Below are positions 1-64,000 of a stretch of DNA of 64,000 nt, one piece after another. Position numbers and translations under genes: made by a program. The notes beneath the pieces were generated by a model. It saw nothing but the letters and a program-made list of their open reading frames with translations, was not told the DNA's origin and did not search any database. The stretch comes from Gemmatimonadales bacterium (GTDB taxonomy: Bacteria; Gemmatimonadota; Glassbacteria; GWA2-58-10). Within the stretch, counting starts at the first letter, position 1. Each line of letters begins with the position of its first letter. The stretch spans positions 1-64,000 of the forward strand of contig JAJRTS010000078.1 in the NCBI GenBank assembly GCA_024278175.1, in the 5' to 3' direction.

Positions 1-2551
1 GGCACCGAACTCTCCGGCACTGACACGATCAGCGATCTGCTGGCAGCGATCAACTATTCCGCGCCCGATGTGACTGCCCAGGTGGTGGAAGGCACGGGCG
101 GGGCCAGCTACCTGAGAATTACCGCCAACGAGGGTGGACGCTACTTTTCGATTACCGAAACCGGCGCCAATAACGGCATTCTCAAGCGCGTCTTCGGTCT
201 GGGCGCGGACAATTACACCACCATCAATGCCACGACCAGTAGCGACGATGTGACCCTGGTGGCCAAGTTTTACCCTCGCGGCAACCTGACGGCCTCCGGC
301 CGGCGGGTAATCAGCGGGGTCAAGAACGATTATCGCACCGTGGGCGTCAACGACCTGATCGATGGGGTGACGGTGGTGGGCAGCGCCATCGGGGAAGTAT
401 TTACTCCGGGCAGCGCCAGGATTCAGCTTAACAGCTCCGATTCGTTATCCGTGGATGCAAGCTACCGGACCAAATTGTTCGGCCGCACAGGGGTAACCGC
501 CGGCTCGTATGCCACCGGCCTCTCGCTCGATACCGACAGCAGCGGGGTGATCGGGCTGAACAAGCCGATCTCCGCGCTCAACAGTTCCGGCGCGTTCAGC
601 TACGACGACGCTCTGGGAATCAAGGCCGGCTCTTTTGTGGTCGGAAACACCACGCTGACCCTGACGCAGGATGAGATCGACGGCGGCCTGACTATCTCCC
701 AGGTGCTGGCCCGGATCAACAGCGCCAACGAAGGCATGTCAGTGATCTACGACTCCGGTAACGACCGTTTTGTCGCCACTGCGGGCGAGTACGGCTCCCA
801 AGAGTCGGTAACGTTCGGCAGTTACTCCGGCGGCAGCGGCGAGAGCAACGTGCTTAAAGTGCTGGGGCTGACCAACGCCCCCAGCGAGATCTCGACCTCC
901 GCCGGGGCCGGGGCCGGCAAAGTGGACAGCAATTCGGAACTGATTCAGGCCGGATTCAGCATCCGGCCGACATCCGGTACTTTCTCGATCAACGGCATCT
1001 CGATCGAGGTCGACGCCACCTCGGACTCGCTCTCCGAGGTGATCGAAAAAAATCAACACCTCGGCCGCCGGGGTCACCGCCAATCTCGATCCGGTATCAA
1101 ACCGCGTGACCCTGATCCAGGACGTGGACAGCGACACCACGGCCAACTGGATAACTGTCGGCAGCAGCTCCGACACCAGCAACATCTTCGAAGTCCTGCG
1201 GATCACCGGAGGCGCCAACGCCGACAGCAGCCTGGTAGCCACCGAGCAGCGCACCACTGCCAGTACTGTGGGCAGCGAACGCAAAACAGCCGAACTGAAA
1301 GTCGACAACGTTCAATATACGCGCAACACGAACTCTATCGACGATATTACCTCGGGCCTTACCTACAACCTGCGCGGCATCTCAAGCTCGCCGGTCACCA
1401 TTACCGTAACAGGCGACACTGAAAAACCCATCGAAGCTATCGCGCGCTGGGTGACCGAGTACAACAAGACGATCAAGCTGCTCGATCCGAAAATGCTCGA
1501 CGAGCAGGAAAGGAAAAACCTCGACCCGATAACGGACGAGGAACGCAGTACGATGACCTACGAGGAGCTGATCACCCGCCTGGACTTGTTCGACCAGTAC
1601 AACAAGCAGGAAACTATCCGCAAGGAAAGCAATTTCCGCATCCTCAAGAACCAGTTGCGCAGCGCCGTGTTCAACCAGGTCGATATCCCGGGCAGCACAA
1701 TCCGCAGTATCGCCGACCTGGGCATCGGTACCGGCACGGCGGGAAGCCCGCTTACAACCAACTACCAGGGTGTGCTGGTGGCCGATTCCACCGATTACGA
1801 CCAGATTCTGGAAGTCCTGCAGAGCAACGATAAGCTGAAAAAAGCGCTGGAAGAGGACGACCGCTCGGTTTACAAGCTGTTCGCCCAGCAGGCCAACAGT
1901 GAGGTGCAGGTCAAGGGAACGTCCGTTTACGATGAAACGAGCGCACTGGCCAACGATGTCACCTTCCAGGTGTTCGACGGGACCAATAGCGCGGATATCA
2001 CCCTGCCTTCCGGCACCTCGGACCCCAACAAAATCCTGAGCATTATCACAAACAGGCTCGCCAACGCGGGCCTCACCGAGGTGGAAGCTTCATTCGACAC
2101 CGGCGGCCACCTGAGGTTCGATACCAGTACCAACGAGGGCCGGGCCTATATCCGGATATTCGACCTGACCGATCCCGGCGCAACCGACCGTTTCTCCACC
2201 CGCTTCGGGATCTCCGGCGGCTCGTTCATCGGGGAAAACGCCAACGACACGGCTGGTCTCGCAGAAAAATCTTTTTCGGTGCTGCGGGGCGCAACCAGTC
2301 TCTCGGGCTTTATCAGCCAGAAAACGTCCCACGGCGGCGTCTACAGCCAGGGCTCCATTTTCGACGAGATCGTGGGACTGCAGGAGCAGATCCTGAGGAT
2401 CGAGGAGAGGGTTGCCCGGCGCGAGACAAGCCTTCGCAGACAATACACCGCCATGGAAACTTCGCTTACGAAGCTCCAGGAGCAGCAGGGCGCGCTGGCC
2501 CAGGCGTTGGGCAGCGCCGCGGCGGGCCAGGCCACGTTCACCGGCGGCTAA
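1..2551 (+). CDS. fliD: FliD flagellar filament cap protein (5' end outside window; 1-nt frameshift in A7 tract)
   Basis: Cap protein that assembles flagellin at the filament tip. The reading frame is open from base 1, so the N-terminus lies upstream of the window. About 850 codons are visible, already far above the roughly 470 residues of enteric FliD. At least four flagellin/hook IN-like repeats can be seen (near codons 1-60, 205-250, 318-370 and 650-715). The C-terminal FliD region follows (EAIARWVTEYNKTI near codon 480) and then a C-terminal coiled coil ending in a Gly/Ala-rich tail. Frame 1 reads well to base 1045, then continues in frame 2 after the seven-A run at 1046-1052. With six A the text reads IEKINTSAAG, typical IN-motif sequence, so one extra A is present. 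Followed by an orphan gene, a Maf glycosyltransferase and fliS. The identity is secure; whether the frameshift is real or an assembly error cannot be told from one sequence. Confidence 0.88.
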
Positions 2552-2636
2552 GAGTTCAACCCGGCCGCATCGGGAGCAAAATCTCAATCATCACGGCCGC
2601 TAACGCAAAACGCATAATTCACCGGGGGAACGCGTA

Positions 2637-3245
2637 ATGACGAAACTCACACTCGATGGCCGGGAAATGGATTCCGGCACATATGACGGCCAGACGTTGA
2701 GCCAGTTGATCGACGGGGTCGAGAAGAAACTGGCGCCCAAAAGGGTAATCGTCTCGATGCTGCTCAACGGCCAGCCGCTCGACCGCGGCGAGGAGCGTGA
2801 CAGTGCGGCGCTTCCCGTCGGGAAACTCGACAGCCTGGTGATCAACACCCAGCAGGTCGACGCGCTGGCGGTTAATACACTGCACACGCTGGTCGATTAC
2901 TTCCCCCAGCTCAAAACCCTGGTGCTCGAAACAATCCGGCTGTTGCAGGGCGAGGACGAGAGCGAGGGACACCTCTCGCTCGGCTCGCTGATCGAGGGCC
3001 TGCAGATGGTGGCCGGGGCATGGCACGGAATCTCGCACTTTCTCGCAATCGAGGGGCAGCGGCCACAGGACGTGATGCCCACGATGAGCGGATTCAACGG
3101 GCTGCTTAAAGACCTGCTCCAGGCCCAGCAGAATGTGGATACCGTCCAGATCTGCGACCTGTTGGAATTTGAGCTGATACCTATCCTGGAAAAATGGCTG
3201 GCCCATGCATCCAGGCTTATCGAGGAAACGGAAAACCAGGGATAA
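2637..3245 (+). CDS. Orphan protein of the fliD-maf-fliS cluster
   Basis: 202 residues, not recognised. The ATG has a GGGGGA run about 8 nt upstream. No signal peptide or membrane segment; the protein is acidic. The N-terminal third looks like beta strands (TKLTLDGREMDSG), and the rest is predicted amphipathic helices with a hydrophobic stretch around residues 90-110 (LVDYFPQLKTLVLETIRLL). It lies between the cap gene and the flagellin glycosyltransferase, on the same strand with no terminator, so a cytoplasmic role in filament export or flagellin modification is plausible but is only inferred from position. A FliT-like export chaperone is an alternative, but no FliT motif was seen. Confidence 0.7.
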   Translation: MTKLTLDGREMDSGTYDGQTLSQLIDGVEKKLAPKRVIVSMLLNGQPLDRGEERDSAALPVGKLDSLVINTQQVDALAVNTLHTLVDYFPQLKTLVLETIRLLQGEDESEGHLSLGSLIEGLQMVAGAWHGISHFLAIEGQRPQDVMPTMSGFNGLLKDLLQAQQNVDTVQICDLLEFELIPILEKWLAHASRLIEETENQG

Positions 3246-3250
3246 GAGCC

Positions 3251-5200
3251 TTGAGCGACGCCCAGACAAACAATCCCGATATTTACCGGCGCAACATTCA
3301 GGCGCTCTCCCAGGTCGACCTCGAGCTGGCGCGCCGGGTGGCGGCCACGCACCCGGCGGCGGCGGAAGTTATCCAGACCAGGGCCGGAGTGCCCTCCGTG
3401 CGGCTGGCCAACGCGGGCGGCAAACCCTGCACGCTGGTCAGCACTATCGACCCGCTCGCAGAGGCCGAGCGACTGGCCGGAAACCAGCTTGGAGCTAGCG
3501 CCAATGCCTGCCTGATCTATGGGTTCGCGCTGGGTTACCACGTGGAAAGCGTACTCAAACGCCTGCCGCCCGGCGGGCGCGTGCTGATTGTCGATCCACA
3601 GATCTCGATCTTCCGCCTGGCGATGGAAACCCGCGACCTGACCGGCCTGCTGACCAACCCCGATGTATTCTGGTCCATCGGCGAAAAGGAATACGATGTG
3701 CCCGGACGTTTCGGCAATATCTTTCGCGTGGTCTCGCTCGAAGGGGTGGCAATCGTGGCCCACAACCCCACGGTGAAGCTATGCGGCGAGTATTTCAACG
3801 AGCTTGACCAGCATTGCCGCAAGTGGCTGGTGGCTGTCGGCGGCAATTTCCTGACCAACGTCAGTGCCGTGCGCACCTACCTCTCCAACACTCTGGACAA
3901 TATCCAGTCTATCGTGGACCACCCGCCCGTGCGCAGCCTGTTCGGACGCTTCAGGGGCGTCCCGGCGGTTGTGGTCAGCGCTGGCCCCTCGCTGGATCGC
4001 AATATCAGCTTGCTGCGCGTGCTGGAAAACCACGCCGTGCTGATTTGCGTGGACACCTCCCTGGGACCGCTCCACCGGGCCGGAGTCCGGCCCCACCTGG
4101 TGCTCGCGGGAGACTCCAGCGAGGCCAATTTCCGCCATCTGCAAGGACTTGGACACACCGGTGCGGCGCTGGTGGCCGAGCCGATGACCCATCCGAGAAT
4201 CGTCGAGGAGTTCGATGGCGACAAGTTTATCATGAGCTTCAACGAAGTCCTGATGAAAGAGCTCAGCGGGATCCTCGGCGACTTCGGCGTCGTCAAGGCC
4301 TGGGGCTCCATCTCCACCGGCGCGTTCGACCTGGCCCGCAAGCTGGGCTGCGACCCGATAGTGTTCGCCGGCCAGGACCTTGCTTTCTCCGACGGCCGTT
4401 ACTATGCCCACGGAACTTACCAGGAAAAACGCTGGCTGCGGGAGCTTACCTATCCCAGGAGCCTGCAGGACATGCACAAGTGGCGGATGTCGAACGAGAA
4501 CGCCCTCGATGTCACCGACCTGTTCGGCAAGCCGCAACGGACCAGCAAGCAACTCGAGGCCTACAGGCATTATTTCGAGCGGGAAATAGCCGAAACCACC
4601 GCCAGGGTAATCAACGCCAGCGAGGGCGGAGCCGGGTTCACAGGCGTGGAAAACCTGCCCCTGGAACACGTGCTCTGGAAATACGCCCCGCTCCGCCGCG
4701 ATATCCGGCAGATAATCCGCAGGTCCCGGAAAGAGCGCAGCCAGGGAGAAATCAACCGCCTGTTCGAATACCTGCGCGAAATCACCGTTGAACTGGAGGG
4801 CCTGCAACAAGCCTGCAACAGCGGTTTCGAGTCCGCCCGGGTGCTGCATCAGGGCAAGGCCGATAATCCTCAGGCCGAATACGCGGCCCTGGAGGAAATT
4901 TATGAGCAGGTGTACGCTTACGACAAAGTCCGTGAGATGCTGGAAAACGCCAACCAGGGTGGAGTGCTTACCTACCAGCGCGGCGCGGAAAAGCTCAAGG
5001 GCAGGGAACTGGACAACGAGCTGATCGCCGAGGCCGGCAAGCTCTACGGCGCGTTTTTTATCAGTTGCTTCCAGACCGCCGGGATTCTGCGTAAAAAATT
5101 CGAGCAGGCCAGCCTGGCTCTGGGGCACAGTCTTGCCGGGGACAGTGCCGACACCACCGGCGAAAACAGCTCCGTGGACTACGGGCTGAATATCGCCTGA
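3251..5200 (+). CDS. maf: Maf/DUF115-type flagellin glycosyltransferase (motility accessory factor)
   Basis: About 649 residues. Belongs to the 6-hydroxymethylpterin pyrophosphokinase MptE-like (DUF115) family. Members include the Campylobacter, Helicobacter and Aeromonas Maf proteins, which transfer nonulosonic acids to flagellin Ser/Thr. The central nucleotide-sugar-like fold is recognisable from VVSAGPSLDRNISLL, the CVDTSLGPL strand-loop, HLVLAGDSSEANF and the GSISTGAFDLARKLGC / FAGQDLAFSDGRYYA stretch. I chose TTG at 3251 (SDAQTNNPD...) because an AGGGAT stretch precedes it and it starts 5 nt after the upstream stop. An upstream in-frame start at 3194 would overlap the previous gene by 52 nt. 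Its place directly before fliS and the sugar operon supports flagellin as acceptor and the nonulosonate made by the downstream genes as donor (inference). Confidence 0.85.
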   Translation: MSDAQTNNPDIYRRNIQALSQVDLELARRVAATHPAAAEVIQTRAGVPSVRLANAGGKPCTLVSTIDPLAEAERLAGNQLGASANACLIYGFALGYHVESVLKRLPPGGRVLIVDPQISIFRLAMETRDLTGLLTNPDVFWSIGEKEYDVPGRFGNIFRVVSLEGVAIVAHNPTVKLCGEYFNELDQHCRKWLVAVGGNFLTNVSAVRTYLSNTLDNIQSIVDHPPVRSLFGRFRGVPAVVVSAGPSLDRNISLLRVLENHAVLICVDTSLGPLHRAGVRPHLVLAGDSSEANFRHLQGLGHTGAALVAEPMTHPRIVEEFDGDKFIMSFNEVLMKELSGILGDFGVVKAWGSISTGAFDLARKLGCDPIVFAGQDLAFSDGRYYAHGTYQEKRWLRELTYPRSLQDMHKWRMSNENALDVTDLFGKPQRTSKQLEAYRHYFEREIAETTARVINASEGGAGFTGVENLPLEHVLWKYAPLRRDIRQIIRRSRKERSQGEINRLFEYLREITVELEGLQQACNSGFESARVLHQGKADNPQAEYAALEEIYEQVYAYDKVREMLENANQGGVLTYQRGAEKLKGRELDNELIAEAGKLYGAFFISCFQTAGILRKKFEQASLALGHSLAGDSADTTGENSSVDYGLNIA

Positions 5201-5284
5201 ATTTAATATTGTGATGGATTTTCCGATAATAATATGAGAGCCTGCCCGCTAAGGGTGGAATTGAAAAGGAATTCCGGAGTCCCA

Positions 5285-5737
5285 ATGCAGAAAAATCCGG
5301 GTGTTCGCGATTACAGATCGATGCAGATCCTCAGCTCCAGGCCGGAGAGGCTGATCCTGCTCCTTTACGACGGGGCGATCAAGTTTATCCGTCAGGGACA
5401 GAAGTCCCTGGAAAACGAGCAGATGGAGGAAGCCCACAACAATCTGATCCGGGCGCAGAATATTCTGGTGGAGCTGATGGGCTCGCTGAATTTCGACAAG
5501 GGCGGAGAAATAGCATCGAACCTGTTCCGGATCTACGAGTTCATGCACCACACCCTGGTACAGGCCAACGTTAAAAAAGAACCGGAACCGCTGGGGCGCA
5601 TCTGCGAGCAGCTCAAACACCTGCGCGAAAGCTGGTTCACGGCGCTGAAAAACGAAGAGAGCGGCAAGGAGCCCGGTAAAAATCCCGACAATCCCGCCGG
5701 CGGAGACCAGACTAAGAGCATCAGCATCAAGGGCTGA
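5285..5737 (+). CDS. fliS: FliS flagellin export chaperone
   Basis: 150 residues. Cytoplasmic chaperone that binds the C-terminus of flagellin before export. Diagnostic FliS features are the Tyr-rich start (NPGVRDYRSMQILSSRPERL), the LILLLYDGAIKFIRQG helix, and the later LFRIYEFMHHTLVQAN helix. The start at 5285 (MQKNPG) is preferred over 5234 because GGAG lies 7 nt upstream and the extra 17 residues do not look like FliS. The C-terminal tail (KEPGKNPDNPAGGDQ) is longer and more polar than usual. It follows the Maf gene, giving the common fliD-maf-fliS arrangement. Confidence 0.92.
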   Translation: MQKNPGVRDYRSMQILSSRPERLILLLYDGAIKFIRQGQKSLENEQMEEAHNNLIRAQNILVELMGSLNFDKGGEIASNLFRIYEFMHHTLVQANVKKEPEPLGRICEQLKHLRESWFTALKNEESGKEPGKNPDNPAGGDQTKSISIKG

Positions 5738-5780
5738 TAGTCTGCCCGTTTAACGCCATTATTCATTCAGTGAGTGAAGA

Positions 5781-6410
5781 ATGATCGGAGAGTTCGACCT
5801 GTTGCAACCCGGCAAGCTGATCAGGGAGCTGGTGATGATGCTCGAGATCGAGCGCGATCCGCTGATCAGCCAGAGCGCTTTGGCCGCCAAGGCCGGCCTC
5901 GTGCCGTCGATGGCCAACACCTACATCCGCAAGATGGCCGAGCGGGGGCTGGTGGAAAAACACGGCAGCAGCCGGCGCAATACCAGTTACCATCTCACCG
6001 ACTCCGGCCGGAGCCGTCGCGCCGAGTTGACCAGGCGCTACAGTATCGAAACCGTGCGGCTCTACAAATACGCCAAGGGCGAGTTCAGACGGCTGCTGGG
6101 CGCCAGGGCCGGTGAACTGCAACGCAAACGGATCGTGGTCTACGGCTCGGCCGAAACCGGCGAGCTCTCCTGCCAGACGCTGATCGAAATGGGCTGCCTG
6201 CTGGTCGGAGTGGTTGACAACGACCCCGCCCGGCAGGGCCGGCTGCTCTTCGGACACACTGTCCTGAGCCCCGAGACCCTGGAATCGCTGGACCCTGAAG
6301 TGGTACTGGTCGGCTCGCTGGGCCATGCCGCCGAGATTGAAAGCAGGCTGGCACAACTGGCCGGCCGCGGTGTGGAAATCATTACTATCGAGATGGGCGC
6401 TACTGTCTGA
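5781..6410 (+). CDS. Winged-helix regulator with C-terminal Rossmann-like domain
   Basis: 209 residues. Residues 10-85 form a MarR/EPS-associated winged helix: ISQSALAAKAGLVPSMANTY is the recognition-helix region, followed by a wing (VEKHGSSRRNTSYHLT). From about residue 113 a Rossmann-type beta-alpha fold starts (RIVVYGSAETGELSCQTLIE, then VGVVDNDPARQGR). It resembles the N-terminal domain of PglD-like or CoA/NAD-binding sensor proteins. Known relatives sit at polysaccharide gene clusters, often as local regulators; the C-terminal domain could sense a nucleotide sugar or redox cofactor. It is the first gene of the tight sugar operon after fliS (10 nt before the next start), so it may control the operon; that role is inferred. 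Confidence 0.75.
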   Translation: MIGEFDLLQPGKLIRELVMMLEIERDPLISQSALAAKAGLVPSMANTYIRKMAERGLVEKHGSSRRNTSYHLTDSGRSRRAELTRRYSIETVRLYKYAKGEFRRLLGARAGELQRKRIVVYGSAETGELSCQTLIEMGCLLVGVVDNDPARQGRLLFGHTVLSPETLESLDPEVVLVGSLGHAAEIESRLAQLAGRGVEIITIEMGATV

Positions 6411-6419
6411 GGGAGTAAA

Positions 6420-8750
6420 ATGGGTAAAAAAAACCGCAACAGTAAATCCCTGCACGGCGCGTCGCCCGCTTTCCCGGAGTTCGCGGACTCGCGGCAGGCG
6501 CTTGCCTGGTGGTGCGGGAAGCTCCGTGTGGGCTTTCCAGCGCCGGGAGCGGCTGAACACCTCGCCGCGCTGGCCGATGCGGCCGGCGACGAAACGCTGC
6601 GGCAAAAATTCGATGTGCTCGCGCGGATCGCGGGCCGGGCTGTCGAACAGGCGGGCCGGCTCATCGATGTCCCGGGGGCGCTGAGCGCTTTCGCCACCGA
6701 ACGTGAGAACGGCAGGCTGTTTATCGCCTCCGCCACCGGCGGAATAACCTGTATCGAGCGCAACAGCGGAAAATCTCTCTGGAAAATCGAGCCGGAAAAG
6801 GCCTTCCAGGTGGGCGGACTGGCCACCTTCAAGGGCACGCTCTTCTACACCGACAGTTGGCGCGACAGGCTTTACGCCGTCTGCTGCCAAACAGGCCGGC
6901 AGCGCTGGAGCGTGGACAAGGCGGCCAACGACTCTCCCCTGCTCTGCCCGGCCGGGATTACGCTCGCCCGGCGCGGCGACGGCCATCATCTGCTGCTCTG
7001 CGACAGCGGCAACCACCGCGTCTGCTCATTCTCTCTTGACGGAGACCCGCTGAGCACGCAGGGCCGTCGCGGCCTGGAGCGGGAGCGGATCGCTCACATC
7101 CATTCCGCGCCGGAGGGCACGGCCGTACCCCCGTATTTTGAATATCCATCCGGGATCACAGTGGCCACGGAGCATGACGGCGAAGAAACCGTCTTTGTCT
7201 GGGACAGTGGCAACGGGCGGCTGGTGCTGCTTAGCAGCGAGCTGACTCCTGTCCACACAGTCCGGATCGTACCGGGCGGAGAAATTGTCTCCAGGCTGGC
7301 CGGTCAGGTGGCCGTGCTGGACGGGCCAGCCGGAGCGGTGATCGTGGTTATCGACGATGCACAGCGCACGCTCTCTGTTCGCGAACCGGACGGCGAGACG
7401 CTGCTTAGTATCGACTTGACCGGGCTGATGAAGTCTCCGTGGCGCAAACTGGAGCTTTTCCGGCTGGATTGCGGCGGATGTTCGGATGACGGGATCCTGC
7501 TGCTCTCAAGCAGCGGCGGGGTATGGAGAATACCATTGGAAACCCTGAACACCGCGCGCCTGAGTGCTGATCTGCTGAAGCTCTACCCGGAAGATAGCCG
7601 GATAGTGCTGGCCCACGCCTGGCTTGCCAACGGCAATCTCGGCAGCGCCTGGCGGGATGTCTCTCCCGTACTGGACCATAACGCTCTGGTTCGCGTCCTG
7701 TTCCGCGATTGCGACCTGCTCAGCGACGAGTTCTCGCTGACGGTAGAGCGTCTGGAAGCACTTGTCCATTCTCTGCGCAGGCAATCGATGGACGATGACG
7801 CCTCGGCGCTTGAACAGGCGCTGCTCTCCCGGCTGGAGGAATTTCGCACGGCCGCTTTGGATGAACTGCTGCGCCTCTCACGGCCCTCGCCCGGAGAAAT
7901 CGAGCGCTGGTCGGACGCCCACGCCGAGGTGGACATGGAATTCTTCCAGAGCCGGGGCCGCAAATCCAGCGCCGAGCTGGCCCGGGACGACGATCTTGAA
8001 CAGGTTCGCGAGCTGCGGCCCTCCATCCGCCGGCAGGCCTGGCAGCTTCGCGCTCTGCACCGTCTGCTGGCCTCCCGCCGCAACTCCGGCTGGATTGCCG
8101 GGATCGCCGCCGGGCTGCTCGATGAGCTCGGAACCAATCTCGATAAACGGGTGGGCGTAATCGCCGTGGCGGCAGCGGCCCTTCAGTACGAACGGGACCC
8201 CCAGCGCGTGGCGCGCGAGGAAATTCAGGCTGCCCACGCCGTCCTGCTCAGCGTCTCGATGCTCGAAGATGTTGCTGTTGAGCTGGCCGCTGAATTCGTT
8301 CGACTTACTCGCGAACTACCGGAGGTATTAGACTCCGGCATGACAGAAAAGGTAAAAACTCTGATCGGCAAGGCCGGTGGACTGGAATGCAGGGAAATCC
8401 TCTGCGATGTTGCAGGTAAACTTCCCGATCAAACCGCTCCGGCCGGGCAGCTTCAACACAGCTCGCTCTTTGAACAGGGAGTCTCCGAACAACTGCAAAT
8501 GCTGGTGGAAAATATGGTTTCCTATCTGGCCAAAGTTCAAAACAATGGTAGTTCCGGCGGCCAGTTCGGACGCGTACTGGGACGTCAGCGCAACCTGTTC
8601 GCCCTCAAGGCCTCCGTGCTGTCCAACTTCCGCCGGCCCGGCGAGGAATGCCTCGCCCTGCTGGAGCAGGCCCGCACGGTGGCGGGAGATGCCTGGCAGG
8701 CAAACAGACAGCTTAGACTCACAGAGCCGCAAGTGGAGAAAAAGCGATGA
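6420..8750 (+). CDS. Orphan cytoplasmic beta-propeller (PQQ/NHL-like) plus helical-domain protein
   Basis: 776 residues, no signal peptide, well-placed GGGAG ribosome site. Roughly residues 95-385 contain propeller-like blades: GRLFIASATGGITCIERNSG, GTLFYTDSWRDRLYAVCCQT, and two NHL-like repeats (LLCDSGNHRVCSFSLDG and VFVWDSGNGRLVLLSSE). Residues about 385-776 are nearly all helical and Glu/Arg/Leu rich, without a family I recognise. The stop overlaps the next ATG (ATGA at 8747-8750), so it is translationally coupled to the nucleotidyltransferase/CDP-alcohol transferase. A scaffold or sensor for the glycan machinery is a guess from context; no catalytic motif was seen. Confidence 0.72.
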   Translation: MGKKNRNSKSLHGASPAFPEFADSRQALAWWCGKLRVGFPAPGAAEHLAALADAAGDETLRQKFDVLARIAGRAVEQAGRLIDVPGALSAFATERENGRLFIASATGGITCIERNSGKSLWKIEPEKAFQVGGLATFKGTLFYTDSWRDRLYAVCCQTGRQRWSVDKAANDSPLLCPAGITLARRGDGHHLLLCDSGNHRVCSFSLDGDPLSTQGRRGLERERIAHIHSAPEGTAVPPYFEYPSGITVATEHDGEETVFVWDSGNGRLVLLSSELTPVHTVRIVPGGEIVSRLAGQVAVLDGPAGAVIVVIDDAQRTLSVREPDGETLLSIDLTGLMKSPWRKLELFRLDCGGCSDDGILLLSSSGGVWRIPLETLNTARLSADLLKLYPEDSRIVLAHAWLANGNLGSAWRDVSPVLDHNALVRVLFRDCDLLSDEFSLTVERLEALVHSLRRQSMDDDASALEQALLSRLEEFRTAALDELLRLSRPSPGEIERWSDAHAEVDMEFFQSRGRKSSAELARDDDLEQVRELRPSIRRQAWQLRALHRLLASRRNSGWIAGIAAGLLDELGTNLDKRVGVIAVAAAALQYERDPQRVAREEIQAAHAVLLSVSMLEDVAVELAAEFVRLTRELPEVLDSGMTEKVKTLIGKAGGLECREILCDVAGKLPDQTAPAGQLQHSSLFEQGVSEQLQMLVENMVSYLAKVQNNGSSGGQFGRVLGRQRNLFALKASVLSNFRRPGEECLALLEQARTVAGDAWQANRQLRLTEPQVEKKR

Positions 8751-10195
8751 AAGCACTCGTGATAGCTGCGGGCCGGGGATCGGGCTTTAACGGCCACGGT
8801 CCCCGGAGCCACAAAACACTCAATCCGGTATGGGGAGTCAGCGTAATCGAGCGCATTCTGGCCGCGTTCCCCCCACTGGAAGAGTTGGTGGTGGTCACCG
8901 GCTACGAGCATGAACAACTGGAGGAAGCGCTTACCGGCATGTTTAAAAACCGGGTGGCGCTCAGGTTCGTCCACAACCGCAGTTGGGAGCGCGGCAACGG
9001 CCTCAGCGTGCTGGCCGCCCGCGAGGCGCTCTCCGGCGAGGACTCGTTCCTGCTCAGCATGAGCGACCATGTTTTCGACCGGGCTCTTGTGGAAAAACTG
9101 ACCGTGACCTCGCCCCCGCATCAGGGCTGTCTGCTGGCTGTGGATCGCGATCTTCCCGGAGTGTTCGACCTGGGCGACGCCACCAGGGTCAGGCTCGGCG
9201 GCGACGATACAATCGAACAGATCGGCAAGGGACTCGCACGTTTCGACGCCGTCGACACCGGCGTGTTCTTCTGCACTCCGGCCCTGTTCGATGCCCTGGC
9301 CGAGGCCGTCTCGCGTGGCGGGGAGAGCCTCTCGGACGGGATCAGCGTACTGTGCCGGCGAGGAACGATGTCCGCCCGCGATGTTACCGGCTGCCTCTGG
9401 CAGGACGTGGACGACATGCGCAGTATGGAAGAGACGCGGCGCCGCCTGTGGCAACGGGTGGCCAAGCCCCGCGACGGAGTGGTCAGCCGGGTGCTGAACC
9501 GTAAGATTAGCGGTGCGCTCACCCGCCTGATCGCCCCGCTGCCCGTGCAGCCCAACCACGTCACCGTTTTCAACCTTCTGCTGGCGGGCTGCGCCGGTGT
9601 GCTGATGGCTAGCGGGCACCTGCTCGCGGGCGCGCTGGCCGCCCAGTTGTACTCGATAATCGATGGCGTGGACGGCGAGCTGGCCCGGCTCAAGCTGCGG
9701 GGAAGCTGGTTCGGCGCCTGGCTGGACAACCTCACCGACCGCATCTGCGACTGGATGATAATCTCCGGCGCCGCCCTGAGCGTTGCCGGCGGCGGCTCCT
9801 CGGCGATGGCATGGATTCTGCTTTCTTTAGCTTTGACCAGCAATGTCGCCTATCGCTCAGGCATGGACTCCCTGCTGGTTTCAGGGTCGTTGCGCACCCT
9901 GGCGGCAGGCGATGGGATGCTCCGCAGGGCGGAAAAATGGTTCGGTGAGCGGGAAATGGTGTTCGGGATGACCCATGACGTGTACCTGTTCATACTGGCC
10001 CTGGGAGTGGCGGCCGGGTTTCCGCTGGCCACCCTGGCGATCCTGATAGTGCTGGAAACTCTCTGGTGGCTGGCGAAGACGACCCAGGCCCGCAGAGCTC
10101 TGCCCAGCGCCACTTACGCCGAATACCTTCAGGCGCGTAAACTGGAGAAGTTCAATGAATCTCGAAAACAGATCGCACAACTCGCCGCTCACTGA
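8747..10195 (+). CDS. Bifunctional sugar/polyol-phosphate nucleotidyltransferase - CDP-alcohol phosphatidyltransferase (IPCT-DIPPS-like)
   Basis: 482 residues with two domains. Residues 1-225 are an NTP-transferase fold: AAGRGSGF near residue 7, HKTLNPV, LLSMSDHVFD for the metal-binding Asp, and ARFDAVDTGVFFC. Residues about 255-470 are a membrane CDP-alcohol phosphotransferase with every residue of the signature: D306-x2-D309-G310-x2-A313-R314-x8-G323-x3-D327-x3-D331. The same two-domain order occurs in CTP:inositol-1-phosphate cytidylyltransferase / di-myo-inositol-phosphate phosphate synthase. That enzyme activates a polyol phosphate with CTP and condenses it with an alcohol at the membrane. 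Here the gene sits inside a flagellar glycan operon, so the product may be a phosphodiester-linked polyol, phospholipid or sugar rather than an osmolyte. The substrate is not determinable from sequence. Confidence 0.82.
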   Translation: MKALVIAAGRGSGFNGHGPRSHKTLNPVWGVSVIERILAAFPPLEELVVVTGYEHEQLEEALTGMFKNRVALRFVHNRSWERGNGLSVLAAREALSGEDSFLLSMSDHVFDRALVEKLTVTSPPHQGCLLAVDRDLPGVFDLGDATRVRLGGDDTIEQIGKGLARFDAVDTGVFFCTPALFDALAEAVSRGGESLSDGISVLCRRGTMSARDVTGCLWQDVDDMRSMEETRRRLWQRVAKPRDGVVSRVLNRKISGALTRLIAPLPVQPNHVTVFNLLLAGCAGVLMASGHLLAGALAAQLYSIIDGVDGELARLKLRGSWFGAWLDNLTDRICDWMIISGAALSVAGGGSSAMAWILLSLALTSNVAYRSGMDSLLVSGSLRTLAAGDGMLRRAEKWFGEREMVFGMTHDVYLFILALGVAAGFPLATLAILIVLETLWWLAKTTQARRALPSATYAEYLQARKLEKFNESRKQIAQLAAH

Positions 10196-10808
10196 GTTGA
10201 TCGGCATCCTTCGCCAACGCAGGGGCGTGCGCCCGATTATAGCGCGTTTCGCCGCTGCGGGGATCGTGGTCCCGGTGGGCGCGATGTTCCTCTATACGCT
10301 GGGCCTGCTGCCGGTACAGGTGCTGCTGGCCGTTGTGCTCTCGGGCTGGCTCTGCTGGTCATCGGGACGCATGGAGCTCCAGCGGGATTCGGCCGCCGAG
10401 GCCGCCCGGCGCTCGTCGCTGGTGGCCACCCACACCCTGGACGCGGCGCTGCTGGTGGGCGCGGGCCTGTTCTGCCATCTGGTCTGGGAACTGTCCTCGG
10501 CTGTGATGGCCCTGGCCGTGGCCGCGGCGATGACAAATTACCTGGCATACTACAGCGGAATCGCTTTTCTCAAGTCCGTTCCCGCCCCGGTGCGCGCGGC
10601 CAGCGCCCGCTCGATGGTGGAACTGGACCACGCGTTCCTGGCAACCGGTAGCATCTGGGGCGCTGAACGCGAGATCGTGCTCGGCCTCTCCGCGCTCGGC
10701 CTGCTGGCGGGGCAGCCGGAAATCGGCCTGGCCGCCGCCGTGGCCGGAGGCAACTGCTACTGGGTATACAAGTCCGCTCATTTCTGGCTCAAGGCGGGTC
10801 TGCAATGA
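10155..10808 (+). CDS. Probable inactive paralogue of CDP-alcohol phosphatidyltransferase (membrane protein)
   Basis: 217 residues with about five or six hydrophobic segments. The ATG at 10155 lies 41 nt inside the upstream gene and has its own GGAGAAG site. Its second half lines up with the C-terminal domain of the preceding protein: NYLAYYSGIAFL against NVAYRSGMDSLL, and WGAEREIVLGLSALGLLAG against FGEREMVFGM...LALGVAAG. In the first half, the place of the DxxDGxxAR...GxxxDxxxD metal site reads SSGRMELQRDSAAEAARR...VATHTLD, so almost all catalytic Asp residues are missing. A pseudoenzyme partner or membrane subunit of the transferase is the best reading; an unrelated membrane protein is less likely. 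Confidence 0.68.
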   Translation: MNLENRSHNSPLTELIGILRQRRGVRPIIARFAAAGIVVPVGAMFLYTLGLLPVQVLLAVVLSGWLCWSSGRMELQRDSAAEAARRSSLVATHTLDAALLVGAGLFCHLVWELSSAVMALAVAAAMTNYLAYYSGIAFLKSVPAPVRAASARSMVELDHAFLATGSIWGAEREIVLGLSALGLLAGQPEIGLAAAVAGGNCYWVYKSAHFWLKAGLQ

Positions 10809-11884
10809 AGAAAAACGCCTACGCTAACGTGCTGGCGCTTAACCTGGGCGGAATCGGCGACTTTGTCTCCACCATGCCGGTCCTGGCGGCGCTCAAGGCT
10901 GCGGGAAGTTATATCACCTCGGTGGTCTGGCCCGCGCAGGAAGAGCTGGCCCGCCTTGCGCCGCCAGTGGACAGGATTGTGCCGCTGCCCAAAGAGTGGG
11001 AAAATGACCCCGAGCTGAGCCTGTTCGGCCGGGCGCTGGCCGGTAAATTCGGCTACGACCTGGTGCTTGATTTCGCGTTCATGCCTAGAGCTGGCGTGCT
11101 GACCCGCGAGGCGCACGGCAGGCGCACAGTGGGCTTCGCGCTGGAGGGCGAAAGCTATCGCTGGTACACGGATATTTTCCCGAACGTCGCGGGCGAGCCG
11201 CGCCTGGAGCGCAACCTCCGCCTGATCGAGCAACTGGGTCTGGCCCGTCCCGCGCGACCTGATTTCAGCGTCAAGCTGCCGGTCGGGACCGAGCGCAGGG
11301 TGACCTCGCTGCTCGAATCCCACGGGCTCGGCCCCCACGCACAGCCGATCGCAGTCCACCCCGGCAGCGGCAACAGCGTGCGTAACTGGCCCGCCGGGCG
11401 GTTCGCTGAACTGGCCGACCGTCTTTGCGCTCACACGGGCCGCCCGGTGCTGCTGCTGGGGGGCAGGGATACAACCTACGACGGCAACGACGAGACAGCT
11501 TTGACGGGCCGGGTCCGGAGCCTGATGCGCTCGCCGGCAATCGATCTGGGAGGCAGGCTGGGCACGGCGGAACTGCTGGCCCTGCTGAGGCGTTGCAGTT
11601 TGTTCGTGGGCAACAACAGCGGCCCGGCTCATCTGGCGGCCACGCTGGCGGGCGCGCCTGTGCTGCTGGCCTGGGCCCCGCGCAACGAGAAAATCTGGCG
11701 GCCCTGGGGCAATGAGGTGGTGCTGGCCAGCGCTGGAGCGGACTGCGCCGACAACTGCCTGCTCAACCGTTGCGCTAAAATCAGGGAATGCGTGGAGCTG
11801 ATTAGCGTAGAACAGATGTTCGGCAACTATCTGGCCACTATCGGCGCACCGGGGAAAATCGCAGCCGCGGGAGGCAGCCGGTGA
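10805..11884 (+). CDS. GT9 (heptosyltransferase-family) glycosyltransferase
   Basis: 359 residues. ADP-heptose:LPS heptosyltransferase fold: N-terminal LNLGGIGDFVSTMPVLAAL is the acceptor-side motif. In the C-terminal domain, IAVHPGSGNSVRNWPAGRFA and later LFVGNNSGPAHLAATLAGAP form the ADP-sugar site. The start overlaps the previous stop as ATGA. A Cys-rich loop near the C-terminus (CADNCLLNRCAKIREC) is typical of the family. In this operon it probably adds a sugar to the flagellar glycan or a lipid-linked intermediate; LPS core heptosylation is possible, but no other LPS gene is near. Confidence 0.85.
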   Translation: MKKNAYANVLALNLGGIGDFVSTMPVLAALKAAGSYITSVVWPAQEELARLAPPVDRIVPLPKEWENDPELSLFGRALAGKFGYDLVLDFAFMPRAGVLTREAHGRRTVGFALEGESYRWYTDIFPNVAGEPRLERNLRLIEQLGLARPARPDFSVKLPVGTERRVTSLLESHGLGPHAQPIAVHPGSGNSVRNWPAGRFAELADRLCAHTGRPVLLLGGRDTTYDGNDETALTGRVRSLMRSPAIDLGGRLGTAELLALLRRCSLFVGNNSGPAHLAATLAGAPVLLAWAPRNEKIWRPWGNEVVLASAGADCADNCLLNRCAKIRECVELISVEQMFGNYLATIGAPGKIAAAGGSR

Positions 11885-12357
11885 AAATCGAGCTGGCCAG
11901 CGGAGAACGCCCTTACGACGGCTACCTTCACTGCGACGAGCGGCTGCTGCCGGCCACCGGGATGGTTTGCCGGGTGGAGCGTCTGCCGCTGGCCACCGGC
12001 TCGGTGGAAACGCTACTGGCCAGCCACATTATCGAGCACTTTTCCTACCTCACTGTGGACCAGGTACTGGCCGAGTGGTACAGGGTGCTCAGGCCCGGCG
12101 GCGACATTTTGATCATCACCCCCAATTTCGGTTACGTGGCCCACGGGTACGCCGCCGGCCGGATGGACCATAAAGAGGCCCGCGACCGCATGTTCGGCGG
12201 GCAGGACTACGAGGGCAACTATCATTATAACATGTACGACAGCGAGTCGATGCAGACGGCTCTGGAAGCGACAGGTTTCAGAAACGTCCGGGACGTGACT
12301 TCCGATTACGAGAGTCGCGAGGTCCCGATGAGTATTTACTTCAACGCGGAGAAATGA
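11881..12357 (+). CDS. SAM-dependent methyltransferase (type 11 fold, short)
   Basis: 158 residues. Class I methyltransferase half-fold: the start (KIELASGERPYDGYLHCD) resembles the LNLGSG...WINVD opening of predicted SAM-dependent methyltransferases in glycan clusters. ETLLASHIIEHFSY holds the post-motif HxxEH-like segment, and EWYRVLRPGGDILIITPN is motif III. It is shorter than full enzymes (about 200-250 residues), and the glycine-rich motif I is poorly conserved. GTG start, with a 4-nt GTGA overlap with the GT9 gene and an ATGA overlap with the next gene. Likely methylates a sugar of the flagellar glycan; substrate unknown. Confidence 0.78.
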   Translation: MKIELASGERPYDGYLHCDERLLPATGMVCRVERLPLATGSVETLLASHIIEHFSYLTVDQVLAEWYRVLRPGGDILIITPNFGYVAHGYAAGRMDHKEARDRMFGGQDYEGNYHYNMYDSESMQTALEATGFRNVRDVTSDYESREVPMSIYFNAEK

Positions 12358-13112
12358 CCATGGATAAGGTTATTGCCGTACTCCAGGCACGGATGCACAG
12401 TGAGCGGCTGCCGGGCAAGATCCTGGCCGACCTGGCTGGCAAGCCCCTGCTTGAGCACGTTATCGAGCGCCTTCAGGCCACACCCGGAGTAGACCGGGTT
12501 GTGCTGGCGGTTCCCCGTTCTGAAATGGCTTACCTGGCAACGCTGGCCGGGCGAACCGGCGCGGAAATGGTGGGCGGGGCGTTCAACGACGTGCTGGGAC
12601 GCTATTACCAGGCTGCCCGGCGCTACCCCGCCCCGTTCATGATCCGCGCCACCGGCGACAATCCACTGATCGACACCACCATGCTGGGCCGCTGCGTCGA
12701 GGAATGCCTCAGCGGCTGCTGGGACATGGTGGGCGTGCGGGAGATGCCGCTGGGTACCGGGGCAGAGGTCTTCCCGGCCGGCCTGCTGGACTACCTGCAT
12801 CACTTCGGCCGCCGCAGGCACCATCGCGAACACGTAACCACCCTGCTCTACGAGCACGAGGACGAGTTCCGGGTCCGCCGCCTCGATCCGCCGCGCAAAT
12901 TGCGTGCGCCGGGGTTCCGCCTGACTGTCGATACCGAGGAAGATCTTGAACTGATGCGGCTGATCTACGACAGGCTCTACGTGCCGGGACAAATCGTGGA
13001 CCTGGCCGATGCGATCCGTCTGCTGCGGGAGCAGCCCGAGCTGGCCGGGATCAACAGCCACATCTGTCAGCGCGACTGGCGCAAGGAAAGCATGGCCGCG
13101 TCAGTGGCTTAA
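12354..13112 (+). CDS. spsF: SpsF-type cytidylyltransferase (CMP-sugar synthesis)
   Basis: 252 residues. Member of the SpsF/3-deoxy-manno-octulosonate cytidylyltransferase-like family. VIAVLQARMHSERLPGKIL at the N-terminus is the nucleotide-binding loop, followed by ADLAGKPLLEHVIERL. ATGDNPLIDTTMLGRCVEEC contains the metal-binding Asp region, and RLTVDTEEDLELMRLIY is the family's C-terminal motif. SpsF proteins are regularly encoded beside PseG- and NeuB-like genes, where they activate a nonulosonic acid with CTP. With the next genes it would supply hydrolase, synthase and CMP-transfer steps. ATG at 12354 overlaps the previous stop; an ATG at 12360 is an alternative. Confidence 0.85.
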   Translation: MTMDKVIAVLQARMHSERLPGKILADLAGKPLLEHVIERLQATPGVDRVVLAVPRSEMAYLATLAGRTGAEMVGGAFNDVLGRYYQAARRYPAPFMIRATGDNPLIDTTMLGRCVEECLSGCWDMVGVREMPLGTGAEVFPAGLLDYLHHFGRRRHHREHVTTLLYEHEDEFRVRRLDPPRKLRAPGFRLTVDTEEDLELMRLIYDRLYVPGQIVDLADAIRLLREQPELAGINSHICQRDWRKESMAASVA

Positions 13113-13133
13113 CCTGGCAAAGGCGTAAGATAG

Positions 13134-14210
13134 TTGAAGGAAACGAAGCAAAATATCCTGTTCCACTGCGACGCCGACCGCTCGCGCGGGATGGGACACC
13201 TGTTCCGCTGCCGGATGCTGTACGGACGGTTGGCCGGACCCGGCAGCTCTCTGGCCGTAAAACCGGACAGCGCGGCCCGTGGCCTGCTGGAATCGTCCCG
13301 GCTGCCGTGGCGGGAAATCTCCCCCCCGTCGGCCGGGGGGGAGCTGGGCCTTGAACTGGCTGAAATCGCCGGGGAAACCGGTGCGCGGGTCGTACTGCTG
13401 GACCGCAAGGACAACTCGCGGGAACTGGTGCTGACGCTGAGGCGGCAGGGTTTGCTGGTGGTCGCTCTGGAAGATACCGGGCCGGGGCGGCTGGAAGCCG
13501 ACATCCTGGTTGACCCGCACGTTCAGCCCGGCAGCGCGGAAGCCGCCTGTGATGGCCGCGCCTTATGTTGTTTCGGTCCAGGCTGGGCGCTGATAGATCC
13601 GTGCTACGTGGCCGCCCGCGCCAATGGGGCAGCCGACAGACACGCAGACGATACCGGACCGCTCAGGGTGGCGGTCAGCCTGGGGGGCAGCGATCCGGCG
13701 GGGCTTACCCGGCGGGTGCTGGCGGCGCTGGCGAAAGTGGACGAAAAACTTGAGATCGAACTCGTAGCCGGGCCGGGTGCCGATACCGGCCAAGTGCCTG
13801 GCACGCTCCGCCACGACATCCGCATTCATCGCGGCCTGGACAACCTGGCAAAGCTGCTGGCCACCTGCTCGCTGGCGTTCGTTTCCGGCGGGATTACGAT
13901 GTTCGAAACGCTGTGCGTGGGCGTGGCCACGGTGGTGGTTCCCCAGCACGAGGAGCAGTACACGAATGCCTCCCGGCTGGCCAGCCGGGGCGCTCTGCTG
14001 GTGGTCCCCCCCCCGGCGGAAAAGAGTTCCGTAATTGGCCTCATCCTGGCCGCACGGGAAATAGCCGGCAACGAAGCTTTGCGCCGCAAGCTTGTCAGCA
14101 CCGGCGCGGCGCTGGTGGACGGGCGAGGTGTGCAGCGGCTGGAGAGCCGGTTGCACTCCCTGCTCGGGGACATGACCGACAAGGATCAACCGGCCGCTAA
14201 CGCGGTTTGA
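13134..14210 (+). CDS. pseG: PseG-like UDP-sugar hydrolase (nonulosonic acid pathway)
   Basis: 358 residues from a TTG start. Family of UDP-2,4-diacetamido-2,4,6-trideoxy-altropyranose hydrolase, a GT-B fold related to MurG. The N-terminal RGMGHLFRCRML has the catalytic-type His22 after the Gly-x-Gly loop. The C-terminal domain has RVAVSLGGSDPAGLTRRVL and LAFVSGGITMFETLCVGVA followed by VVVPQHEEQYTNA. It removes UDP from the dideoxy sugar before condensation with phosphoenolpyruvate. It lies 21 nt after the cytidylyltransferase. Pse against legionaminic-type specificity cannot be decided; the early PseB/PseC/PseH steps are not in this window. Confidence 0.83.
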   Translation: MKETKQNILFHCDADRSRGMGHLFRCRMLYGRLAGPGSSLAVKPDSAARGLLESSRLPWREISPPSAGGELGLELAEIAGETGARVVLLDRKDNSRELVLTLRRQGLLVVALEDTGPGRLEADILVDPHVQPGSAEAACDGRALCCFGPGWALIDPCYVAARANGAADRHADDTGPLRVAVSLGGSDPAGLTRRVLAALAKVDEKLEIELVAGPGADTGQVPGTLRHDIRIHRGLDNLAKLLATCSLAFVSGGITMFETLCVGVATVVVPQHEEQYTNASRLASRGALLVVPPPAEKSSVIGLILAAREIAGNEALRRKLVSTGAALVDGRGVQRLESRLHSLLGDMTDKDQPAANAV

Positions 14211-14236
14211 ACTGAAATGTAGAGAGGAGTCCCCGC

Positions 14237-15490
14237 TTGGACGACAGACGCGGCGTTATTATCGTTGGAGCCGGGATCATGCAGATTCCGGTAATAGAGG
14301 CGGCCAAAAGAATGGGCCTGCGCACGGTGGTTACCGACTACAACCGTAACGCGCCTGGTTTCGCGATGGCCGATGTGGGCCTGGAGGTCTCGACCCGCAA
14401 CATAGATTTCTCCGTGCTGAGCGCGCGGCGGATCGCCGAGCACGTTCCTATCGACGGGGTGCTGACAGTTGGCACCGACGCCAGCAGGACTGTGAGCGCC
14501 ATGGCCGCCGCGCTCGAGTTGCCCGGTATCCGCTACGACGCGGCCGAGCGGGCGACCAACAAGGTCAAGATGCGCCAGTGCTTCCGGGACAACGGCGTGC
14601 CCTCGCCCGATTTCGAGTATGTATGGACACGCCCGGAAGCCCGCGACGCGGTAAAACGCCTGGGCCTGCCCTGCGTGATCAAGCCCGCCGACAACATGGG
14701 CGCGCGCGGAGTGAAACTGCTCACCGAACGCTCGCAGGTGGAGGACGCATTTACCGAGGCGCGCCGGGCCAGCGTGAGCGGGATGATCGTGGTGGAAGAA
14801 TACATGGAGGGCCCGGAGCTCTCAATCGACGCGCTGGTCTGGGACGGGAATATCGAGATCGTGGGCGTGGGCGACAGGATTATCAGCGGCGCGCCGTACT
14901 TTATCGAGCTGGGCCACACGATGCCGACCGCCATGGACCCCGAGGTGGTGACCCGGGCGGTGGAAGTGATGAAACAGGGAATCAGGGCGCTGGGGATCGA
15001 TGTGGGCGCGGCCAAGGGCGATATCAAACTCACCCCGGAAGGCCCCAAGATCGGCGAGCTGGCGGCCCGGCTCTCGGGCGGCTACATGAGCGGGTTCACC
15101 TACCCGTTGGCCACCGGCGTGGACCTGATGAGCGCGATCCTGCGCGTTTCGATGGGCCAGGACCCCGGAGACCTGACGCCGAAGTGGAACCGCGTGGCGG
15201 CCGAGCGCGGAATTATCCCCCGCCCCGGTGTAATAACCGCTGTGGAGGGGCTGGATGAAGCGCGTTCCTTGCCAGGTGTGGAAAATATATTTACCATGTA
15301 CGAGGTGGGAGACACGTTCCGTAAGCCCACCAGCAACATGGGAAAATTCGGTAACCTGATCGCCGTGGCCGACGACCGCAAGGCGCTGCAAAAACTCTGC
15401 GCCCGGGCGCTGACCACGATCAGGATCCACACCACGCAGCCGGACGAGTCGCGGAGCGAACCGGCGCTGGCAAAAGCCAAGAGCGCATGA
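14237..15490 (+). CDS. ATP-grasp carboxylate-amine/thiol ligase of the glycan operon
   Basis: 417 residues. The TTG start at 14237 has an excellent GAGAGGAG site 7 nt upstream. The PurK/CarB-like ATP-grasp layout is clear: N-terminal Rossmann-like part (RGVIIVGAGIMQIPVIEAAK), an ATP-binding lysine strand (CVIKPADNMGARGVKLL), the EEYMEGPELSIDALVWDG strand, and the metal-binding IGELAARLSGGYMSGF. Such enzymes join a carboxylate to an amine through an acyl phosphate. The position between the PseG-like and NeuB-like genes suggests it decorates the nonulosonic acid or its precursor, for example by adding an amino acid. That is inference from context. Confidence 0.8.
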   Translation: MDDRRGVIIVGAGIMQIPVIEAAKRMGLRTVVTDYNRNAPGFAMADVGLEVSTRNIDFSVLSARRIAEHVPIDGVLTVGTDASRTVSAMAAALELPGIRYDAAERATNKVKMRQCFRDNGVPSPDFEYVWTRPEARDAVKRLGLPCVIKPADNMGARGVKLLTERSQVEDAFTEARRASVSGMIVVEEYMEGPELSIDALVWDGNIEIVGVGDRIISGAPYFIELGHTMPTAMDPEVVTRAVEVMKQGIRALGIDVGAAKGDIKLTPEGPKIGELAARLSGGYMSGFTYPLATGVDLMSAILRVSMGQDPGDLTPKWNRVAAERGIIPRPGVITAVEGLDEARSLPGVENIFTMYEVGDTFRKPTSNMGKFGNLIAVADDRKALQKLCARALTTIRIHTTQPDESRSEPALAKAKSA

Positions 15491-15491
15491 A

Positions 15492-16544
15492 ATGAATGAA
15501 GTCCGCATAGGCGATGAACTCAGCGGGTTTGTCAGGGTGGGAGAGCGCCGCCCGCCGGCGGTGATGGCCGAGGTGGGGATCAACCACGACGGCAAGCTGG
15601 AGCGCGCGCTTGAGCTGGTCGATCTGGCCGCCGACTCCGGGGCCGACCTGATCAAGTTCCAGTATATCGACCCCTCGGCGATGGTCCATCGCGGCCTGAT
15701 GCCCGAGCTGTTCGGACTCTACGGCCGCTACGCCCTGTCCCTGGACGATTTCCGGGCGATAGTGGAGCGTTGCCATCAGCGCCGGATGCCGTTTGTCTGC
15801 ACGGTGTTCGACTCCGGCGGCGCGGCGCGGATGGCGGAGCTGGGCGTGGCCGCGTTCAAGGTGGCCTCCTGCGACATGACTCACCTTCCCCTGCTGGGGG
15901 CGCTGGCGTCCTGGCAGCTGCCGGTGATTCTCTCAACCGGCCTGGCCGATATCGCCGAGGTGCGCCGCAGCGTGCGCACGCTCAAGCGGGGGGGCTGCAA
16001 GACTCCGATCCTGCTGCATTGCACCAGTCGCTACCCCGCTCCCGCCGAATCGCTCAACCTGAGAGCGATGGGCCATCTGAGTAAAAAACTGCGCCTGCCC
16101 ACCGGCTTCTCCGACCACAGCGAGGGAATCCTGGCCCCGGCCCTGGCCGCCGCCCTGGGCGCGGTGATGGTGGAGAAACATTTCACCTATGACCCGGCAG
16201 CCGACGGCCCCGATCACGCACTGAGCCTGGGGCCGACGCAGTTTGCCGAAATGGTGCGTCAACTGCGCCTGGCCGGACAGATGCGCGGCGACGGCCGCAA
16301 GAAACCGGCGGCGGTGGAGCGCCGGGAGCGCACCGTGGGCCGCAGGGGGTTTTATCTTGCCCGCGATGTAACGCAGGGCCAGCGGGTGCGCCTGGACGAC
16401 TTGAGCGCGCTCAAACCCTGGACCGCGTTGGGCCCGTTCGATATCGCCAGACTGCGCGGCAAGGTTTACGCCCGCGACATTGCCGGCGGCGAGGCGCTTA
16501 CTCCCGAAGACATAGCACCAATCGATGCTCCCGCCGAAGACTGA
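15492..16544 (+). CDS. neuB: NeuB/PseI-family nonulosonic acid synthase with SAF domain
   Basis: 350 residues. Condenses phosphoenolpyruvate with a 6-carbon amino sugar to give a nonulosonic acid. TIM-barrel motifs: AEVGINHDGKLERALELVD, DLIKFQYIDP, FKVASCDMTHLPLL, LSTGLADIAEVRRSV, LHCTSRYPAP, GFSDHSEG and VEKHFTYDPAADGPDH. Residues about 280-345 are the antifreeze-like SAF domain (RRGFYLARDVTQGQRVRLDD). Starts 1 nt after the ATP-grasp stop, so it is part of the same transcript. Which acid it makes (pseudaminic, legionaminic or sialic type) is not resolved from motifs alone. Confidence 0.9.
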   Translation: MNEVRIGDELSGFVRVGERRPPAVMAEVGINHDGKLERALELVDLAADSGADLIKFQYIDPSAMVHRGLMPELFGLYGRYALSLDDFRAIVERCHQRRMPFVCTVFDSGGAARMAELGVAAFKVASCDMTHLPLLGALASWQLPVILSTGLADIAEVRRSVRTLKRGGCKTPILLHCTSRYPAPAESLNLRAMGHLSKKLRLPTGFSDHSEGILAPALAAALGAVMVEKHFTYDPAADGPDHALSLGPTQFAEMVRQLRLAGQMRGDGRKKPAAVERRERTVGRRGFYLARDVTQGQRVRLDDLSALKPWTALGPFDIARLRGKVYARDIAGGEALTPEDIAPIDAPAED

Positions 16545-16685
16545 ACGTGTTGAAAAAACGCTCGCCATGGGAATATGAGCTGTCAAGGGTCAGCCAAAGG
16601 CTGATTTACATGCCCTTGACAGCGACAATAAACATAAATTTAATTTCAGGGCCGTTGAATGTTTTTTCAACGGCCCCTCTGAACC
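16545..16685 (+). promoter_or_regulatory. Two consecutive RNA-hairpin elements between neuB and the Gfo/Idh gene
   Basis: First structure: arms GCTGTCAAGGG (16579-16589) and its perfect complement CCCTTGACAGC (16613-16623), enclosing a small hairpin TCAGCC-AAA-GGCTGA (16590-16604). Second structure: GGGCCGTTGAA (16649-16659) and TTCAACGGCCC (16666-16676) with a 6-nt loop, ending 9 nt before the next ATG. Neither has a convincing + strand U-tract, so they may be an attenuator, an RNA-processing site or a weak terminator. Confidence 0.6.
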
Positions 16686-17747
16686 ATGCACACTAAAACA
16701 AAACTAACCGCCGCGCTGGTGGGCTGCGGCCGAATCGGCGCTCTGCTGGAGCAGGACCCGCTGCGCGGCAAACCCTGCACCCACGCCGGTGCGATCACCG
16801 CGCTGGGCAACGTGAAGCTCGTGGCCGCGGCGGACCCGGACCCGGAGCGGGCCACCGAATTCGGCCGGGCTTTCGGCGTGAACGCTCTCTATCCTGACCA
16901 CGTTTCCCTGCTCGCTAACCACGTTGTCGATATCCTGGCGGTGGCCGCGCCTACCGATACCCATTGCCGGATCGTCTGCGACGCCGCTGCCAGCGGCCGC
17001 GTGCGGGGGATTTACTGCGAGAAACCGATCAGCCGCACGCTGGAGGAGGCCGACCGGATGATCGAGGCCTGCGAGAGCGCGGGAGTTGCGCTGCTGATCG
17101 GTCACGAGCGACGGTTCGCCAGCCATTTCAGGCTGGCCAGAGAGCTGGTGGCCGACGGCACGCTGGGCGATGTCCGCACCGTGATCGGCCAGGCGCTGGG
17201 CGGCGATCCGGGCAAGCTGCCCCGCGAGCTGGCCGGCGGCGGCCCCCTGTTTCACGACGGCACCCACCTGACCGACCTGCTGGGATTTTTTGCAGGTTCG
17301 GCTGAATGGGTTATCGGAAACACTCAGCGCAGCCACGGACCGCGTAATATCGAGCACACGGCGGTGGCGATGGTGGGGTTCCGCTCCGGGGCGCTGGGGT
17401 TTATCGAGGGCGGCGGGCGGCGAAAATATTTCGCGTTCGACCTGGAAATACAGGGCGAGAGGGGTATCCTGCGCCTCGGCAACAGCCCGCCCAGCCTTCG
17501 GCTGAGTGCCCCCAGCGGGCGCTGGAGCGGTTTCAGCGAGCTGAGAGAAACGGATTTCCCGGCTTACGAACCAAACAACGGATTCGTGGCGGCGTATGCG
17601 GCCCTGTGCGAGGATATCACCACGGGAACGCCAAACGGCAGCAGCGGCCATGACGGCCGCGCCGCGCTGGAGCTGATCCTGGCCGTGTATGAGAGTTCCT
17701 CCCGTGGCGGCAGGCGGGTCAGGCTGAAGCGGCAAAGCCAACCGTAG
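16686..17747 (+). CDS. Gfo/Idh/MocA-family NAD(P)-dependent sugar dehydrogenase
   Basis: 353 residues. N-terminal Rossmann domain (AALVGCGRIGALLEQDPL, then AAADPDPERATEFGRAFGVN) and the family signature GIYCEKPISRTLEEAD with the EKP lysine. The C-terminal domain contains GGGPLFHDGTHLTDLLGFF, where the HDGTH histidine is the usual catalytic or substrate-binding position. Oxidises or epimerises sugars or sugar nucleotides. It follows the nonulosonate genes but is separated by two hairpins, so it may belong to the same pathway (as in legionaminic-acid clusters) or be independently expressed. Confidence 0.82.
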   Translation: MHTKTKLTAALVGCGRIGALLEQDPLRGKPCTHAGAITALGNVKLVAAADPDPERATEFGRAFGVNALYPDHVSLLANHVVDILAVAAPTDTHCRIVCDAAASGRVRGIYCEKPISRTLEEADRMIEACESAGVALLIGHERRFASHFRLARELVADGTLGDVRTVIGQALGGDPGKLPRELAGGGPLFHDGTHLTDLLGFFAGSAEWVIGNTQRSHGPRNIEHTAVAMVGFRSGALGFIEGGGRRKYFAFDLEIQGERGILRLGNSPPSLRLSAPSGRWSGFSELRETDFPAYEPNNGFVAAYAALCEDITTGTPNGSSGHDGRAALELILAVYESSSRGGRRVRLKRQSQP

Positions 17748-18155
17748 TCTTCTCTTCAGAGACCTTTGATTTAATTCCAGAGCGGTTGTAGGAATCATTG
17801 ATCAGCACCCCTGTCTCGAAATTCAAATGACAGAATGAGCTATAAACTCTAAATTTATCAAATATTTTGCAGGGCACTCGGAATTATTTTTTTCAAAGGT
17901 CTCTCTCCAGCAATTTCCCGTTTTCAGAAAAAATGTAACCAATTCAGCTCTTCGGGACTCTTACTAACAGTAGCGTAGCGGTGAAGGGCGTGAGGCGTCG
18001 GCGGCGCCGGCGCCGGAAAACTTTCCGCAAGCGTGGCTGTGTGAGAACGGCATATTCCGGCTTAACCGCCTGCCTGCCGGAGTTTTCTCCGACATATCAG
18101 CCAAAATACATTAAGCAGCATTCTCAGTTACACCCTAAATGAATGGGGAATCCGG
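17748..18155. other. 408-nt intergenic region with long-range inverted repeat
   Basis: No convincing ORF. AGAGACCTTTGA at 17758-17769 is perfectly complementary to TCAAAGGTCTCT at 17893-17904, bracketing about 123 nt of AT-rich DNA. Further right are a GC-rich alternating tract (GGCGGCGCCGGCGCCGG near 18000-18017) and two small hairpin-like motifs (CGGAAAACTTTCCG; CGGAGTTTTCTCCG). It could hold a terminator for the upstream gene, a small element remnant or a structured RNA; I do not recognise any known family. Confidence 0.4.
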
Positions 18156-19262
18156 ATGACCTTTATAAACGGCTCACGCAGGATATTTTCTGCCTTGCTT
18201 GTAACGATTGCACTTGGTATCGGTAACCTGGGCGCCGCGGAGACGGTGCGAGTTATCCAATTGCCGGGCAGCGGGATTGTGCCGGACGCGGAAATTGACA
18301 ACTCCGGTACGGTCCATGTGGCCTATGTGGACAGTGCCAACCTTTATTACGTCAAAAGCACTGATGGGGGCAGTTCTTTCAGCGTTCCGCTGAAAGTGAA
18401 CAGCGAAGAGGGCAATGTAGGTGGTGGCACGTACCGAGGTCCTGATCTGGCGCTCGGCGGCAACGGAGTAGTCCATGTAGTCTGGTACGACAACGCTTAC
18501 GGCCTGGGACTGCCCAGGGATCAGTGGGGTGTGCACTATGCCCGGGTTGACCCTGCCGCGGGCAAGGTTTCCGGTGAGCGCAACCTCAACGGCAGGCCCA
18601 GCGACAATTATTCGCTTGCGGCCAACTCCACGGGCGCTGTCGCCGTAACCTGGACGGCCGCGGGCATGTATCTGCAAACTTCCGCCGACAACGGCGACAC
18701 GTTCTCCGAACCGGTCCGGGTGCTTCCCGAGTCTGTCGATCCATGCGAGTGCTGCGCCACCCGTACGCTGTTTACAGCGGACGGCGGCCTGTACGTAATC
18801 TACCGCGACAAGGCTGACAACGTGCGGGACATGCACCTGCTGAGCTGGCCCAATGCCGCTTCAGGAGGATCGCCGGCATTCAGCAGCCTTCTTTTGTCAG
18901 TGGAAACCTGGAAAATCGACCTCTGCCCGATGACCGGTTCTTATCTTGAGACCACGCCGGATGGCAGCCTGCTGGCAGCCTGGGAGACACGGAGCAACAA
19001 CCGGTTCGCGATTATAGATCCCTCCGATCTCACCTTCAAGGCACAGCCGAAGCTGACTACGGAAAAAGGCAATTATCCGGTGGCGCTGGCAAACGATAGC
19101 GGCCAGGTACTTACAGCCTGGAAATGGCGCAACGTGCTGTACTGGAAGCTCTACGGCTCCCCGAATGACAGTGACCCCGAATCCGGTTCTTACGAAGCTC
19201 GCACCGCTGACCGCCCCGGCGGAGTAGTACTGAAAGACGGTACATTCCTGTTGTTTCCATAA
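18156..19262 (+). CDS. Secreted sialidase-like beta-propeller with Cys motif
   Basis: 368 residues. A signal peptide is evident (basic start, then IFSALLVTIALGIGNLGAAE, cleavage around residue 28). The body is a BNR/Asp-box propeller: STDGGSSFS and SADNGDTFS are Asp boxes, and VHVAYVDS, VHVVWYDN and LYVIYRDK are blade strands. A DPCECCATRT motif near residue 197 and a later DLCPMTGSY provide four cysteines, a pattern I associate with a family of exported sialidase-like propellers of unknown activity. No Arg-Ile-Pro motif or clear arginine triad is visible, so true sialidase activity is doubtful. GGGGAA site upstream. It is the first gene after the nonulosonate island, with its own upstream region. 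Confidence 0.72.
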   Translation: MTFINGSRRIFSALLVTIALGIGNLGAAETVRVIQLPGSGIVPDAEIDNSGTVHVAYVDSANLYYVKSTDGGSSFSVPLKVNSEEGNVGGGTYRGPDLALGGNGVVHVVWYDNAYGLGLPRDQWGVHYARVDPAAGKVSGERNLNGRPSDNYSLAANSTGAVAVTWTAAGMYLQTSADNGDTFSEPVRVLPESVDPCECCATRTLFTADGGLYVIYRDKADNVRDMHLLSWPNAASGGSPAFSSLLLSVETWKIDLCPMTGSYLETTPDGSLLAAWETRSNNRFAIIDPSDLTFKAQPKLTTEKGNYPVALANDSGQVLTAWKWRNVLYWKLYGSPNDSDPESGSYEARTADRPGGVVLKDGTFLLFP

Positions 19263-19339
19263 ACGTATTTATCAGCGGAACAGCTGCTCCAGCAGTGAGA
19301 TCACAGTAAAAAACACGATGCAGGTGGCAAGCGGAAAGT

Positions 19340-19423
19340 GAATGGCTCCGCCTGCAGGCGGGGCATCTTGAAAGGCAGGAGGGGGATTGCCTCCCTCTTT
19401 GTAAAAGGGGGATCGAGGGGGAT
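19340..19423. repeat. G/C-run intergenic repeat between convergent genes
   Basis: Between the propeller gene and ruvB the sequence has the palindrome CGCCTGCAGGCG followed by alternating GGGGGAT runs and CTCCCTCTTTGTAAAAGGGG. Read on the minus strand it is AATCCCCCTCGATCCCCCTT. Similar runs occur at 36221-36245, 36540-36580 and 44101-44150, suggesting a dispersed intergenic repeat family; it may also end transcription from both sides. Confidence 0.5.
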
Positions 19424-20485
19424 TTATTCATCGCCGAAAAGCTCGGCCTGGGAGGGAGTGTCGCTCTTGCCCCGTGGGGGCGTGAGGCCCAGGTGACGAT
19501 AGGCCATGGCCGTTGCCTCGCGGCCCCGCGAGGTGCGCTGGATAAACCCGCGCTGGATCAGGAACGGCTCGTAGACCTCCTCGATCGTGTCGGCCTCCTC
19601 GCCCACGCTCACCGCCAGGGTGCCCACTCCCACCGGTCCGCCGTTGTATTTTTCAATCATCGTGCGCAGCAGGGCCAGGTCCATCTCGTCCAGACCGGTG
19701 TTGTCCACTTCCAGCATCTCCAGACCCGCCCTGGCCACGTCACCGTCGATCCGGCCATCGGCGCGCACCTGGGCATAGTCGCGGATACGCCGCAGCAGGC
19801 GGTTGGCGATCCGAGCGGTGCCGCGGCTGCGGCGGCTGATCTCCCCGGCGCCTTCGCTGTCGATCCGCACATCGAGAATCCCGGCGCTGCGGTTGACAAT
19901 CTGCTCCAACTCGGCGTCGTCGTAGAAATTGAGCCGGCCCACCACGCCGAACCGCGAACGCATCGGGCTGGTGAGCAATCCGCTGCGGGTGGTCGCCCCG
20001 ATCAGGGTGAAACACTTGAGGGGAATTTTCACGCTGCGGGCGTTGGCCCCGGAGTCGATCATGATATCGAGGGTGAAATCCTCCATCGCCGGGTAGAGGT
20101 ACTCCTCCACCGTGCTGCGCAGGCGGTGGATCTCGTCGATAAACAGCACGTCGCCCTCTTCCAGGTTGGTCAGCAGACCGGCCAGGTCACCCGCTTTTTC
20201 CAGCACGGGGCCGGACGTGATCCTGATCCCCACATCCATCTCGCGGGCGATAATATGGGCCAGCGTGGTCTTTCCCAGCCCGGGAGGGCCGCAGAACAGG
20301 CAGTGGTCCAGGGCCTCGCCCCGGTTGCGCGCCGCCTCGACAAACACCGAGAGCTGTTCCTTGAGCTTCGGCTGGCCCACGAACTCGTCCATGCTCCGGG
20401 GCCGAAGGCTGCCCTCGAACGTGGCCTCGTCCTCGAGCACGTCCGGGCTGGTGATGTCTATCTGTCTGCCCTGGTTGTCGGTCAT
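19424..20485 (-). CDS. ruvB: RuvB Holliday-junction branch-migration ATPase
   Basis: 353 residues. Hexameric AAA+ motor that drives Holliday-junction migration with Ruv[19 protein letters not shown] at the start of the AAA domain is classic RuvB. Walker [11 protein letters not shown] sits at residues 65-74, Walker B FIDEIHRL at 115-122, sensor [18 protein letters not shown] follows, and the C-terminal winged helix ends with FIQRTSRGR and RHLG. Last gene of the yebC-ruvC-ruvA-ruvB set, but 430 nt separate it from ruvA, which is unusual. Confidence 0.97.
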
Positions 20486-20915
20486 CGTGTGCCGTTATGA
20501 TAAGCTGGATGATTTTTTATCAATCTGCAATGCAAATTAATTACAAGTCATAGTAAAAGCATCAAGCTGCTTGTGTTTCGGCAAAAGCAGCAAAACCATT
20601 GGGGGCCGCGAACTCGCACAAGCACATTTTATCAAAATTCCAGCGGAGTTTACCAGCAAAAAACTCCACTCCGCCATGCTGGGCACGCCGGAAGCGAATC
20701 GCACGCCCGGCATTTTTCATCTTCATCCCTTTGTGGGATACGACTCTGCTACACACTACCATCGTGCTGGCTCAAACATGCGCGGCCCCCGGAAAAACCC
20801 GATCCTCAACGTACCCGCCGATTTTCCAAGCCCCGAATGGTCCCGTAACAGAGGCGAACATCGTGTTTACCCGCATCATGACAATATCCCATAACCAGAT
20901 TGAATAAACTGCCAA
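20486..20915. other. 430-nt gap separating ruvA from ruvB
   Basis: Short overlapping ORFs exist on both strands (up to about 107 codons), but none has a good ribosome site together with recognisable protein sequence, and composition shifts to lower GC than the neighbours. A partial inverted repeat is present (ATGCTGGGC ... GCCCGGCAT, about 20680-20716). The region may carry a promoter for ruvB, a decayed insertion or an unrecognised small RNA. No tRNA-like cloverleaf was found by eye. Confidence 0.4.
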
Positions 20916-21506
20916 TTACATCGACGCCAGTGCGCGGCGCACCAGTTCACTGGTGTCCAGTTTCTTGCCGGCCTTATCGGCCGCCTTGCCCACGGCTTTA
21001 TCGGCCAACGTCCGGCTGAAGCCCAGCGAGACCAGCGCGGCCACAGCTTCCTGGTTGCGAGGGGCAGCGGCGCCGCTCTCGGCGGCAAGAGCCGAGAGAT
21101 CCACCTCGCCCAGCTTACCCTTGAGCTCTAACACCAGGCGTTCGGCGGTTTTCTTACCCACGCCGGAGATTTTGTTCAGCATGGCGGTCTGGCCGGTCTC
21201 GATCGCCACCACCAGCTCGGACGGCGGCATGCTGGAAAGAATAGAGAGCGCCAGCTTGGGTCCCACCCCGCTGATCGCGATCATCTTCTCGAAAGTGGAG
21301 CGTTCCTCGCGCGTAGCGAACCCGAACAGCAGCAGCGCATCCTCGCGCACGTGAAGGTATGTAAAAACCCTGGCGATCTCGCCCGCGGCGGGTAATTTGT
21401 CGAACGTGGAGAGCGGGATACTGACTGCGTACCCGACCCCCTCGGCGCTGATCACGGCCGTACCGGGCGCTTTTTCCACCAGGGTTCCCTCCAGCAGTGC
21501 GATCAT
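20916..21506 (-). CDS. ruvA: RuvA Holliday-junction DNA-binding protein
   Basis: 196 residues. Tetrameric junction-binding partner of RuvB. OB-fold N-terminus (MIALLEGTLVEKAPG, VGYAVSIPLSTF), then the helix-hairpin-helix pair: FEKMIAISGVGPKLALSIL and LNKISGVGKKTAERLVLELK. C-terminal domain III (AVAALVSLGFSRTLADKAV) binds RuvB. I use the start at 21506 (MIALLEG); an upstream in-frame start at 21614 would add 36 residues and run into ruvC. ruvC lies 80 nt upstream. Confidence 0.96.
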   Translation of the reverse strand: MIALLEGTLVEKAPGTAVISAEGVGYAVSIPLSTFDKLPAAGEIARVFTYLHVREDALLLFGFATREERSTFEKMIAISGVGPKLALSILSSMPPSELVVAIETGQTAMLNKISGVGKKTAERLVLELKGKLGEVDLSALAAESGAAAPRNQEAVAALVSLGFSRTLADKAVGKAADKAGKKLDTSELVRRALASM

Positions 21507-21586
21507 CCTCTCAGTAGTCCTTTGGATTTGATTGTCGAGTTTACCACAGGGAAATCTCAGCCCGGAAACACCTGCGAGCGCAACGC

Positions 21587-22099
21587 TCAGTGCGGGTGGC
21601 GGTGAGTGTGGCACAGCGCGATAGCCAGCGCATCGGCGGCATCGTGGGGCTCGGGCGGAGCGGCAAGTTCCAGTACGGCCTGGGTCATCCGCTGCACCTG
21701 CTGCTTGGAAGCGTTGCCGTTGCCGGCCACAGCCATTTTCACCTCGCGCGGAGCGTACTCGAACACCGGCAAATGTGCCAGCGCACCGGCCAGGATAATC
21801 ACGCCGCGCACCTGGCCGATAGATTTCATGCTCTGGGCGTTGCGGCCGAAGAAAATATCCTCGACCGCCATCTCGGCGGGTTGATATTGCTCGATCACAG
21901 CCTGGACGAAGCGGAAAATCCTGGCCAGCTTTTCTGTCAACGACTCGCCCCTTGCCGCCCGGCTGACACCGCAGGCCACCATCCGGCAGCTCGCACCCTG
22001 CTTGCGCAGCACGCCGAACCCGGTCACCGCGCCCCCGGGATCGATCCCCAGCACTATCCGCGCGCCGTGTGCGCGCCGTTCCGCCAGCTTATTGGTCAA
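21587..22099 (-). CDS. ruvC: RuvC Holliday-junction resolvase
   Basis: 170 residues. Dimeric nuclease that cuts Holliday junctions. The acidic active site is visible: Asp in VLGIDPGGAVTGFG, Glu in MAVEDIFFGRNAQS, and two Asp in PHDAADALAIALCH. The start appears to be TTG at 22099, overlapping the end of yebC by 11 nt, with a GAGG about 11 nt upstream; the 17 residues before the first strand are longer than usual, so an internal start is possible. Followed by ruvA. Confidence 0.95.
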   Translation of the reverse strand: MTNKLAERRAHGARIVLGIDPGGAVTGFGVLRKQGASCRMVACGVSRAARGESLTEKLARIFRFVQAVIEQYQPAEMAVEDIFFGRNAQSMKSIGQVRGVIILAGALAHLPVFEYAPREVKMAVAGNGNASKQQVQRMTQAVLELAAPPEPHDAADALAIALCHTHRHPH

Positions 22100-22838
22100 G
22101 CTTGGCCATCACCTCGTCGCTGATATCGAAATTGGAACTGACCCGCTGGACGTCTTCGTTTTCCTCCAGCGCATCCATCAGGCGGAGCACCTTGCCCGCA
22201 TCGTTCTCATCAAGTTGGATCGTATTGCTCGGAACACGGACCATCTCGGCTTCCTGGACCTCGACACCGGCACTCTGCAGCCCCTCACGCACCTTATGCA
22301 TGTCCTCGACAGCGGTGATAACCACATGGGTATTTCCCTCGGAGACCACGTCCTCGGCGCCCAGTTCACTGGCTTGCAGGAACACTGTTTCTTCGTCGTA
22401 CTGGGCGGCGTCGATATACAACTGTCCCTTGGCCGTGAACATCCAGGCCACCGAACCGGCCTCGCCCATGCTGCCGCCATGCTTGGTCAGGATGTGGCGC
22501 ACCTCGCTGACCGTGCGATTGCGGTTGTCGGTCAGACACTCGATATACATCGCCACGCCGACCGGCCCGTAGCCCTCGTAAATCGCTTCCTCGTAGTTTA
22601 CGCCATCCAGCTCGCCGGTTCCCTTTTTGATAGCTCGCTCGACATTGTCGTTTGGCATGTTCGCGGCCTTGGCCGCATCGACCGCCGTGCGCAAGCGGGG
22701 ATTACCGTCAAGGCTTCCCCCACCCTCGCGGGCGGCAACGGAGATTTCCTTGATCAGCTTGGTGAATATCTTGCTCCGCTTGGCGTCTTCCTTGCCCTTC
22801 TTGCGCTTGATAGTCGACCATTTGGAATGGCCCGACAT
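22089..22838 (-). CDS. yebC: YebC/TACO1-family protein
   Basis: 249 residues. Opens with the family hallmark MSGHSKWSTIKRKKG followed by KIFTKLIKEISVAAREGGG and ARRxAL-like PRLRTAVDAAKAANMPNDN. Family members act as transcriptional regulators or, as shown for TACO1-type proteins, aid translation of difficult sequences. GGAGG site 5 nt before the ATG. First gene of the ruv operon, a widespread arrangement. Confidence 0.95.
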   Translation of the reverse strand: MSGHSKWSTIKRKKGKEDAKRSKIFTKLIKEISVAAREGGGSLDGNPRLRTAVDAAKAANMPNDNVERAIKKGTGELDGVNYEEAIYEGYGPVGVAMYIECLTDNRNRTVSEVRHILTKHGGSMGEAGSVAWMFTAKGQLYIDAAQYDEETVFLQASELGAEDVVSEGNTHVVITAVEDMHKVREGLQSAGVEVQEAEMVRVPSNTIQLDENDAGKVLRLMDALEENEDVQRVSSNFDISDEVMAKLDQ

Positions 22839-23096
22839 AGTGCCTCCAGATGTTGCTGTTGATGCCGCCCGACGACCGGAACGGCCGGGCTTGAAATACT
22901 CTAAAGTGTTAAATAGTAGCAGGTAACAGCCCCATGGGAGATAATATAGCCAGCACGATATTAAAAATCAATCAAATAAGAAGAAGCGGAGAGCGCAAGT
23001 GCCATGTTGTAATAAACCGGCGACGGTGTTATTTTAAGCACTCTCAAACGATAACAATGCTCCACTGTCACGAACACACCAGATCAGGAACCAACC

Positions 23097-24170
23097 ATGC
23101 CCGGAACGATCTTGCTGTGCGAGGGTTATCTCCACGATCCCGGTTACTCGAAAACAGCCTACGGTATCCTCAGGTTCGCGCCCGAGAGGGTGGTGGCGGT
23201 GATCGACAGTAACCACGCCGGTAAGGACTGCGGCGAGGTCAGCTCTCTGGGCAAGGGAATCCCGGTGGTGGGAAGCGTTCCCGACACGCTGGCGCTTAAT
23301 CCCGACACGCTGGTTATCGGTGTGGCCACGGTGGGCGGAGTGCTCTCCCCGGAGCTCAGAGCCGCGGTAAAACAGGCGCTCGAAGCCGGGTTGGAGGTCC
23401 ATAACGGCCTGCACGAAATGCTGGCCGACGACCCTGTGCTCGCTGAGATAACCCGCAAAAACGGAGGCCGGATAGTCGATCTGCGCGCCGAGCCTGAAGA
23501 CCTCGATTGCGCCAGCCTCAAAGCCCAGCAGGTGGACGCGCTGGTGGTGCTGATGGTGGGCACGGACTGCAATACGGGCAAAATGACCGCCGCGCTCGAA
23601 GTCGTGGGCGAGGCCCGTCGCCAGGGTATACGGACGCGCTTCTGCGCAACCGGCCAGAGCGGAATCGCTATCACCGGCCGCGGGATCGCTATCGACCACG
23701 TGCTGAGCGATTTCACGGCCGGGGCGGCGGAGAAGTTGGTGCTGGAAGCCGGAGCGCAACAGGGTGTGGAGTTGATCCTGGTCGAGGGCCAGGGGGCGCT
23801 GGCTCAGCCGGTGTACTCCGGAGTGACCCTGTCGCTGATGCACGGCAGCCTCCCGGATGCCATGATCCTCTGCCATCGCGCCGGCCAGGAGTTGCTGGAG
23901 ATTGTCGACACTCCCATGCCGCCGCTGGTGGAGCATATCAGGCTTTACGAACAGGCGATGCGGCTGGTCAAACCCGCCAAAGTGGCCGCGGTTGCGCTAA
24001 ACACGATGGACCTCTCCGAAAGTGATGCCCGCGGGGCAATCGAGCGCGTAACCGAAGAAACCGGCCTGCCCGCAACAGACCCCTCCCGTTTCGGTGCACA
24101 AACACTGCTGGACGCCGTCTGCCGGACAGGAATGAACAAAGTACCCCTCTACCGGGGTAGTAAAGACTGA
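23097..24170 (+). CDS. DUF1611 / DgcN-like P-loop protein
   Basis: 357 residues. N-terminal Rossmann-like half (LCEGYLHDPGYSKTAYGILR, then VVAVIDSNHAGKDCGEV) and C-terminal P-loop half with VGTDCNTGKMTAALEV as the Walker A and EGQGALAQPVYSGVTLSLMHG. This matches the DUF1611 family; one characterised member, DgcN, works in D-glutamate N-acetylation in marine bacteria, but most partners differ. No dipeptide epimerase-like gene (the usual neighbour) is in the window, so the substrate is open. AGGAA site; single-gene unit with a 258-nt upstream gap shared with yebC. Confidence 0.8.
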   Translation: MPGTILLCEGYLHDPGYSKTAYGILRFAPERVVAVIDSNHAGKDCGEVSSLGKGIPVVGSVPDTLALNPDTLVIGVATVGGVLSPELRAAVKQALEAGLEVHNGLHEMLADDPVLAEITRKNGGRIVDLRAEPEDLDCASLKAQQVDALVVLMVGTDCNTGKMTAALEVVGEARRQGIRTRFCATGQSGIAITGRGIAIDHVLSDFTAGAAEKLVLEAGAQQGVELILVEGQGALAQPVYSGVTLSLMHGSLPDAMILCHRAGQELLEIVDTPMPPLVEHIRLYEQAMRLVKPAKVAAVALNTMDLSESDARGAIERVTEETGLPATDPSRFGAQTLLDAVCRTGMNKVPLYRGSKD

Positions 24171-24246
24171 ACCCCCGGTCGTAACCCGGCAGTCCTTACA
24201 GATCGGATATGCCGGTTTCGTGGACCAATAGTTAACGGAAAGAGCG

Positions 24247-24984
24247 ATGAGATATTTACTGGCAGCGCTTGTGGCGCTTGCAGCGGCGGCCTCGTGCAGC
24301 ATGCCCCCGGGCTTCAATGCGGTCCGCGAGGGGGAGATGTTCCGTAAGAACGACGAATACAAGAACGCGATCGCCAGTTACCGCGTGGCGCTGGGGCAGG
24401 ACTCATCGCTTACCCGCGCCTACCTCGGAATCGGCTACTGCCAGATCGAGCTGATGGACTTTACCGATGCCGAGGCCACTTTCGGGCGACTGTTAAAACG
24501 GGAGCCGCGCAACGAGCAGGCCCTCTATCACCTGGGCCAACTGCACCTTCACCGGGAAAGCTACCAGAGCGCTGCGGACTACTTCCGGCAGGCCCTCTCG
24601 GTCAACCCGGGGTTTGCCGACAGCCACTACCAGCTTGGCCTGGCCTACGGCAGGATGAAAAACTACCGGGAGGCGCTCGACGAGCTGCGCGCGGCGGTCG
24701 AGATCAACCCCCGTTTCGTGGACGCCTGGTACACGATGGGCAACATCTTCACGCGCCTCAAAGAGCGCGACAAGGCGCTGGAAGCTTATGGCCGCGTACT
24801 TCAGCTCGATTCCAAACACCTGATGGCCCTCTATATGAGCGGCGACTGCTACTATTCGATGGGCCGCTACGAGGATGCCGTGCGGATGTTCGAGCGCACC
24901 CTGGATGTTAATTTCGGATACACCGCCGCCCACACCTCGCTGAAAAAAAGCCGGGAGAGACTCGAAGCCGCCGGCGGTGGCTGA
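24247..24984 (+). CDS. TPR lipoprotein
   Basis: 245 residues. Lipoprotein signal: MRYLLAALVALAAAASCS with a lipobox at Ala-Ser-Cys17. Then about six tetratricopeptide repeats, for example NAIASYRVALGQDSSLTRAY, QALYHLGQLHLHRESYQSAA, DSHYQLGLAYGRMKNYREAL and DAWYTMGNIFTRLKERDKAL. Outer-membrane or periplasmic scaffold for protein interaction; the partner is unknown. The lytic transglycosylase follows 139 nt downstream, so a cell-wall role is possible. Confidence 0.82.
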   Translation: MRYLLAALVALAAAASCSMPPGFNAVREGEMFRKNDEYKNAIASYRVALGQDSSLTRAYLGIGYCQIELMDFTDAEATFGRLLKREPRNEQALYHLGQLHLHRESYQSAADYFRQALSVNPGFADSHYQLGLAYGRMKNYREALDELRAAVEINPRFVDAWYTMGNIFTRLKERDKALEAYGRVLQLDSKHLMALYMSGDCYYSMGRYEDAVRMFERTLDVNFGYTAAHTSLKKSRERLEAAGGG

Positions 24985-25123
24985 GCGCTCCTCCCCCCCT
25001 CCTTCAGTTCCGGCCGCGTTCTACCGATAAAAGGATAGAGAGTTGCGCCGCTCATTGCACCGCCCGGCGATTTATTTTAGATATCAACCGGTTCCCCCGT
25101 CGCTGTTTCAGAGGCAGATTTCC

Positions 25124-25843
25124 ATGTTTTCCACACGCGTTTTTTTTACCGTGATTATTGCCGCCCTGTTCTCTACCGCTGCATTTGCACGCGCGGATAC
25201 CGGCAGTGCACGCCTGTCCGGTTATACGCAACCCGACCTGCCCGTTTTTCGCAAAGCGGCCGCGGCTGTGGCAGCGGCTCCGGCGGCTCCAGTGCGGAAA
25301 AGAGTACGTCCGCCGCGGCGGCGCAGCTCTATCGGCAGTGGCGGAACAGCTGGCCGCTTCGACACGCTGATCCGCGACGTGGCCCGTCGCCACGGAGTGG
25401 ACTACAAGCTGGTCAAGGCGGTTATCCATGCCGAGAGCGCGTTCGACCACCTGGCCGTGAGCCGCGTGGGCGCCCAGGGCCTGATGCAATTGATGCCCGC
25501 CACCGCGCGCGACCTGCGCGTCTCCGATCCGTTCGACCCGCGGGACAACGTGGAGGGCGGCACGCGCTATCTTAAGCAGATGCTGCGCCGCTTTCGTAAC
25601 GACATCTCCCTGTGCCTGGCCGCCTACAACGCCGGGCCGAGCACGGTGCTGCGCTACGGCGGGGTGCCCCCCTACCGCGAAACCCGCTCCTACATCCGGC
25701 GGGTCAAGGCGCTGATGCGCCGCTACGAGCGCGAGGAGCAGGCTCTTTTGCCGCCGCAGGCACCTGTGATTCCGGTTGCCGGCAGAGTTTACCACGTTAT
25801 CAGGAACGGCCGCCCGGTCGTCTCCGCAACACCGCTGCCTTAA
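25124..25843 (+). CDS. Exported lytic transglycosylase (SLT / MltE-like domain)
   Basis: 239 residues from the ATG at 25124, chosen because GAGGCAG precedes it and the sequence then gives a proper signal peptide (MFSTRVFFTVIIAALFSTAA). Residues 40-90 are a low-complexity Ala/Arg/Pro linker. The SLT domain follows: catalytic Glu in VKAVIHAESAFDH, then VGAQGLMQLMPATARDL, NVEGGTRYLKQMLRRF and CLAAYNAGPSTVLRYGGVPP. It cleaves peptidoglycan glycan strands to 1,6-anhydromuramic ends. It could serve cell-wall turnover or flagellar penetration (FlgJ-like), but the linkage is to a TPR lipoprotein, not to flagellar genes. Confidence 0.9.
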   Translation: MFSTRVFFTVIIAALFSTAAFARADTGSARLSGYTQPDLPVFRKAAAAVAAAPAAPVRKRVRPPRRRSSIGSGGTAGRFDTLIRDVARRHGVDYKLVKAVIHAESAFDHLAVSRVGAQGLMQLMPATARDLRVSDPFDPRDNVEGGTRYLKQMLRRFRNDISLCLAAYNAGPSTVLRYGGVPPYRETRSYIRRVKALMRRYEREEQALLPPQAPVIPVAGRVYHVIRNGRPVVSATPLP

Positions 25844-25880
25844 TATTCCACTAAAGGGCCGAAAAAAACATTTGTCATGA

Positions 25881-25912
25881 AAAAAGGCGCGCCGATGGCG
25901 CGCCTTTAGTTT
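25881..25912. terminator. Bidirectional rho-independent terminator
   Basis: Perfect 11-bp stem AAAGGCGCGCC (25883-25893) and GGCGCGCCTTT (25897-25907) with a GAT loop, an A-run before and T-rich sequence after, between convergent genes. Confidence 0.85.
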
Positions 25913-25937
25913 ACCGCTTGTTTTTCAGCCGATAGCG

Positions 25938-26204
25938 TTAACTTTCGCTCCCGCGCTCATCGCGGGCCCGGCTCAGCAGGTCGTGAATACCGGCAAGGGT
26001 CTGTTTGCGCAACTGGCTGGCCACACGGTCCATCAGCCGCGAGATTTTCTGCGCGCAACCCGGACAGTAAACCACCGTCGCCCCGCTGAGAAACAAATCT
26101 CCGCCGGCAAAACGCTTTTCCAGTTCATCCCCACCGCACAACTCTCCGGCGTCTATTGCCTGTTCCAACTCGTGATAATCGGTATCGCAGGCCGGACAAC
26201 CCAT
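25938..26204 (-). CDS. Small zinc-ribbon-like protein
   Basis: 88 residues. Two Cys pairs, CPACD at the N-terminus and YCPGCAQKI near residue 47, could bind one zinc; a further Cys lies in LCGGDE. The rest is helical and charged (KISRLMDRVASQLRKQ). GAGGTGAGC site before the ATG. No clear family; perhaps a FmdB-like or rubredoxin-like small regulator. It sits alone, downstream in orientation of the PilZ/isochorismatase pair with a gap of 117 nt. Confidence 0.6.
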   Translation of the reverse strand: MGCPACDTDYHELEQAIDAGELCGGDELEKRFAGGDLFLSGATVVYCPGCAQKISRLMDRVASQLRKQTLAGIHDLLSRARDERGSES

Positions 26205-26321
26205 CCGCTCACCTCTGTGATCTTAAAAGTTTCGATTAACCTTGATGGATAAAGCACGTCTCATAAGGATAATATCGACAGCAGGGGCGAGGGCTTTAGC
26301 ACGGGCGGGGGAATCCGGGAA

Positions 26322-27002
26322 TCAACAACCGGTGAGGTCGCGGGCGCGGCAGACCGAGGCGAACCACATCGCCATCGTGCGCAACGACCCGAGGTGCAAC
26401 TGCTCGTTGTGGGCGGCGGTGGTGTCGGCGGGCAGGAATACCAGGAAATCACGCATGAACGCATCGCGCACGGTGGCCTCCACGCAGACGTTGGTAAACA
26501 CGCCCGCCACCACCACCTGCGATACGCCCATCGAGCGCAGGGTCAACTCCAGGTCCGTGGAGTAAAACCCGCTGTAACGACGCTTGGGGATTACTTTCTC
26601 GCCGGGCAGGGGAGCCAGCTCGTCCACCGGATCGGTCTCGCGGCTGTCTTCCAGCGGGACGGAGGGCCACCAGTGACGAAGCACGGGACCCCGGTCAATC
26701 TCCAGGCCCTTGTTCTTCTGCAGGGTGAACAGCACCGGGCGCTTGCCGGCGCGGAAATACGTCGCCAGTTCCACTGCCCTGGGCAGGACCGCACGGGTGT
26801 TGGAGGAGAACAACTGATGGCCGGGGTCAAGAAAACAGCGCTGGAAATCGACCAGCACCAGCGCGGCCTCGCCCGGCATGAATTCCAGCTTGCGCTGGCT
26901 GTAGGGCGCCAGCTCCCGCAGATAGGAACTGGTCTTACTATCGAGCGTTTCGCTGGAAATGTACTGCTCGCCGATAGCGTCCAGGCTTACTTTCCGGCTC
27001 AC
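26322..27002 (-). CDS. Isochorismatase-like cysteine hydrolase
   Basis: 226 residues. Catalytic triad of the family is visible: Asp in LVLVDFQRCFLDPG, Lys in VIPKRRYSGFYSTDLE, and Cys in VVAGVFTNVCVEATVRDAF. Hydrolyses amide or ester bonds of small molecules such as nicotinamide, biuret or ureidoacrylate; the specificity is not deducible. The start is GTG, overlapping the PilZ stop as GTGA, so the two are translationally coupled. About 45 extra N-terminal residues precede the core. Confidence 0.85.
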   Translation of the reverse strand: MSRKVSLDAIGEQYISSETLDSKTSSYLRELAPYSQRKLEFMPGEAALVLVDFQRCFLDPGHQLFSSNTRAVLPRAVELATYFRAGKRPVLFTLQKNKGLEIDRGPVLRHWWPSVPLEDSRETDPVDELAPLPGEKVIPKRRYSGFYSTDLELTLRSMGVSQVVVAGVFTNVCVEATVRDAFMRDFLVFLPADTTAAHNEQLHLGSLRTMAMWFASVCRARDLTGC

Positions 27003-27409
27003 TCGGCGCCCTCTCTGTCAGTCACGGCCGGAGCCTCGAACAGGCGCGAAAGATAAGCCCTGTCGCGCGTTGTCATGCCCGAGAACTGTATCCCCGCCTC
27101 GTACTTGTCGCTCTCGACCTCCTTGACCCATCGCACCGCGCCGAAACACATCACCACGGTTTTGTTGTAGCATTTATTTCCACTGTCGTCCAGCCAGTAG
27201 GACTGCAGGTCGGGGACCTCGATCCGCACCGAGATATGGTCTCCCTCCCCAAGCGGTTCGGTGGTATTTATCCTGGTCCCGTTCAGGCTGAAATCGAGCG
27301 TTCGCGACTGGATCAGGTTGAGCTTGTCGAAACCGGAGAGCACCGAGTACTCGACCTGGTAATCCAGATCCAGGCGCTGATAGTTGCGATTATCGGCTGT
27401 TGTGCTCAT
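26999..27409 (-). CDS. PilZ-domain protein
   Basis: 136 residues from the ATG at 27409, which has GGAG 7 nt upstream; a TTG at 27427 is a weaker alternative. The beta-barrel pattern of PilZ is present: NYQRLDLDYQVEYSV, then RTLDFSLNGTRINTTEPL containing the D-x-S-x-x-G motif, and YEAGIQFSGM at the end. The first motif has only one Arg (QRLDLDY), so c-di-GMP affinity may be reduced. Overlaps the isochorismatase-like gene by 4 nt. Confidence 0.75.
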   Translation of the reverse strand: MSTTADNRNYQRLDLDYQVEYSVLSGFDKLNLIQSRTLDFSLNGTRINTTEPLGEGDHISVRIEVPDLQSYWLDDSGNKCYNKTVVMCFGAVRWVKEVESDKYEAGIQFSGMTTRDRAYLSRLFEAPAVTDREGAE

Positions 27410-27479
27410 CAGGCGCTCCGTATGCAAGCTGAATGTGGCGTTTCACTGAATTCAGAATATCACGGGAAAAGTGAAAAAG

Positions 27480-29495
27480 TCAATGATTACCTGCCTTTTC
27501 TTTCTGATCCCGCTCAATTCCGCCAATTTCAGTCTTGAACCAACTGTTACCCTCGCTATGCGCGGTGCAAACAACCTGCCAGCACGGTTCCGCCCTGCCG
27601 AACCCCGCGCTGTGCCATCCGCGCAGAGGATTGTGCTCCCCCCGGTGCAGTGAAACCTCGCATCCTTTATCGGCCAGCATGGAAAGCTCCGCGCCGCCGC
27701 CAGTACGGATCAGCACCCGCCGCCCGTTATTGTTATCCAGATCCGCCTCACATGAGGGGTGCAGGGTAAAAACAATTTCAGCATCGTACGATCCATCGGC
27801 GCGGAACAGGTCTTCCACCACCAGCCGGGGATTTTCCCGGTACATGCAAAGCCTGCGCTGGTGGATCACTCCCTGCGCGCCTGCCCGGTGGCATCCGCTT
27901 TCGAGTCTGCCCGCCAATACTATTTCCATGCCGGTTTCAGCGGCTTCCAGCAACCGGGAGCCGACTTCCCTCTTCCATAAAAACGTCGCCAGGGCCGCGC
28001 CCTGCGAGAACCCGTCCACGGTGGCGGTGGAGTGCGCCCGGCCCGAGCGCAGAAAATTGCGCATCGCGGTGTCGCTGAGATAAAAGCCCGTGCCGGGGTC
28101 TGTCAGCACAGGAGCGCCGTCGAGAAAAAAACTGAACGAGAGACGGTCCGCATGGGAGTGCGCCCAGGTTATCCCGTCGCCCCAGTGCCCGCACTCGAAT
28201 CTGACGTAAGCGCCGGGCCAGGGCCGGGCGGTATGGTGTCCGCTGACGGTATAACTGACCAGCGATTCGGCGGGCAACCGCTCTGCCTGTTCCAGGCGGC
28301 TCCGGCAGCGCTGGTCACCGTAGAGCCAGATACTGTCCGGGTCGGGCTTGAAATCGTGGCGCAACTCGTTACTTTCGCCCAGCAGCCAGAGCAGGTTGAG
28401 CGTACCGCCGTAATGCTCCGCGTGGCTGCGTGGCACAGTCCCCGGCAACCAGGCGTCGTCGCTGTCGCCGTACTCGCTGATCGCCCTGCCGCCATCGGTC
28501 ATCTCGCTCAGGAAGCGATAGGCCGCCCGCAGGCGCTCCGCTCCCTCGCGGCCAAGCACGTCTTGTGCCGGGCGGCCCAACAGCAGGGTAACCACCGAGG
28601 CCAGACGGCAGGCAAAGGAAAGGTAGTGCAACGAGCCCTCCAGCCCGCCGCCGTCGGCAAGGATCAGCCGGTGCGTGCACTGGCGCAACAGGGCCAGACC
28701 CTCGATCCGCCAGCAGGCCGAACCAGCCATTGCCGGCAGGAATTCACCCAGCAGGGCCAGCCCGGCGGCCTCGCCCGCCAGGTGGTTGAATGCGTTTGAG
28801 GGCGGACTTGTGTGCCTGGCGATATACTCGCCATGCAGATAGAACAGCCTGGCCAGCATGGCTCGTAAGCCGTTGTCTTGCAAAGGCCGGGAGTCTCTCA
28901 GGCAGTTCACTGTCACCAGCAGGGAGATCGCGCGAAGAGACACCTCCAGGGCGCTGGACCAGTTGACCGTTTTGCCGAACGGGTTCTGCTCGTTCCAGCC
29001 TTTTATCCAGCGAGTTGCCAGGGATGCGAACTCCTCGCGCCGGGTAAGGCGCCAGGCGCGGCCCAGTTCCACCAGCACCTGCAGACGGTTAAGCTCCCAG
29101 AGCGAGCGGATATCCAATCCCGTGGCGCTGTAGCTTTCACTCCAGGCAGGCAGCCTGGCCAACCCGGCGGCGCTGCCCCCGCCTGAGGGGTCGGCCAGCC
29201 AGTCGGGCGCCTGGCCCAGCTCCAACTCCCTGCCGAAGATTGTTACCCTGCCCGCCAGCGCTTTTTCCGCGACCTGAACCGATCCAGCCAGCGTGGGGTC
29301 CGAACCCGCTTCACGTGGCTCGGCCTGCAACGGTTTCTCCAGCAACTGATCGAGCAGGGCCGGGTCGGCGTGGGCATCCGACTCCCGCTCGATCCTGCCG
29401 GTGACCCAGTCTTCGGTCAGGCGACGGCAGGCGCGGCGACCGGCCTCCACGGCCCCCATCGCCCGCAGCCGGTGGATGAATGCTTTGCTGTTCAT
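27480..29495 (-). CDS. Heparinase II/III-family polysaccharide lyase
   Basis: 671 residues. The N-terminal half is an alpha/alpha toroid (WELNRLQVLVELGRAWRLT, WSSALEVSLRAISLLV, PSNAFNHLAGEAAGLALLGE with the Asn-x-x-Asn-His active-site pattern). The C-terminal half is the beta-sandwich (GITWAHSHADRLSFSFFLDG, VLTDPGTGFYLSD, SGRAHSTATVDGFSQ). Cleaves uronic-acid polysaccharides by beta-elimination; in glycan clusters related proteins act on exopolysaccharide. No signal peptide is evident, so it may be cytoplasmic or exported another way. Divergent from a secreted glycosidase-like gene with 158 nt between them. Confidence 0.82.
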   Translation of the reverse strand: MNSKAFIHRLRAMGAVEAGRRACRRLTEDWVTGRIERESDAHADPALLDQLLEKPLQAEPREAGSDPTLAGSVQVAEKALAGRVTIFGRELELGQAPDWLADPSGGGSAAGLARLPAWSESYSATGLDIRSLWELNRLQVLVELGRAWRLTRREEFASLATRWIKGWNEQNPFGKTVNWSSALEVSLRAISLLVTVNCLRDSRPLQDNGLRAMLARLFYLHGEYIARHTSPPSNAFNHLAGEAAGLALLGEFLPAMAGSACWRIEGLALLRQCTHRLILADGGGLEGSLHYLSFACRLASVVTLLLGRPAQDVLGREGAERLRAAYRFLSEMTDGGRAISEYGDSDDAWLPGTVPRSHAEHYGGTLNLLWLLGESNELRHDFKPDPDSIWLYGDQRCRSRLEQAERLPAESLVSYTVSGHHTARPWPGAYVRFECGHWGDGITWAHSHADRLSFSFFLDGAPVLTDPGTGFYLSDTAMRNFLRSGRAHSTATVDGFSQGAALATFLWKREVGSRLLEAAETGMEIVLAGRLESGCHRAGAQGVIHQRRLCMYRENPRLVVEDLFRADGSYDAEIVFTLHPSCEADLDNNNGRRVLIRTGGGAELSMLADKGCEVSLHRGEHNPLRGWHSAGFGRAEPCWQVVCTAHSEGNSWFKTEIGGIERDQKEKAGNH

Positions 29496-29653
29496 TGTGC
29501 CGGGCCCAATTGTACAGTTCGGTGTTATTTCGTCTGATTATATTATAAGAGCCGCCCGCACACGCTGCAACAGATTGCACCGCGCATCAGCCTCTGTTAA
29601 CTTGGTTAATTACTGATCCTGCCCAAAAAGCTGCTTCTCGATCTGGAGATATT

Positions 29654-31105
29654 ATGCAAATACGCAATAAAATTATAACAATCCTGACCGTGATCCTGCT
29701 GGTCGCGGCTCCCCTTACGGCCCAACTGGAAATAGCGAATCAATATTGGCTGCGCGACAAAGCCACGGGCCGCACGCTCTGGCTCGCCGGTCACGGCGTA
29801 ACAAACCTGATCAGCCGGTTCGGCATAGATATCGCCGAGCATAACGGGCACTACGCATCATTCGGCGCCAACACGCAGCGCCTGCACCTGACCCAGGGAG
29901 CACTGGGCCGGGGCGCGCCGTGGAAGCTGCTGCCCGATGGCCGCTACGACCTGGCCGCCTGGAACGAGCGCTGGTGGACCCGCTTCAGGCTGTACCTGGA
30001 CGACTGCAAACGCAGGGGGATTTTCCCGTTCGTGCAGCTCTGGGACGAGCCGACGATCGAAGCGGGCAAAACGCGTTGGCGAGTCAACCCCTGGCGGCCC
30101 TCGAACAACGTCAACGACCTGGAGCGGCTCTCAGACGATCCCGGCGGTCACGCCATGCCGGGCTTCTACGATGATGTTACCGACAGCAGGCTGATGACCC
30201 TCCAGGACGCGTTCGTGCGGCGGGTGTTAGACCTCAGCGCGCCCTACGGCATCTGTATCTATTCGTTCTGCAACGAGTACGATTTCGGAGCGAAAGCGCC
30301 TGTGGCATGGCAGGAGCACTGGATCGAGTTCTTCCGCAGCTACGAACAGGAGCACCCGGCGCTTCCCGCTCCGGTGCTGCTGACCAACACGGCTGTCAAA
30401 CGCTACATGGACGAGGGCTACGGCGCTTTTCCGCTCATCGACTGGTTTTACCTGGGCCGCGATTTCCGACTGAAAAGTTACGGCCGGGCGGGCCGGGACC
30501 AGGCCGGTACCGGCGGGAGCGTACTGCACTCGCTGGTGGAGCGGGTGCGCAAGCTCTACCCCGGCAAAGTGCTGATCAACAGCCGGCCCTCCTCCAGTCC
30601 GGACCGCGGGGTGAAAGATTACACCAACGAGGCCGAAACCCGCCGCATTCTCTGGAGCATGTTTACCAGCGCGGTGCACGTGGCCGGTTTCAGGCATCTG
30701 AACCCCACCGGCCCCGACGATCACAAACCCTGGCTGCGCACCCACCCCGATTGCCGGGAGTGCACCGACGGCCTGGCCACCGAGCGCGCCCTGCGCAGCG
30801 TCCACGCATTCCTGCGGCTCGCCCGTCCCGAGCTGGCCTCCCTGGAGCCCGCTTTCGACAGCGCGGCGGGCGTTCCGGCGTTCCGGCTCAGGAGCGACAG
30901 CGAGCAGATTATCTACCTGCCACGCGGCGGCGCGGCGCAGGTGAGCCTCTCACCCTGCTGCGATGAGGTCTGGCGCTACGATCCGCGCAACCCCGATGGC
31001 GGGCTGATTCTGATAGAACGCGGCGAGCTGGCCGGCGACTGGCTACAAGCGGGAGACGCCGAGACGGTTTTTTACGTGCGCCGCAAACCGTTCCCGGGCA
31101 GTTAG
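29654..31105 (+). CDS. Secreted TIM-barrel glycoside hydrolase-like protein
   Basis: 483 residues. Signal peptide: MQIRNKIITILTVILLVAAP followed by LTAQ. Features of a (beta/alpha)8 glycosidase: FGANTQRLHLT (strand 2), DDCKRRGIFPFVQLWDEPT, and ICIYSFCNEYDFG, where the Asn-Glu pair matches the acid/base position of clan GH-A enzymes. GKVLINSRPSSS and RHLNPTGPDDHKPWL follow. A C-terminal beta domain ends with ETVFYVRRK. Family not assigned; substrate unknown. Its ribosome site is GGAG. The divergent heparinase-like gene suggests joint control. Confidence 0.65.
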   Translation: MQIRNKIITILTVILLVAAPLTAQLEIANQYWLRDKATGRTLWLAGHGVTNLISRFGIDIAEHNGHYASFGANTQRLHLTQGALGRGAPWKLLPDGRYDLAAWNERWWTRFRLYLDDCKRRGIFPFVQLWDEPTIEAGKTRWRVNPWRPSNNVNDLERLSDDPGGHAMPGFYDDVTDSRLMTLQDAFVRRVLDLSAPYGICIYSFCNEYDFGAKAPVAWQEHWIEFFRSYEQEHPALPAPVLLTNTAVKRYMDEGYGAFPLIDWFYLGRDFRLKSYGRAGRDQAGTGGSVLHSLVERVRKLYPGKVLINSRPSSSPDRGVKDYTNEAETRRILWSMFTSAVHVAGFRHLNPTGPDDHKPWLRTHPDCRECTDGLATERALRSVHAFLRLARPELASLEPAFDSAAGVPAFRLRSDSEQIIYLPRGGAAQVSLSPCCDEVWRYDPRNPDGGLILIERGELAGDWLQAGDAETVFYVRRKPFPGS

Positions 31106-31270
31106 CGTTAGTCCAAATCCTTTGTTTGAGCGTAGTTGCTTTATCCCGCCGCTTTGATTATTTTTGTTACCCCGGCTGCGGGCGGCCGATCAGTGTGGCC
31201 TGCTATCGAGATCACGACTACTACCATTAACCGTACCGTTATAAACCTCGCGCGAAGGAAAAGACGATAA

Positions 31271-33148
31271 ATGCGTATCCTGATGCTGCATTCCGATGAG
31301 TTCAGTTATCATGTCACCGATAAAACCAGCGCGGTGGGCAAGGGCCACGAACTGGCCGAGAAACTTCAGCAGGGACAGACCGGCGAGGCGCTGGTGGTGT
31401 TCTGCTGCTCGGAGAAGGGCGATGAGAAGGGTGTGGAGTCTGTCGCCTCGCAGGTAGCCCAAACGGCCGCGAATCACGCCCGCCGCGTAAACACCGACAC
31501 GGTGGTGGTCTATCCCTACGCTCACCTTTCGAGCAACCTCGCCAGCCCCAGGATCGCAACCAAGGTGCTCGACAGGATTTACGACCTGCTGCGCAAAGAG
31601 GACGGCCTCACAATCAAGCGCAGCCCGTTCGGCTACTACAAGAGCTTTACGGTCAAGTGCAAGGGCCATCCGCTGAGCGAACTGGCGCAGACAATCGTGC
31701 CGGAGTCCGGCGGGAAGAAACAAGAGGACGAGGCCGGCAGCGCGGCCGTCCAGAGCGAGAAAACCCTTGAGAGCGAGTGGTATATCGCCGAGCCGGGCCG
31801 GGAGTTGGTGCCCACCGGGGACTATAATTTCAAGCAGCGTAAAAATCTGCGCAAGCTCTACAGCTACGAGAGCGAAAAAGACCGCACGGTTGCCGAGCCG
31901 CCCGCGCATATCGAACTGATGCGTCGCCTGGAACTGGTGGACTACGAGCCGGGCAGCGACCCGGGCAATTTCCGCTGGTATCCCAAGGGCCTGCTGGTCA
32001 AACAACTCTGCGAGGAACTGGTCAACGAACTGATCGCCGACTACGGCGGCATGAGGGTCGAGACCCCGATCATGTACGACTTTCAGCATCCCAAGCTCAG
32101 CCGTTACCTTCAGCGCTTCCCCGCGCGCCAGTACGTGCTGCTCAGTGAGGACAAGGAATATTTCCTGCGTTTCGCCGCCTGTTTCGGCCAGTACCTGATC
32201 CAGCACGACATGCAGCTCTCCTACCGTCACCTGCCCTGCCGCCTCTACGAGCTGACCCACTACAGCTTCCGCCGCGAGCAGACCGGCGAGCTGGCGGGAC
32301 TCAAGCGCCTGCGCACGTTTACCATGCCGGACATGCACACCCTGGCCCGCGACATGGAGCAGGCCAAGCAGGAATTCGCCGCCCAGATAGGTCTCTGTAA
32401 GCAGTGCATGGACGCGTTCGAACTGGACTACGAGGTAGCAATTCGGTTCGTAAAGGACTTTAGAGATGACAATAAAAATTTCGCCGACAAGCTGAGCGAG
32501 CTTGTTAAGCAGCCCTCGCTGGTGGAACTCTGGAACGAGCGGTTCTTCTACTTTGTGGCCAAGCTGGAGTTCAATTTTATCGACGCCCAGAACAAAGCCT
32601 CCTGCCTGTCCACGATTCAGATCGATGTGGAAAACTGCGAGCGCTTCGAGATCGAGTATATCGACGAGGACGGGAAGGCGCGGCATCCCCTGCTGCTGCA
32701 CACCTCGATCAGCGGCTCGATTGACCGGGTGGTGTACGCGATGCTGGAGAACCAGGCGATTAAAATGAAGAAGGGCACCAAGGCCGAGCTCCCGCTCTGG
32801 CTGGCCCCCACCCAACTGCGGCTGATCCCGGTGGGCGAACATTTCAACGAGTACTGCGAGCAGTTGATGAAGCAGATCCCGTTCCGCGTGGACCTGGACG
32901 AGCGCGACCTGACAGTGGGCAAGAAAATCCGCGAGGCCGAGCGCGAGTGGATTCCGTTCTCGGCTGTTGTCGGCGAGAAAGAGGTGGAGGCGGGCGGAAT
33001 GATGGTGCGCACGCGCAGCACGGGGCAGCAGACGATGATGAAACCCGATGAACTGACCGAATTGATAAAAGGTAAAACGGCAAAAAAACCGTACCGCAGG
33101 CTCAACGTGCCGGCCCGCCTGAGCAGGCGGCCGATTTTCGTGGGTTGA
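31271..33148 (+). CDS. thrS: Threonyl-tRNA synthetase of archaeal type
   Basis: 625 residues. Charges tRNA-Thr. Residues 1-145 are the archaeal ThrRS editing domain related to D-aminoacyl-tRNA deacylase (MRILMLHSDEFSYHVTDK ... VVVYPYAHLSSNLASP), not the bacterial TGS plus second editing domains. The class II core begins near residue 200: VDYEPGSDPGNFRWYPKG, motif 2 region FRREQTGELAGLKRLRTFTM, motif 3 region ISGSIDRVVYAMLE. The anticodon-binding domain opens with LPLWLAPTQLRLIPVGEHF. Length and order match archaeal enzymes throughout. No T-box leader is seen upstream. Base composition is like its neighbours, so any transfer is old. Confidence 0.95.
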   Translation: MRILMLHSDEFSYHVTDKTSAVGKGHELAEKLQQGQTGEALVVFCCSEKGDEKGVESVASQVAQTAANHARRVNTDTVVVYPYAHLSSNLASPRIATKVLDRIYDLLRKEDGLTIKRSPFGYYKSFTVKCKGHPLSELAQTIVPESGGKKQEDEAGSAAVQSEKTLESEWYIAEPGRELVPTGDYNFKQRKNLRKLYSYESEKDRTVAEPPAHIELMRRLELVDYEPGSDPGNFRWYPKGLLVKQLCEELVNELIADYGGMRVETPIMYDFQHPKLSRYLQRFPARQYVLLSEDKEYFLRFAACFGQYLIQHDMQLSYRHLPCRLYELTHYSFRREQTGELAGLKRLRTFTMPDMHTLARDMEQAKQEFAAQIGLCKQCMDAFELDYEVAIRFVKDFRDDNKNFADKLSELVKQPSLVELWNERFFYFVAKLEFNFIDAQNKASCLSTIQIDVENCERFEIEYIDEDGKARHPLLLHTSISGSIDRVVYAMLENQAIKMKKGTKAELPLWLAPTQLRLIPVGEHFNEYCEQLMKQIPFRVDLDERDLTVGKKIREAEREWIPFSAVVGEKEVEAGGMMVRTRSTGQQTMMKPDELTELIKGKTAKKPYRRLNVPARLSRRPIFVG

Positions 33149-33271
33149 GCGATGGATTGCGAAAAAGTCTTTTCCACCCGCATCAAGCAGTGAAGCCTTT
33201 TTTACGGTTCCCGGCTCACTTTGGGCTAAATTGATCGGGCTGTTCTGACGAAATATTGTACAGGAGCATTT

Positions 33272-33913
33272 TTGCGTACAAATCGTGAATCCTGTCAGCT
33301 ATTGCGGGATAGAAAATTCATGCCCTGTCTTTTTCATATTACAGCCGTGCGCACAATCTCTGCCTCCATGGTTGTGGCCGCGGCCGTGCTTCTGCTCGCC
33401 TGCAGCAACAGCACTCCGGTGGCCCCCGCTACCGGTCTCTACCTTCCCGTGCAGGAAACCGCCCAACTTGGTGGCCGCTGGCGCACGGAGAATGTCCTGG
33501 CAGGGGGCCTGCCGCTATCGAGCCTGCTGGTGCCCGGCGCCACGGCCGGGCAGGCCGACTCGCGGCTGAGTTCCTACCTGGGCGACCTGGCCGTGAGTAT
33601 CAGCGGTGAATCCACCGGGCTGTTCAGTGCCGACGCCCGCGGTACGGCTGTAGACACGGCCGATGCGCTGATCACGTCAAGCGGCACACACCTGGCGGCC
33701 GGGAGTTTCACCCTCTGGGGCGAGGGCCAGATCGAGGTCCGCCTGAGCGCGGAGAACGGCAGCGCACTGGCCAAGGCGCAGAATTATCTGGGCCAGGCCA
33801 GTATCCTGGGCGACACGCTGCTGCTGGAATTCAGCCTCCTGGTGCCGCCCCACAAGGCCGTGCCCTTCCTGCCCTCTTCGCTCTCCGTGCTGGCGCGGAT
33901 GGTCCGCCGCTGA
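33272..33913 (+). CDS. Putative lipoprotein of unknown function
   Basis: 213 residues from TTG at 33272, which has AGGAG 5 nt upstream. A hydrophobic segment (SMVVAAAVLLLACSN) ends in a lipobox Leu-Ala-Cys; starts at 33320 or 33368 would give a more normal n-region length. The mature part is Gly/Ala/Ser/Leu-rich with beta-strand character (HLAAGSFTLWGEGQIEVRLS) and ends in a short basic tail. No family recognised. Follows thrS by 123 nt and precedes the transketolase promoter. Confidence 0.62.
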   Translation: MRTNRESCQLLRDRKFMPCLFHITAVRTISASMVVAAAVLLLACSNSTPVAPATGLYLPVQETAQLGGRWRTENVLAGGLPLSSLLVPGATAGQADSRLSSYLGDLAVSISGESTGLFSADARGTAVDTADALITSSGTHLAAGSFTLWGEGQIEVRLSAENGSALAKAQNYLGQASILGDTLLLEFSLLVPPHKAVPFLPSSLSVLARMVRR

Positions 33914-33992
33914 GCTACCCCGGCCCGCTTTGCAATCCACCAGCTAATCCTGTATGGTATAACAGCTTACCGGCAAACGCAGGCTAAATCCA

Positions 33993-34022
33993 TTGACAGG
34001 GGTTTACCGTCTCAGGTATATT
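33993..34022 (+). promoter_or_regulatory. Predicted sigma-70 promoter for transketolase
   Basis: TTGACA at 33993-33998 and TATATT at 34017-34022 with an 18-nt spacer, about 90 nt upstream of the transketolase start. Confidence 0.55.
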
Positions 34023-34112
34023 CATAGTTTGTGTCTGCTGCAGACCCAACTATTTTGCAAATGATATTACCCGACCATCAATTTTCGGCTAACAGGGGTA
34101 CGGAGGGCAACG

Positions 34113-36116
<2,004 letters not shown>

Positions 36117-36147
36117 GCTTCCTTGACAATCAGATGATCCTATAATA

Positions 36148-36187
36148 CCGGGCTGCTCCAATGTGGAGCAGCCCGGCATTTTGCTTT
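36148..36187 (+). terminator. Rho-independent terminator of transketolase
   Basis: Perfect 13-bp stem CCGGGCTGCTCCA (36148-36160) / TGGAGCAGCCCGG (36164-36176), loop ATG, followed by CATTTTGCTTT. Confidence 0.88.
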
Positions 36188-36664
36188 AAAAGCAATAACT
36201 CCCGCCTGCCTTCGGCAGGCTCCTCCCTTTATACAAGGGGGAATTTGCTACCCAGCCTGTAGCCGCGAAATTTTCTGCTATCGCGGTTCAAAATAATTTT
36301 TCGGTTGATTGTCCTTCGAAAGACCGTTCCTTCCCGCGTAGGGGCGAGGCATGCCTCGCCCGCAAAGGATACAGCAGACGCACAGGTTGACGGGCGACAC
36401 ATGTGTCGCCCCTACGATTTTCTACAGCAAAGGACGTTTTTCTGTACCATTCTCAGGATTTTCTATCCTTTTCAGAAAAACTTTTGACAACAACTCTAAA
36501 TGGCTGTGTGTTGCATCTTCATTACCTGCTTGACCATCAAATTACAGCACCACTTGGCAAAGGAGTAACAGGGGGGGGAAAGTACTATCCTGTTGGTCAT
36601 GTTTTCGGTAGATTAAGTTTACTTTTCCAGCTATAATCCGTCTCATGCATCCAGGGAGTGAGAT
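36188..36664. other. Intergenic region rich in short palindromic repeats
   Basis: No credible gene in the roughly 550 nt between transketolase and the tricorn-like gene. From left to right: a hairpin GCCTGCC-TTC-GGCAGGC (36204-36220); a CCTCCCTTTATACAAGGGGG unit (36222-36241); the paired palindromic element at 36337-36416; a further G-run near 36570-36578; and a TATAAT box at 36632-36637 that may serve the downstream gene. Confidence 0.55.
36337..36416. repeat. 80-bp composite palindromic repeat element
   Basis: CGTAGGGGCGA at 36337-36347 is inverted as TCGCCCCTACG at 36406-36416, giving 11-bp terminal repeats. Each end also forms its own perfect 20-bp palindrome: GGGCGAGGCATGCCTCGCCC at 36342-36361 and GGGCGACACATGTGTCGCCC at 36392-36411. 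This resembles widely scattered GTAGGGGCGA-type intergenic repeats of bacteria; noncoding. Confidence 0.75.
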
Positions 36665-39600
36665 ATGAGTTACAGGCTCTGCCGTCCGGCGCTGATTCTT
36701 TTCTTGTCGCTTGTTTCCTTGGCTGGTCTGGCCGCTGATGATAACGCCAACTGGGGCGGCCCGTTTGTGCGCCATCCGTCGATCAGCCCCGATGGCCGCA
36801 CAGTGGCGTTCTCCTGGGCCGGTGATATCTGGACCGTACCCGCCGGGGGCGGAGCCGCGCGCAGGATCACGGTGCACCCGGCCTACGACTCCAACCCGGT
36901 GTTCTCGCCCAGCGGGAAACTGATCGCGTTCGGCAGCGACAGAGCGGGCAATAATGACGTGTTTGCTATCGACACGGCCGGGGCCGGCGAACCGGTGCAG
37001 CTTACCTATCACGGTTCATCCGACCGGCCGGTGGGCTGGACTCCCGACGGGCTTGATGTGATTTTCCTGGCCGTGCGCGATCTCAGTCCGCGCCGGATCG
37101 CCACTCCCTACCGTGTGCCCGCCGATGGCTCGCGGATGCCCTCGAAGCTCTGGAGCGTGCTGGCCATGCACACGGCGATTTCCCCGGATGGCGGCACCTA
37201 CGCGTTCACCCGCGGATACTCACCCTGGTACCGCAAGCATTACCGTGGCAGCGGTAACTACGATATCTGGCTCTATAACCCGGCCGACAGCAGTTACAGA
37301 CAGTTCACCGCCGGCGACGCCTCGGAGATCAACCCGATGTTCGCCGGGCCTGACAAGCGGTTGTACTACGTCAGTGAGCGCGATGGGACGTTCAACCTCT
37401 ACCGCAAGCCGCTCGGCAGTGCGCCGGAAGAGGCCGGTGAGCAGTTGACCCGCTTTAGTGGCGACGGGATCCGTCGCAGCGCGATCAGTGCCGACGGCGC
37501 CACAGCGGTATTCAGCCGGGGTACCGACATTTACCTGCTGAGTCTGGGCCGGCCCGGCGAGCCGCGCAGGCTGCGGGTGCGCCTCCCCGCCGACTCCCGC
37601 AGCAACGCCACTGTCTGGGAGACGTTCACCCGTGACACCGAAAGTTTCACCGTTTCCCCGGACGAAAAACAGGCGGCGGCGATTGTGCGCGGCGAGCTGT
37701 TCGTGGTGGAGAACGTGGAGGATGGGATAACCAGGCGGCTCAGCAGCACGGTCACCCGCGAGACCGGCCCGGCCTGGATGCCGGATTCGGTGTCGTTGCT
37801 CTTTACTTCTGACAGCGCGGGCAGCCAGGACATTTACCGGATCGCCAGCGCGGACAGCGCCCTGCCCATGCTCTACCGCGCCAGGCATTTCAAGCTCGAA
37901 CGGCTGACATCCGGCTCACAGGACGAGCACAGCCCAACTCCCTCGCCCGACGGCAAAAAAATCGCTTTCGTGCGCGGCCGTGGCGACCTGATGGTGATGG
38001 ACTCAGACGGCTCCAGGCCCCGCATGCTGGTAGCGGGCTGGGATGAACCAAAATTTCGCTGGTCGCCGGACAGCCGCTGGCTTGCCTACAGCCGCAACGA
38101 TATCGAGTTCAACGAGGACGTCTGGATCGTGCCCGCCGACGGGGCGGCCGGGCCGGTGAACGTGACCCGTCACCCGGACGCCGATTCGGACCCGGTGTGG
38201 AGCCTCGACGGCCGCAAGCTGGGCTTCCGCAGCCGTCGCAACGGAGACAACAATGTCGATGTCTATTTCATCTACCTTCGCAAGGACGACCAGGAACTCT
38301 CCCCCGATCAACGCCGCTGGCGCGAGCAGGACGAGAAACAGCAGGAGGAGGACAAGCAAGATGCCGTGCCGGAGGTGCGGATCGATTTCGAGCGGATTCA
38401 CGAGCGGATCGTGCGGGTAAGCTCGCTGCCCGGTGATGAGGGCGCGCCGTCAATCTCACCCGACAGCAAAACATTCGCGTTCGGGGCCTCCACCGATAGT
38501 GAAAACGACCTTTACACAGTAGACTGGAACGGTAAAAACCTGACCCGGCTAACCACGGGCGGCCACTCTCCCGCGGGCATTCAGTACTCTCCCGACGGCA
38601 AAACGATCTACTACCTGCGCTCCGGTGGCCGTCCCCACAAGCTAACCGTGGCCGCTAAAAAGACCGAGGCCCTGCCGCTGGCCGCACGGATGGATATCGA
38701 CATCCGCGCCGAGCGCAGGCAGGTGTTCCTGGAGGGCTGGCGGGTGCTGAACGACTACTTCTACGACCCCGGGTTCCACGGCGCAGACTGGAGCGCCATG
38801 CGCGATAAGTACCTCCCCGCCGTGGAGGCGGGAATCCCGGCGCGGGAGGATTTCGACGACCTGGTGCGGCTGATGCTCGGCGAGCTCAACGCCAGCCACC
38901 TGGGGATATATCCTCCGGGCGATGGAAACAAGACCGTGCCCGTGGGCGCGCTGGGCGTGCGGCTCAATGAAACGTTCGAGGGCCCGGGATTCAAGGTAGC
39001 CGAAGTGCTCAGTCGCGGCCCCGCCGACCGTGAGGAGAGCCGCCTGGCCGCGGGAGACGTTATCACGTCCGTAGCGGGACAGGCCGCCCTGCCGGGCGAC
39101 AACCTCTACCGTCTGCTCTACGACGCTGTCGATAAACTTGTACTGCTCAAGGTCCGCTCTCCTGACGGCACGCAGCGCGAGGTGCTGATCCGGCCCACCG
39201 GTATCGGCGGCCAGAACGACCTGGTCTATCACGACTGGGTGGACAAGCGCCGTGCGATAGTCGACAGCCTCTCAGGCGGCAGGCTGGGCTATATTCATAT
39301 CCGCGCCATGGGTTGGAGCAGTTTCGAGGAGTTCGAGCGCGAGCTCTACAGCGAATGCCACGGCAAGGACGCCCTTGTAATCGATGTGCGCAACAACCCC
39401 GGCGGCTGGATCACCGACTATTTGCTGGCGGTGCTGAGCGTTAAACGTCACGCGTGGACAATCCCGCGTGGAGCCAAAAACAGCGGCTACCCCCAGGACC
39501 GCCTGCCTGTCTATAGCTGGGTCAAGCCGGTTGCCACGCTGTGCAACGAGCTCTCGTTCAGCAACGCCGAGATTTTCTCCCATGCTTTCAAGACCCTCGG

Positions 39601-39847
39601 CCTCGGCCCGCTGGTCGGCCAGACCACCGGAGGCGCGGTTATCTCCACCGGCGGAACCCGCCTGATCGATGGCTCCCTCTTCCGCGTTCCCTTCCGCGGC
39701 TGGTACGTACAGGGCAGCGGAATCAACATGGAACGCCAGGGCGCCGTGCCCGATATTGTCGTCCCTGAGCCGCCGGGCGAGGAGGGCAGCGGCGCCGACA
39801 GCCAACTGGCCCGGGCCGTGGGAGCGCTGATGGAGCGAATCAGGTAA
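36665..39847 (+). CDS. Tricorn-like exported protease (beta-propellers, PDZ, S41 domain)
   Basis: 1060 residues, close to archaeal tricorn. A signal peptide (LILFLSLVSLAGLAADD) suggests export, unlike cytosolic archaeal tricorn. Residues about 30-670 are TolB/WD-like blades with repeated SPDGRTVAF, SPSGKLIAFGSD, SPDGKKIAFVRG and SPDGKTIYYLRS units. Around 690-780 lies the C1 helical bundle (FLEGWRVLNDYFYDPGFHG, NASHLGIYPP with the Ser-His pair), then a PDZ domain and the S41 core (ALVIDVRNNPGGWITDYL, CNELSFSNAEIFSHAFKTLG with the nucleophile Ser, LVGQTTGGAVISTGG). It degrades peptides released upstream by other proteases. A likely -10 box lies at 36632. Confidence 0.9.
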   Translation: MSYRLCRPALILFLSLVSLAGLAADDNANWGGPFVRHPSISPDGRTVAFSWAGDIWTVPAGGGAARRITVHPAYDSNPVFSPSGKLIAFGSDRAGNNDVFAIDTAGAGEPVQLTYHGSSDRPVGWTPDGLDVIFLAVRDLSPRRIATPYRVPADGSRMPSKLWSVLAMHTAISPDGGTYAFTRGYSPWYRKHYRGSGNYDIWLYNPADSSYRQFTAGDASEINPMFAGPDKRLYYVSERDGTFNLYRKPLGSAPEEAGEQLTRFSGDGIRRSAISADGATAVFSRGTDIYLLSLGRPGEPRRLRVRLPADSRSNATVWETFTRDTESFTVSPDEKQAAAIVRGELFVVENVEDGITRRLSSTVTRETGPAWMPDSVSLLFTSDSAGSQDIYRIASADSALPMLYRARHFKLERLTSGSQDEHSPTPSPDGKKIAFVRGRGDLMVMDSDGSRPRMLVAGWDEPKFRWSPDSRWLAYSRNDIEFNEDVWIVPADGAAGPVNVTRHPDADSDPVWSLDGRKLGFRSRRNGDNNVDVYFIYLRKDDQELSPDQRRWREQDEKQQEEDKQDAVPEVRIDFERIHERIVRVSSLPGDEGAPSISPDSKTFAFGASTDSENDLYTVDWNGKNLTRLTTGGHSPAGIQYSPDGKTIYYLRSGGRPHKLTVAAKKTEALPLAARMDIDIRAERRQVFLEGWRVLNDYFYDPGFHGADWSAMRDKYLPAVEAGIPAREDFDDLVRLMLGELNASHLGIYPPGDGNKTVPVGALGVRLNETFEGPGFKVAEVLSRGPADREESRLAAGDVITSVAGQAALPGDNLYRLLYDAVDKLVLLKVRSPDGTQREVLIRPTGIGGQNDLVYHDWVDKRRAIVDSLSGGRLGYIHIRAMGWSSFEEFERELYSECHGKDALVIDVRNNPGGWITDYLLAVLSVKRHAWTIPRGAKNSGYPQDRLPVYSWVKPVATLCNELSFSNAEIFSHAFKTLGLGPLVGQTTGGAVISTGGTRLIDGSLFRVPFRGWYVQGSGINMERQGAVPDIVVPEPPGEEGSGADSQLARAVGALMERIR

Positions 39848-40171
39848 AACCGTAAGGCAAAAGCGAGCAGGCGGGCCAGGCATGATTTATGCTCAACTCA
39901 AAGCGCTTAAATAACTTACACCGCCGACGATATTGCATAAATCATGCCTGGCCCGCTCGTATCATCAGATGTATTTATTCCTTTTCCTTCTCTCACAGCA
40001 GGGCAGTTGAATATTTTGGGGCGGCCCGCTAAATTATGGCCCTGGCAAGGAAATACTGTTATATTTGTCGACAAAGGAAGTCCCTTCAAACTACCCGCTT
40101 TTTGCGACCAGACCAATTCAGAATCCAATGAATCGTATAAGCCCAGCTAATTGATCAAAGGAGCCGTTGCT
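39848..40171. other. Intergenic region with a 22-bp perfect inverted repeat
   Basis: The arms GCGGGCCAGGCATGATTTATGC (39871-39892) and its exact complement (39935-39956) bracket 42 nt. It may form a very stable hairpin that ends tricorn transcription, or be a small mobile-element remnant. The rest is AT-richer with no gene. Confidence 0.6.
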
Positions 40172-41218
40172 ATGGACAAGGTACGTATCGGAATGATCGG
40201 CAGTAAATTCGCCGCGGACTTTCACGCGGACAGCCACGCGCGTAACCCTTATGCCGAGATCGTAGCGATTGCCGCGCTGGACGGGCTTGAAGAATATTGC
40301 GAAAAGTGGAACGTTCCCGATTCCACCACCGACTATAAGGAACTCTGCCGCCGCGATGATATCGACGTGATCGATGTCTGCGTGCCCAACTTCCTGCACC
40401 ACGAAGTCGTGATGGAGGCTGCGGCCAACAACAAGCAGATTATCTGTGAAAAGCCTTTGGCCACCACGGTTGAGGACGCAAAGGAAATGGTGGAGTTCTG
40501 TAAAAAGCAGGGCGTTCTGCTGTTCTATGCCGAAGACTGGGTGTTCGCTCCGGCGCTGGTGCGCGCCACTGAGCTGATCAAGGAGGGTGCTGTCGGCGAC
40601 ATGCTCTGGGTCAAGGCCAAAGAGGTCCACAACGGCAGCCACAGCCCGTTCGCGCAGCAGAAAAAATACTGCGGCGGCGGCGCGCTGTTCCACCTGGCCA
40701 TCCACCCTATCGGTTTCGTTCGCTACCTGTTCGGCGAGCCGGTAACCGAGGTCACCGGCTGGGTCACCGGCGGCGAGGATAAGAATTTTTATCACAAGAA
40801 TTATACCGGCGAGGACTGGGGCGCATGCATGCTCAAGTTCGAGTCCGGACGCTACGCGTTCTGCGAGGGCAACTACATCACGGTCGGCGGCATGGACGAC
40901 AAAGTTGAGATCTACGGTACGGAGGGCCGGCTGAATATCGACCTCACGTTCTCCAGCCCGATCCAGGCCTACAGCCGCCCCGGTTTCGAGTACGCCATCG
41001 AGAAAACCGACACCACCAAACACTGGACCTGGCCGGCGGTCGATGAGTTCGCCAACCTGGGCTACGTGGAGCAGTTGCGCTATTTTATCGACTGCGTCCG
41101 CAAGAACGAGCAGCCCAAGTTCGGTGTCAGCGCCGAGGACGGCCTGGCGGCGGTGGAAATCTGCATGGCCGCATACGAAAGCGCCGAGACCGGCAAGGTT
41201 GTTAAAGGTAAGTTCTAG
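40172..41218 (+). CDS. Gfo/Idh/MocA-family oxidoreductase
   Basis: 348 residues from ATG 40172, which has AAAGGAG 9 nt upstream. Rossmann fold VRIGMIGSKFAADFHADSHA, then VDVCVPNFLHHEVVMEAA-like segment and IICEKPLATTVEDAKEMV with the EKP lysine. The C-terminal domain has KYCGGGALFHLAIHPIGFVR (catalytic-type His) and YGTEGRLNIDLTF. Acts on a sugar or inositol-like substrate with NAD(P); which one is not visible. Only distantly similar to the dehydrogenase at 16686. Confidence 0.85.
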   Translation: MDKVRIGMIGSKFAADFHADSHARNPYAEIVAIAALDGLEEYCEKWNVPDSTTDYKELCRRDDIDVIDVCVPNFLHHEVVMEAAANNKQIICEKPLATTVEDAKEMVEFCKKQGVLLFYAEDWVFAPALVRATELIKEGAVGDMLWVKAKEVHNGSHSPFAQQKKYCGGGALFHLAIHPIGFVRYLFGEPVTEVTGWVTGGEDKNFYHKNYTGEDWGACMLKFESGRYAFCEGNYITVGGMDDKVEIYGTEGRLNIDLTFSSPIQAYSRPGFEYAIEKTDTTKHWTWPAVDEFANLGYVEQLRYFIDCVRKNEQPKFGVSAEDGLAAVEICMAAYESAETGKVVKGKF

Positions 41219-41248
41219 CTTAAGCTTGATGCAACACTGGAAAAACCA

Positions 41249-41290
41249 GAGCCCTCCGTGGTATCTTATCACGGAGGGCTTTTATTTCCT
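41249..41290 (+). terminator. Rho-independent terminator after the oxidoreductase
   Basis: AGCCCTCCGTG ... CACGGAGGGCT stem (41250-41260 / 41270-41280) with an 9-nt loop and TTTTATTT after it. The next gene starts 25 nt further on. Confidence 0.8.
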
Positions 41291-41314
41291 GCTAAACCGA
41301 ACATGGAGCCACTG

Positions 41315-42745
41315 ATGACTTTCAGGCGCATCCCGGCGTTAATTCTGTCATTCGCGTTCTGCTTCATCCTGCCGGCCACGTCCGCATTCGGCGCGCTCAC
41401 CGGTGAGCAGCAGCTTATTATCGAGCGGGGAATCCGTACAGAGCGCGATGGCTGGATATTCCTTCACACCGAGGGCGGCCCCTTTCAGCGCGGCTTCCAG
41501 CAGGGCTACCTGCTCTCTCCCGAGATCGTCAAGGGAATCGGGATAGACCGCAACCTGATCTACCGGCAGACCCCGAAAAACTTCGAGTTCTTCCGCGAAC
41601 AGGCCCTGAGGATGTGGGATAAAAAACTGCCTAAGGAAATCCGCCTTGAGCTCGAAGGCCTGGCAGCGGGGCTGGCAGCGGCCGGGGCGGACAGCATCTC
41701 GTTCGGCGACATGCTGGTCCACAATGCGATCCACGAACTGCTCTGGTACTGGTGGCCCTGGGCTCACAAGGAACTGGCCGAGCGCATTCCGGAGGACGAC
41801 AAGCACGACGGGTGCAGCGCGTTTATCGCCACGGGCGGCGCCACCACGGACGGCCGGATCGTGATGGGCCACAACACCTGGACCAACTACTCTTTCGCCT
41901 CGTTCCGCAACGTGATCGCCGACATCGCCCCCGACGACGGCCAGCGGATGATCATGCACACCAGCGCCGGGTTCATCCACTCCGGCAGCGACTTTTTCGT
42001 CTGCTCCAGCGGCATTATCGGCACGGAAACCACGATCGGCAATTACAAGGAAGTCTACGACACCACGGGAGTTCCCGAGTTCGCCCGTGTGCGTAAGGCG
42101 ATGCAGTACGCCCGGTCCCTGGAGCAGTGGAAGGATATCATGCTCGAGGACAATTCCGGCGGTTACGCCAACAGTTGGCTGCTGGGCGATACGCGCAGCG
42201 GCGAGATCGCCCGCCTGGAACTGGGCACCGGGTACCACGCCTGGGAGAAAAAGAGCGACGGCGTGTTCCACGGCTCCAATATCGCTTCCGACCGCGAGTT
42301 GCTGGCAAACGAAACAAAGACCAACATCAGCGACATCCGCGCCAGCAACGTAGCGCGCAAGGTGGCCTGGCAACGCCTGCTTAAGCGCTACTACGGCAGG
42401 ATCGACACGGATATCGCAAAGATAATGCTGGCCGATCACTACGATGCCTGGCTGGGACGGGTCAACCCCGGCGCCCGCAGTATCTGCGGCCATGCCGAGC
42501 TGGCAGACGGGCTCACCAACCCCACCACCGGCACGCCGTTCTATCCTTCGGGGGCTATCGACGCCAAGGTTGTGGACAGCCGGATGGCGGAAAAAATGCA
42601 AATCTGGGCGCGCTGGGGCAGTTCCTGCGGCAAGCCGTTCTGGGCCGATGAGTTCCTGGAGCGGCACCCGCAGTACGAGTGGCTGCGCGGCTTCATGGAC
42701 AGCCGCCCCTCGCGCGAATGGACATTGTTTGAAAAGGAGGAGTAA
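41315..42745 (+). CDS. Exported C45-type Ntn hydrolase / phospholipase B-like protein
   Basis: 476 residues from ATG 41315 (GGAG 7 nt upstream), giving a signal peptide FRRIPALILSFAFCFILPAT. The mature sequence has the acyl-transferase/C45 pattern: HTEGGPFQRGFQQGYLLSPE, then DDKHDGCSAFIATGGATTDG, where Cys167 would become the N-terminal nucleophile after self-cleavage, and VMGHNTWTNY. Related enzymes hydrolyse or transfer acyl groups (penicillin acyltransferase, phospholipase B, lysosomal-type amidases). Natural substrate unknown. The MOSC gene starts 5 nt downstream. Confidence 0.75.
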   Translation: MTFRRIPALILSFAFCFILPATSAFGALTGEQQLIIERGIRTERDGWIFLHTEGGPFQRGFQQGYLLSPEIVKGIGIDRNLIYRQTPKNFEFFREQALRMWDKKLPKEIRLELEGLAAGLAAAGADSISFGDMLVHNAIHELLWYWWPWAHKELAERIPEDDKHDGCSAFIATGGATTDGRIVMGHNTWTNYSFASFRNVIADIAPDDGQRMIMHTSAGFIHSGSDFFVCSSGIIGTETTIGNYKEVYDTTGVPEFARVRKAMQYARSLEQWKDIMLEDNSGGYANSWLLGDTRSGEIARLELGTGYHAWEKKSDGVFHGSNIASDRELLANETKTNISDIRASNVARKVAWQRLLKRYYGRIDTDIAKIMLADHYDAWLGRVNPGARSICGHAELADGLTNPTTGTPFYPSGAIDAKVVDSRMAEKMQIWARWGSSCGKPFWADEFLERHPQYEWLRGFMDSRPSREWTLFEKEE

Positions 42746-42749
42746 GGCT

Positions 42750-43421
42750 GTGAAGAGTGATCCCCAACCAACAAACACTCCGCTGAAATTGCTGGCTGTA
42801 TGCGTAGGCCCCCCCCGCGAGGTGATTATCGGCGGCAAGCCCGTGATGACCGGGATCTACAAAAAACCGGCGGAGGGCCGCGTGATGCTGCGCCGCCTCA
42901 ACCTCGACGGCGACGGGCAGGCCGACCCCGCCAACCACGGCGGCGAGCTGAAGGCTGTCTACGCCTATCCCTGGGAGAACTATGCCTTCTGGGCGGAAAA
43001 GCTCGGCCGCGACGACCTGGAGCCGGGCAGCTTCGGTGAAAATTTCACCGTGCAGGGCTTGACCGAGCAGTCGGTTATTATCGGCGACATTTACCGCATC
43101 GGCAGGACGCTGGTGCAGGTGACCGACCCGCGGCAGCCTTGTTTCAAGCTCGGCCACATGCTGGGCGATCCCACGTTCCCTGAGCGCTTCCGCGCCGAGG
43201 GCCGGCCGGGCTTTTACCTGCGGGTGGAGCAGGAAGGCGAGGTTGGAGCCGGCGATGAGATAACGCTGGTGCAGCGCGGCGAGTGCGGGATAAGTATCCG
43301 GCGGCTGTGGGAGCTGGTTTACTCCGCTGCGCGCGACCCGGAACTGGCCGCGCGCGCCGCGCGGCATCCGCTGGTCTGCGACAGCTGGCGGAAAAAACTG
43401 GTAAAGTCGGCAAACCCTTAA
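42750..43421 (+). CDS. MOSC-domain protein (YiiM-like)
   Basis: 223 residues from GTG 42750, preceded by AAGGAGG at 42734-42740 inside the end of the C45 gene. MOSC core: GGKPVMTGIYKKPAEGRVML, DPANHGGELKAVYAYPWENY, LEPGSFGENFTVQGLTEQSV, and VTDPRQPCFKLGHMLGDP containing the conserved Cys. The C-terminal helices form the 3-alpha domain. YiiM-type proteins reduce N-hydroxylated compounds with molybdenum cofactor. No molybdenum-cofactor biosynthesis genes are in the window. Confidence 0.88.
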   Translation: MKSDPQPTNTPLKLLAVCVGPPREVIIGGKPVMTGIYKKPAEGRVMLRRLNLDGDGQADPANHGGELKAVYAYPWENYAFWAEKLGRDDLEPGSFGENFTVQGLTEQSVIIGDIYRIGRTLVQVTDPRQPCFKLGHMLGDPTFPERFRAEGRPGFYLRVEQEGEVGAGDEITLVQRGECGISIRRLWELVYSAARDPELAARAARHPLVCDSWRKKLVKSANP

Positions 43422-43426
43422 TCGGA

Positions 43427-44080
43427 TCAGCGTTTATAACTCAGCGCCACGCCATCGCCGCTGGTGGTCAGCATCACGGTTCGCAGTTCCGGGTGGTTCT
43501 GCACGTAGTCCAGGTAGTCCCGCATGGCGTCGGCCTGCTTGATCGCGTTGTGGGCCACGATCACCCCGCCGGCCGGAATATTATCCCAGACCGCTTTCAG
43601 GTAAGCCAGGTACTGGCCCTTGGCCGCGTCCAGGAACACGAAATCATACGTTCCTTCCAGTTTGGGTAATTCCTCCAGCGCATCGCCCTCGATCAGGGTA
43701 ATCAACTCGCTCACTCCCGCCTGACCGAAATGCTTGCGGGCCAGCTCAGCCCGCTCATGGTCAATTTCCAGCGTGGTCAGCTTGCCGCCGGTTTTGCGCA
43801 GGCCCAGGGCCGTCCAGATCGCGCTGACTCCGTCCGAGGTGCCCACCTCCAGCATGTGCTTCGTCCCGTTTATCCGCACCAGCATCTGCAGCAGACGGCC
43901 GTCCTGGGGCGGCACGTTCCACATGCGGTTGCCGCTGCCCCACTCGTGGAGTTCCTGCAGCAGGCGGTAAACCGGCTGCTCCAACTCACTGTCCGTAAAG
44001 GTCGGCGCCTGGGCCCGCAGCGATGCAAATCCCAGCGGAACCATCGCGGCGGCCAGCAGGAATATCAGGATGGCTTTCAT
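43427..44080 (-). CDS. Predicted exported O-methyltransferase-like protein
   Basis: 217 residues. Starts with a typical signal sequence (MKAILIFLLAAAMVPLGFAS LRAQ), then a class I O-methyltransferase fold: HMLEVGTSDGVSAIWTALGL (motif I), LTTLEIDHERAELARKHF, VSELITLIEGDALEELP and DFVFLDAAKGQYLAYLK (catechol/caffeoyl-CoA type). S-adenosylmethionine is not expected outside the cytoplasm, so either the hydrophobic start is a membrane anchor facing inward or the protein has another role. AGGATATT site. Convergent with the MOSC gene, 5 nt apart. Confidence 0.78.
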   Translation of the reverse strand: MKAILIFLLAAAMVPLGFASLRAQAPTFTDSELEQPVYRLLQELHEWGSGNRMWNVPPQDGRLLQMLVRINGTKHMLEVGTSDGVSAIWTALGLRKTGGKLTTLEIDHERAELARKHFGQAGVSELITLIEGDALEELPKLEGTYDFVFLDAAKGQYLAYLKAVWDNIPAGGVIVAHNAIKQADAMRDYLDYVQNHPELRTVMLTTSGDGVALSYKR

Positions 44081-44100
44081 GGAATATCCTCCCGTCTACC

Positions 44101-44150
44101 TGGAAAATCCCCTCTTGAGAGGGGTGTCCGCAAATGCGGACGGGGTGTGT
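44101..44150. repeat. G/C-run palindromic intergenic repeat
   Basis: Two adjacent palindromes: CCCCTC-TTGA-GAGGGG at 44109-44124 and GTCCGCA-AA-TGCGGAC at 44126-44141, flanked by AAAATCC and GGGGTGTGT. Same style as the repeat near 19366; noncoding, between two minus-strand genes. Confidence 0.65.
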
Positions 44151-44170
44151 AAAGTTACACAAGGCGAGGC

Positions 44171-45145
44171 TCACTCGGTAAAGCTCACCTTGCGGCCGGA
44201 CCAGCCCTCGTATTCGTCAATCACGTCCTGACGGCTGACCCACGGTTTGTAGACCAGCCTCGCCTTGTAGCCGTAGCTCTGCCCCACTTGATAATCATGG
44301 ATGATAAACTGCCAGTCCCAGGCCGGGTTGGTGCCGGGCCCCACTGGCGAGCCGCTGGTAGGCGAATGGGAGAAACGGATCGCGCCCGGCTCCGCTTCGA
44401 ACATGATAATATGCACCATCCCGTCACGCACGCCGTAGTAAAACGGGTAGGCGTAGGCACTGTCGGCAAACGTGTTGTAGAGCATCTTTCTGTGCTCCGG
44501 GTGGAACGAGATATCGCGGACATCCTCCTGGTAGCGCACGGTGCCGTTGGTGGAGTGGGCCGCGGTTTTCCAGCTTACCCACTGCCGTTTGCGGCTGTCC
44601 CTGTGGGAGCCGATATAGTAGATCGGCTTTTCGTTTTCGTCCGTGGTGTTGATGTAGCTGGCCCAGAACAGGCCGATATACCCCCTGTCGAACGTTTCCT
44701 TGCGCGGGATGCAGAAAAAATCCATGTCGATATAGTGGGGCGCGTTCACGGTGTAGGTGGTCCAGCTTTCAAGGCGGTGAAGGTTGCTGGGGGGCATGTG
44801 AAGCTGTACACTGGTCTCATCGAGCTGGTGCAGCACCAACTCCGTTGACCTCGGCTCGAACAGCGCCTCCACAGGTTCCCACCATTTCTCGCCGTCCCAG
44901 ATATGCTCGAAATTCATCCCGGCTATCCGCGGCCAGAAGTGATTGCCGGGTTTGGCCTTGTGCGAGAGGTACGCCACTCCGTTGTACCATGCCCGGTGGC
45001 CCTCGTACCCGGCGTTGTCCGCAATTATCGCCTCCAGGTCTCCGGCCTTAATTGTTACATGGGACCGGTAGGGCTGCTCCTGTTGCGCCAGAATCCCGGA
45101 TACAACCAGGCATAAAGCGACTGCTACCGCGGCGGCTCGATTCAT
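44171..45145 (-). CDS. Secreted protein of unknown function (beta-rich, carbohydrate-type context)
   Basis: 324 residues. Signal peptide NRAAAVAVALCLVVSGILAQ. The mature part is Trp/Tyr/His-rich with beta strands typical of carbohydrate-binding or galactose-mutarotase-like folds: VTIKAGDLEAIIADNAGYEG, NHFWPRIAGMNFEHIWDG, YWxF-like HYIDMDFFCIPRKETF, and WDWQFIIHDYQVGQSYGY. No family named with confidence; DUF4861-type proteins are one possibility. Same strand as the downstream O-methyltransferase-like gene. Confidence 0.6.
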   Translation of the reverse strand: MNRAAAVAVALCLVVSGILAQQEQPYRSHVTIKAGDLEAIIADNAGYEGHRAWYNGVAYLSHKAKPGNHFWPRIAGMNFEHIWDGEKWWEPVEALFEPRSTELVLHQLDETSVQLHMPPSNLHRLESWTTYTVNAPHYIDMDFFCIPRKETFDRGYIGLFWASYINTTDENEKPIYYIGSHRDSRKRQWVSWKTAAHSTNGTVRYQEDVRDISFHPEHRKMLYNTFADSAYAYPFYYGVRDGMVHIIMFEAEPGAIRFSHSPTSGSPVGPGTNPAWDWQFIIHDYQVGQSYGYKARLVYKPWVSRQDVIDEYEGWSGRKVSFTE

Positions 45146-45183
45146 CTATCCCACTCCCTGCTGACGGTTGAAGCTTATAAACC

Positions 45184-45222
45184 CAAAAAGGGCCGGAAGC
45201 AAAAAACTTCCGGCCCTTCAAT
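45184..45222 (-). terminator. Rho-independent terminator of the PreA/PreT-like gene
   Basis: 12-bp stem AAGGGCCGGAAG (45188-45199) / CTTCCGGCCCTT (45207-45218), with T-rich sequence after the stem on the minus strand, 29 nt below the stop codon of the dehydrogenase fusion. Confidence 0.8.
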
Positions 45223-45246
45223 ACTAACCTGTTTTACAGGCTAAAG

Positions 45247-47928
45247 TCAAACGCGCGCCGGGCTGATCTCGCCCCGCACCATCTCGATATTGTCGTTGGG
45301 GCAGCGGAAGATGCACATGCCACAGGCGACGCAAGTGTCCTTGTCAACTTTAACCTTGCTTCCCTCGTTGTCCCAGGCGGTAACCATGCAGGTCTGTTCG
45401 CAGATCTGGCAGCCCACGCCGCAGCCGCAGTGCAGGCAGCGCGAGGCTTCCTGCTCCGCTTGCCCGGCTGTCATCACGTCCTCGTAGATCTCGTAGTTGC
45501 TCCTGCGCTCTTCGGCCGGGGCCAGCTTTAGCGGGACGCGCCCGGCCAGCGGTTTCTCGCCGTTGCGGTTGATCACGGCCACCGGATCGACCGGCAGCGG
45601 GGTCGGATCGTACTCCAGCACGGCGTCGCCTCCGCGCAGGGCCTTGTCGATACTGACCGCGGCGCGCTTGCCCTCGGCCACGGCCTCGATCACCGTCCCC
45701 GGCCCACGGGAAGCGTCGCCGGCGGCGAACACGTCCGGCACGGCTGTGCTGCCGGTGGCCTCATCGTAAGCCAGCGTATGCCAGCGGGTGGTTTCCAGCC
45801 CCAGCCCGCTGATTTCCTCGTCCAACTGCTGGCTGACAGCGCCGATCACGGTGTCGCAGGCGAGCACGAACTCCGCGCCCTCCACACCCTCGGGGCTGCG
45901 GCGGCTCTCACCGGCGGCCATGCCCAGCACGTTGCTGCGCAGCCGCACGCCCGTCATCTTGCCGTTCTCGGTGATAATTTCGACAGGGGCCACCAGGTAC
46001 ATCACCCTCACGCCTTCCTCCTCGGCCTCTAACACTTCCTCGGGCACGGCGGGCATCTCATCGCGGGTGCGGCGGTAGCAGATGAAAACCTCCTTCACGC
46101 CCTGGCGCACGGCAATCCGGGCAGCGTCCACAGCGGTGAACCCGCCGCCGATAATCACCACCCGCTCGCCCAGCTCCAGCGGCCGGCCGTTGACATGGGC
46201 GCGGATGTAATCGACAGCCGCAATGCTGCCCCGGGCATCCTCGCCCGGCACGTTGAGTTTCACTCCGGCTTGGGTGCCGGCGCTCATGCAGATCGCCTCG
46301 AAACCCTGAGCGCGAAGCTCATCCAGGCCAAAATCGGCGCCCAGCGACTTGTTGTACTCGATCTCCACGCCCAGTTCGCCGAGCCGGGCCAGCTCGCGGT
46401 CGATCAGCTCGCGCGGCAGACGGAAAGCGGGGATACCGTAGCGCAGCATCCCGCCGCCCTCTTGCTCGCGCTCGAATATTTTTACCGTATACCCTCCACG
46501 CGCAAGCGTGCTGGCGGCTGATATCCCGGCCGGGCCACTGCCGATAACGGCCACTTTCCGGCCGTTGGAGGGGGCCTGGGCGGTGTCGGCCTGCCAGCCC
46601 TCGCGCCCGGCCATGTCCATCACGAACCGCTTGATCGCGCGGATCCGGATCGGCTCGTCCTTGAGACCACGGGTGCAGACGGTCTCGCAGGGATGGTTGC
46701 AGATATAGCCGCAGACGTGCTGCAACGGGTTCTTGCTGGTAATCTGCCGGTAGGCTTCCTCGAACCTGCCCTGGGCCACCAGCCGCACATAGGCCATCGC
46801 GGGCACGTGGTGCGGGCAGGCCGCGTCGCAGGGAGCGGTCATGTCGTCTTCCTTCTTCCGCACATACCCCTCCCAGAGAGTCAGCTCCGGGGCGGCCTTG
46901 ACCGAGTCGACCACGATGTCGCGCATGTCGCGGGGCGTTTTGTAGCCCATCTCGTCCATGTACTTCCTGAGATCGTGGAAGAACTCGGGGAAGAAACCGA
47001 AACCATAGATGATAGTGGCCGAGCACATACCCACCAGGTCCGCGCCGCTCATGAACATCTCCACGGCGTCGCGCCAAGTGGTCACTCCGCCGGTGCCCAG
47101 CAACGTAGCGTCCTTGCCACAGGTTTTGCGCATCATGTAGACATCGCGCAGGGCCAGGGGCTTGATCCAGGAGCTGTTCATGCAGTACATGCCCTGCTCT
47201 TTCTGCAGGTGGATCGAGCTGCTCCCCGGCTTATCGACCCGGATCGCGGGCAGGGCCAGCCGGTTGGCCACGCCGCAGACCATGTCGGCTCCGGCGTCGA
47301 AACAGGCCTTGGCGATCAGGTGCTGCTGGCTGCCCTCGGGCGTGAGTTTAACGCACAGCGGCACGGTCGTCTCTGCCTTGATCGCGCGAATAATCGCCGC
47401 GATAGACTCGGCCTGCTGGCCCAGGCTGGCGCCGGTTTGATGGCTCTCGGAGCCTTTGTCCTTGGCCAGTTCCACGTTGAACGACATGTTGGGGCAGCAC
47501 ATGTTGAGCTCGTTGATATGCACGCCCGACTCCTCGAACCGTTTGGCCATGTTCACCCAGCCCTCGATACCCGGCTCGGAATAGGTGAAATTGGAAAACA
47601 GCACGAAATCGTCGTTCTCCTTGCGGCTGGCCTCGATCAGGCGGCAGGCCTCGTCCAGGATGATCCGCTTCTCGGCGGAGAAATAGAGCAGGTGCTGCTT
47701 CTCGTCCCAGCCATAGCGAGGCTTACGGTTGATATAGGGCGGCGGGTCGAAAGTGAGCTTGATACTGGCTGCGCCGAAACCGTTCTCGCAGGCGGACAAC
47801 AACTGTTGCAACATCGAGGTGGTGGGTCCGCTCGAGACGAAAAATGGATTGCGCAGCCGCACGCCGGCTACCTCGACCGGCATCTCGAAATCGAGACCGG
47901 CGTATTTTTTCCTGTCCAGATACAGCAT
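45247..47928 (-). CDS. PreA-PreT-like fusion (dihydropyrimidine dehydrogenase-type flavoprotein with iron-sulfur clusters)
   Basis: 893 residues from ATG 47928 (GAGGAAAG upstream); an upstream in-frame start at 48045 has no good site. Residues 1-345 are a DHODH/PreA FMN barrel (VAGVRLRNPFFVSSGPTTS, INELNMCCPNMSFNVELAKD, LCVKLTPEGSQ, LGTGGVTTWRDAVEMFMSGA). About 365-450 is the GltD-type iron-sulfur domain (APCDAACPHHVPAMAYVRL, CGYICNHPCETVCTRG). About 455-810 are FAD and NAD(P) domains (VAVIGSGPAGISAASTLARG, RVVIIGGGFTAVDAARIA, VFAAGDASRGPG). The end carries Cys motifs for two 4Fe-4S clusters (CLHCGCGVGCQICEQTC, CVACGMCIFRCP). Probable NAD(P)-dependent reduction of a pyrimidine-like substrate; substrate not proven. 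Confidence 0.85.
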   Translation of the reverse strand: MLYLDRKKYAGLDFEMPVEVAGVRLRNPFFVSSGPTTSMLQQLLSACENGFGAASIKLTFDPPPYINRKPRYGWDEKQHLLYFSAEKRIILDEACRLIEASRKENDDFVLFSNFTYSEPGIEGWVNMAKRFEESGVHINELNMCCPNMSFNVELAKDKGSESHQTGASLGQQAESIAAIIRAIKAETTVPLCVKLTPEGSQQHLIAKACFDAGADMVCGVANRLALPAIRVDKPGSSSIHLQKEQGMYCMNSSWIKPLALRDVYMMRKTCGKDATLLGTGGVTTWRDAVEMFMSGADLVGMCSATIIYGFGFFPEFFHDLRKYMDEMGYKTPRDMRDIVVDSVKAAPELTLWEGYVRKKEDDMTAPCDAACPHHVPAMAYVRLVAQGRFEEAYRQITSKNPLQHVCGYICNHPCETVCTRGLKDEPIRIRAIKRFVMDMAGREGWQADTAQAPSNGRKVAVIGSGPAGISAASTLARGGYTVKIFEREQEGGGMLRYGIPAFRLPRELIDRELARLGELGVEIEYNKSLGADFGLDELRAQGFEAICMSAGTQAGVKLNVPGEDARGSIAAVDYIRAHVNGRPLELGERVVIIGGGFTAVDAARIAVRQGVKEVFICYRRTRDEMPAVPEEVLEAEEEGVRVMYLVAPVEIITENGKMTGVRLRSNVLGMAAGESRRSPEGVEGAEFVLACDTVIGAVSQQLDEEISGLGLETTRWHTLAYDEATGSTAVPDVFAAGDASRGPGTVIEAVAEGKRAAVSIDKALRGGDAVLEYDPTPLPVDPVAVINRNGEKPLAGRVPLKLAPAEERRSNYEIYEDVMTAGQAEQEASRCLHCGCGVGCQICEQTCMVTAWDNEGSKVKVDKDTCVACGMCIFRCPNDNIEMVRGEISPARV

Positions 47929-48137
47929 AGCTTTCCTCACTTTTATAACCGAAGCAATGTAAGAATTGTATGCAAAAAACAGTCGTTGCAGACCGGCCGG
48001 GTGGAGGAGTGGCGCACTAGCGGAGCCGGTTACAAATAGAGTCACAAATTAGTGTCAAACTGCATGATCTGCAAGGGTTTTATCATTCCAGCCGGTAAAA
48101 ATACCAGCTTGATTTTACAGGTCTCATCCGGTCTGCA

Positions 48138-48172
48138 AAAAAACCGGCGGTAATGACAACCGCCGGTTTTAT
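48138..48172 (-). terminator. Rho-independent terminator of the zinc peptidase gene
   Basis: Stem AAAACCGGCGGT (48140-48151) / ACCGCCGGTTTT (48159-48170); on the minus strand it is followed by a run of T. Confidence 0.8.
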
Positions 48173-48200
48173 TGAAAAGTACGCATGTCGGCAGGACGGG

Positions 48201-48908
48201 TCAGTCATCGCGGCCGCCCAGCAACCCGGAGCGAATCAGGAAGTAAAGCAACTGGGCGATAGCGGTTACCGTGGCGGCCACATAGGTCATCGCGGCCGCA
48301 CCCAGCACCTTGTTCACACCCTCCGCCTCCTCGCGGCTGCCCAGCACACCGGCTTTGACCAGCACGGCCTTGGCGCGGCTGCTGGCGTTGAACTCAACCG
48401 GCAACGTAACGAGCTGGAACGCCACCAGGGCGCTGAAAGCGATAATCCCGAGCTGCATCAACTGCATCGACTGCAACATCATCCCGAAAATAATCATCGG
48501 CCAGGCCAGCCACGAGCCGAAACTTGCCACCGGCACCAGGGCCGAGCGAAGTTTGAGCGGCGCGTAACCACGTGCGTGCTGGATAGCGTGGCCCGCCTCG
48601 TGGGCGGCCACACCGGCGGCGGCCACACTGTAGCTGCCATACACGTCCGGGCTCAGACGCAGGGTTTTGCTCCTGGGGTCGTAGTGGTCGCTGAGCCTGC
48701 CACCCACCTGCTCGATCCTGACATCGCCGATACCGGCATAGCGCAGCACTGCCGCGGCTGCCTGGGCGCCTGTCATCCGGTTGCCGGTGGCTACCCGGCT
48801 GTACTTTTTGAACGTGGATTTTACTTTCATCTGGGCCCAGAAAGCCATAATCATGGTCGGCCCGATCAGCAGCCAGTACAGTGGGTCAAGTCCATAGATA
48901 AATCCCAT
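48201..48908 (-). CDS. Membrane zinc metallopeptidase (YugP/Zn_peptidase_2 family)
   Basis: 235 residues. N-terminal membrane segment (LYWLLIGPTMIMAFWAQM), then the metal site AAHEAGHAIQHARGYAPLK with the HExxH-like HEAGH motif, then two or three hydrophobic segments (WPMIIFGMMLQSMQLMQLGI; YVAATVTAIAQLLYFLIRSG). YugP-type proteins are membrane neutral zinc peptidases of poorly known target. GGAGGG site. A 390-nt gap separates it from divergent amtB. Confidence 0.88.
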   Translation of the reverse strand: MGFIYGLDPLYWLLIGPTMIMAFWAQMKVKSTFKKYSRVATGNRMTGAQAAAAVLRYAGIGDVRIEQVGGRLSDHYDPRSKTLRLSPDVYGSYSVAAAGVAAHEAGHAIQHARGYAPLKLRSALVPVASFGSWLAWPMIIFGMMLQSMQLMQLGIIAFSALVAFQLVTLPVEFNASSRAKAVLVKAGVLGSREEAEGVNKVLGAAAMTYVAATVTAIAQLLYFLIRSGLLGGRDD

Positions 48909-49301
48909 TTTTCTATCCCTCCGCTCGATTTTCCCGTATCAGTTACCCCCTCGTCCGGGGCGGTAGTCCGCTGCGACGCATACTGAATCTACCCTAATAT
49001 ATACTCGCAGTTCCCTAAATAGCAACATGCGTGCCTCGCGCATTCTGCCTTCAACTCACCCTATATAAGCAATTACCTTCCTGACACTGTTCGGCAAGCA
49101 GCTTCTTCAGCCGCCCCGGCAGTACTGGACCAGGTCATTCTGCCGAAGAGGCATGTCCTGCCCGCTTAACAAACACGAAACAAAGATTTAAACAGAATTT
49201 AACATTGGAGTAACAGCGGTGTAACAGTGCGGCCTTATTTTTTCACCTGATCGAGTTCACGGAAGTAGCTATAACCCCAATTTAAGGCTCTGGGAGGTTT
49301 G
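48909..49301. other. Intergenic regulatory region of amtB and the zinc peptidase
   Basis: 393 nt, divergent promoters expected. Near amtB there are two direct GTAACAG copies (49210-49216 and 49221-49227) 11 bp apart, one helical turn, which could be an activator site. No sigma-54 TGGC-N8-TTGC type match was found here. No ORF. Confidence 0.4.
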
Positions 49302-50624
49302 ATGAGCAGATTACGTCTGCTGGCGGCGGCCGGCGTTTGGCTGGCAATGGTTGGCCCCGAAATGCTGAGCGCGGCCGATGGCGACCCCACGCTGGCCGAG
49401 TTGGTCAGGGGCGTAAATACGGTCTGGGTTCTAATGGCGGCGTTTCTGGTGTTTTTCATGCAGGCCGGATTCGGGATGCTGGAGGCGGGCTTTACCAGAG
49501 CCAAGAACGCGGCCAACATCCTGATGAAAAACATGATGGACTTCTCGATGGCCTCGCTGGCCTACTGGATGGTGGGGTTTGGCCTGATGTACGGGGCGGG
49601 CAATGGCCTGCTGGGCATGGACCAGTTCTTTCTGATCGGCTCCCCTGCCGAAACCGCCGGAGTGCCGACCCTGGCGTTCTGGCTTTTCCAGGCGGTGTTC
49701 ACCGCCGCCGCGGCCACGATCGTGGCGGGCGCGATGGCCGAGAGATGCAAGTTCTCCACATACATGATCTACAGCTTCATTATCAGCGCGCTGGTTTATC
49801 CGCTGGTTGGTCACTGGATCTGGGGCGGCGGTTGGCTCAGCGAGCTGGGCTTCCAGGATTTCGCGGGCAGCACGGTGGTGCACTCGGTGGGCGGGTTCGC
49901 CTCGCTGGCCGGGGCCATGGTGATCGGTCCGCGGCTGGGTAAGTATAACCCGGACGGCAGCGCCAACGTGATCCCGGGCCACAACATTCCGCTGGCCGCG
50001 CTGGGCTGCCTGATTCTCTGGTTCGGCTGGTTCGGGTTCAACCCGGGCAGCAGCCTCAGCGCAATGGACGCTCAGTTGATCGCCAAGGTGGCGGTGAACA
50101 CCAACCTGGCCGCCGCCGCCGGCTGCGTGGCCACAACGCTGCTGGTCTGGTGGCTCTATGGCAAACCCGACCTGAGCATGTCGATCAACGGCGCGCTGGC
50201 CGGGCTGGTGGCGATCACCGCTCCGTGCGCCGTGGTTTCTCCGCTGTCGAGTATCATGATCGGCTTTTTAGCGGCTCCCGTGGTCACGTTCGGAGTCGTC
50301 TTGCTGGACAAGCTGCATATCGACGACCCGGTGGGCGCGGTCCCGGTGCACGGCATGTGCGGCGTGTGGGGTACTCTGGCCCTGGGGTTGTTCCATCACA
50401 GCGAGGGCCTGCTGCTTGGCGGAGGCTTCAAGCTGTTGGGTGTACAGGCGCTGGGGAGTTTCAGCGTGGTGCTGTTCACCTTTGGGAGCATGTGGATTAT
50501 TTTCAAGCTGCTGGCGGCCACTGTCGGCCTGCGAGTCAGCGAGCAGGAAGAAATCAGGGGCCTGGATATCGGTGAGCACGGGATGGAAAGCTACGCCGGT
50601 TTTCAGATTTTCCTCACCGATTAG
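49302..50624 (+). CDS. amtB: Ammonium transporter AmtB
   Basis: 440 residues from ATG 49302 (GGGAGG 4 nt upstream). A cleavable-looking N-terminal segment ([20 protein letters not shown]) precedes eleven membrane helices. Hallmarks: [20 protein letters not shown], the first pore His in [18 protein letters not shown], and the second in [20 protein letters not shown]. Conducts ammonium/ammonia; trimeric. Directly followed by a PII gene, its known regulatory partner. Confidence 0.97.
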
Positions 50625-50647
50625 CCACTGGCGGGAGGGATGTTACG

Positions 50648-50989
50648 ATGAAACTGATAATCGCACTGATTCAACCGGAAAAACTACCGGACGTAAAGAA
50701 AGCGCTGTTCGAGCACGATGTGCATAAAATGACAGTGAGCAACGTGATCGGCTGCGGGCAGCAGAGAGGATTCACCGAGACCTACCGCGGGGTGATTCAC
50801 GAAGTCAACCTGCTGAAAAAAATCAGGCTGGAGATAGCTGTCAACGAGGCGTTCGTGGACGCCACCGTGAAGGCGATTATCTCCGGAGCGCGCATGGGCA
50901 AAATAGGAGATGGGAAGATATTCGTGCTGCCGATGGAGCGTTGCATCAGAATCCGCACCGGCGAGGAAGGGCACGACGCGATAGGCTGA
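50648..50989 (+). CDS. glnK: PII nitrogen regulatory protein (GlnB/GlnK)
   Basis: 113 residues. [20 protein letters not shown] opens the PII fold; the T-loop contains [19 protein letters not shown] with the modifiable Tyr; the C-terminal signature [20 protein letters not shown] is present. Senses 2-oxoglutarate and ATP/ADP and blocks AmtB. 23 nt after amtB with its own GGGAGG site, so named GlnK by context. Confidence 0.95.
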
Positions 50990-51017
50990 GTTTTTCCCCG
51001 TCAAATCCTTGTCTATA

Positions 51018-51062
51018 ACAAGGGGCCGGCCTTTGGTTGAGAGGCCGGCCCCTTTGCCGTGT
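51018..51062. terminator. Strong bidirectional terminator between glnK and motE
   Basis: 13-bp stem AAGGGGCCGGCCT (51020-51032) / AGGCCGGCCCCTT (51042-51054), with TTTG after it, between convergent genes. Confidence 0.82.
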
Positions 51063-51072
51063 TCACCTGTGC

Positions 51073-51609
51073 TCAGTTCTTGATCAGGGTGATCAACTGG
51101 CTGACCTTGGCCAGCTTGCCGGTGTCCATCGAGTTCATCACGCGGCCCGCCTGGCGCTTGCTCATCCGGGTCAGGATCTTGGCGGCCGAGAAATCGGGCA
51201 GGCTGTTCATCACCGCCCCGGCATCGACCGGCTTCATGTTCTCGAACAGCTTGGCCATCTCGCTATACTGGATGTCCATGATCGAGTCTTCCTCAGCGCT
51301 GGCCGCGCTCAGTTGCTGCTGCAACTCCTGTAGCTGCAGTTTCTGCTGCTCGAGCTCCGCCTGACGGCGCTGCTGAGCGTCCTGCTCGGCAGCGATCTTG
51401 GCGCGCTCCTGATCGAGCTGGTAGCGCTGCTTGTCAAAAACGTTCAGGCTGTCGGGCACCACACCGGCGGCCAGCAGGCTGTCGATGTTCAACGGGGCCG
51501 CCGCCGGCTCGCTGTAATCCTTGGTGTACCAGATTATGCCGGTAAACAATCCGATGATCAGCAGGAACGACAAAATGAAGCCGCCCATGAACTGCAATAG
51601 CTTGGTCAT
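51073..51609 (-). CDS. motE: MotE-like flagellar stator chaperone (MgtE N-domain family)
   Basis: 178 residues. One N-terminal membrane helix (LQFMGGFILSFLLIIGLFTG), then a long coiled coil (RYQLDQERAKIAAEQDAQQ through LQELQQQLSAAS), then an MgtE N-terminal-like domain (MAKLFENMKPVDAGAVMNSL, KILTRMSKRQAGRVMNSMDT). This architecture matches MotE/FlbB, a periplasmic-facing stator factor in several phyla. Follows fliJ by 99 nt, end of the fli operon. GGAGATG site. Confidence 0.88.
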   Translation of the reverse strand: MTKLLQFMGGFILSFLLIIGLFTGIIWYTKDYSEPAAAPLNIDSLLAAGVVPDSLNVFDKQRYQLDQERAKIAAEQDAQQRRQAELEQQKLQLQELQQQLSAASAEEDSIMDIQYSEMAKLFENMKPVDAGAVMNSLPDFSAAKILTRMSKRQAGRVMNSMDTGKLAKVSQLITLIKN

Positions 51610-51708
51610 GGCAGAACATCTCCGGATAAGCTGAATTGCCCGTCAAACATTACTTATACTCCTGATATCTAGTTAGGCATTTTTTTCGCCCGGCGCAAGG
51701 GCCTGCTC

Positions 51709-52167
51709 TCAGTTGCCTTCCTGCGCGCCGTTGTGGAAACTGCGCGCGCTCAACTCGTCCATGAACTTCTGTTCGACCTGGCGCAGTTTCTTGCGATACT
51801 CCTCGTATCTTTTTTCCTTGAGCCTTTCCAGTATTTTTTTGTCCTTGCTTATTTCCAGCAGCTTGCGCCTGTGCTCATCCACCAGCGCCGCCAGCTTGAC
51901 GATATCATCCCGTTGAGTGTTGATCTCTCCCAACTGCTTGTCGGTGTAGCTGGCATACTGCATCAACTCGCTGACCCTGATAGCTTTCGAGCCGTGGCGG
52001 GCTGAGAATGCGTCCAGTTCCTCGGCCAGCTTGTCGAGCATCCGCTCCAGCATAGCTTCGTTGCGCTCCACCTCCGCCAGGGCCAGGGCCAGTTCCTTTT
52101 TCTGCAACTCTTCCCTGGCACGAGTGGTTTCCATAACTTTCTGCAGCCTGAACTCGAACTGTTTCAT
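51709..52167 (-). CDS. fliJ: FliJ flagellar export protein
   Basis: 152 residues. Almost entirely charged coiled coil: FEFRLQKVMETTRAREELQK at the start is the FliJ consensus; KKELALALAEVERNEAMLER and KILERLKEKRYEEYRKKLRQ continue it. Coiled-coil subunit that sits in the FliI hexamer of the flagellar type III export gate. Immediately after fliI (20-nt gap). Confidence 0.9.
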   Translation of the reverse strand: MKQFEFRLQKVMETTRAREELQKKELALALAEVERNEAMLERMLDKLAEELDAFSARHGSKAIRVSELMQYASYTDKQLGEINTQRDDIVKLAALVDEHRRKLLEISKDKKILERLKEKRYEEYRKKLRQVEQKFMDELSARSFHNGAQEGN

Positions 52168-52187
52168 CAGCCCCTACTCGCGGTGTT

Positions 52188-53588
52188 TCAACCCTGCGCC
52201 TGATTAAGACCGGTAGCCTGCTGCTGTGCCTGCGCCTGCTGCTGTGCCTGCTGTTCTCCGCTTTCGACCTGGGCGTGCAGCGTCTGCAAGCTCCGGGTTG
52301 TCTGCTCCCAATCCGTATGATCGTTAATGTCCTGGCGCAGAAAACGGTTGATCGAGTCAATAGAGCGGATAGCCTTGTCGATCGCCGGGCTGGAGCCCGC
52401 CTGGTACGCACCGATATTGATCAGGTCCTCAGCCTCGCGATAGGTAGCCAGCACTTCCAGCAGAGAGTTGACCAATCGCCTGCGCTCGGGGGCGACAACA
52501 TCGGTCATCACCCTGCTCACGCTGGCCAGCACGTCGATAGCCGGGTAGTGGTTCATCGTGGCCAGCCGGCGGCTGAGCACGATATGCCCGTCGAGAATCG
52601 AGCGCATGGCGTCGGCAATGGGCTCGTCCATGTCATCCTGGTCCACCAGCACGGTGTACAGCCCGGTGATACTGCCCTCCTCCAGCTTGCCGGAGCGTTC
52701 CAGCAGGCGCGGCAGCATGGCGAACACCGACGGCGTATAGCCCTTGGTGGTCGGCGGCTCGCCCACGGCCAGGCCGATCTCGCGTTGGGCCATGGCCATG
52801 CGGGTAACCGAATCCATCAGCAGCATCACGTCCATACCCTGGTCGCGGAAATATTCGGCGATAGCCGTGGCGATAAACGCTCCCTTGAGCCTTACCAGGG
52901 CGGGCTGGTCGCTGGTGGCGGCGATCACCACCGAACGCTTCAGGCCTTCCTCGCCCAGGTCGCGCTCGATAAAGTCGCGCACCTCGCGGCCGCGCTCGCC
53001 GATCAGACCGATCACGTTGACATCGGCCTCGGTGTTGCGGGCGATCATACCCATCATCACGCTCTTGCCCACGCCGCTGCCTGAGAAAATACCCACGCGC
53101 TGGCCCTTGCCGCAGGTCAGCATCCCGTCGATAGCCCGGATACCGGTTGAGACAGGCTCGGTGATCCGCGCCCGCTCCATGGGGCTGGGCGGTTGACGGT
53201 AGGCGCTGACCTGTTGCTGAAAGTGCAGCGGGCCCATCCCGTCGATCGGCTGCCCCAAACCGTCGAGTACGCGCCCCAGCAGGGCCGGGCCGACTTCAAC
53301 GTTGAAATTTCCTTTTTCGGCGATAACTTCACAACCCGGAGCAATCCCCTCCATCCTGCCCAGCGGCATCAGCAGGACGCTGTTTTCCTTGAACCCCACC
53401 ACCTCTGCCTTGTCCTCCCGGCTCCCGTCGCGGCTGCGAATACGGCAAACCTGCCCCATCGACACATCCGGACCGATAGACTCGATAATCAGGCCCACTA
53501 CGCGGTTCACCTTGCCGTTGAGCGCGATATCCTCGCAGTGCTCAAGGGCGGCCAGATACGGGGCGGCCAACGAATCCGCGTCATTCAT
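52188..53588 (-). CDS. fliI: FliI flagellar export ATPase
   Basis: 466 residues from ATG 53588 (AGAGGAAG upstream; overlaps fliH by 8 nt). Walker A FSGSGVGKSVMMGMI near residue 169, RARITEPVSTGIRAIDGMLT before it, Walker B DVMLLMDSVTRMAMAQREIG, then GEPPTTKGYTPSVFAMLPRL and GSITGLYTVLVDQDDMDEPI. Homologous to the F1 beta subunit; powers substrate unloading at the export gate. The C-terminus is a Gln-rich tail (GEQQAQQQAQAQQQATGLNQ), longer than usual. Confidence 0.96.
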   Translation of the reverse strand: MNDADSLAAPYLAALEHCEDIALNGKVNRVVGLIIESIGPDVSMGQVCRIRSRDGSREDKAEVVGFKENSVLLMPLGRMEGIAPGCEVIAEKGNFNVEVGPALLGRVLDGLGQPIDGMGPLHFQQQVSAYRQPPSPMERARITEPVSTGIRAIDGMLTCGKGQRVGIFSGSGVGKSVMMGMIARNTEADVNVIGLIGERGREVRDFIERDLGEEGLKRSVVIAATSDQPALVRLKGAFIATAIAEYFRDQGMDVMLLMDSVTRMAMAQREIGLAVGEPPTTKGYTPSVFAMLPRLLERSGKLEEGSITGLYTVLVDQDDMDEPIADAMRSILDGHIVLSRRLATMNHYPAIDVLASVSRVMTDVVAPERRRLVNSLLEVLATYREAEDLINIGAYQAGSSPAIDKAIRSIDSINRFLRQDINDHTDWEQTTRSLQTLHAQVESGEQQAQQQAQAQQQATGLNQAQG

Positions 53589-54303
53589 GCTGTTCTTCCT
53601 CTTGCTCATCAGCGTCCCCGGCCTTCCGCCTGTCGTAGGCCTGCCTGATCGCCTTGTCCAGTTGTTCGAAGCGACTGGCGATGCGGGCGTCGATATTGCC
53701 GGCCTCGGTTTCGACCACGCAGCCGCCGCGATCCACTTTCTTGTCGCCGCGGACCTCCAGGCGGCCGATCCCGTCGCCGATGAAGATGATATCGTCCTGA
53801 TGGCCGCGGACCTCGTCGAGGTCGTCGGGGTTGACCCGAATGACCACCTTGTCCTTTTCGGTCACCATCCTGACCGCATCCTTGATCGTCTTGCGGATCA
53901 ACTCATCGCCCAGCAGGGCCGACTGCTCCACGAAGCGGCGGGCGATGGCCAGGGTCATCTCCAGCACGGCCTGCTCGGCGTCATCCAGCAGCTTTTCGCG
54001 CGCCTGGGCAAGGGAGCTGATAACGCTGGCCAGCTCGGCAGAGCGGATCTCGATCGTGCTCTCGGCCTCCTGACGGCCCTGCTTCCGGCCCTGTTCCATG
54101 GCCTCGGCCGCCTTCTGCTCCGCCTCCTGCTCCCACTTGGCCCTGGCCTGCTCCAGTTGCTCGCTCAGGGCCTGCCGCACACGCTCATCGACCAGGGGAT
54201 CGTAAGCCTCGGCCAGATCCAGCCCGCTGATAAATTCATCGCCGCCCGAGGAGGTCTTGAAAAAAACTTTCCTGACCGGTTCTCTGGTCTTGATCACTAC
54301 CAT
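53581..54303 (-). CDS. fliH: FliH flagellar export regulator
   Basis: 240 residues from ATG 54303. Long Glu/Gln-rich coiled coil (LEQARAKWEQEAEQKAAEAM and on), then the C-terminal FliH/V-ATPase E-like domain: EMTLAIARRFVEQSALLGDE, VIRVNPDDLDEVRGH and GRLEVRGDKKVDRGGCVVET. Binds and restrains FliI. It follows fliF with only 62 nt between; the usual fliG is missing from this slot. Confidence 0.88.
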   Translation of the reverse strand: MVVIKTREPVRKVFFKTSSGGDEFISGLDLAEAYDPLVDERVRQALSEQLEQARAKWEQEAEQKAAEAMEQGRKQGRQEAESTIEIRSAELASVISSLAQAREKLLDDAEQAVLEMTLAIARRFVEQSALLGDELIRKTIKDAVRMVTEKDKVVIRVNPDDLDEVRGHQDDIIFIGDGIGRLEVRGDKKVDRGGCVVETEAGNIDARIASRFEQLDKAIRQAYDRRKAGDADEQEEEQHE

Positions 54304-54365
54304 GCACAATTATCCACTGGAAAAGGTTATCTTATCTTCTCATCAGCCACGCCGGCAAGCCAGGC

Positions 54366-55898
54366 TTATTCCATTTCGCCGGATTCCTCATCCACCATCC
54401 AGGTCTTGATCAGCTTGGCCACGTTGGCCGGTTTCTCCTTGGCAAAAATCAGCACCTGCTCCTGGATCTGCGCCCGTTTCTGAGCCTCCATGCTGATCTC
54501 CTCCTCGATCGGCACGGCGGTATCGATACCCTCCTCGGCCGCTTCCTTGGGCGGCAGGATTTTCAGCGAACGCAGCAGCGAGCGGGCGAACAGGACGAAG
54601 ATCAGAATCGAGATCACGAGCAGGATTTTCTGCGACACTCCGTACCAGAACTCGCGCCGCTCGGCCTGCTCCAGGGCCTGGCGCTGCTCGTCGATATCAG
54701 AGGTGTCGAAATTGAACTGGCTGATTGTGACCACGTCGTTGCGCAGCGGATCGTAGCCCACCGAGTTACGCACCATTGCGGCGATATTGTCCAGGTTTGC
54801 CTGATCGCGCGGCACGCGCTGGACCTGTTCCTGGCCGTCGGGGGTCTGCGTAATCTGGGTCATATGGTTGACAAACACGGCCACGGTGAGGCGGTGGATG
54901 CTACCGGCCTGCTGGACCTCGTGCATCGTGGTCTCGTTGACCTCGAAATTGGTAACAGTGGTCTCGCTGGTGGTCGAAGAGTTTTCCGCCTGGTTGCTCT
55001 GAACCGTTTCCCCGCGCTGCTCGCCGCGGACCACCGTGTTGCTGGGATCGAACGTGCGGATAGTCTGATCCACCTTCTTGAAATCGATTTCGGCCGAGAC
55101 CCTGACCACGGCGTTGCCGTTGCCCAGCACACCGTTGAGCGCGGACTGGGCCTTCTTGGTCAGATAATCCTCCATGCGCTGGCGCAGCTCAAGCTGGTGA
55201 GCGGTCAGCTTAACCATCGGGTCCACCGACTCAACGGAGGAAAGCATATTCCCGTAGGAGTCGATAATAGTGATATTAGACGTTTCCAGACCCTCGATTG
55301 CACTGGCCACCAGGTTGGTGATACCCCTGATCTGCATCTCTTCCAGTTCCGCGGTCGGCTTGAGCTTGAGCATCACGCTGGCCGTGGCCATATTCTGGTC
55401 TTCGCTGAACAGACGCTCCTCGGGAATCACGATATGCACGCGTGCCTTGTCGATACTGCGCACGGTTTCGATCGAGCGGGCCAACTCGCCCTCGAGCGCC
55501 CGGCGGTAATTTATTTTCTGAACATAATCAGTAACGCCGATATTGACCTGATCGAAAATCTCATAGCCCACGCCACTGGCGCGGGGCAGACCCTTACCGG
55601 CCAGGGTCAGCCTGGTTTCGGGCACGCTGGCGCTGGGCACGAGGATGGTTGTACCGTTCTGATCCATCTTGTGGGGAATCTGCTGGGCCTGAAGCTCCAT
55701 CACGATGCTGCTGGCGTCGTCATCGGCCAGGCCGGAATAGAGCACCTCGTATTTGGGGCGCTGGACCCAGATCAACAGGGCGATCATGCCCGCGACAGCA
55801 AGGAAGGTCGCTCCTACCATCCCGAAGCGCTTGTTGGGACTGAGCTTGCCCCAGATCTCGCGGGCCTGTGTCAGGAAATTCTGGAAGAATTCGTTCAT
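54366..55898 (-). CDS. fliF: FliF flagellar MS-ring protein
   Basis: 510 residues. First membrane helix FGMVGATFLAVAGMIALLIW, ring-building motif YEVLYSGLADDDASSIVMEL, IPHKMDQNGTTILVPSASVP, then GKGLPRASGVGYEIFDQVNI and ARVHIVIPEERLFSEDQNMA. Second helix YGVSQKILLVISILIFVLFA. The C-terminal tail EKPANVAKLIKTWMVDEES is the conserved FliG-binding segment, so a FliG must exist elsewhere in the genome. Confidence 0.96.
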   Translation of the reverse strand: MNEFFQNFLTQAREIWGKLSPNKRFGMVGATFLAVAGMIALLIWVQRPKYEVLYSGLADDDASSIVMELQAQQIPHKMDQNGTTILVPSASVPETRLTLAGKGLPRASGVGYEIFDQVNIGVTDYVQKINYRRALEGELARSIETVRSIDKARVHIVIPEERLFSEDQNMATASVMLKLKPTAELEEMQIRGITNLVASAIEGLETSNITIIDSYGNMLSSVESVDPMVKLTAHQLELRQRMEDYLTKKAQSALNGVLGNGNAVVRVSAEIDFKKVDQTIRTFDPSNTVVRGEQRGETVQSNQAENSSTTSETTVTNFEVNETTMHEVQQAGSIHRLTVAVFVNHMTQITQTPDGQEQVQRVPRDQANLDNIAAMVRNSVGYDPLRNDVVTISQFNFDTSDIDEQRQALEQAERREFWYGVSQKILLVISILIFVLFARSLLRSLKILPPKEAAEEGIDTAVPIEEEISMEAQKRAQIQEQVLIFAKEKPANVAKLIKTWMVDEESGEME

Positions 55899-55951
55899 CG
55901 ATCGCCTTCCTCTTACCTGTATTATTAGAGTAAAATTTTATTATCATTACG

Positions 55952-56296
55952 TCAGACAGACATGCGTTTGATTTCCTTGTACGCGTCAAGCATCTTGTTG
56001 CGCAACTCCATCAGGAGCTGAAAACTGGTGCTGGCCTTTTCCACGGCCACCATCACATCGTGGATGTTGTTGATCTCACCGGCCATGAAGAGCTTGGTTT
56101 TATTGGCTGCGTCCTTTTGGGTCGCGTCCACGTCATGGATAAAAGTGCTGATCGATTCGCGGAAAGAAACCTCACCCGTGCTCTGCTCAAGACCCTGAAG
56201 CTCATCGGGCTTCCGGCCCCGGGGTGCGATCTGCTCATCCTGGCGGAACATCCGCTGAAGTTCCGGACTGCCTGACTGGATACGAAAATCAGCCAT
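55952..56296 (-). CDS. fliE: FliE hook-basal body protein
   Basis: 114 residues from ATG 56296 (AGGAG 9 nt upstream). C-terminal FliE consensus: NIHDVMVAVEKASTSFQLLM and ELRNKMLDAYKEIKRMSV, with the SFRESISTFIHDVDATQKDA helix before. Joins MS ring and rod. The N-terminal 35 residues are variable. Between the orphan gene and fliF. Confidence 0.92.
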   Translation of the reverse strand: MADFRIQSGSPELQRMFRQDEQIAPRGRKPDELQGLEQSTGEVSFRESISTFIHDVDATQKDAANKTKLFMAGEINNIHDVMVAVEKASTSFQLLMELRNKMLDAYKEIKRMSV

Positions 56297-56331
56297 CTGC
56301 TCTAGCTCCTTGCCTGCTGTTGGGCCGGCTC

Positions 56332-56649
56332 TCAACCCTTGAGGTCCAACTTACCCCCGACCACGTCCGCCTCGCGGCTGACAACGCTGCCATTGAGCTG
56401 GTATAACCGGTAATTGCCCGACTTGATCACGCTCTCGGTTGTGTCGCTTTGCCGCCTCGGCAATGTGGAATAGACCACTCCGGAAACAGGGCTTGACGGG
56501 ATGAACACGTCCGTTCCGGGCGCCTGATTGGCTTCCGGCCCCGCCACCGGAGCTTTTTGCCCGGGGGCTGGAATCGCTTCTCTGAGCTGAGCGGGCCGTC
56601 GGCCAGACTGAACCTGCTGAATATTATTGAAATATGGCAGGACTCTCAT
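56332..56649 (-). CDS. Orphan small protein of the flagellar operon
   Basis: 105 residues, not recognised. No signal peptide or membrane helix. First half is Pro/Ala/Gln-rich and disordered (SGRRPAQLREAIPAPGQKAP), second half has strand-like segments (GNYRLYQLNGSVVSREADV). Between flgC and fliE, same strand, 35-49 nt gaps, so co-transcribed. A rod or export adaptor is possible by position only. Confidence 0.6.
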   Translation of the reverse strand: MRVLPYFNNIQQVQSGRRPAQLREAIPAPGQKAPVAGPEANQAPGTDVFIPSSPVSGVVYSTLPRRQSDTTESVIKSGNYRLYQLNGSVVSREADVVGGKLDLKG

Positions 56650-56698
56650 CTACCATTGCTCCCGCCGGGCTAAACGCCTGCCCGGCTCAGTGCGTGAA

Positions 56699-57190
56699 TC
56701 AGATTTCCAGCGCCTTGCGGTTCATGTCCTTGGCCGCGTTGAGCGCGGTCAGGTTGGCCTCGTAGGCGCGGGCGGCGCTGATCATGTCCACCATTTCGGT
56801 AACCGTGTTGATATTGGGCTTGGCCACATACCCCTGCTCGTTGGCATCCGGGTGCGAGGGATCGTAGACCAGCCTGGGCGGCATCTGGTCCTCTGCTATC
56901 TCGACCAGTTCGGTACCGCTGGGCACGGGGACTTTGCCGCCGGTCGGCTTGTCCTTGAAGTGTTCCGCCGAGGTCTGCTCAAGCCTGATCTCGTTTTTTA
57001 CATACTTGGGGAATACTACCGGATCGGCCTCCGCGGCAACGATAAACTTGCGGCGATACGGCCCGCCCTGCTCAGTGCGGGTGGTTTCCGCATTGGCGAT
57101 ATTCTGGGCGATAGCGTTCATCCGGGTGCGCTGCAGGCTCATGCCCGATGCGCTGATATTCAGTCCGCTGAAAATTCTGTCCAGTGCCAT
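56699..57190 (-). CDS. flgC: FlgC proximal rod protein
   Basis: 163 residues, slightly longer than the usual 135-150. ISASGMSLQRTRMNAIAQNI at the N-terminus, PYRRKFIVAAEADPVVF, DPSHPDANEQGYVAKPNINT and the C-terminal helix VTEMVDMISAARAYEANLTA are FlgC hallmarks. GGAG site 7 nt before the ATG. 21 nt after flgB. Confidence 0.96.
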   Translation of the reverse strand: MALDRIFSGLNISASGMSLQRTRMNAIAQNIANAETTRTEQGGPYRRKFIVAAEADPVVFPKYVKNEIRLEQTSAEHFKDKPTGGKVPVPSGTELVEIAEDQMPPRLVYDPSHPDANEQGYVAKPNINTVTEMVDMISAARAYEANLTALNAAKDMNRKALEI

Positions 57191-57211
57191 CTGGCTACTC
57201 CGTTATCGGTT

Positions 57212-57637
57212 TCAGGATGAGACGGTTCCCCGGATTGCGCTGCGCAGGCCGGTGAAAGTACGATTGGTCATCCGGGAGGCGAAATCGAATGACAACTGGG
57301 CCTGGGCCAGCCGGACCATTTCCTCGTCGATATCCACGTTGTTCACCCCGGAGTGAAGGTCATCGTCAGCGGGCAGGTACGCCACGGGTTCCAACTGATC
57401 CAGCGTTCCGGCGCCGATCTTGAAATGCTGATCGTCGGTCATCCGGCCGGTGATCCCGTTCTCGATCTTCAACGCCTTGCGCAACTCGTCCTCAAACTTG
57501 ACTTCCATCCGCCGGAAGCCGTGTGTATTGACGTTGGCAATATTGTGGGCGGTGGCCTGCTGGCGCAGCGCGTAGGTGTCGAGCCCCTTTTGCAGAAGCG
57601 GCAAATTAGTTTGCTCGAACAGAAAATTATTCAGCAT
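57212..57637 (-). CDS. flgB: FlgB proximal rod protein
   Basis: 141 residues from ATG 57637 (GGGGAGA upstream; a start at 57757 would add 40 unrelated residues). LLQKGLDTYALRQQATAHNI is the conserved rod helix, then ANVNTHGFRRMEVKFEDELR, DLHSGVNNVDIDEEMVRLA and LSFDFASRMTNRTFTGLRSA. First gene of the basal-body operon. Confidence 0.95.
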   Translation of the reverse strand: MLNNFLFEQTNLPLLQKGLDTYALRQQATAHNIANVNTHGFRRMEVKFEDELRKALKIENGITGRMTDDQHFKIGAGTLDQLEPVAYLPADDDLHSGVNNVDIDEEMVRLAQAQLSFDFASRMTNRTFTGLRSAIRGTVSS

Positions 57638-58138
57638 CGGACAAGTCTCCCCGGCAAATCGCAGCGGAATCATCCGGCAGCGATTCCCATATATCACTGG
57701 TATTACAACCCTTACGAGCATACTACCGGCTGATTTTGTTGAATCACAAACCGGCATCTATTTCCACTGCCGGTCGAAAATGCAACATCCATGCCATCAG
57801 CACATGCAACTAATCAAATGACGGATAGATAACAAACCATGCTATCTAGCATTAACGCTTTTCGCTAATCCGACAAATCCATATCAATTGAAATAACAAT
57901 ACAGTACAATTACAATGAGCCGATTAAATTATGCGTCAACAGATTAATCACAAACGATAAATTAGTTTATTGTATTATCTCTTGCCTGCAATCCGCTCAT
58001 TTATTATTTTGTCAAAAGATTGCTTCTGGACAGATTTTCAAGCGGCGGCAGATAATATCTCTATCAGCTATTAACCAATTAGCTGTTCTTGTGTACGCCT
58101 TGCTGTTGTTAATACATGACAATATTGGGAGAGCGGAA
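57638..58138. other. AT-rich divergent control region (flgB operon / 58139 gene)
   Basis: About 500 nt, clearly poorer in GC than the flanking genes, no credible ORF. It includes the sigma-54 promoter on the minus strand and should hold enhancer sites for the activator. Composition suggests a silenced or bent regulatory segment; no clear direct repeat found by eye. Confidence 0.5.
57781..57796 (-). promoter_or_regulatory. Sigma-54 (RpoN) promoter of the flgB operon
   Basis: Read on the minus strand the bases are TGGCATGGATGTTGCA: TGGCAT, five bases, TTGCA. The consensus is TGGCAC-N5-TTGCA, so only one core base differs. The GC of the -12 element would place the transcript start near 57771 and leave a leader of about 134 nt before flgB. 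A FlgR/NtrC-type activator is encoded at 59500-60894. Confidence 0.75.
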
Positions 58139-58549
58139 ATGAATGATATGATGACTATCTTTTTGGCAGGAGTTGAAGGTATAGCCAAAAACATGAAAGA
58201 GCACGCCAACTCCAGTTCTGCCAACCAGACACAAGACAAAGCCCTGGAGCGCAAAGTCGAGGAATTGTCCGGCAAGGTGGACCGACTGCTGAGCCTGCTG
58301 GATGACAATTTTGCCGACCGGCTGGCTGAGGATAAGCCACGGAGCAGGCGGATGATGGACATCAAGCAGCGCATCGGGGACGTGATCCGGGAACACCCGG
58401 AAGGAATAAAGCCGCCCCGGATCGCGAAAATAATCGGCACCAGGGTCCAGAACCTCTATCCACATCTTAAATACGCGGTGCAGCAAAAACAGATCATCAA
58501 GGACGATACGGGGCTGTACCGTCCGCTGGAATCCGCGACGGACAAATAA
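58139..58549 (+). CDS. Small winged-helix-like protein, divergent from flgB
   Basis: 136 residues from ATG 58139 with GGGAGAG upstream. N-terminal amphipathic helix (MMTIFLAGVEGIAKNMKEHA), coiled-coil middle (ALERKVEELSGKVDRLLSLL), then a C-terminal winged-helix-like part: RRMMDIKQRIGDVIREHPEG, KPPRIAKIIGTRVQNLYPHL, KYAVQQKQIIKDDTGLYRPL. Looks like a DNA-binding protein with an oligomerisation helix; a flagellar regulator is suggested by its divergent position but not proven. Followed by a strong terminator. Confidence 0.65.
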   Translation: MNDMMTIFLAGVEGIAKNMKEHANSSSANQTQDKALERKVEELSGKVDRLLSLLDDNFADRLAEDKPRSRRMMDIKQRIGDVIREHPEGIKPPRIAKIIGTRVQNLYPHLKYAVQQKQIIKDDTGLYRPLESATDK

Positions 58550-58573
58550 AAGAGGATTTAGCGGCCCGGCACA

Positions 58574-58620
58574 AAAAACAAACCCGCCCAACCTGAATGA
58601 GGTTGGGCGGGTTTGTTTTG
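58574..58620. terminator. Strong bidirectional rho-independent terminator
   Basis: Perfect 17-bp stem ACAAACCCGCCCAACCT (58578-58594) / AGGTTGGGCGGGTTTGT (58600-58616), 5-nt loop, flanked by A- and T-runs, between convergent genes. Confidence 0.9.
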
Positions 58621-58711
58621 CCATCAGCAGAGACCGGACGCGGGTCCGGCGGATGGTGCTGTCAGGCTTATTGTTAATTACACTCTTTTCCTTACACGAT
58701 CCGGCGGGGAG

Positions 58712-59458
58712 TCAGGGGCTGCTTTTCCTGTTGAACCCGGCCTCGATCTCATCGGCAAAATCCTGGCGCTCTTCCCTGTTTTCCATCGTTGCATTGGGAT
58801 CGTAGGTTCTGGGCTTGGACTCCTCCTCTTCATCCCCGATCAAACCGGTGGCGCTGTCGGCTTTGAACAGTGTGAACAGTTTATGGAAATCAGTAAGCTT
58901 GGCCTTGGCCTCGTCGAGCAACTGATTGGCCTGCTGCAGCTGCTGACAGGTAATATCCTGGAATTGCATTTCGTTCATGATCTCGAAAGTTTCCAGCTGG
59001 ATTTCGCCCTCGAGCGCCTCCAGGCCAGCGATCATTTCGGTCAACTCCGTTTTTTCCCGCCCCTCCGCTAAACCATGCAGGCTTTCTTTCAGCTTGGATA
59101 ACTGCTGGAAAACATCGTTCTGCTTATCGCAGATTGCATCGACCCTGTTCAGTACGCTCTGAACCGCGTTCTGCGTGGACTCGTTCACCTTGTTGAGCTG
59201 TTCGGAAACCTTGTTCAGAACCTGGTCCGAACAGCGATTCAACTGGACCCGCGTACCATCCAGATCATAAAGAATGCTGGAGATGAAAATCTTCATCATC
59301 TGGAATAACTCACGCGACTTGGCGAGAGTCTGATCGACCTGTTTCCTGCGCTCGTCATCGGCGCTCTCGTCCCTGAGCTGTTGCAGGCTTGTATAAAGAC
59401 CCCTGGCCGAATTTTTCAGCAGAAAAATTTTATCCGCCTGCTCCTTATCTTCTCCCAT
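58712..59458 (-). CDS. cheZ: CheZ-like chemotaxis phosphatase
   Basis: 248 residues, mostly helical. The catalytic motif MNEMQFQDITCQQLQQAN places Asp168 and Gln172 where CheZ has its phosphatase Asp and Gln. The C-terminal segment (DFADEIEAGFNRK) may be the CheY-binding tail. Would dephosphorylate CheY-P or another receiver, for example that of the adjacent activator. Last gene of the fapA-REC-FlgS-FlgR run. Confidence 0.8.
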   Translation of the reverse strand: MGEDKEQADKIFLLKNSARGLYTSLQQLRDESADDERRKQVDQTLAKSRELFQMMKIFISSILYDLDGTRVQLNRCSDQVLNKVSEQLNKVNESTQNAVQSVLNRVDAICDKQNDVFQQLSKLKESLHGLAEGREKTELTEMIAGLEALEGEIQLETFEIMNEMQFQDITCQQLQQANQLLDEAKAKLTDFHKLFTLFKADSATGLIGDEEEESKPRTYDPNATMENREERQDFADEIEAGFNRKSSP

Positions 59459-59499
59459 TAAGCCCCCTGTTTATCTTGGTCAAGGGAAACTGTCACAAT

Positions 59500-60894
59500 C
59501 TATGGCACTCTGATTCCTTCCCCGGAATACTCATTGAGCTTGTTGCGCAACGTACGGACGCTGATACCGAGAATATCGCTCGCGCGGGTCCGGTTATTGT
59601 TCTCACTGGTCAGAGTGGAAAGGATCAACTGTTTCTCCATTTCCTTGAGAGTCACCCCCGGGCCAACACCCTCGAGCCCCCCCACTCCCACGCTCTCCAC
59701 ACCATCGTGCTCAAAACTGAAATGCCGCTCATCGAGTTCATCCTCACGGCAGAGCACAACGGCGCGCTCAATATGATTTTCCAGTTCGCGGACATTACCC
59801 GGCCAGTCCTGGGCCATCAGCTTGTCCATTGCCGAATCGCTGATGCCACTGATATGACGGCCGTTCTCTTCGCAGTACTTGCGCAGGAAATGGTCGGCAA
59901 GCAGGACGATATCCTCCTTGCGGGCGCTCAGGCGCGGCATCACAATCGGCACCACGTTCAAGCGGTAGTAAAGGTCCTCGCGGAAGTTGCCTTCCTTAAC
60001 TTCCTCCTTGAGGTCGCGGTTGGTGGTGGCGATTACGCGCACATCGACACTGAGCGGATTGGGATTGCCCACGCGCTCGAACTCACGCTCCTGCAGCACA
60101 CGCAGCAGCTTGGATTGCAGGGGCAGGGACAATTCACCGATTTCATCGAGCAGCAGGCTGCCGGTATGGGCCAGTTCGAAACGGCCCTTGGTGGTACGGA
60201 TAGCGCCGGTGAACGCACCTTTTTCGTGGCCGAACAGCTCACTTTCCATCAGGCTCTCGGGCAGGGCGGCGCAGTTGACCTTGATAAACGGCTTGTTCTG
60301 ACGGTCACTGTTATAGTGGATCGCCCGGGCGACCAGTTCCTTACCCGTTCCGCTTTCGCCGAGGATCAACACGGTGGCCTTGCTGGGAGCGATCATCTCG
60401 ATCTGGTCGTAGACCTCGCGCATAACATCGCTGACGCCCACAATCGAGCTGAACGTATACTTTTCCTTAAGTTGGTTACGAAGCTGATTATTGTCGTTGC
60501 GAAGGTTACGGTTCTCATCACGCAACTGCTGGCGCTCGAGGGCGCGGTCGACCACAATCTCGATCTCATCGGCGCTGAACGGCTTGGTGATATAGTCGTA
60601 GGCACCCATTTTCATCGCCCCGACCGCGTTCTCGATCGTACCGAAAGCGGTGATCATCACCACCTCGGTTTCGATGTTGATCTTTTTCACCTCCTCGAGC
60701 ACTTCCATTCCGCTGACTTCAGGCATCCTGATATCGCTGACAACCAGATCGTAGTACTCGCTCCTGGCTTTTTCGATCGCCTGGGAGCCATTGCCGACCG
60801 AGTCGACAACGTACTTTTTTCGCTGCAGGGTTTCCACAAGGAAATCCCGCATCAGGGGCTCGTCATCAACGATCAGGATTCTTTTAAAATCCAT
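59500..60894 (-). CDS. flgR: Sigma-54-dependent response regulator (FlgR/FleR-like)
   Basis: 464 residues. Receiver domain 1-120 with VDDEPLMRDF and the phospho-acceptor Asp54 in VVSDIRMPEVSG, Lys in YDYITKPFSADE. AAA+ domain with Walker A LGESGTGKELVARAIHYNS, the sigma-54 loop HEKGAFTGAIRTTKGRFE, and Walker B GSLLLDEIGEL. C-terminal Fis-type HTH ILSTLTSENNNRTRASDILG. Activates RpoN-dependent flagellar promoters, the flgB one being the obvious target. Encoded just after its probable kinase. Confidence 0.93.
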   Translation of the reverse strand: MDFKRILIVDDEPLMRDFLVETLQRKKYVVDSVGNGSQAIEKARSEYYDLVVSDIRMPEVSGMEVLEEVKKINIETEVVMITAFGTIENAVGAMKMGAYDYITKPFSADEIEIVVDRALERQQLRDENRNLRNDNNQLRNQLKEKYTFSSIVGVSDVMREVYDQIEMIAPSKATVLILGESGTGKELVARAIHYNSDRQNKPFIKVNCAALPESLMESELFGHEKGAFTGAIRTTKGRFELAHTGSLLLDEIGELSLPLQSKLLRVLQEREFERVGNPNPLSVDVRVIATTNRDLKEEVKEGNFREDLYYRLNVVPIVMPRLSARKEDIVLLADHFLRKYCEENGRHISGISDSAMDKLMAQDWPGNVRELENHIERAVVLCREDELDERHFSFEHDGVESVGVGGLEGVGPGVTLKEMEKQLILSTLTSENNNRTRASDILGISVRTLRNKLNEYSGEGIRVP

Positions 60895-60906
60895 ACATAC
60901 CCCTCT

Positions 60907-62040
60907 TCAAGGACAATAAGGTAATAATATCGTTATTTTAGTTCCCACATTCTGCCGGCTGTCCACCTGGATCACGCCGTTCTGCTCCTGAATCATCTTC
61001 TTGCTGATCGCCAGACCCAGGCCGGTCCCATCCTCCCGGGTGGTGAAAAACGGATTAAAAATCTTCCGCCGCACCTCTTCACTCATGCCAACGCCCTCGT
61101 CCTGGATCAGCAGCTTGATCGTTTCCTCCGGCAGACTGTCGATCCTGTGCCCGCCTCCGTTGCGGCAGCGGGAAATACTGATAGTGAGACAGCCACCCTT
61201 GTCGCGCATGGCATGCAACGCGTTCTGGAGGATATTGAGCAGCACCTGCTGCATCAGGCTCGGGTCGATTCTGGAACTGAGCGCACCGTCGGGAAAATCG
61301 CGCATGATTTGCACCGGCAGGGTTCTGCTCTCGATTTCCACTTCCAGGTAGGCCAGCACCTCGTTGACATACTGCGTGAGATCTGTCTGGCGAAGGTCGG
61401 CTTTGAGCGGACGGGTATAAATCAAAAGATTGGTGACTATTTTATCCAGGCTGGCTACGCCCTCGATAATCTTCTTGACCAGGTTGCGCCGCGGGTCGTC
61501 GTCGTCAAGGTCCCGCTCCAGCAAAGCGGCAAAACCGCCGATACTGCCCAGTGGATTACGGATCTCGTGAGCCACGTTGGCGCTCATCTCGCCCAGGGCA
61601 CTCAACGTACGCGAGCGGGATACTTCCTCGCGCAACTCGTTGATCGCCGAGAGGTCGGTCAGGATTTCCAGCGCACCCACCAGTTCGCCTTCCCCGTTGC
61701 GCACGGAACGCACCAGCGACTCGGCCGGACATGACGCTCCCTCGCCGCGGTTAATCCTTTTCTCCTGGCGCTCTCCGGCGGGTCCGGCGGCGATCCGCTC
61801 GAACAGGGCGCCGGCTCCGCCGTTTCCGGGGAAAAACGGTAACTCGCCGTACGAACGCCCCAGCACGTTGCCGCGCTCATGGCCGGTGATCCGCTCGGCG
61901 GCGCGGTTAAAGAGCACCACGCAACCATCGGTATCGACAGCCAGCACACCGCCGGCGATATTTTCCAGCGCCGTGCTCATGCAGTGCTCCACCCCCGTGG
62001 GCAGCGCCTGCGTATCCGTATCATCAGGACAGGGGCTCAT
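60907..62040 (-). CDS. flgS: PAS-domain sensor histidine kinase (FlgS/FleS-like)
   Basis: 377 residues, no membrane helix, so cytoplasmic. PAS domain residues 20-130 (NIAGGVLAVDTDGCVVLFNR), HisKA with phospho-acceptor His158 in MSANVAHEIRNPLGSIGGF, then HATPase motifs: LNILQNALHAMRDKGG (N box), LIQDEGVGMSEEVRRKIFNP (G1/F) and TREDGTGLGLAISKKMIQEQ (G2). Overlaps the REC-SHOCT gene as ATGA and lies 12 nt before the response regulator. Soluble kinases of this kind monitor assembly of the flagellar export gate. Confidence 0.9.
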   Translation of the reverse strand: MSPCPDDTDTQALPTGVEHCMSTALENIAGGVLAVDTDGCVVLFNRAAERITGHERGNVLGRSYGELPFFPGNGGAGALFERIAAGPAGERQEKRINRGEGASCPAESLVRSVRNGEGELVGALEILTDLSAINELREEVSRSRTLSALGEMSANVAHEIRNPLGSIGGFAALLERDLDDDDPRRNLVKKIIEGVASLDKIVTNLLIYTRPLKADLRQTDLTQYVNEVLAYLEVEIESRTLPVQIMRDFPDGALSSRIDPSLMQQVLLNILQNALHAMRDKGGCLTISISRCRNGGGHRIDSLPEETIKLLIQDEGVGMSEEVRRKIFNPFFTTREDGTGLGLAISKKMIQEQNGVIQVDSRQNVGTKITILLPYCP

Positions 62041-62720
62041 ATTCGATCCAGCAGTTCCTTTTTCTTCCGGTTGAATTCGCCGGAAGTAAGAATTCCAGCT
62101 TTTCGCAAAATATCCAGCTTACGAATTTTCTCGAACATGTCGTCCCCGGCCTTCTCCGCCGATGCCTCTGGCCGGACCGGCTGGGAACCGGGTGTATTTT
62201 CGGCACTCTTTTCCGGTCTTACCGCAGCCCCGATCCCATCGGCATTCAGAGTGGAGAGATCGGGAATCCGCACTTCCTCGGCGGCCTCGCCAAACGCGGC
62301 CAATTCACGCTCGAGCCGACTGATTTTTTCAGCGCTGGCCCGCAATGCCCTGCGAAGCGTGATACTCTCCACCGCGTGGCGCAACCGAACACTGACTTCC
62401 TCGAGACGGAACGGCTTGACAATCAAGTCGTAAATCTGCCGGCTTTCCAGATAGGACGCCTCACAGGCCCGGGGAGTCACCAGGAACACCAGCGCATCGG
62501 CTTCATGGGCGCGAAGGCGGCCGACCAGTTCCTTGAGCTGCTTGTCTCCGATCTTGTCACTGAGCAAGGCCAGCCTGAAGCTACTGCGCGGGACAAGCTT
62601 CAGCGCGGCCGAAGCGGTTTCGACAGCGGACACCTTGAATCCCATGTGCCTGAGGTGGTTACCCAGCAGGTCCCTGGTCAACAGTTCGCTGTCCACCAGC
62701 AATACATTTTTTTCAGGCAT
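62037..62720 (-). CDS. Receiver domain - coiled coil - SHOCT-like protein
   Basis: 227 residues. Receiver-like 1-115: NVLLVDSELLTRDLLGNHLR, a likely acceptor Asp55 in LALLSDKIGDKQ, Lys102 in LIVKPFRLEE; the second acidic residue and the Met-Pro after the Asp are altered. A helix (ALRASAEKISRLERELAAF) and a flexible Pro/Glu/Ala linker follow. The end (EKIRKLDILRKAGILTSGEF and NRKKKELL) is a SHOCT domain, usually an oligomerisation or membrane-protein partner module. ATGA overlap with the kinase. Possibly an adaptor in the flagellar two-component switch. Confidence 0.8.
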   Translation of the reverse strand: MPEKNVLLVDSELLTRDLLGNHLRHMGFKVSAVETASAALKLVPRSSFRLALLSDKIGDKQLKELVGRLRAHEADALVFLVTPRACEASYLESRQIYDLIVKPFRLEEVSVRLRHAVESITLRRALRASAEKISRLERELAAFGEAAEEVRIPDLSTLNADGIGAAVRPEKSAENTPGSQPVRPEASAEKAGDDMFEKIRKLDILRKAGILTSGEFNRKKKELLDRI

Positions 62721-62771
62721 CTGGCAGGGTCCGCTGGTTGTTAACCTGGCAACAGCCGAGCACCGGTGAGC

Positions 62772-64000
62772 TTATTCCCCGCCGCCGGTGGCTTCGTCTT
62801 CGCCTTCTTCCTCGATATCCGACTTGCCGCCGGTGGCTTCTTTCATGATCAGGCGCTTCATCTCGATCTGGTCTTCATCGAGCGTGACCACGATCCGCCG
62901 CTGACGGGATTCGATTTTACGCACCTGCTCGTTGATTCCCACCAACACGCCCGGCCACAACGTCTGCAACACGTAAATCTTGCGCTCGACACCGAACTGA
63001 TCAATAAACTTGGCCTCGAAATCTTTCTTTTCGGCTACCACTTCTTCTTTTATCTTTTCAAGCTGCTTTGTTTTAGCAATAACACCCACCAGCTCCTTCT
63101 CCTTCTCGGCGGGAAACTGCGGCAGACGCTTCTTGAGCAGTTCCAGAAATTCCATGCGCTTGCGGAGCTGCTTTTCTTCATCGACAAACACTTCCAGCTC
63201 TTCGTCGAGTTGCTTGGCCTTGAACTCGACATCGCCCTTGGCTATTTTGCCCACCTTGATCTGGGTCTTGGTATCGCTGACAGAACCGATATTCTTGGCC
63301 CGTATGCAGCTTCCGCTGAATACCGTGCTGCCCGCGATCATGCCCCGGTCGCGAAGAGCGATTACGTCCTTCTCGGCGTGGATCACGCTGTTGAGGATAT
63401 AGCTTCCAACCACCACATCCTTGCCCGCGCTGACAATCGCTTCCTGGATAAAGAGCGCCTTGACCGTTTTACCGGCGACTATCTTGGCCTTTTTCTCCTG
63501 CTGGGTGCCGATAATCCCCTTCTTGACTTCCACGTTACCACCGGTGGAAACCAACTCGGCCGCCTCGACAGTACCCCGCACTACTATGCTGCCCTCGGTG
63601 TGGACACTGAAATCGGCCTTGACGTCGCCGTTGATCACCACGTCACCCGGATAGGAGATATTACCGGTGGAAAAGTCCACATTGGCCTTGACCACATAGA
63701 CGTTCTCCACGTTCAGCACGTCGCCTTCGATAAAAACGTTGCCGATCATGGAAGCAAAGAGCTGAAGGCCGTCCTCGGCAAGGTAGGTATTCTTACCGCG
63801 CGGGAGCGGAACATCCTCGCCGGGACGCGCCTCGATTATTCTGCCGGTAACGGTATACCCGTCCTCACCCGGAGTGGGCGGCTCCTTGACCGCAAGCAAC
63901 TGATCCTGATCCACAATTTTGATCAGGTTGATATTGCGGAAATCCACCGAGCCTTCTTCCGTGATCACGGGCTTGGCGGAGTTATCGAGATCAATCAGCA
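62772..64000 (-). CDS. fapA: FapA / DUF342 polymerising beta-helix protein (5' end outside window)
   Basis: About 409 residues visible; open at the right edge (codons run to base 64000), so the start is missing. DUF342 hallmarks: GSVDFRNINLIKIVDQDQLL, PGEDGYTVTGRIIEARPG, GNVFIEGDVLNVENVYVVKA, DFSTGNISYPGDVVINGDVK, then repeated short strands of a right-handed beta-helix (GSIVVRGTVEAAELVSTGG, AGKDVVVGSYILNSVIHAEK), a coiled coil (QLRKRMEFLELLKKRLPQFP) and an acidic Gly-rich tail. FapA in Vibrio is a flagellar assembly and localisation factor. First gene seen in the chemotaxis/regulatory run. Confidence 0.85.
   Translation of the reverse strand, partial: LIDLDNSAKPVITEEGSVDFRNINLIKIVDQDQLLAVKEPPTPGEDGYTVTGRIIEARPGEDVPLPRGKNTYLAEDGLQLFASMIGNVFIEGDVLNVENVYVVKANVDFSTGNISYPGDVVINGDVKADFSVHTEGSIVVRGTVEAAELVSTGGNVEVKKGIIGTQQEKKAKIVAGKTVKALFIQEAIVSAGKDVVVGSYILNSVIHAEKDVIALRDRGMIAGSTVFSGSCIRAKNIGSVSDTKTQIKVGKIAKGDVEFKAKQLDEELEVFVDEEKQLRKRMEFLELLKKRLPQFPAEKEKELVGVIAKTKQLEKIKEEVVAEKKDFEAKFIDQFGVERKIYVLQTLWPGVLVGINEQVRKIESRQRRIVVTLDEDQIEMKRLIMKEATGGKSDIEEEGEDEATGGGE

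Follow-up and report, generated by a model that had tools for sequence, protein, structure and literature searches.

A predicted Maf-type flagellin nonulosonate operon with CDP-alcohol and ATP-grasp enzymes in one family of Gemmatimonadota

A block of genes predicted to be a Maf-type operon for flagellin nonulosonate (NulO) glycosylation was found in the 64,000-nucleotide window (i.e., the whole stretch of DNA analyzed here) from a Gemmatimonadales genome. As a whole, the block may represent a lineage-specific flagellin-glycosylation operon that provides an N-acylated NulO together with a CDP-derived decoration or building block, a reading to which we assign a probability of about 0.5. Most parts of the block have known relatives; the exception is a CDP-alcohol membrane enzyme with a degenerate partner, a pair not described so far in a pathway of this kind. 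The block spans positions 3194 (or 3251) to 17747 and comprises maf, fliS, and eleven other genes, all on the plus strand and beside flagellar genes. Every gene named in an earlier note on this DNA is present. Overlaps of 4 nt occur between the genes for a beta-propeller protein and a CDP-alcohol fusion enzyme, between the twin of this fusion and a GT9 glycosyltransferase, between GT9 and a methyltransferase, and between the methyltransferase and spsF. The ATGA/GTGA overlaps, which had been described as many, are thus real but number just four. The fusion and twin genes overlap by 41 nt, and the remaining junctions have gaps of 1-43 nt, except for 141 nt ahead of gfo. The five overlapping junctions indicate translational coupling of the propeller, the CDP-alcohol pair, GT9, the methyltransferase, and SpsF. 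Conservation of the block extends to five genera within a single family. In G001 (L019+L078) the gene order is unbroken, and in four further genomes of the family it is seen piecewise on contigs. Because these genomes also show high synteny in general (e.g., a conserved purL/MIPS/PseB block), synteny is weaker proof of linkage than the coupling.

The proposal of a NulO-making, Maf-dependent flagellar glycosylation island is supported by the PseG-, NeuB-, and SpsF-like genes beside maf. The maf gene (3251..5200; MptE-like, PF01973, 1.2e-37) is the sole PF01973 match in the whole genome, and the adjoining fliD and fliS place it in a flagellar locus. Its open reading frame begins at 3194; homology to other genera begins only at about residues 29-32, so the TTG at 3251, as previously proposed, is the likelier start. 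The flagellin chaperone gene fliS (5234..5737; PF02561, 3.4e-36) follows, and the four flagellin genes of this genome (products of ~540-560 aa) are unlinked. The putative NulO enzymes are a PseG/SpsG-like UDP-sugar hydrolase (13134..14210; TIGR03590, 1.2e-26, below cut-off), a NeuB/SpsE-like synthase (15492..16544; PF03102, 8.6e-68; PDB SpsE 1vli, 1.6e-48), and an SpsF-like cytidylyltransferase (CTP_transf_3) predicted to be the CMP-NulO synthetase (12354..13112; PF02348, 2.7e-22; PDB 6oew, 2.7e-22). Both the NeuB and the PseG scores fall under the NCBIfam equivalog cut-offs. Accompanying these are genes for a heptosyltransferase-like GT9 glycosyltransferase (10805..11884; PF01075, 2e-20), a small SAM methyltransferase (11881..12357; PF08241, 2.7e-8), and, by domain matches, a Gfo/Idh/MocA oxidoreductase that is IolG-like and has the EKP motif (16686..17747).

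The earlier note had suggested looking for pseB-, pseC-, and pseH-like genes elsewhere in the genome, and the first two were found. A PseB-like dehydratase (398 bits) is encoded outside the block (G000:C105); its gene is missing in G001 and G004, both ~99% complete, so its assignment as the pathway dehydratase is tentative. A PseC-like aminotransferase gene (TIGR03588, 319 bits) adjoins flgK-flgL-fliW in four of the six family genomes, was not found in G005, and has just a 38% paralogue in G003. PseH was found in none of the six genomes. The block contains no other N-acyltransferase among its Pfam matches and no SpsD-like gene was seen in it; a search for LegB gave a score above cut-off in G003 only.

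The ATP-grasp carboxylate-amine ligase (14237..15490; ATP-grasp_4 + LAL_C2, from domain matches and the contexts of relatives) belongs to a family that occurs beside amino-sugar, 4-amino-sugar, or NulO genes. A relative in G056 is accompanied by a TPP enzyme and a reductase, as in Shewanella sfm (PMC3765264), and one in Solidesulfovibrio lies alongside neuB-pseF-pseB-pseC. Relatives in capsule loci occur with a dehydratase, a DegT aminotransferase, and a sugar transferase, recalling Neisseria PglB2, in which the ATP-grasp half yields a glyceramido instead of an acetamido sugar (PMC11130364). Given this likeness in domain and context to PglB2 and to SfmE of the Shewanella flagellin system, the probable role of the ligase is to N-acylate the NulO or a precursor of it. 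An amide decoration, as the earlier note had proposed, is therefore well supported by context, including the Solidesulfovibrio, E. hirae, and Parabacteroides loci, and is not new given the SfmE/PglB2-type precedents. The gene was not found in G002, where the contig ends in the twin.

The fusion gene (8747..10195) encodes a CTP:alcohol-phosphate cytidylyltransferase joined to a class I CDP-alcohol phosphotransferase (CDP-AP; NTP_transf_3 + CDP-OH_P_transf), homologous to inositol-1-phosphate cytidylyltransferase/di-inositol-phosphate synthase (IPCT/DIPPS; PDB 4mnd, 3e-39 over residues 1-363). Its CDP catalytic motif is intact (residues 306-331), and the acceptor region reads T409-H410-D411-x-Y413. 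The corresponding RDxR of the nearest relatives, likely their acceptor phosphate site, is HDxY in all six island orthologues compared. Against the DIPPS model NF041135, which was built for Thermococcales, the fusion scored 196.5 bits (profile 1-351 of 419) and a standard DIPPS-like paralogue from G001 scored 284 bits (profile 1-415), both under the 580-bit equivalog cut-off. Inositol-1-phosphate, the obvious substrate of such an enzyme, was weakened as a candidate by HDxY and by the missing inositol-1-phosphate synthase in G001. A plasmid search for the fusion gave one weak N-domain match, and a scan of genome contigs gave two N-domain relatives only, with no NulO genes there.

The twin (10155..10808) had been called inactive-looking, and it is a genuine degenerate homologue: it aligns with the C-terminal half of the CDP domain of the fusion (hhalign, E 2e-6) and lacks the active-site motif DxxDGxxAR...GxxxDxxxD. 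It has no Pfam or NCBIfam match and, among 298 genomes, is present in the source family only. Its AlphaFold model is a multi-helix bundle (pLDDT 77) with no significant match in a fold search (PIPS structures at TM 0.37-0.42, E ~2-3), so the homology claim draws on hhalign. The twin probably serves the fusion as a partner without catalytic activity of its own.

In the proposed pathway, a UDP-4-keto sugar would be made by the PseB-like enzyme or another dehydratase and aminated by the PseC-like enzyme. The ATP-grasp ligase would acylate the free amine with a hydroxy or amino acid, substituting for acetylation by PseH. The PseG-like protein would then release UDP, NeuB would condense the product with PEP, and SpsF would make the CMP-NulO. 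Maf would load the NulO onto flagellins ahead of FliS-assisted export, with tailoring by Gfo/Idh/MocA, the methyltransferase, and GT9. At the membrane's inner face, the fusion would form a CDP-alcohol; it would then hand the alcohol phosphate on to a small soluble acceptor. This is probably a compound other than inositol phosphate, and the product would be a decoration or building block joined through a phosphodiester. We only tentatively suggest that a class I CDP-AP descended from an osmolyte-type enzyme, having lost its acceptor phosphate site, works with the degenerate twin to equip an N-acylated NulO on flagellin with an alcohol in phosphodiester linkage. The phosphodiester decoration put forward in the earlier note is chemically plausible and has functional precedent with unrelated transferases; the tie of the CDP pair to the glycan is one of position, namely coupling and synteny.

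For the acylation step, the ligase may instead attach an acid once the NulO is complete, as SfmE possibly does, and we give this a somewhat less than even chance. The Shewanella NulO core (274 Da) shows loss of an acetyl group in MS and bears an additional moiety of 236-264 Da (PMC3765264), but such late action fits poorly with the lack of PseH in all six genomes and of any other N-acyltransferase in the block. A broader alternative is that the island is an ordinary Maf-NulO island with amide tailoring, and that the fusion and twin merely share the operon and serve an inositol-type compatible solute or a membrane lipid. The homology to IPCT/DIPPS is consistent with this, as is the presence of inositol-1-phosphate synthase in four of the six genomes, including the source genome. 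Genomic location can be read in two ways: fusion orthologues (60-72% identity) sit in the island in all six family genomes, but for the wider homologues (~34-43%), found in 17 further genomes of this phylum, the DNA fetched showed neither maf, neuB, or spsF nor any flagellar gene in the vicinity. A location mainly away from flagellar loci, which the earlier note regarded as counting against the system, thus applies to the wider homologues but not to the orthologues. We nevertheless consider a separate role less likely, given that in sister genomes a standard DIPPS-like enzyme is encoded apart, near the compatible-solute gene for glucosyl-3-phosphoglycerate synthase in G001 and beside inositol-1-phosphate synthase in G005. 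Moreover, the island enzyme has lost RDxR and is coupled to SpsF through overlapping junctions; inositol-1-phosphate synthase was not detected in G002 or in G001, which is 99% complete and has the island enzyme.

That the fusion places the alcohol phosphate on a lipid, with GT9, the methyltransferase, and the NulO building a surface glycolipid or polysaccharide in an island just adjacent to flagellar genes, appears improbable. In its favor, class I CDP-APs reside in membranes, GT9 enzymes typically take part in LPS assembly, and the genome has another NulO locus, for surface polysaccharide (L071). However, CDP-APs with six transmembrane segments use soluble acceptors (PMC4634129), no flippase, polymerase, or ligase was found among the Pfam matches of the block, and Maf and FliS stand at its head, with fliD-orf202-maf-fliS kept together with the block in relatives.

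The statement that no described flagellin glycan pathway has this set is accurate for the exact set but overlooked Clostridioides difficile type A, Pseudomonas aeruginosa b-type, and Shewanella sfm. Maf-NulO systems of Campylobacter, Aeromonas, Shewanella, and Clostridium share maf by fliS/fliD, the NulO synthase, the hydrolase, and the CMP-activating enzyme; by comparison, the present block lacks PseH, has its aminotransferase and dehydratase unlinked, and adds the CDP-alcohol pair, the propeller, and GT9. Shewanella oneidensis sfmABCDE (PMC3765264) likewise has a NeuB-like enzyme, a methyltransferase, and an ATP-grasp ligase near maf, whereas here the TPP enzyme and reductase are absent and an SpsE-F-G-like trio and CDP-alcohol enzymes are found instead. 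The Bacillus subtilis sps legionaminic acid pathway (PMC7439481) shares SpsE-, SpsF-, and SpsG-like proteins, SpsE being the best PDB match of NeuB, but here SpsC/SpsD are not in the block (the aminotransferase is unlinked), the setting is flagellar, and an ATP-grasp ligase is present. IPCT/DIPPS (Archaeoglobus 4mnd, NF041135) shares the two-domain fusion and the CDP motif; the island enzyme differs in HDxY, an insertion in the acceptor region, a low model score, gene context, and the twin alongside. For C. difficile and P. aeruginosa, the published model of how flagellin phosphodiesters arise involves CDP-alcohol activation (PMC10714395, PMC11833859). The features in common are an alcohol phosphate proposed to be activated with CTP and passed to a flagellin sugar, and a methyltransferase. 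Their transferase is TagF-like rather than a class I CDP-AP, and their core sugar is GlcNAc or a deoxyhexose, not NulO; neither a TagF-like phosphotransferase nor the PSP-like enzyme of the C. difficile type A pathway is among the Pfam matches of the block. In PglB2 (PMC11130364), an ATP-grasp domain does the N-acylation that an acetyltransferase would otherwise perform, as predicted here, but this domain is joined to a phosphoglycosyltransferase and the pathway is lipid-linked.

A literature search for CDP-alcohol enzymes with Maf found no paper of this kind, and we know of no earlier use of class I CDP-APs in protein glycosylation. If correct, the proposed role would bring membrane CDP-alcohol chemistry, known to date from lipids and osmolytes, into flagellin glycosylation, with an osmolyte enzyme re-tooled through few changes in its acceptor site. 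It would also suggest a general rule that ATP-grasp ligases can replace N-acetyltransferases in 4-amino-sugar and NulO pathways.

A foreign-island origin of the block was rejected, as GC content (0.64 vs 0.60) and GC3 vary rather little and the block is also present in relatives; promoter and terminator scans were near chance level. The gene following fliS (5781..6410) encodes a fusion of winged-helix (MarR_EPS-like) and Rossmann/PglD_N-like domains, by domain matches, and is probably a regulator. The next product (6420..8750; PF13360, 2.3e-8) is a 776-aa protein with an NHL-type beta-propeller (residues ~76-371) and an alpha-helical C-terminal half. Foldseek matched its AlphaFold model (pLDDT 77) to NHL domains (E 9e-10, TM(target) ~0.7), no signal peptide was evident by eye, and it may act as a scaffold. 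Between fliD and maf, the family-conserved orf202 (2637..3245, plus strand) has no Pfam match and 41-68% identity in G001, G002, and G004, and provides a lead as a candidate accessory factor of Maf.

The block at window positions 3251-17747, in a draft genome of 4.18 Mb whose contig C67 provides the window as its first 64 kb, contains every gene that the earlier note had named, as confirmed by ORFs, translations, and family scans. Overlaps of 4 nt at four junctions, and of 41 nt between the cytidylyltransferase/CDP-alcohol phosphotransferase (CDP-AP) fusion and its degenerate twin, indicate a single coupled stretch of the propeller gene, both CDP-alcohol genes, and the GT9 and methyltransferase genes, up to that of SpsF, a predicted CMP-nonulosonic acid (NulO) synthetase. 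The pseG-like, ATP-grasp, and neuB genes follow at spacings of 1-26 nt, gfo lies beyond a 141-nt gap, and base composition is fairly even. Immediately 5' of maf, the family-conserved orf202 (2637-3245) could encode an accessory factor for Maf comparable to GlfM (PMC13317340). Upstream, fliD (1-2551) is apparently split by a frameshift, with one frame to about 1060 and another after a change near 1060-1106; the gene is intact in the family genome G001, and the break may be either an assembly error or real. Just past the block, 18156-19262 encodes a secreted-looking protein with BNR/Asp-box repeats (75% identity in G001); the gene 3' of gfo in G004 is a different one.

Orthologs of the fusion (60-72% identity) were found in all five other sampled family genomes, each inside this block. 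The gene order is complete in G001, spread over two contigs in G004 (L023 and L116), and partially covered in G002 (fliD to twin), G003 (fusion to gfo), and G005 (propeller to neuB). Compared with G001, the ligase is 85% identical, the methyltransferase 82%, SpsF 79%, gfo 78%, neuB 77%, and the fusion 72%; values are lower for the PseG-like protein (54%) and the propeller (46%). The twin was detected only in the family (6/298 genomes). Outside it, the threshold used yielded proteins or domains resembling the fusion in only 17 others among 395 genomes of the phylum; their fetched neighborhoods, many on short contigs, contain no maf, neuB, spsF, or flagellar gene of this kind. The suggested check for co-occurrence of CDP-alcohol genes with maf and neuB is thus divided: the fusion lies in this block throughout the family, whereas the neighborhoods fetched for these wider relatives have neither gene. 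Synteny of the block counts as support, not as proof, since the family shows conserved order in other blocks too. In G105 and G087 (L095 and L096), the two domains occur as an unfused pair, in separate neighboring stretches on opposite strands.

We consider a Maf-NulO function of the island highly probable (about 0.85). The closest PDB match of its NeuB is SpsE, and NeuB, SpsF, and the PseG-like protein form an Sps-like trio. The genome has one Maf; its four flagellin genes (about 540-560 aa each) are arranged consecutively, together with a flaG-like gene, on contig C7 (71882-80621; L150), unlinked to the island. Regarding the pseB/pseC/pseH-like genes sought elsewhere, a PseC-like aminotransferase adjoins flgK-flgL-fliW and a PseB-like dehydratase is also encoded (missing from two near-complete relatives), but the PseH search of six family genomes yielded nothing stronger than weak matches of GNAT level in five, and no match in the remaining one. 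A legionaminate-type locus on contig C15 (L071, 9617-18027) has its own LegC, NeuC, formyltransferase, PIG-L/BshB-type deacetylase, NeuB, NeuD-like, CBS plus nucleotidyltransferase (PtmE-like), and PseF-like cytidylyltransferase genes, such that the island's NulO enzymes are extra. An FlgL of 1056 aa, far above the usual length, is encoded on contig C63 (L069, 5070-8240) and conserved in four genomes.

Over residues 1-363, the fusion aligns to Archaeoglobus di-inositol-phosphate synthase (DIPPS), and it retains the CDP motif DGVDGELAR...G...D...D. Close to the fifth transmembrane helix, the phylum's standard enzymes have a common RDxR motif, which is HDxY in each of the six island enzymes; the latter also carry an insertion ending in (R)xMVFG. 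The acceptor phosphate of bacterial PIP synthase is bound by two arginines, one of which belongs to an RxxR motif (PMC4634129), and we infer that RDxR may be the equivalent of that motif. Standard paralogs, which resemble inositol-1-phosphate cytidylyltransferase (IPCT)/DIPPS and are likely compatible-solute genes, include one in G001 that matches the DIPPS model end to end near glucosyl-3-phosphoglycerate synthase (L024, 10972-12294) and one in G005 beside inositol-1-P synthase (L074/L026). Given HDxY in place of RDxR and these separate paralogs, the island fusion seems to be an osmolyte enzyme re-purposed for a different acceptor. The similarity of the twin is confined to the C-terminal half of the CDP-AP domain, with the active site missing; a fold search neither confirmed nor refuted this homology. 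The propeller protein combines a propeller of the NHL type with a helical tail and is possibly a scaffold. For the flagellins of C. difficile (type A) and P. aeruginosa (b-type), published models already propose that an alcohol phosphate is activated by CTP and then transferred to a flagellin sugar (PMC10714395; PMC11833859). The island could do likewise, through another enzyme class and with NulO as acceptor; such phosphodiester transfer is a tentative proposal drawn from gene coupling, with the odds against it.

Relatives of the ATP-grasp ligase (34-38% identity) adjoin PseB-PseC-NeuB-PseF genes in Solidesulfovibrio, a TPP enzyme and a reductase (recognized from translations) in G056, and, in capsule loci of E. 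hirae and Parabacteroides, genes for an aminotransferase and a sugar transferase. In the Shewanella sfm operon, loss of an ATP-grasp gene in the same association alters flagellin mass (PMC3765264), and in Neisseria PglB2, ATP-grasp N-acylation replaces acetylation (PMC11130364). By analogy, the island enzyme is probably an acylating ligase, its likeliest role being N-acylation of NulO or its 4-amino precursor. The plasmid-borne capsule loci of E. hirae (L127) and Parabacteroides (L126) combine DegT aminotransferase, sugar-transferase, and ATP-grasp genes with no obvious PglD-type acetyltransferase, and PglB2-like N-acylation is possibly more widespread.
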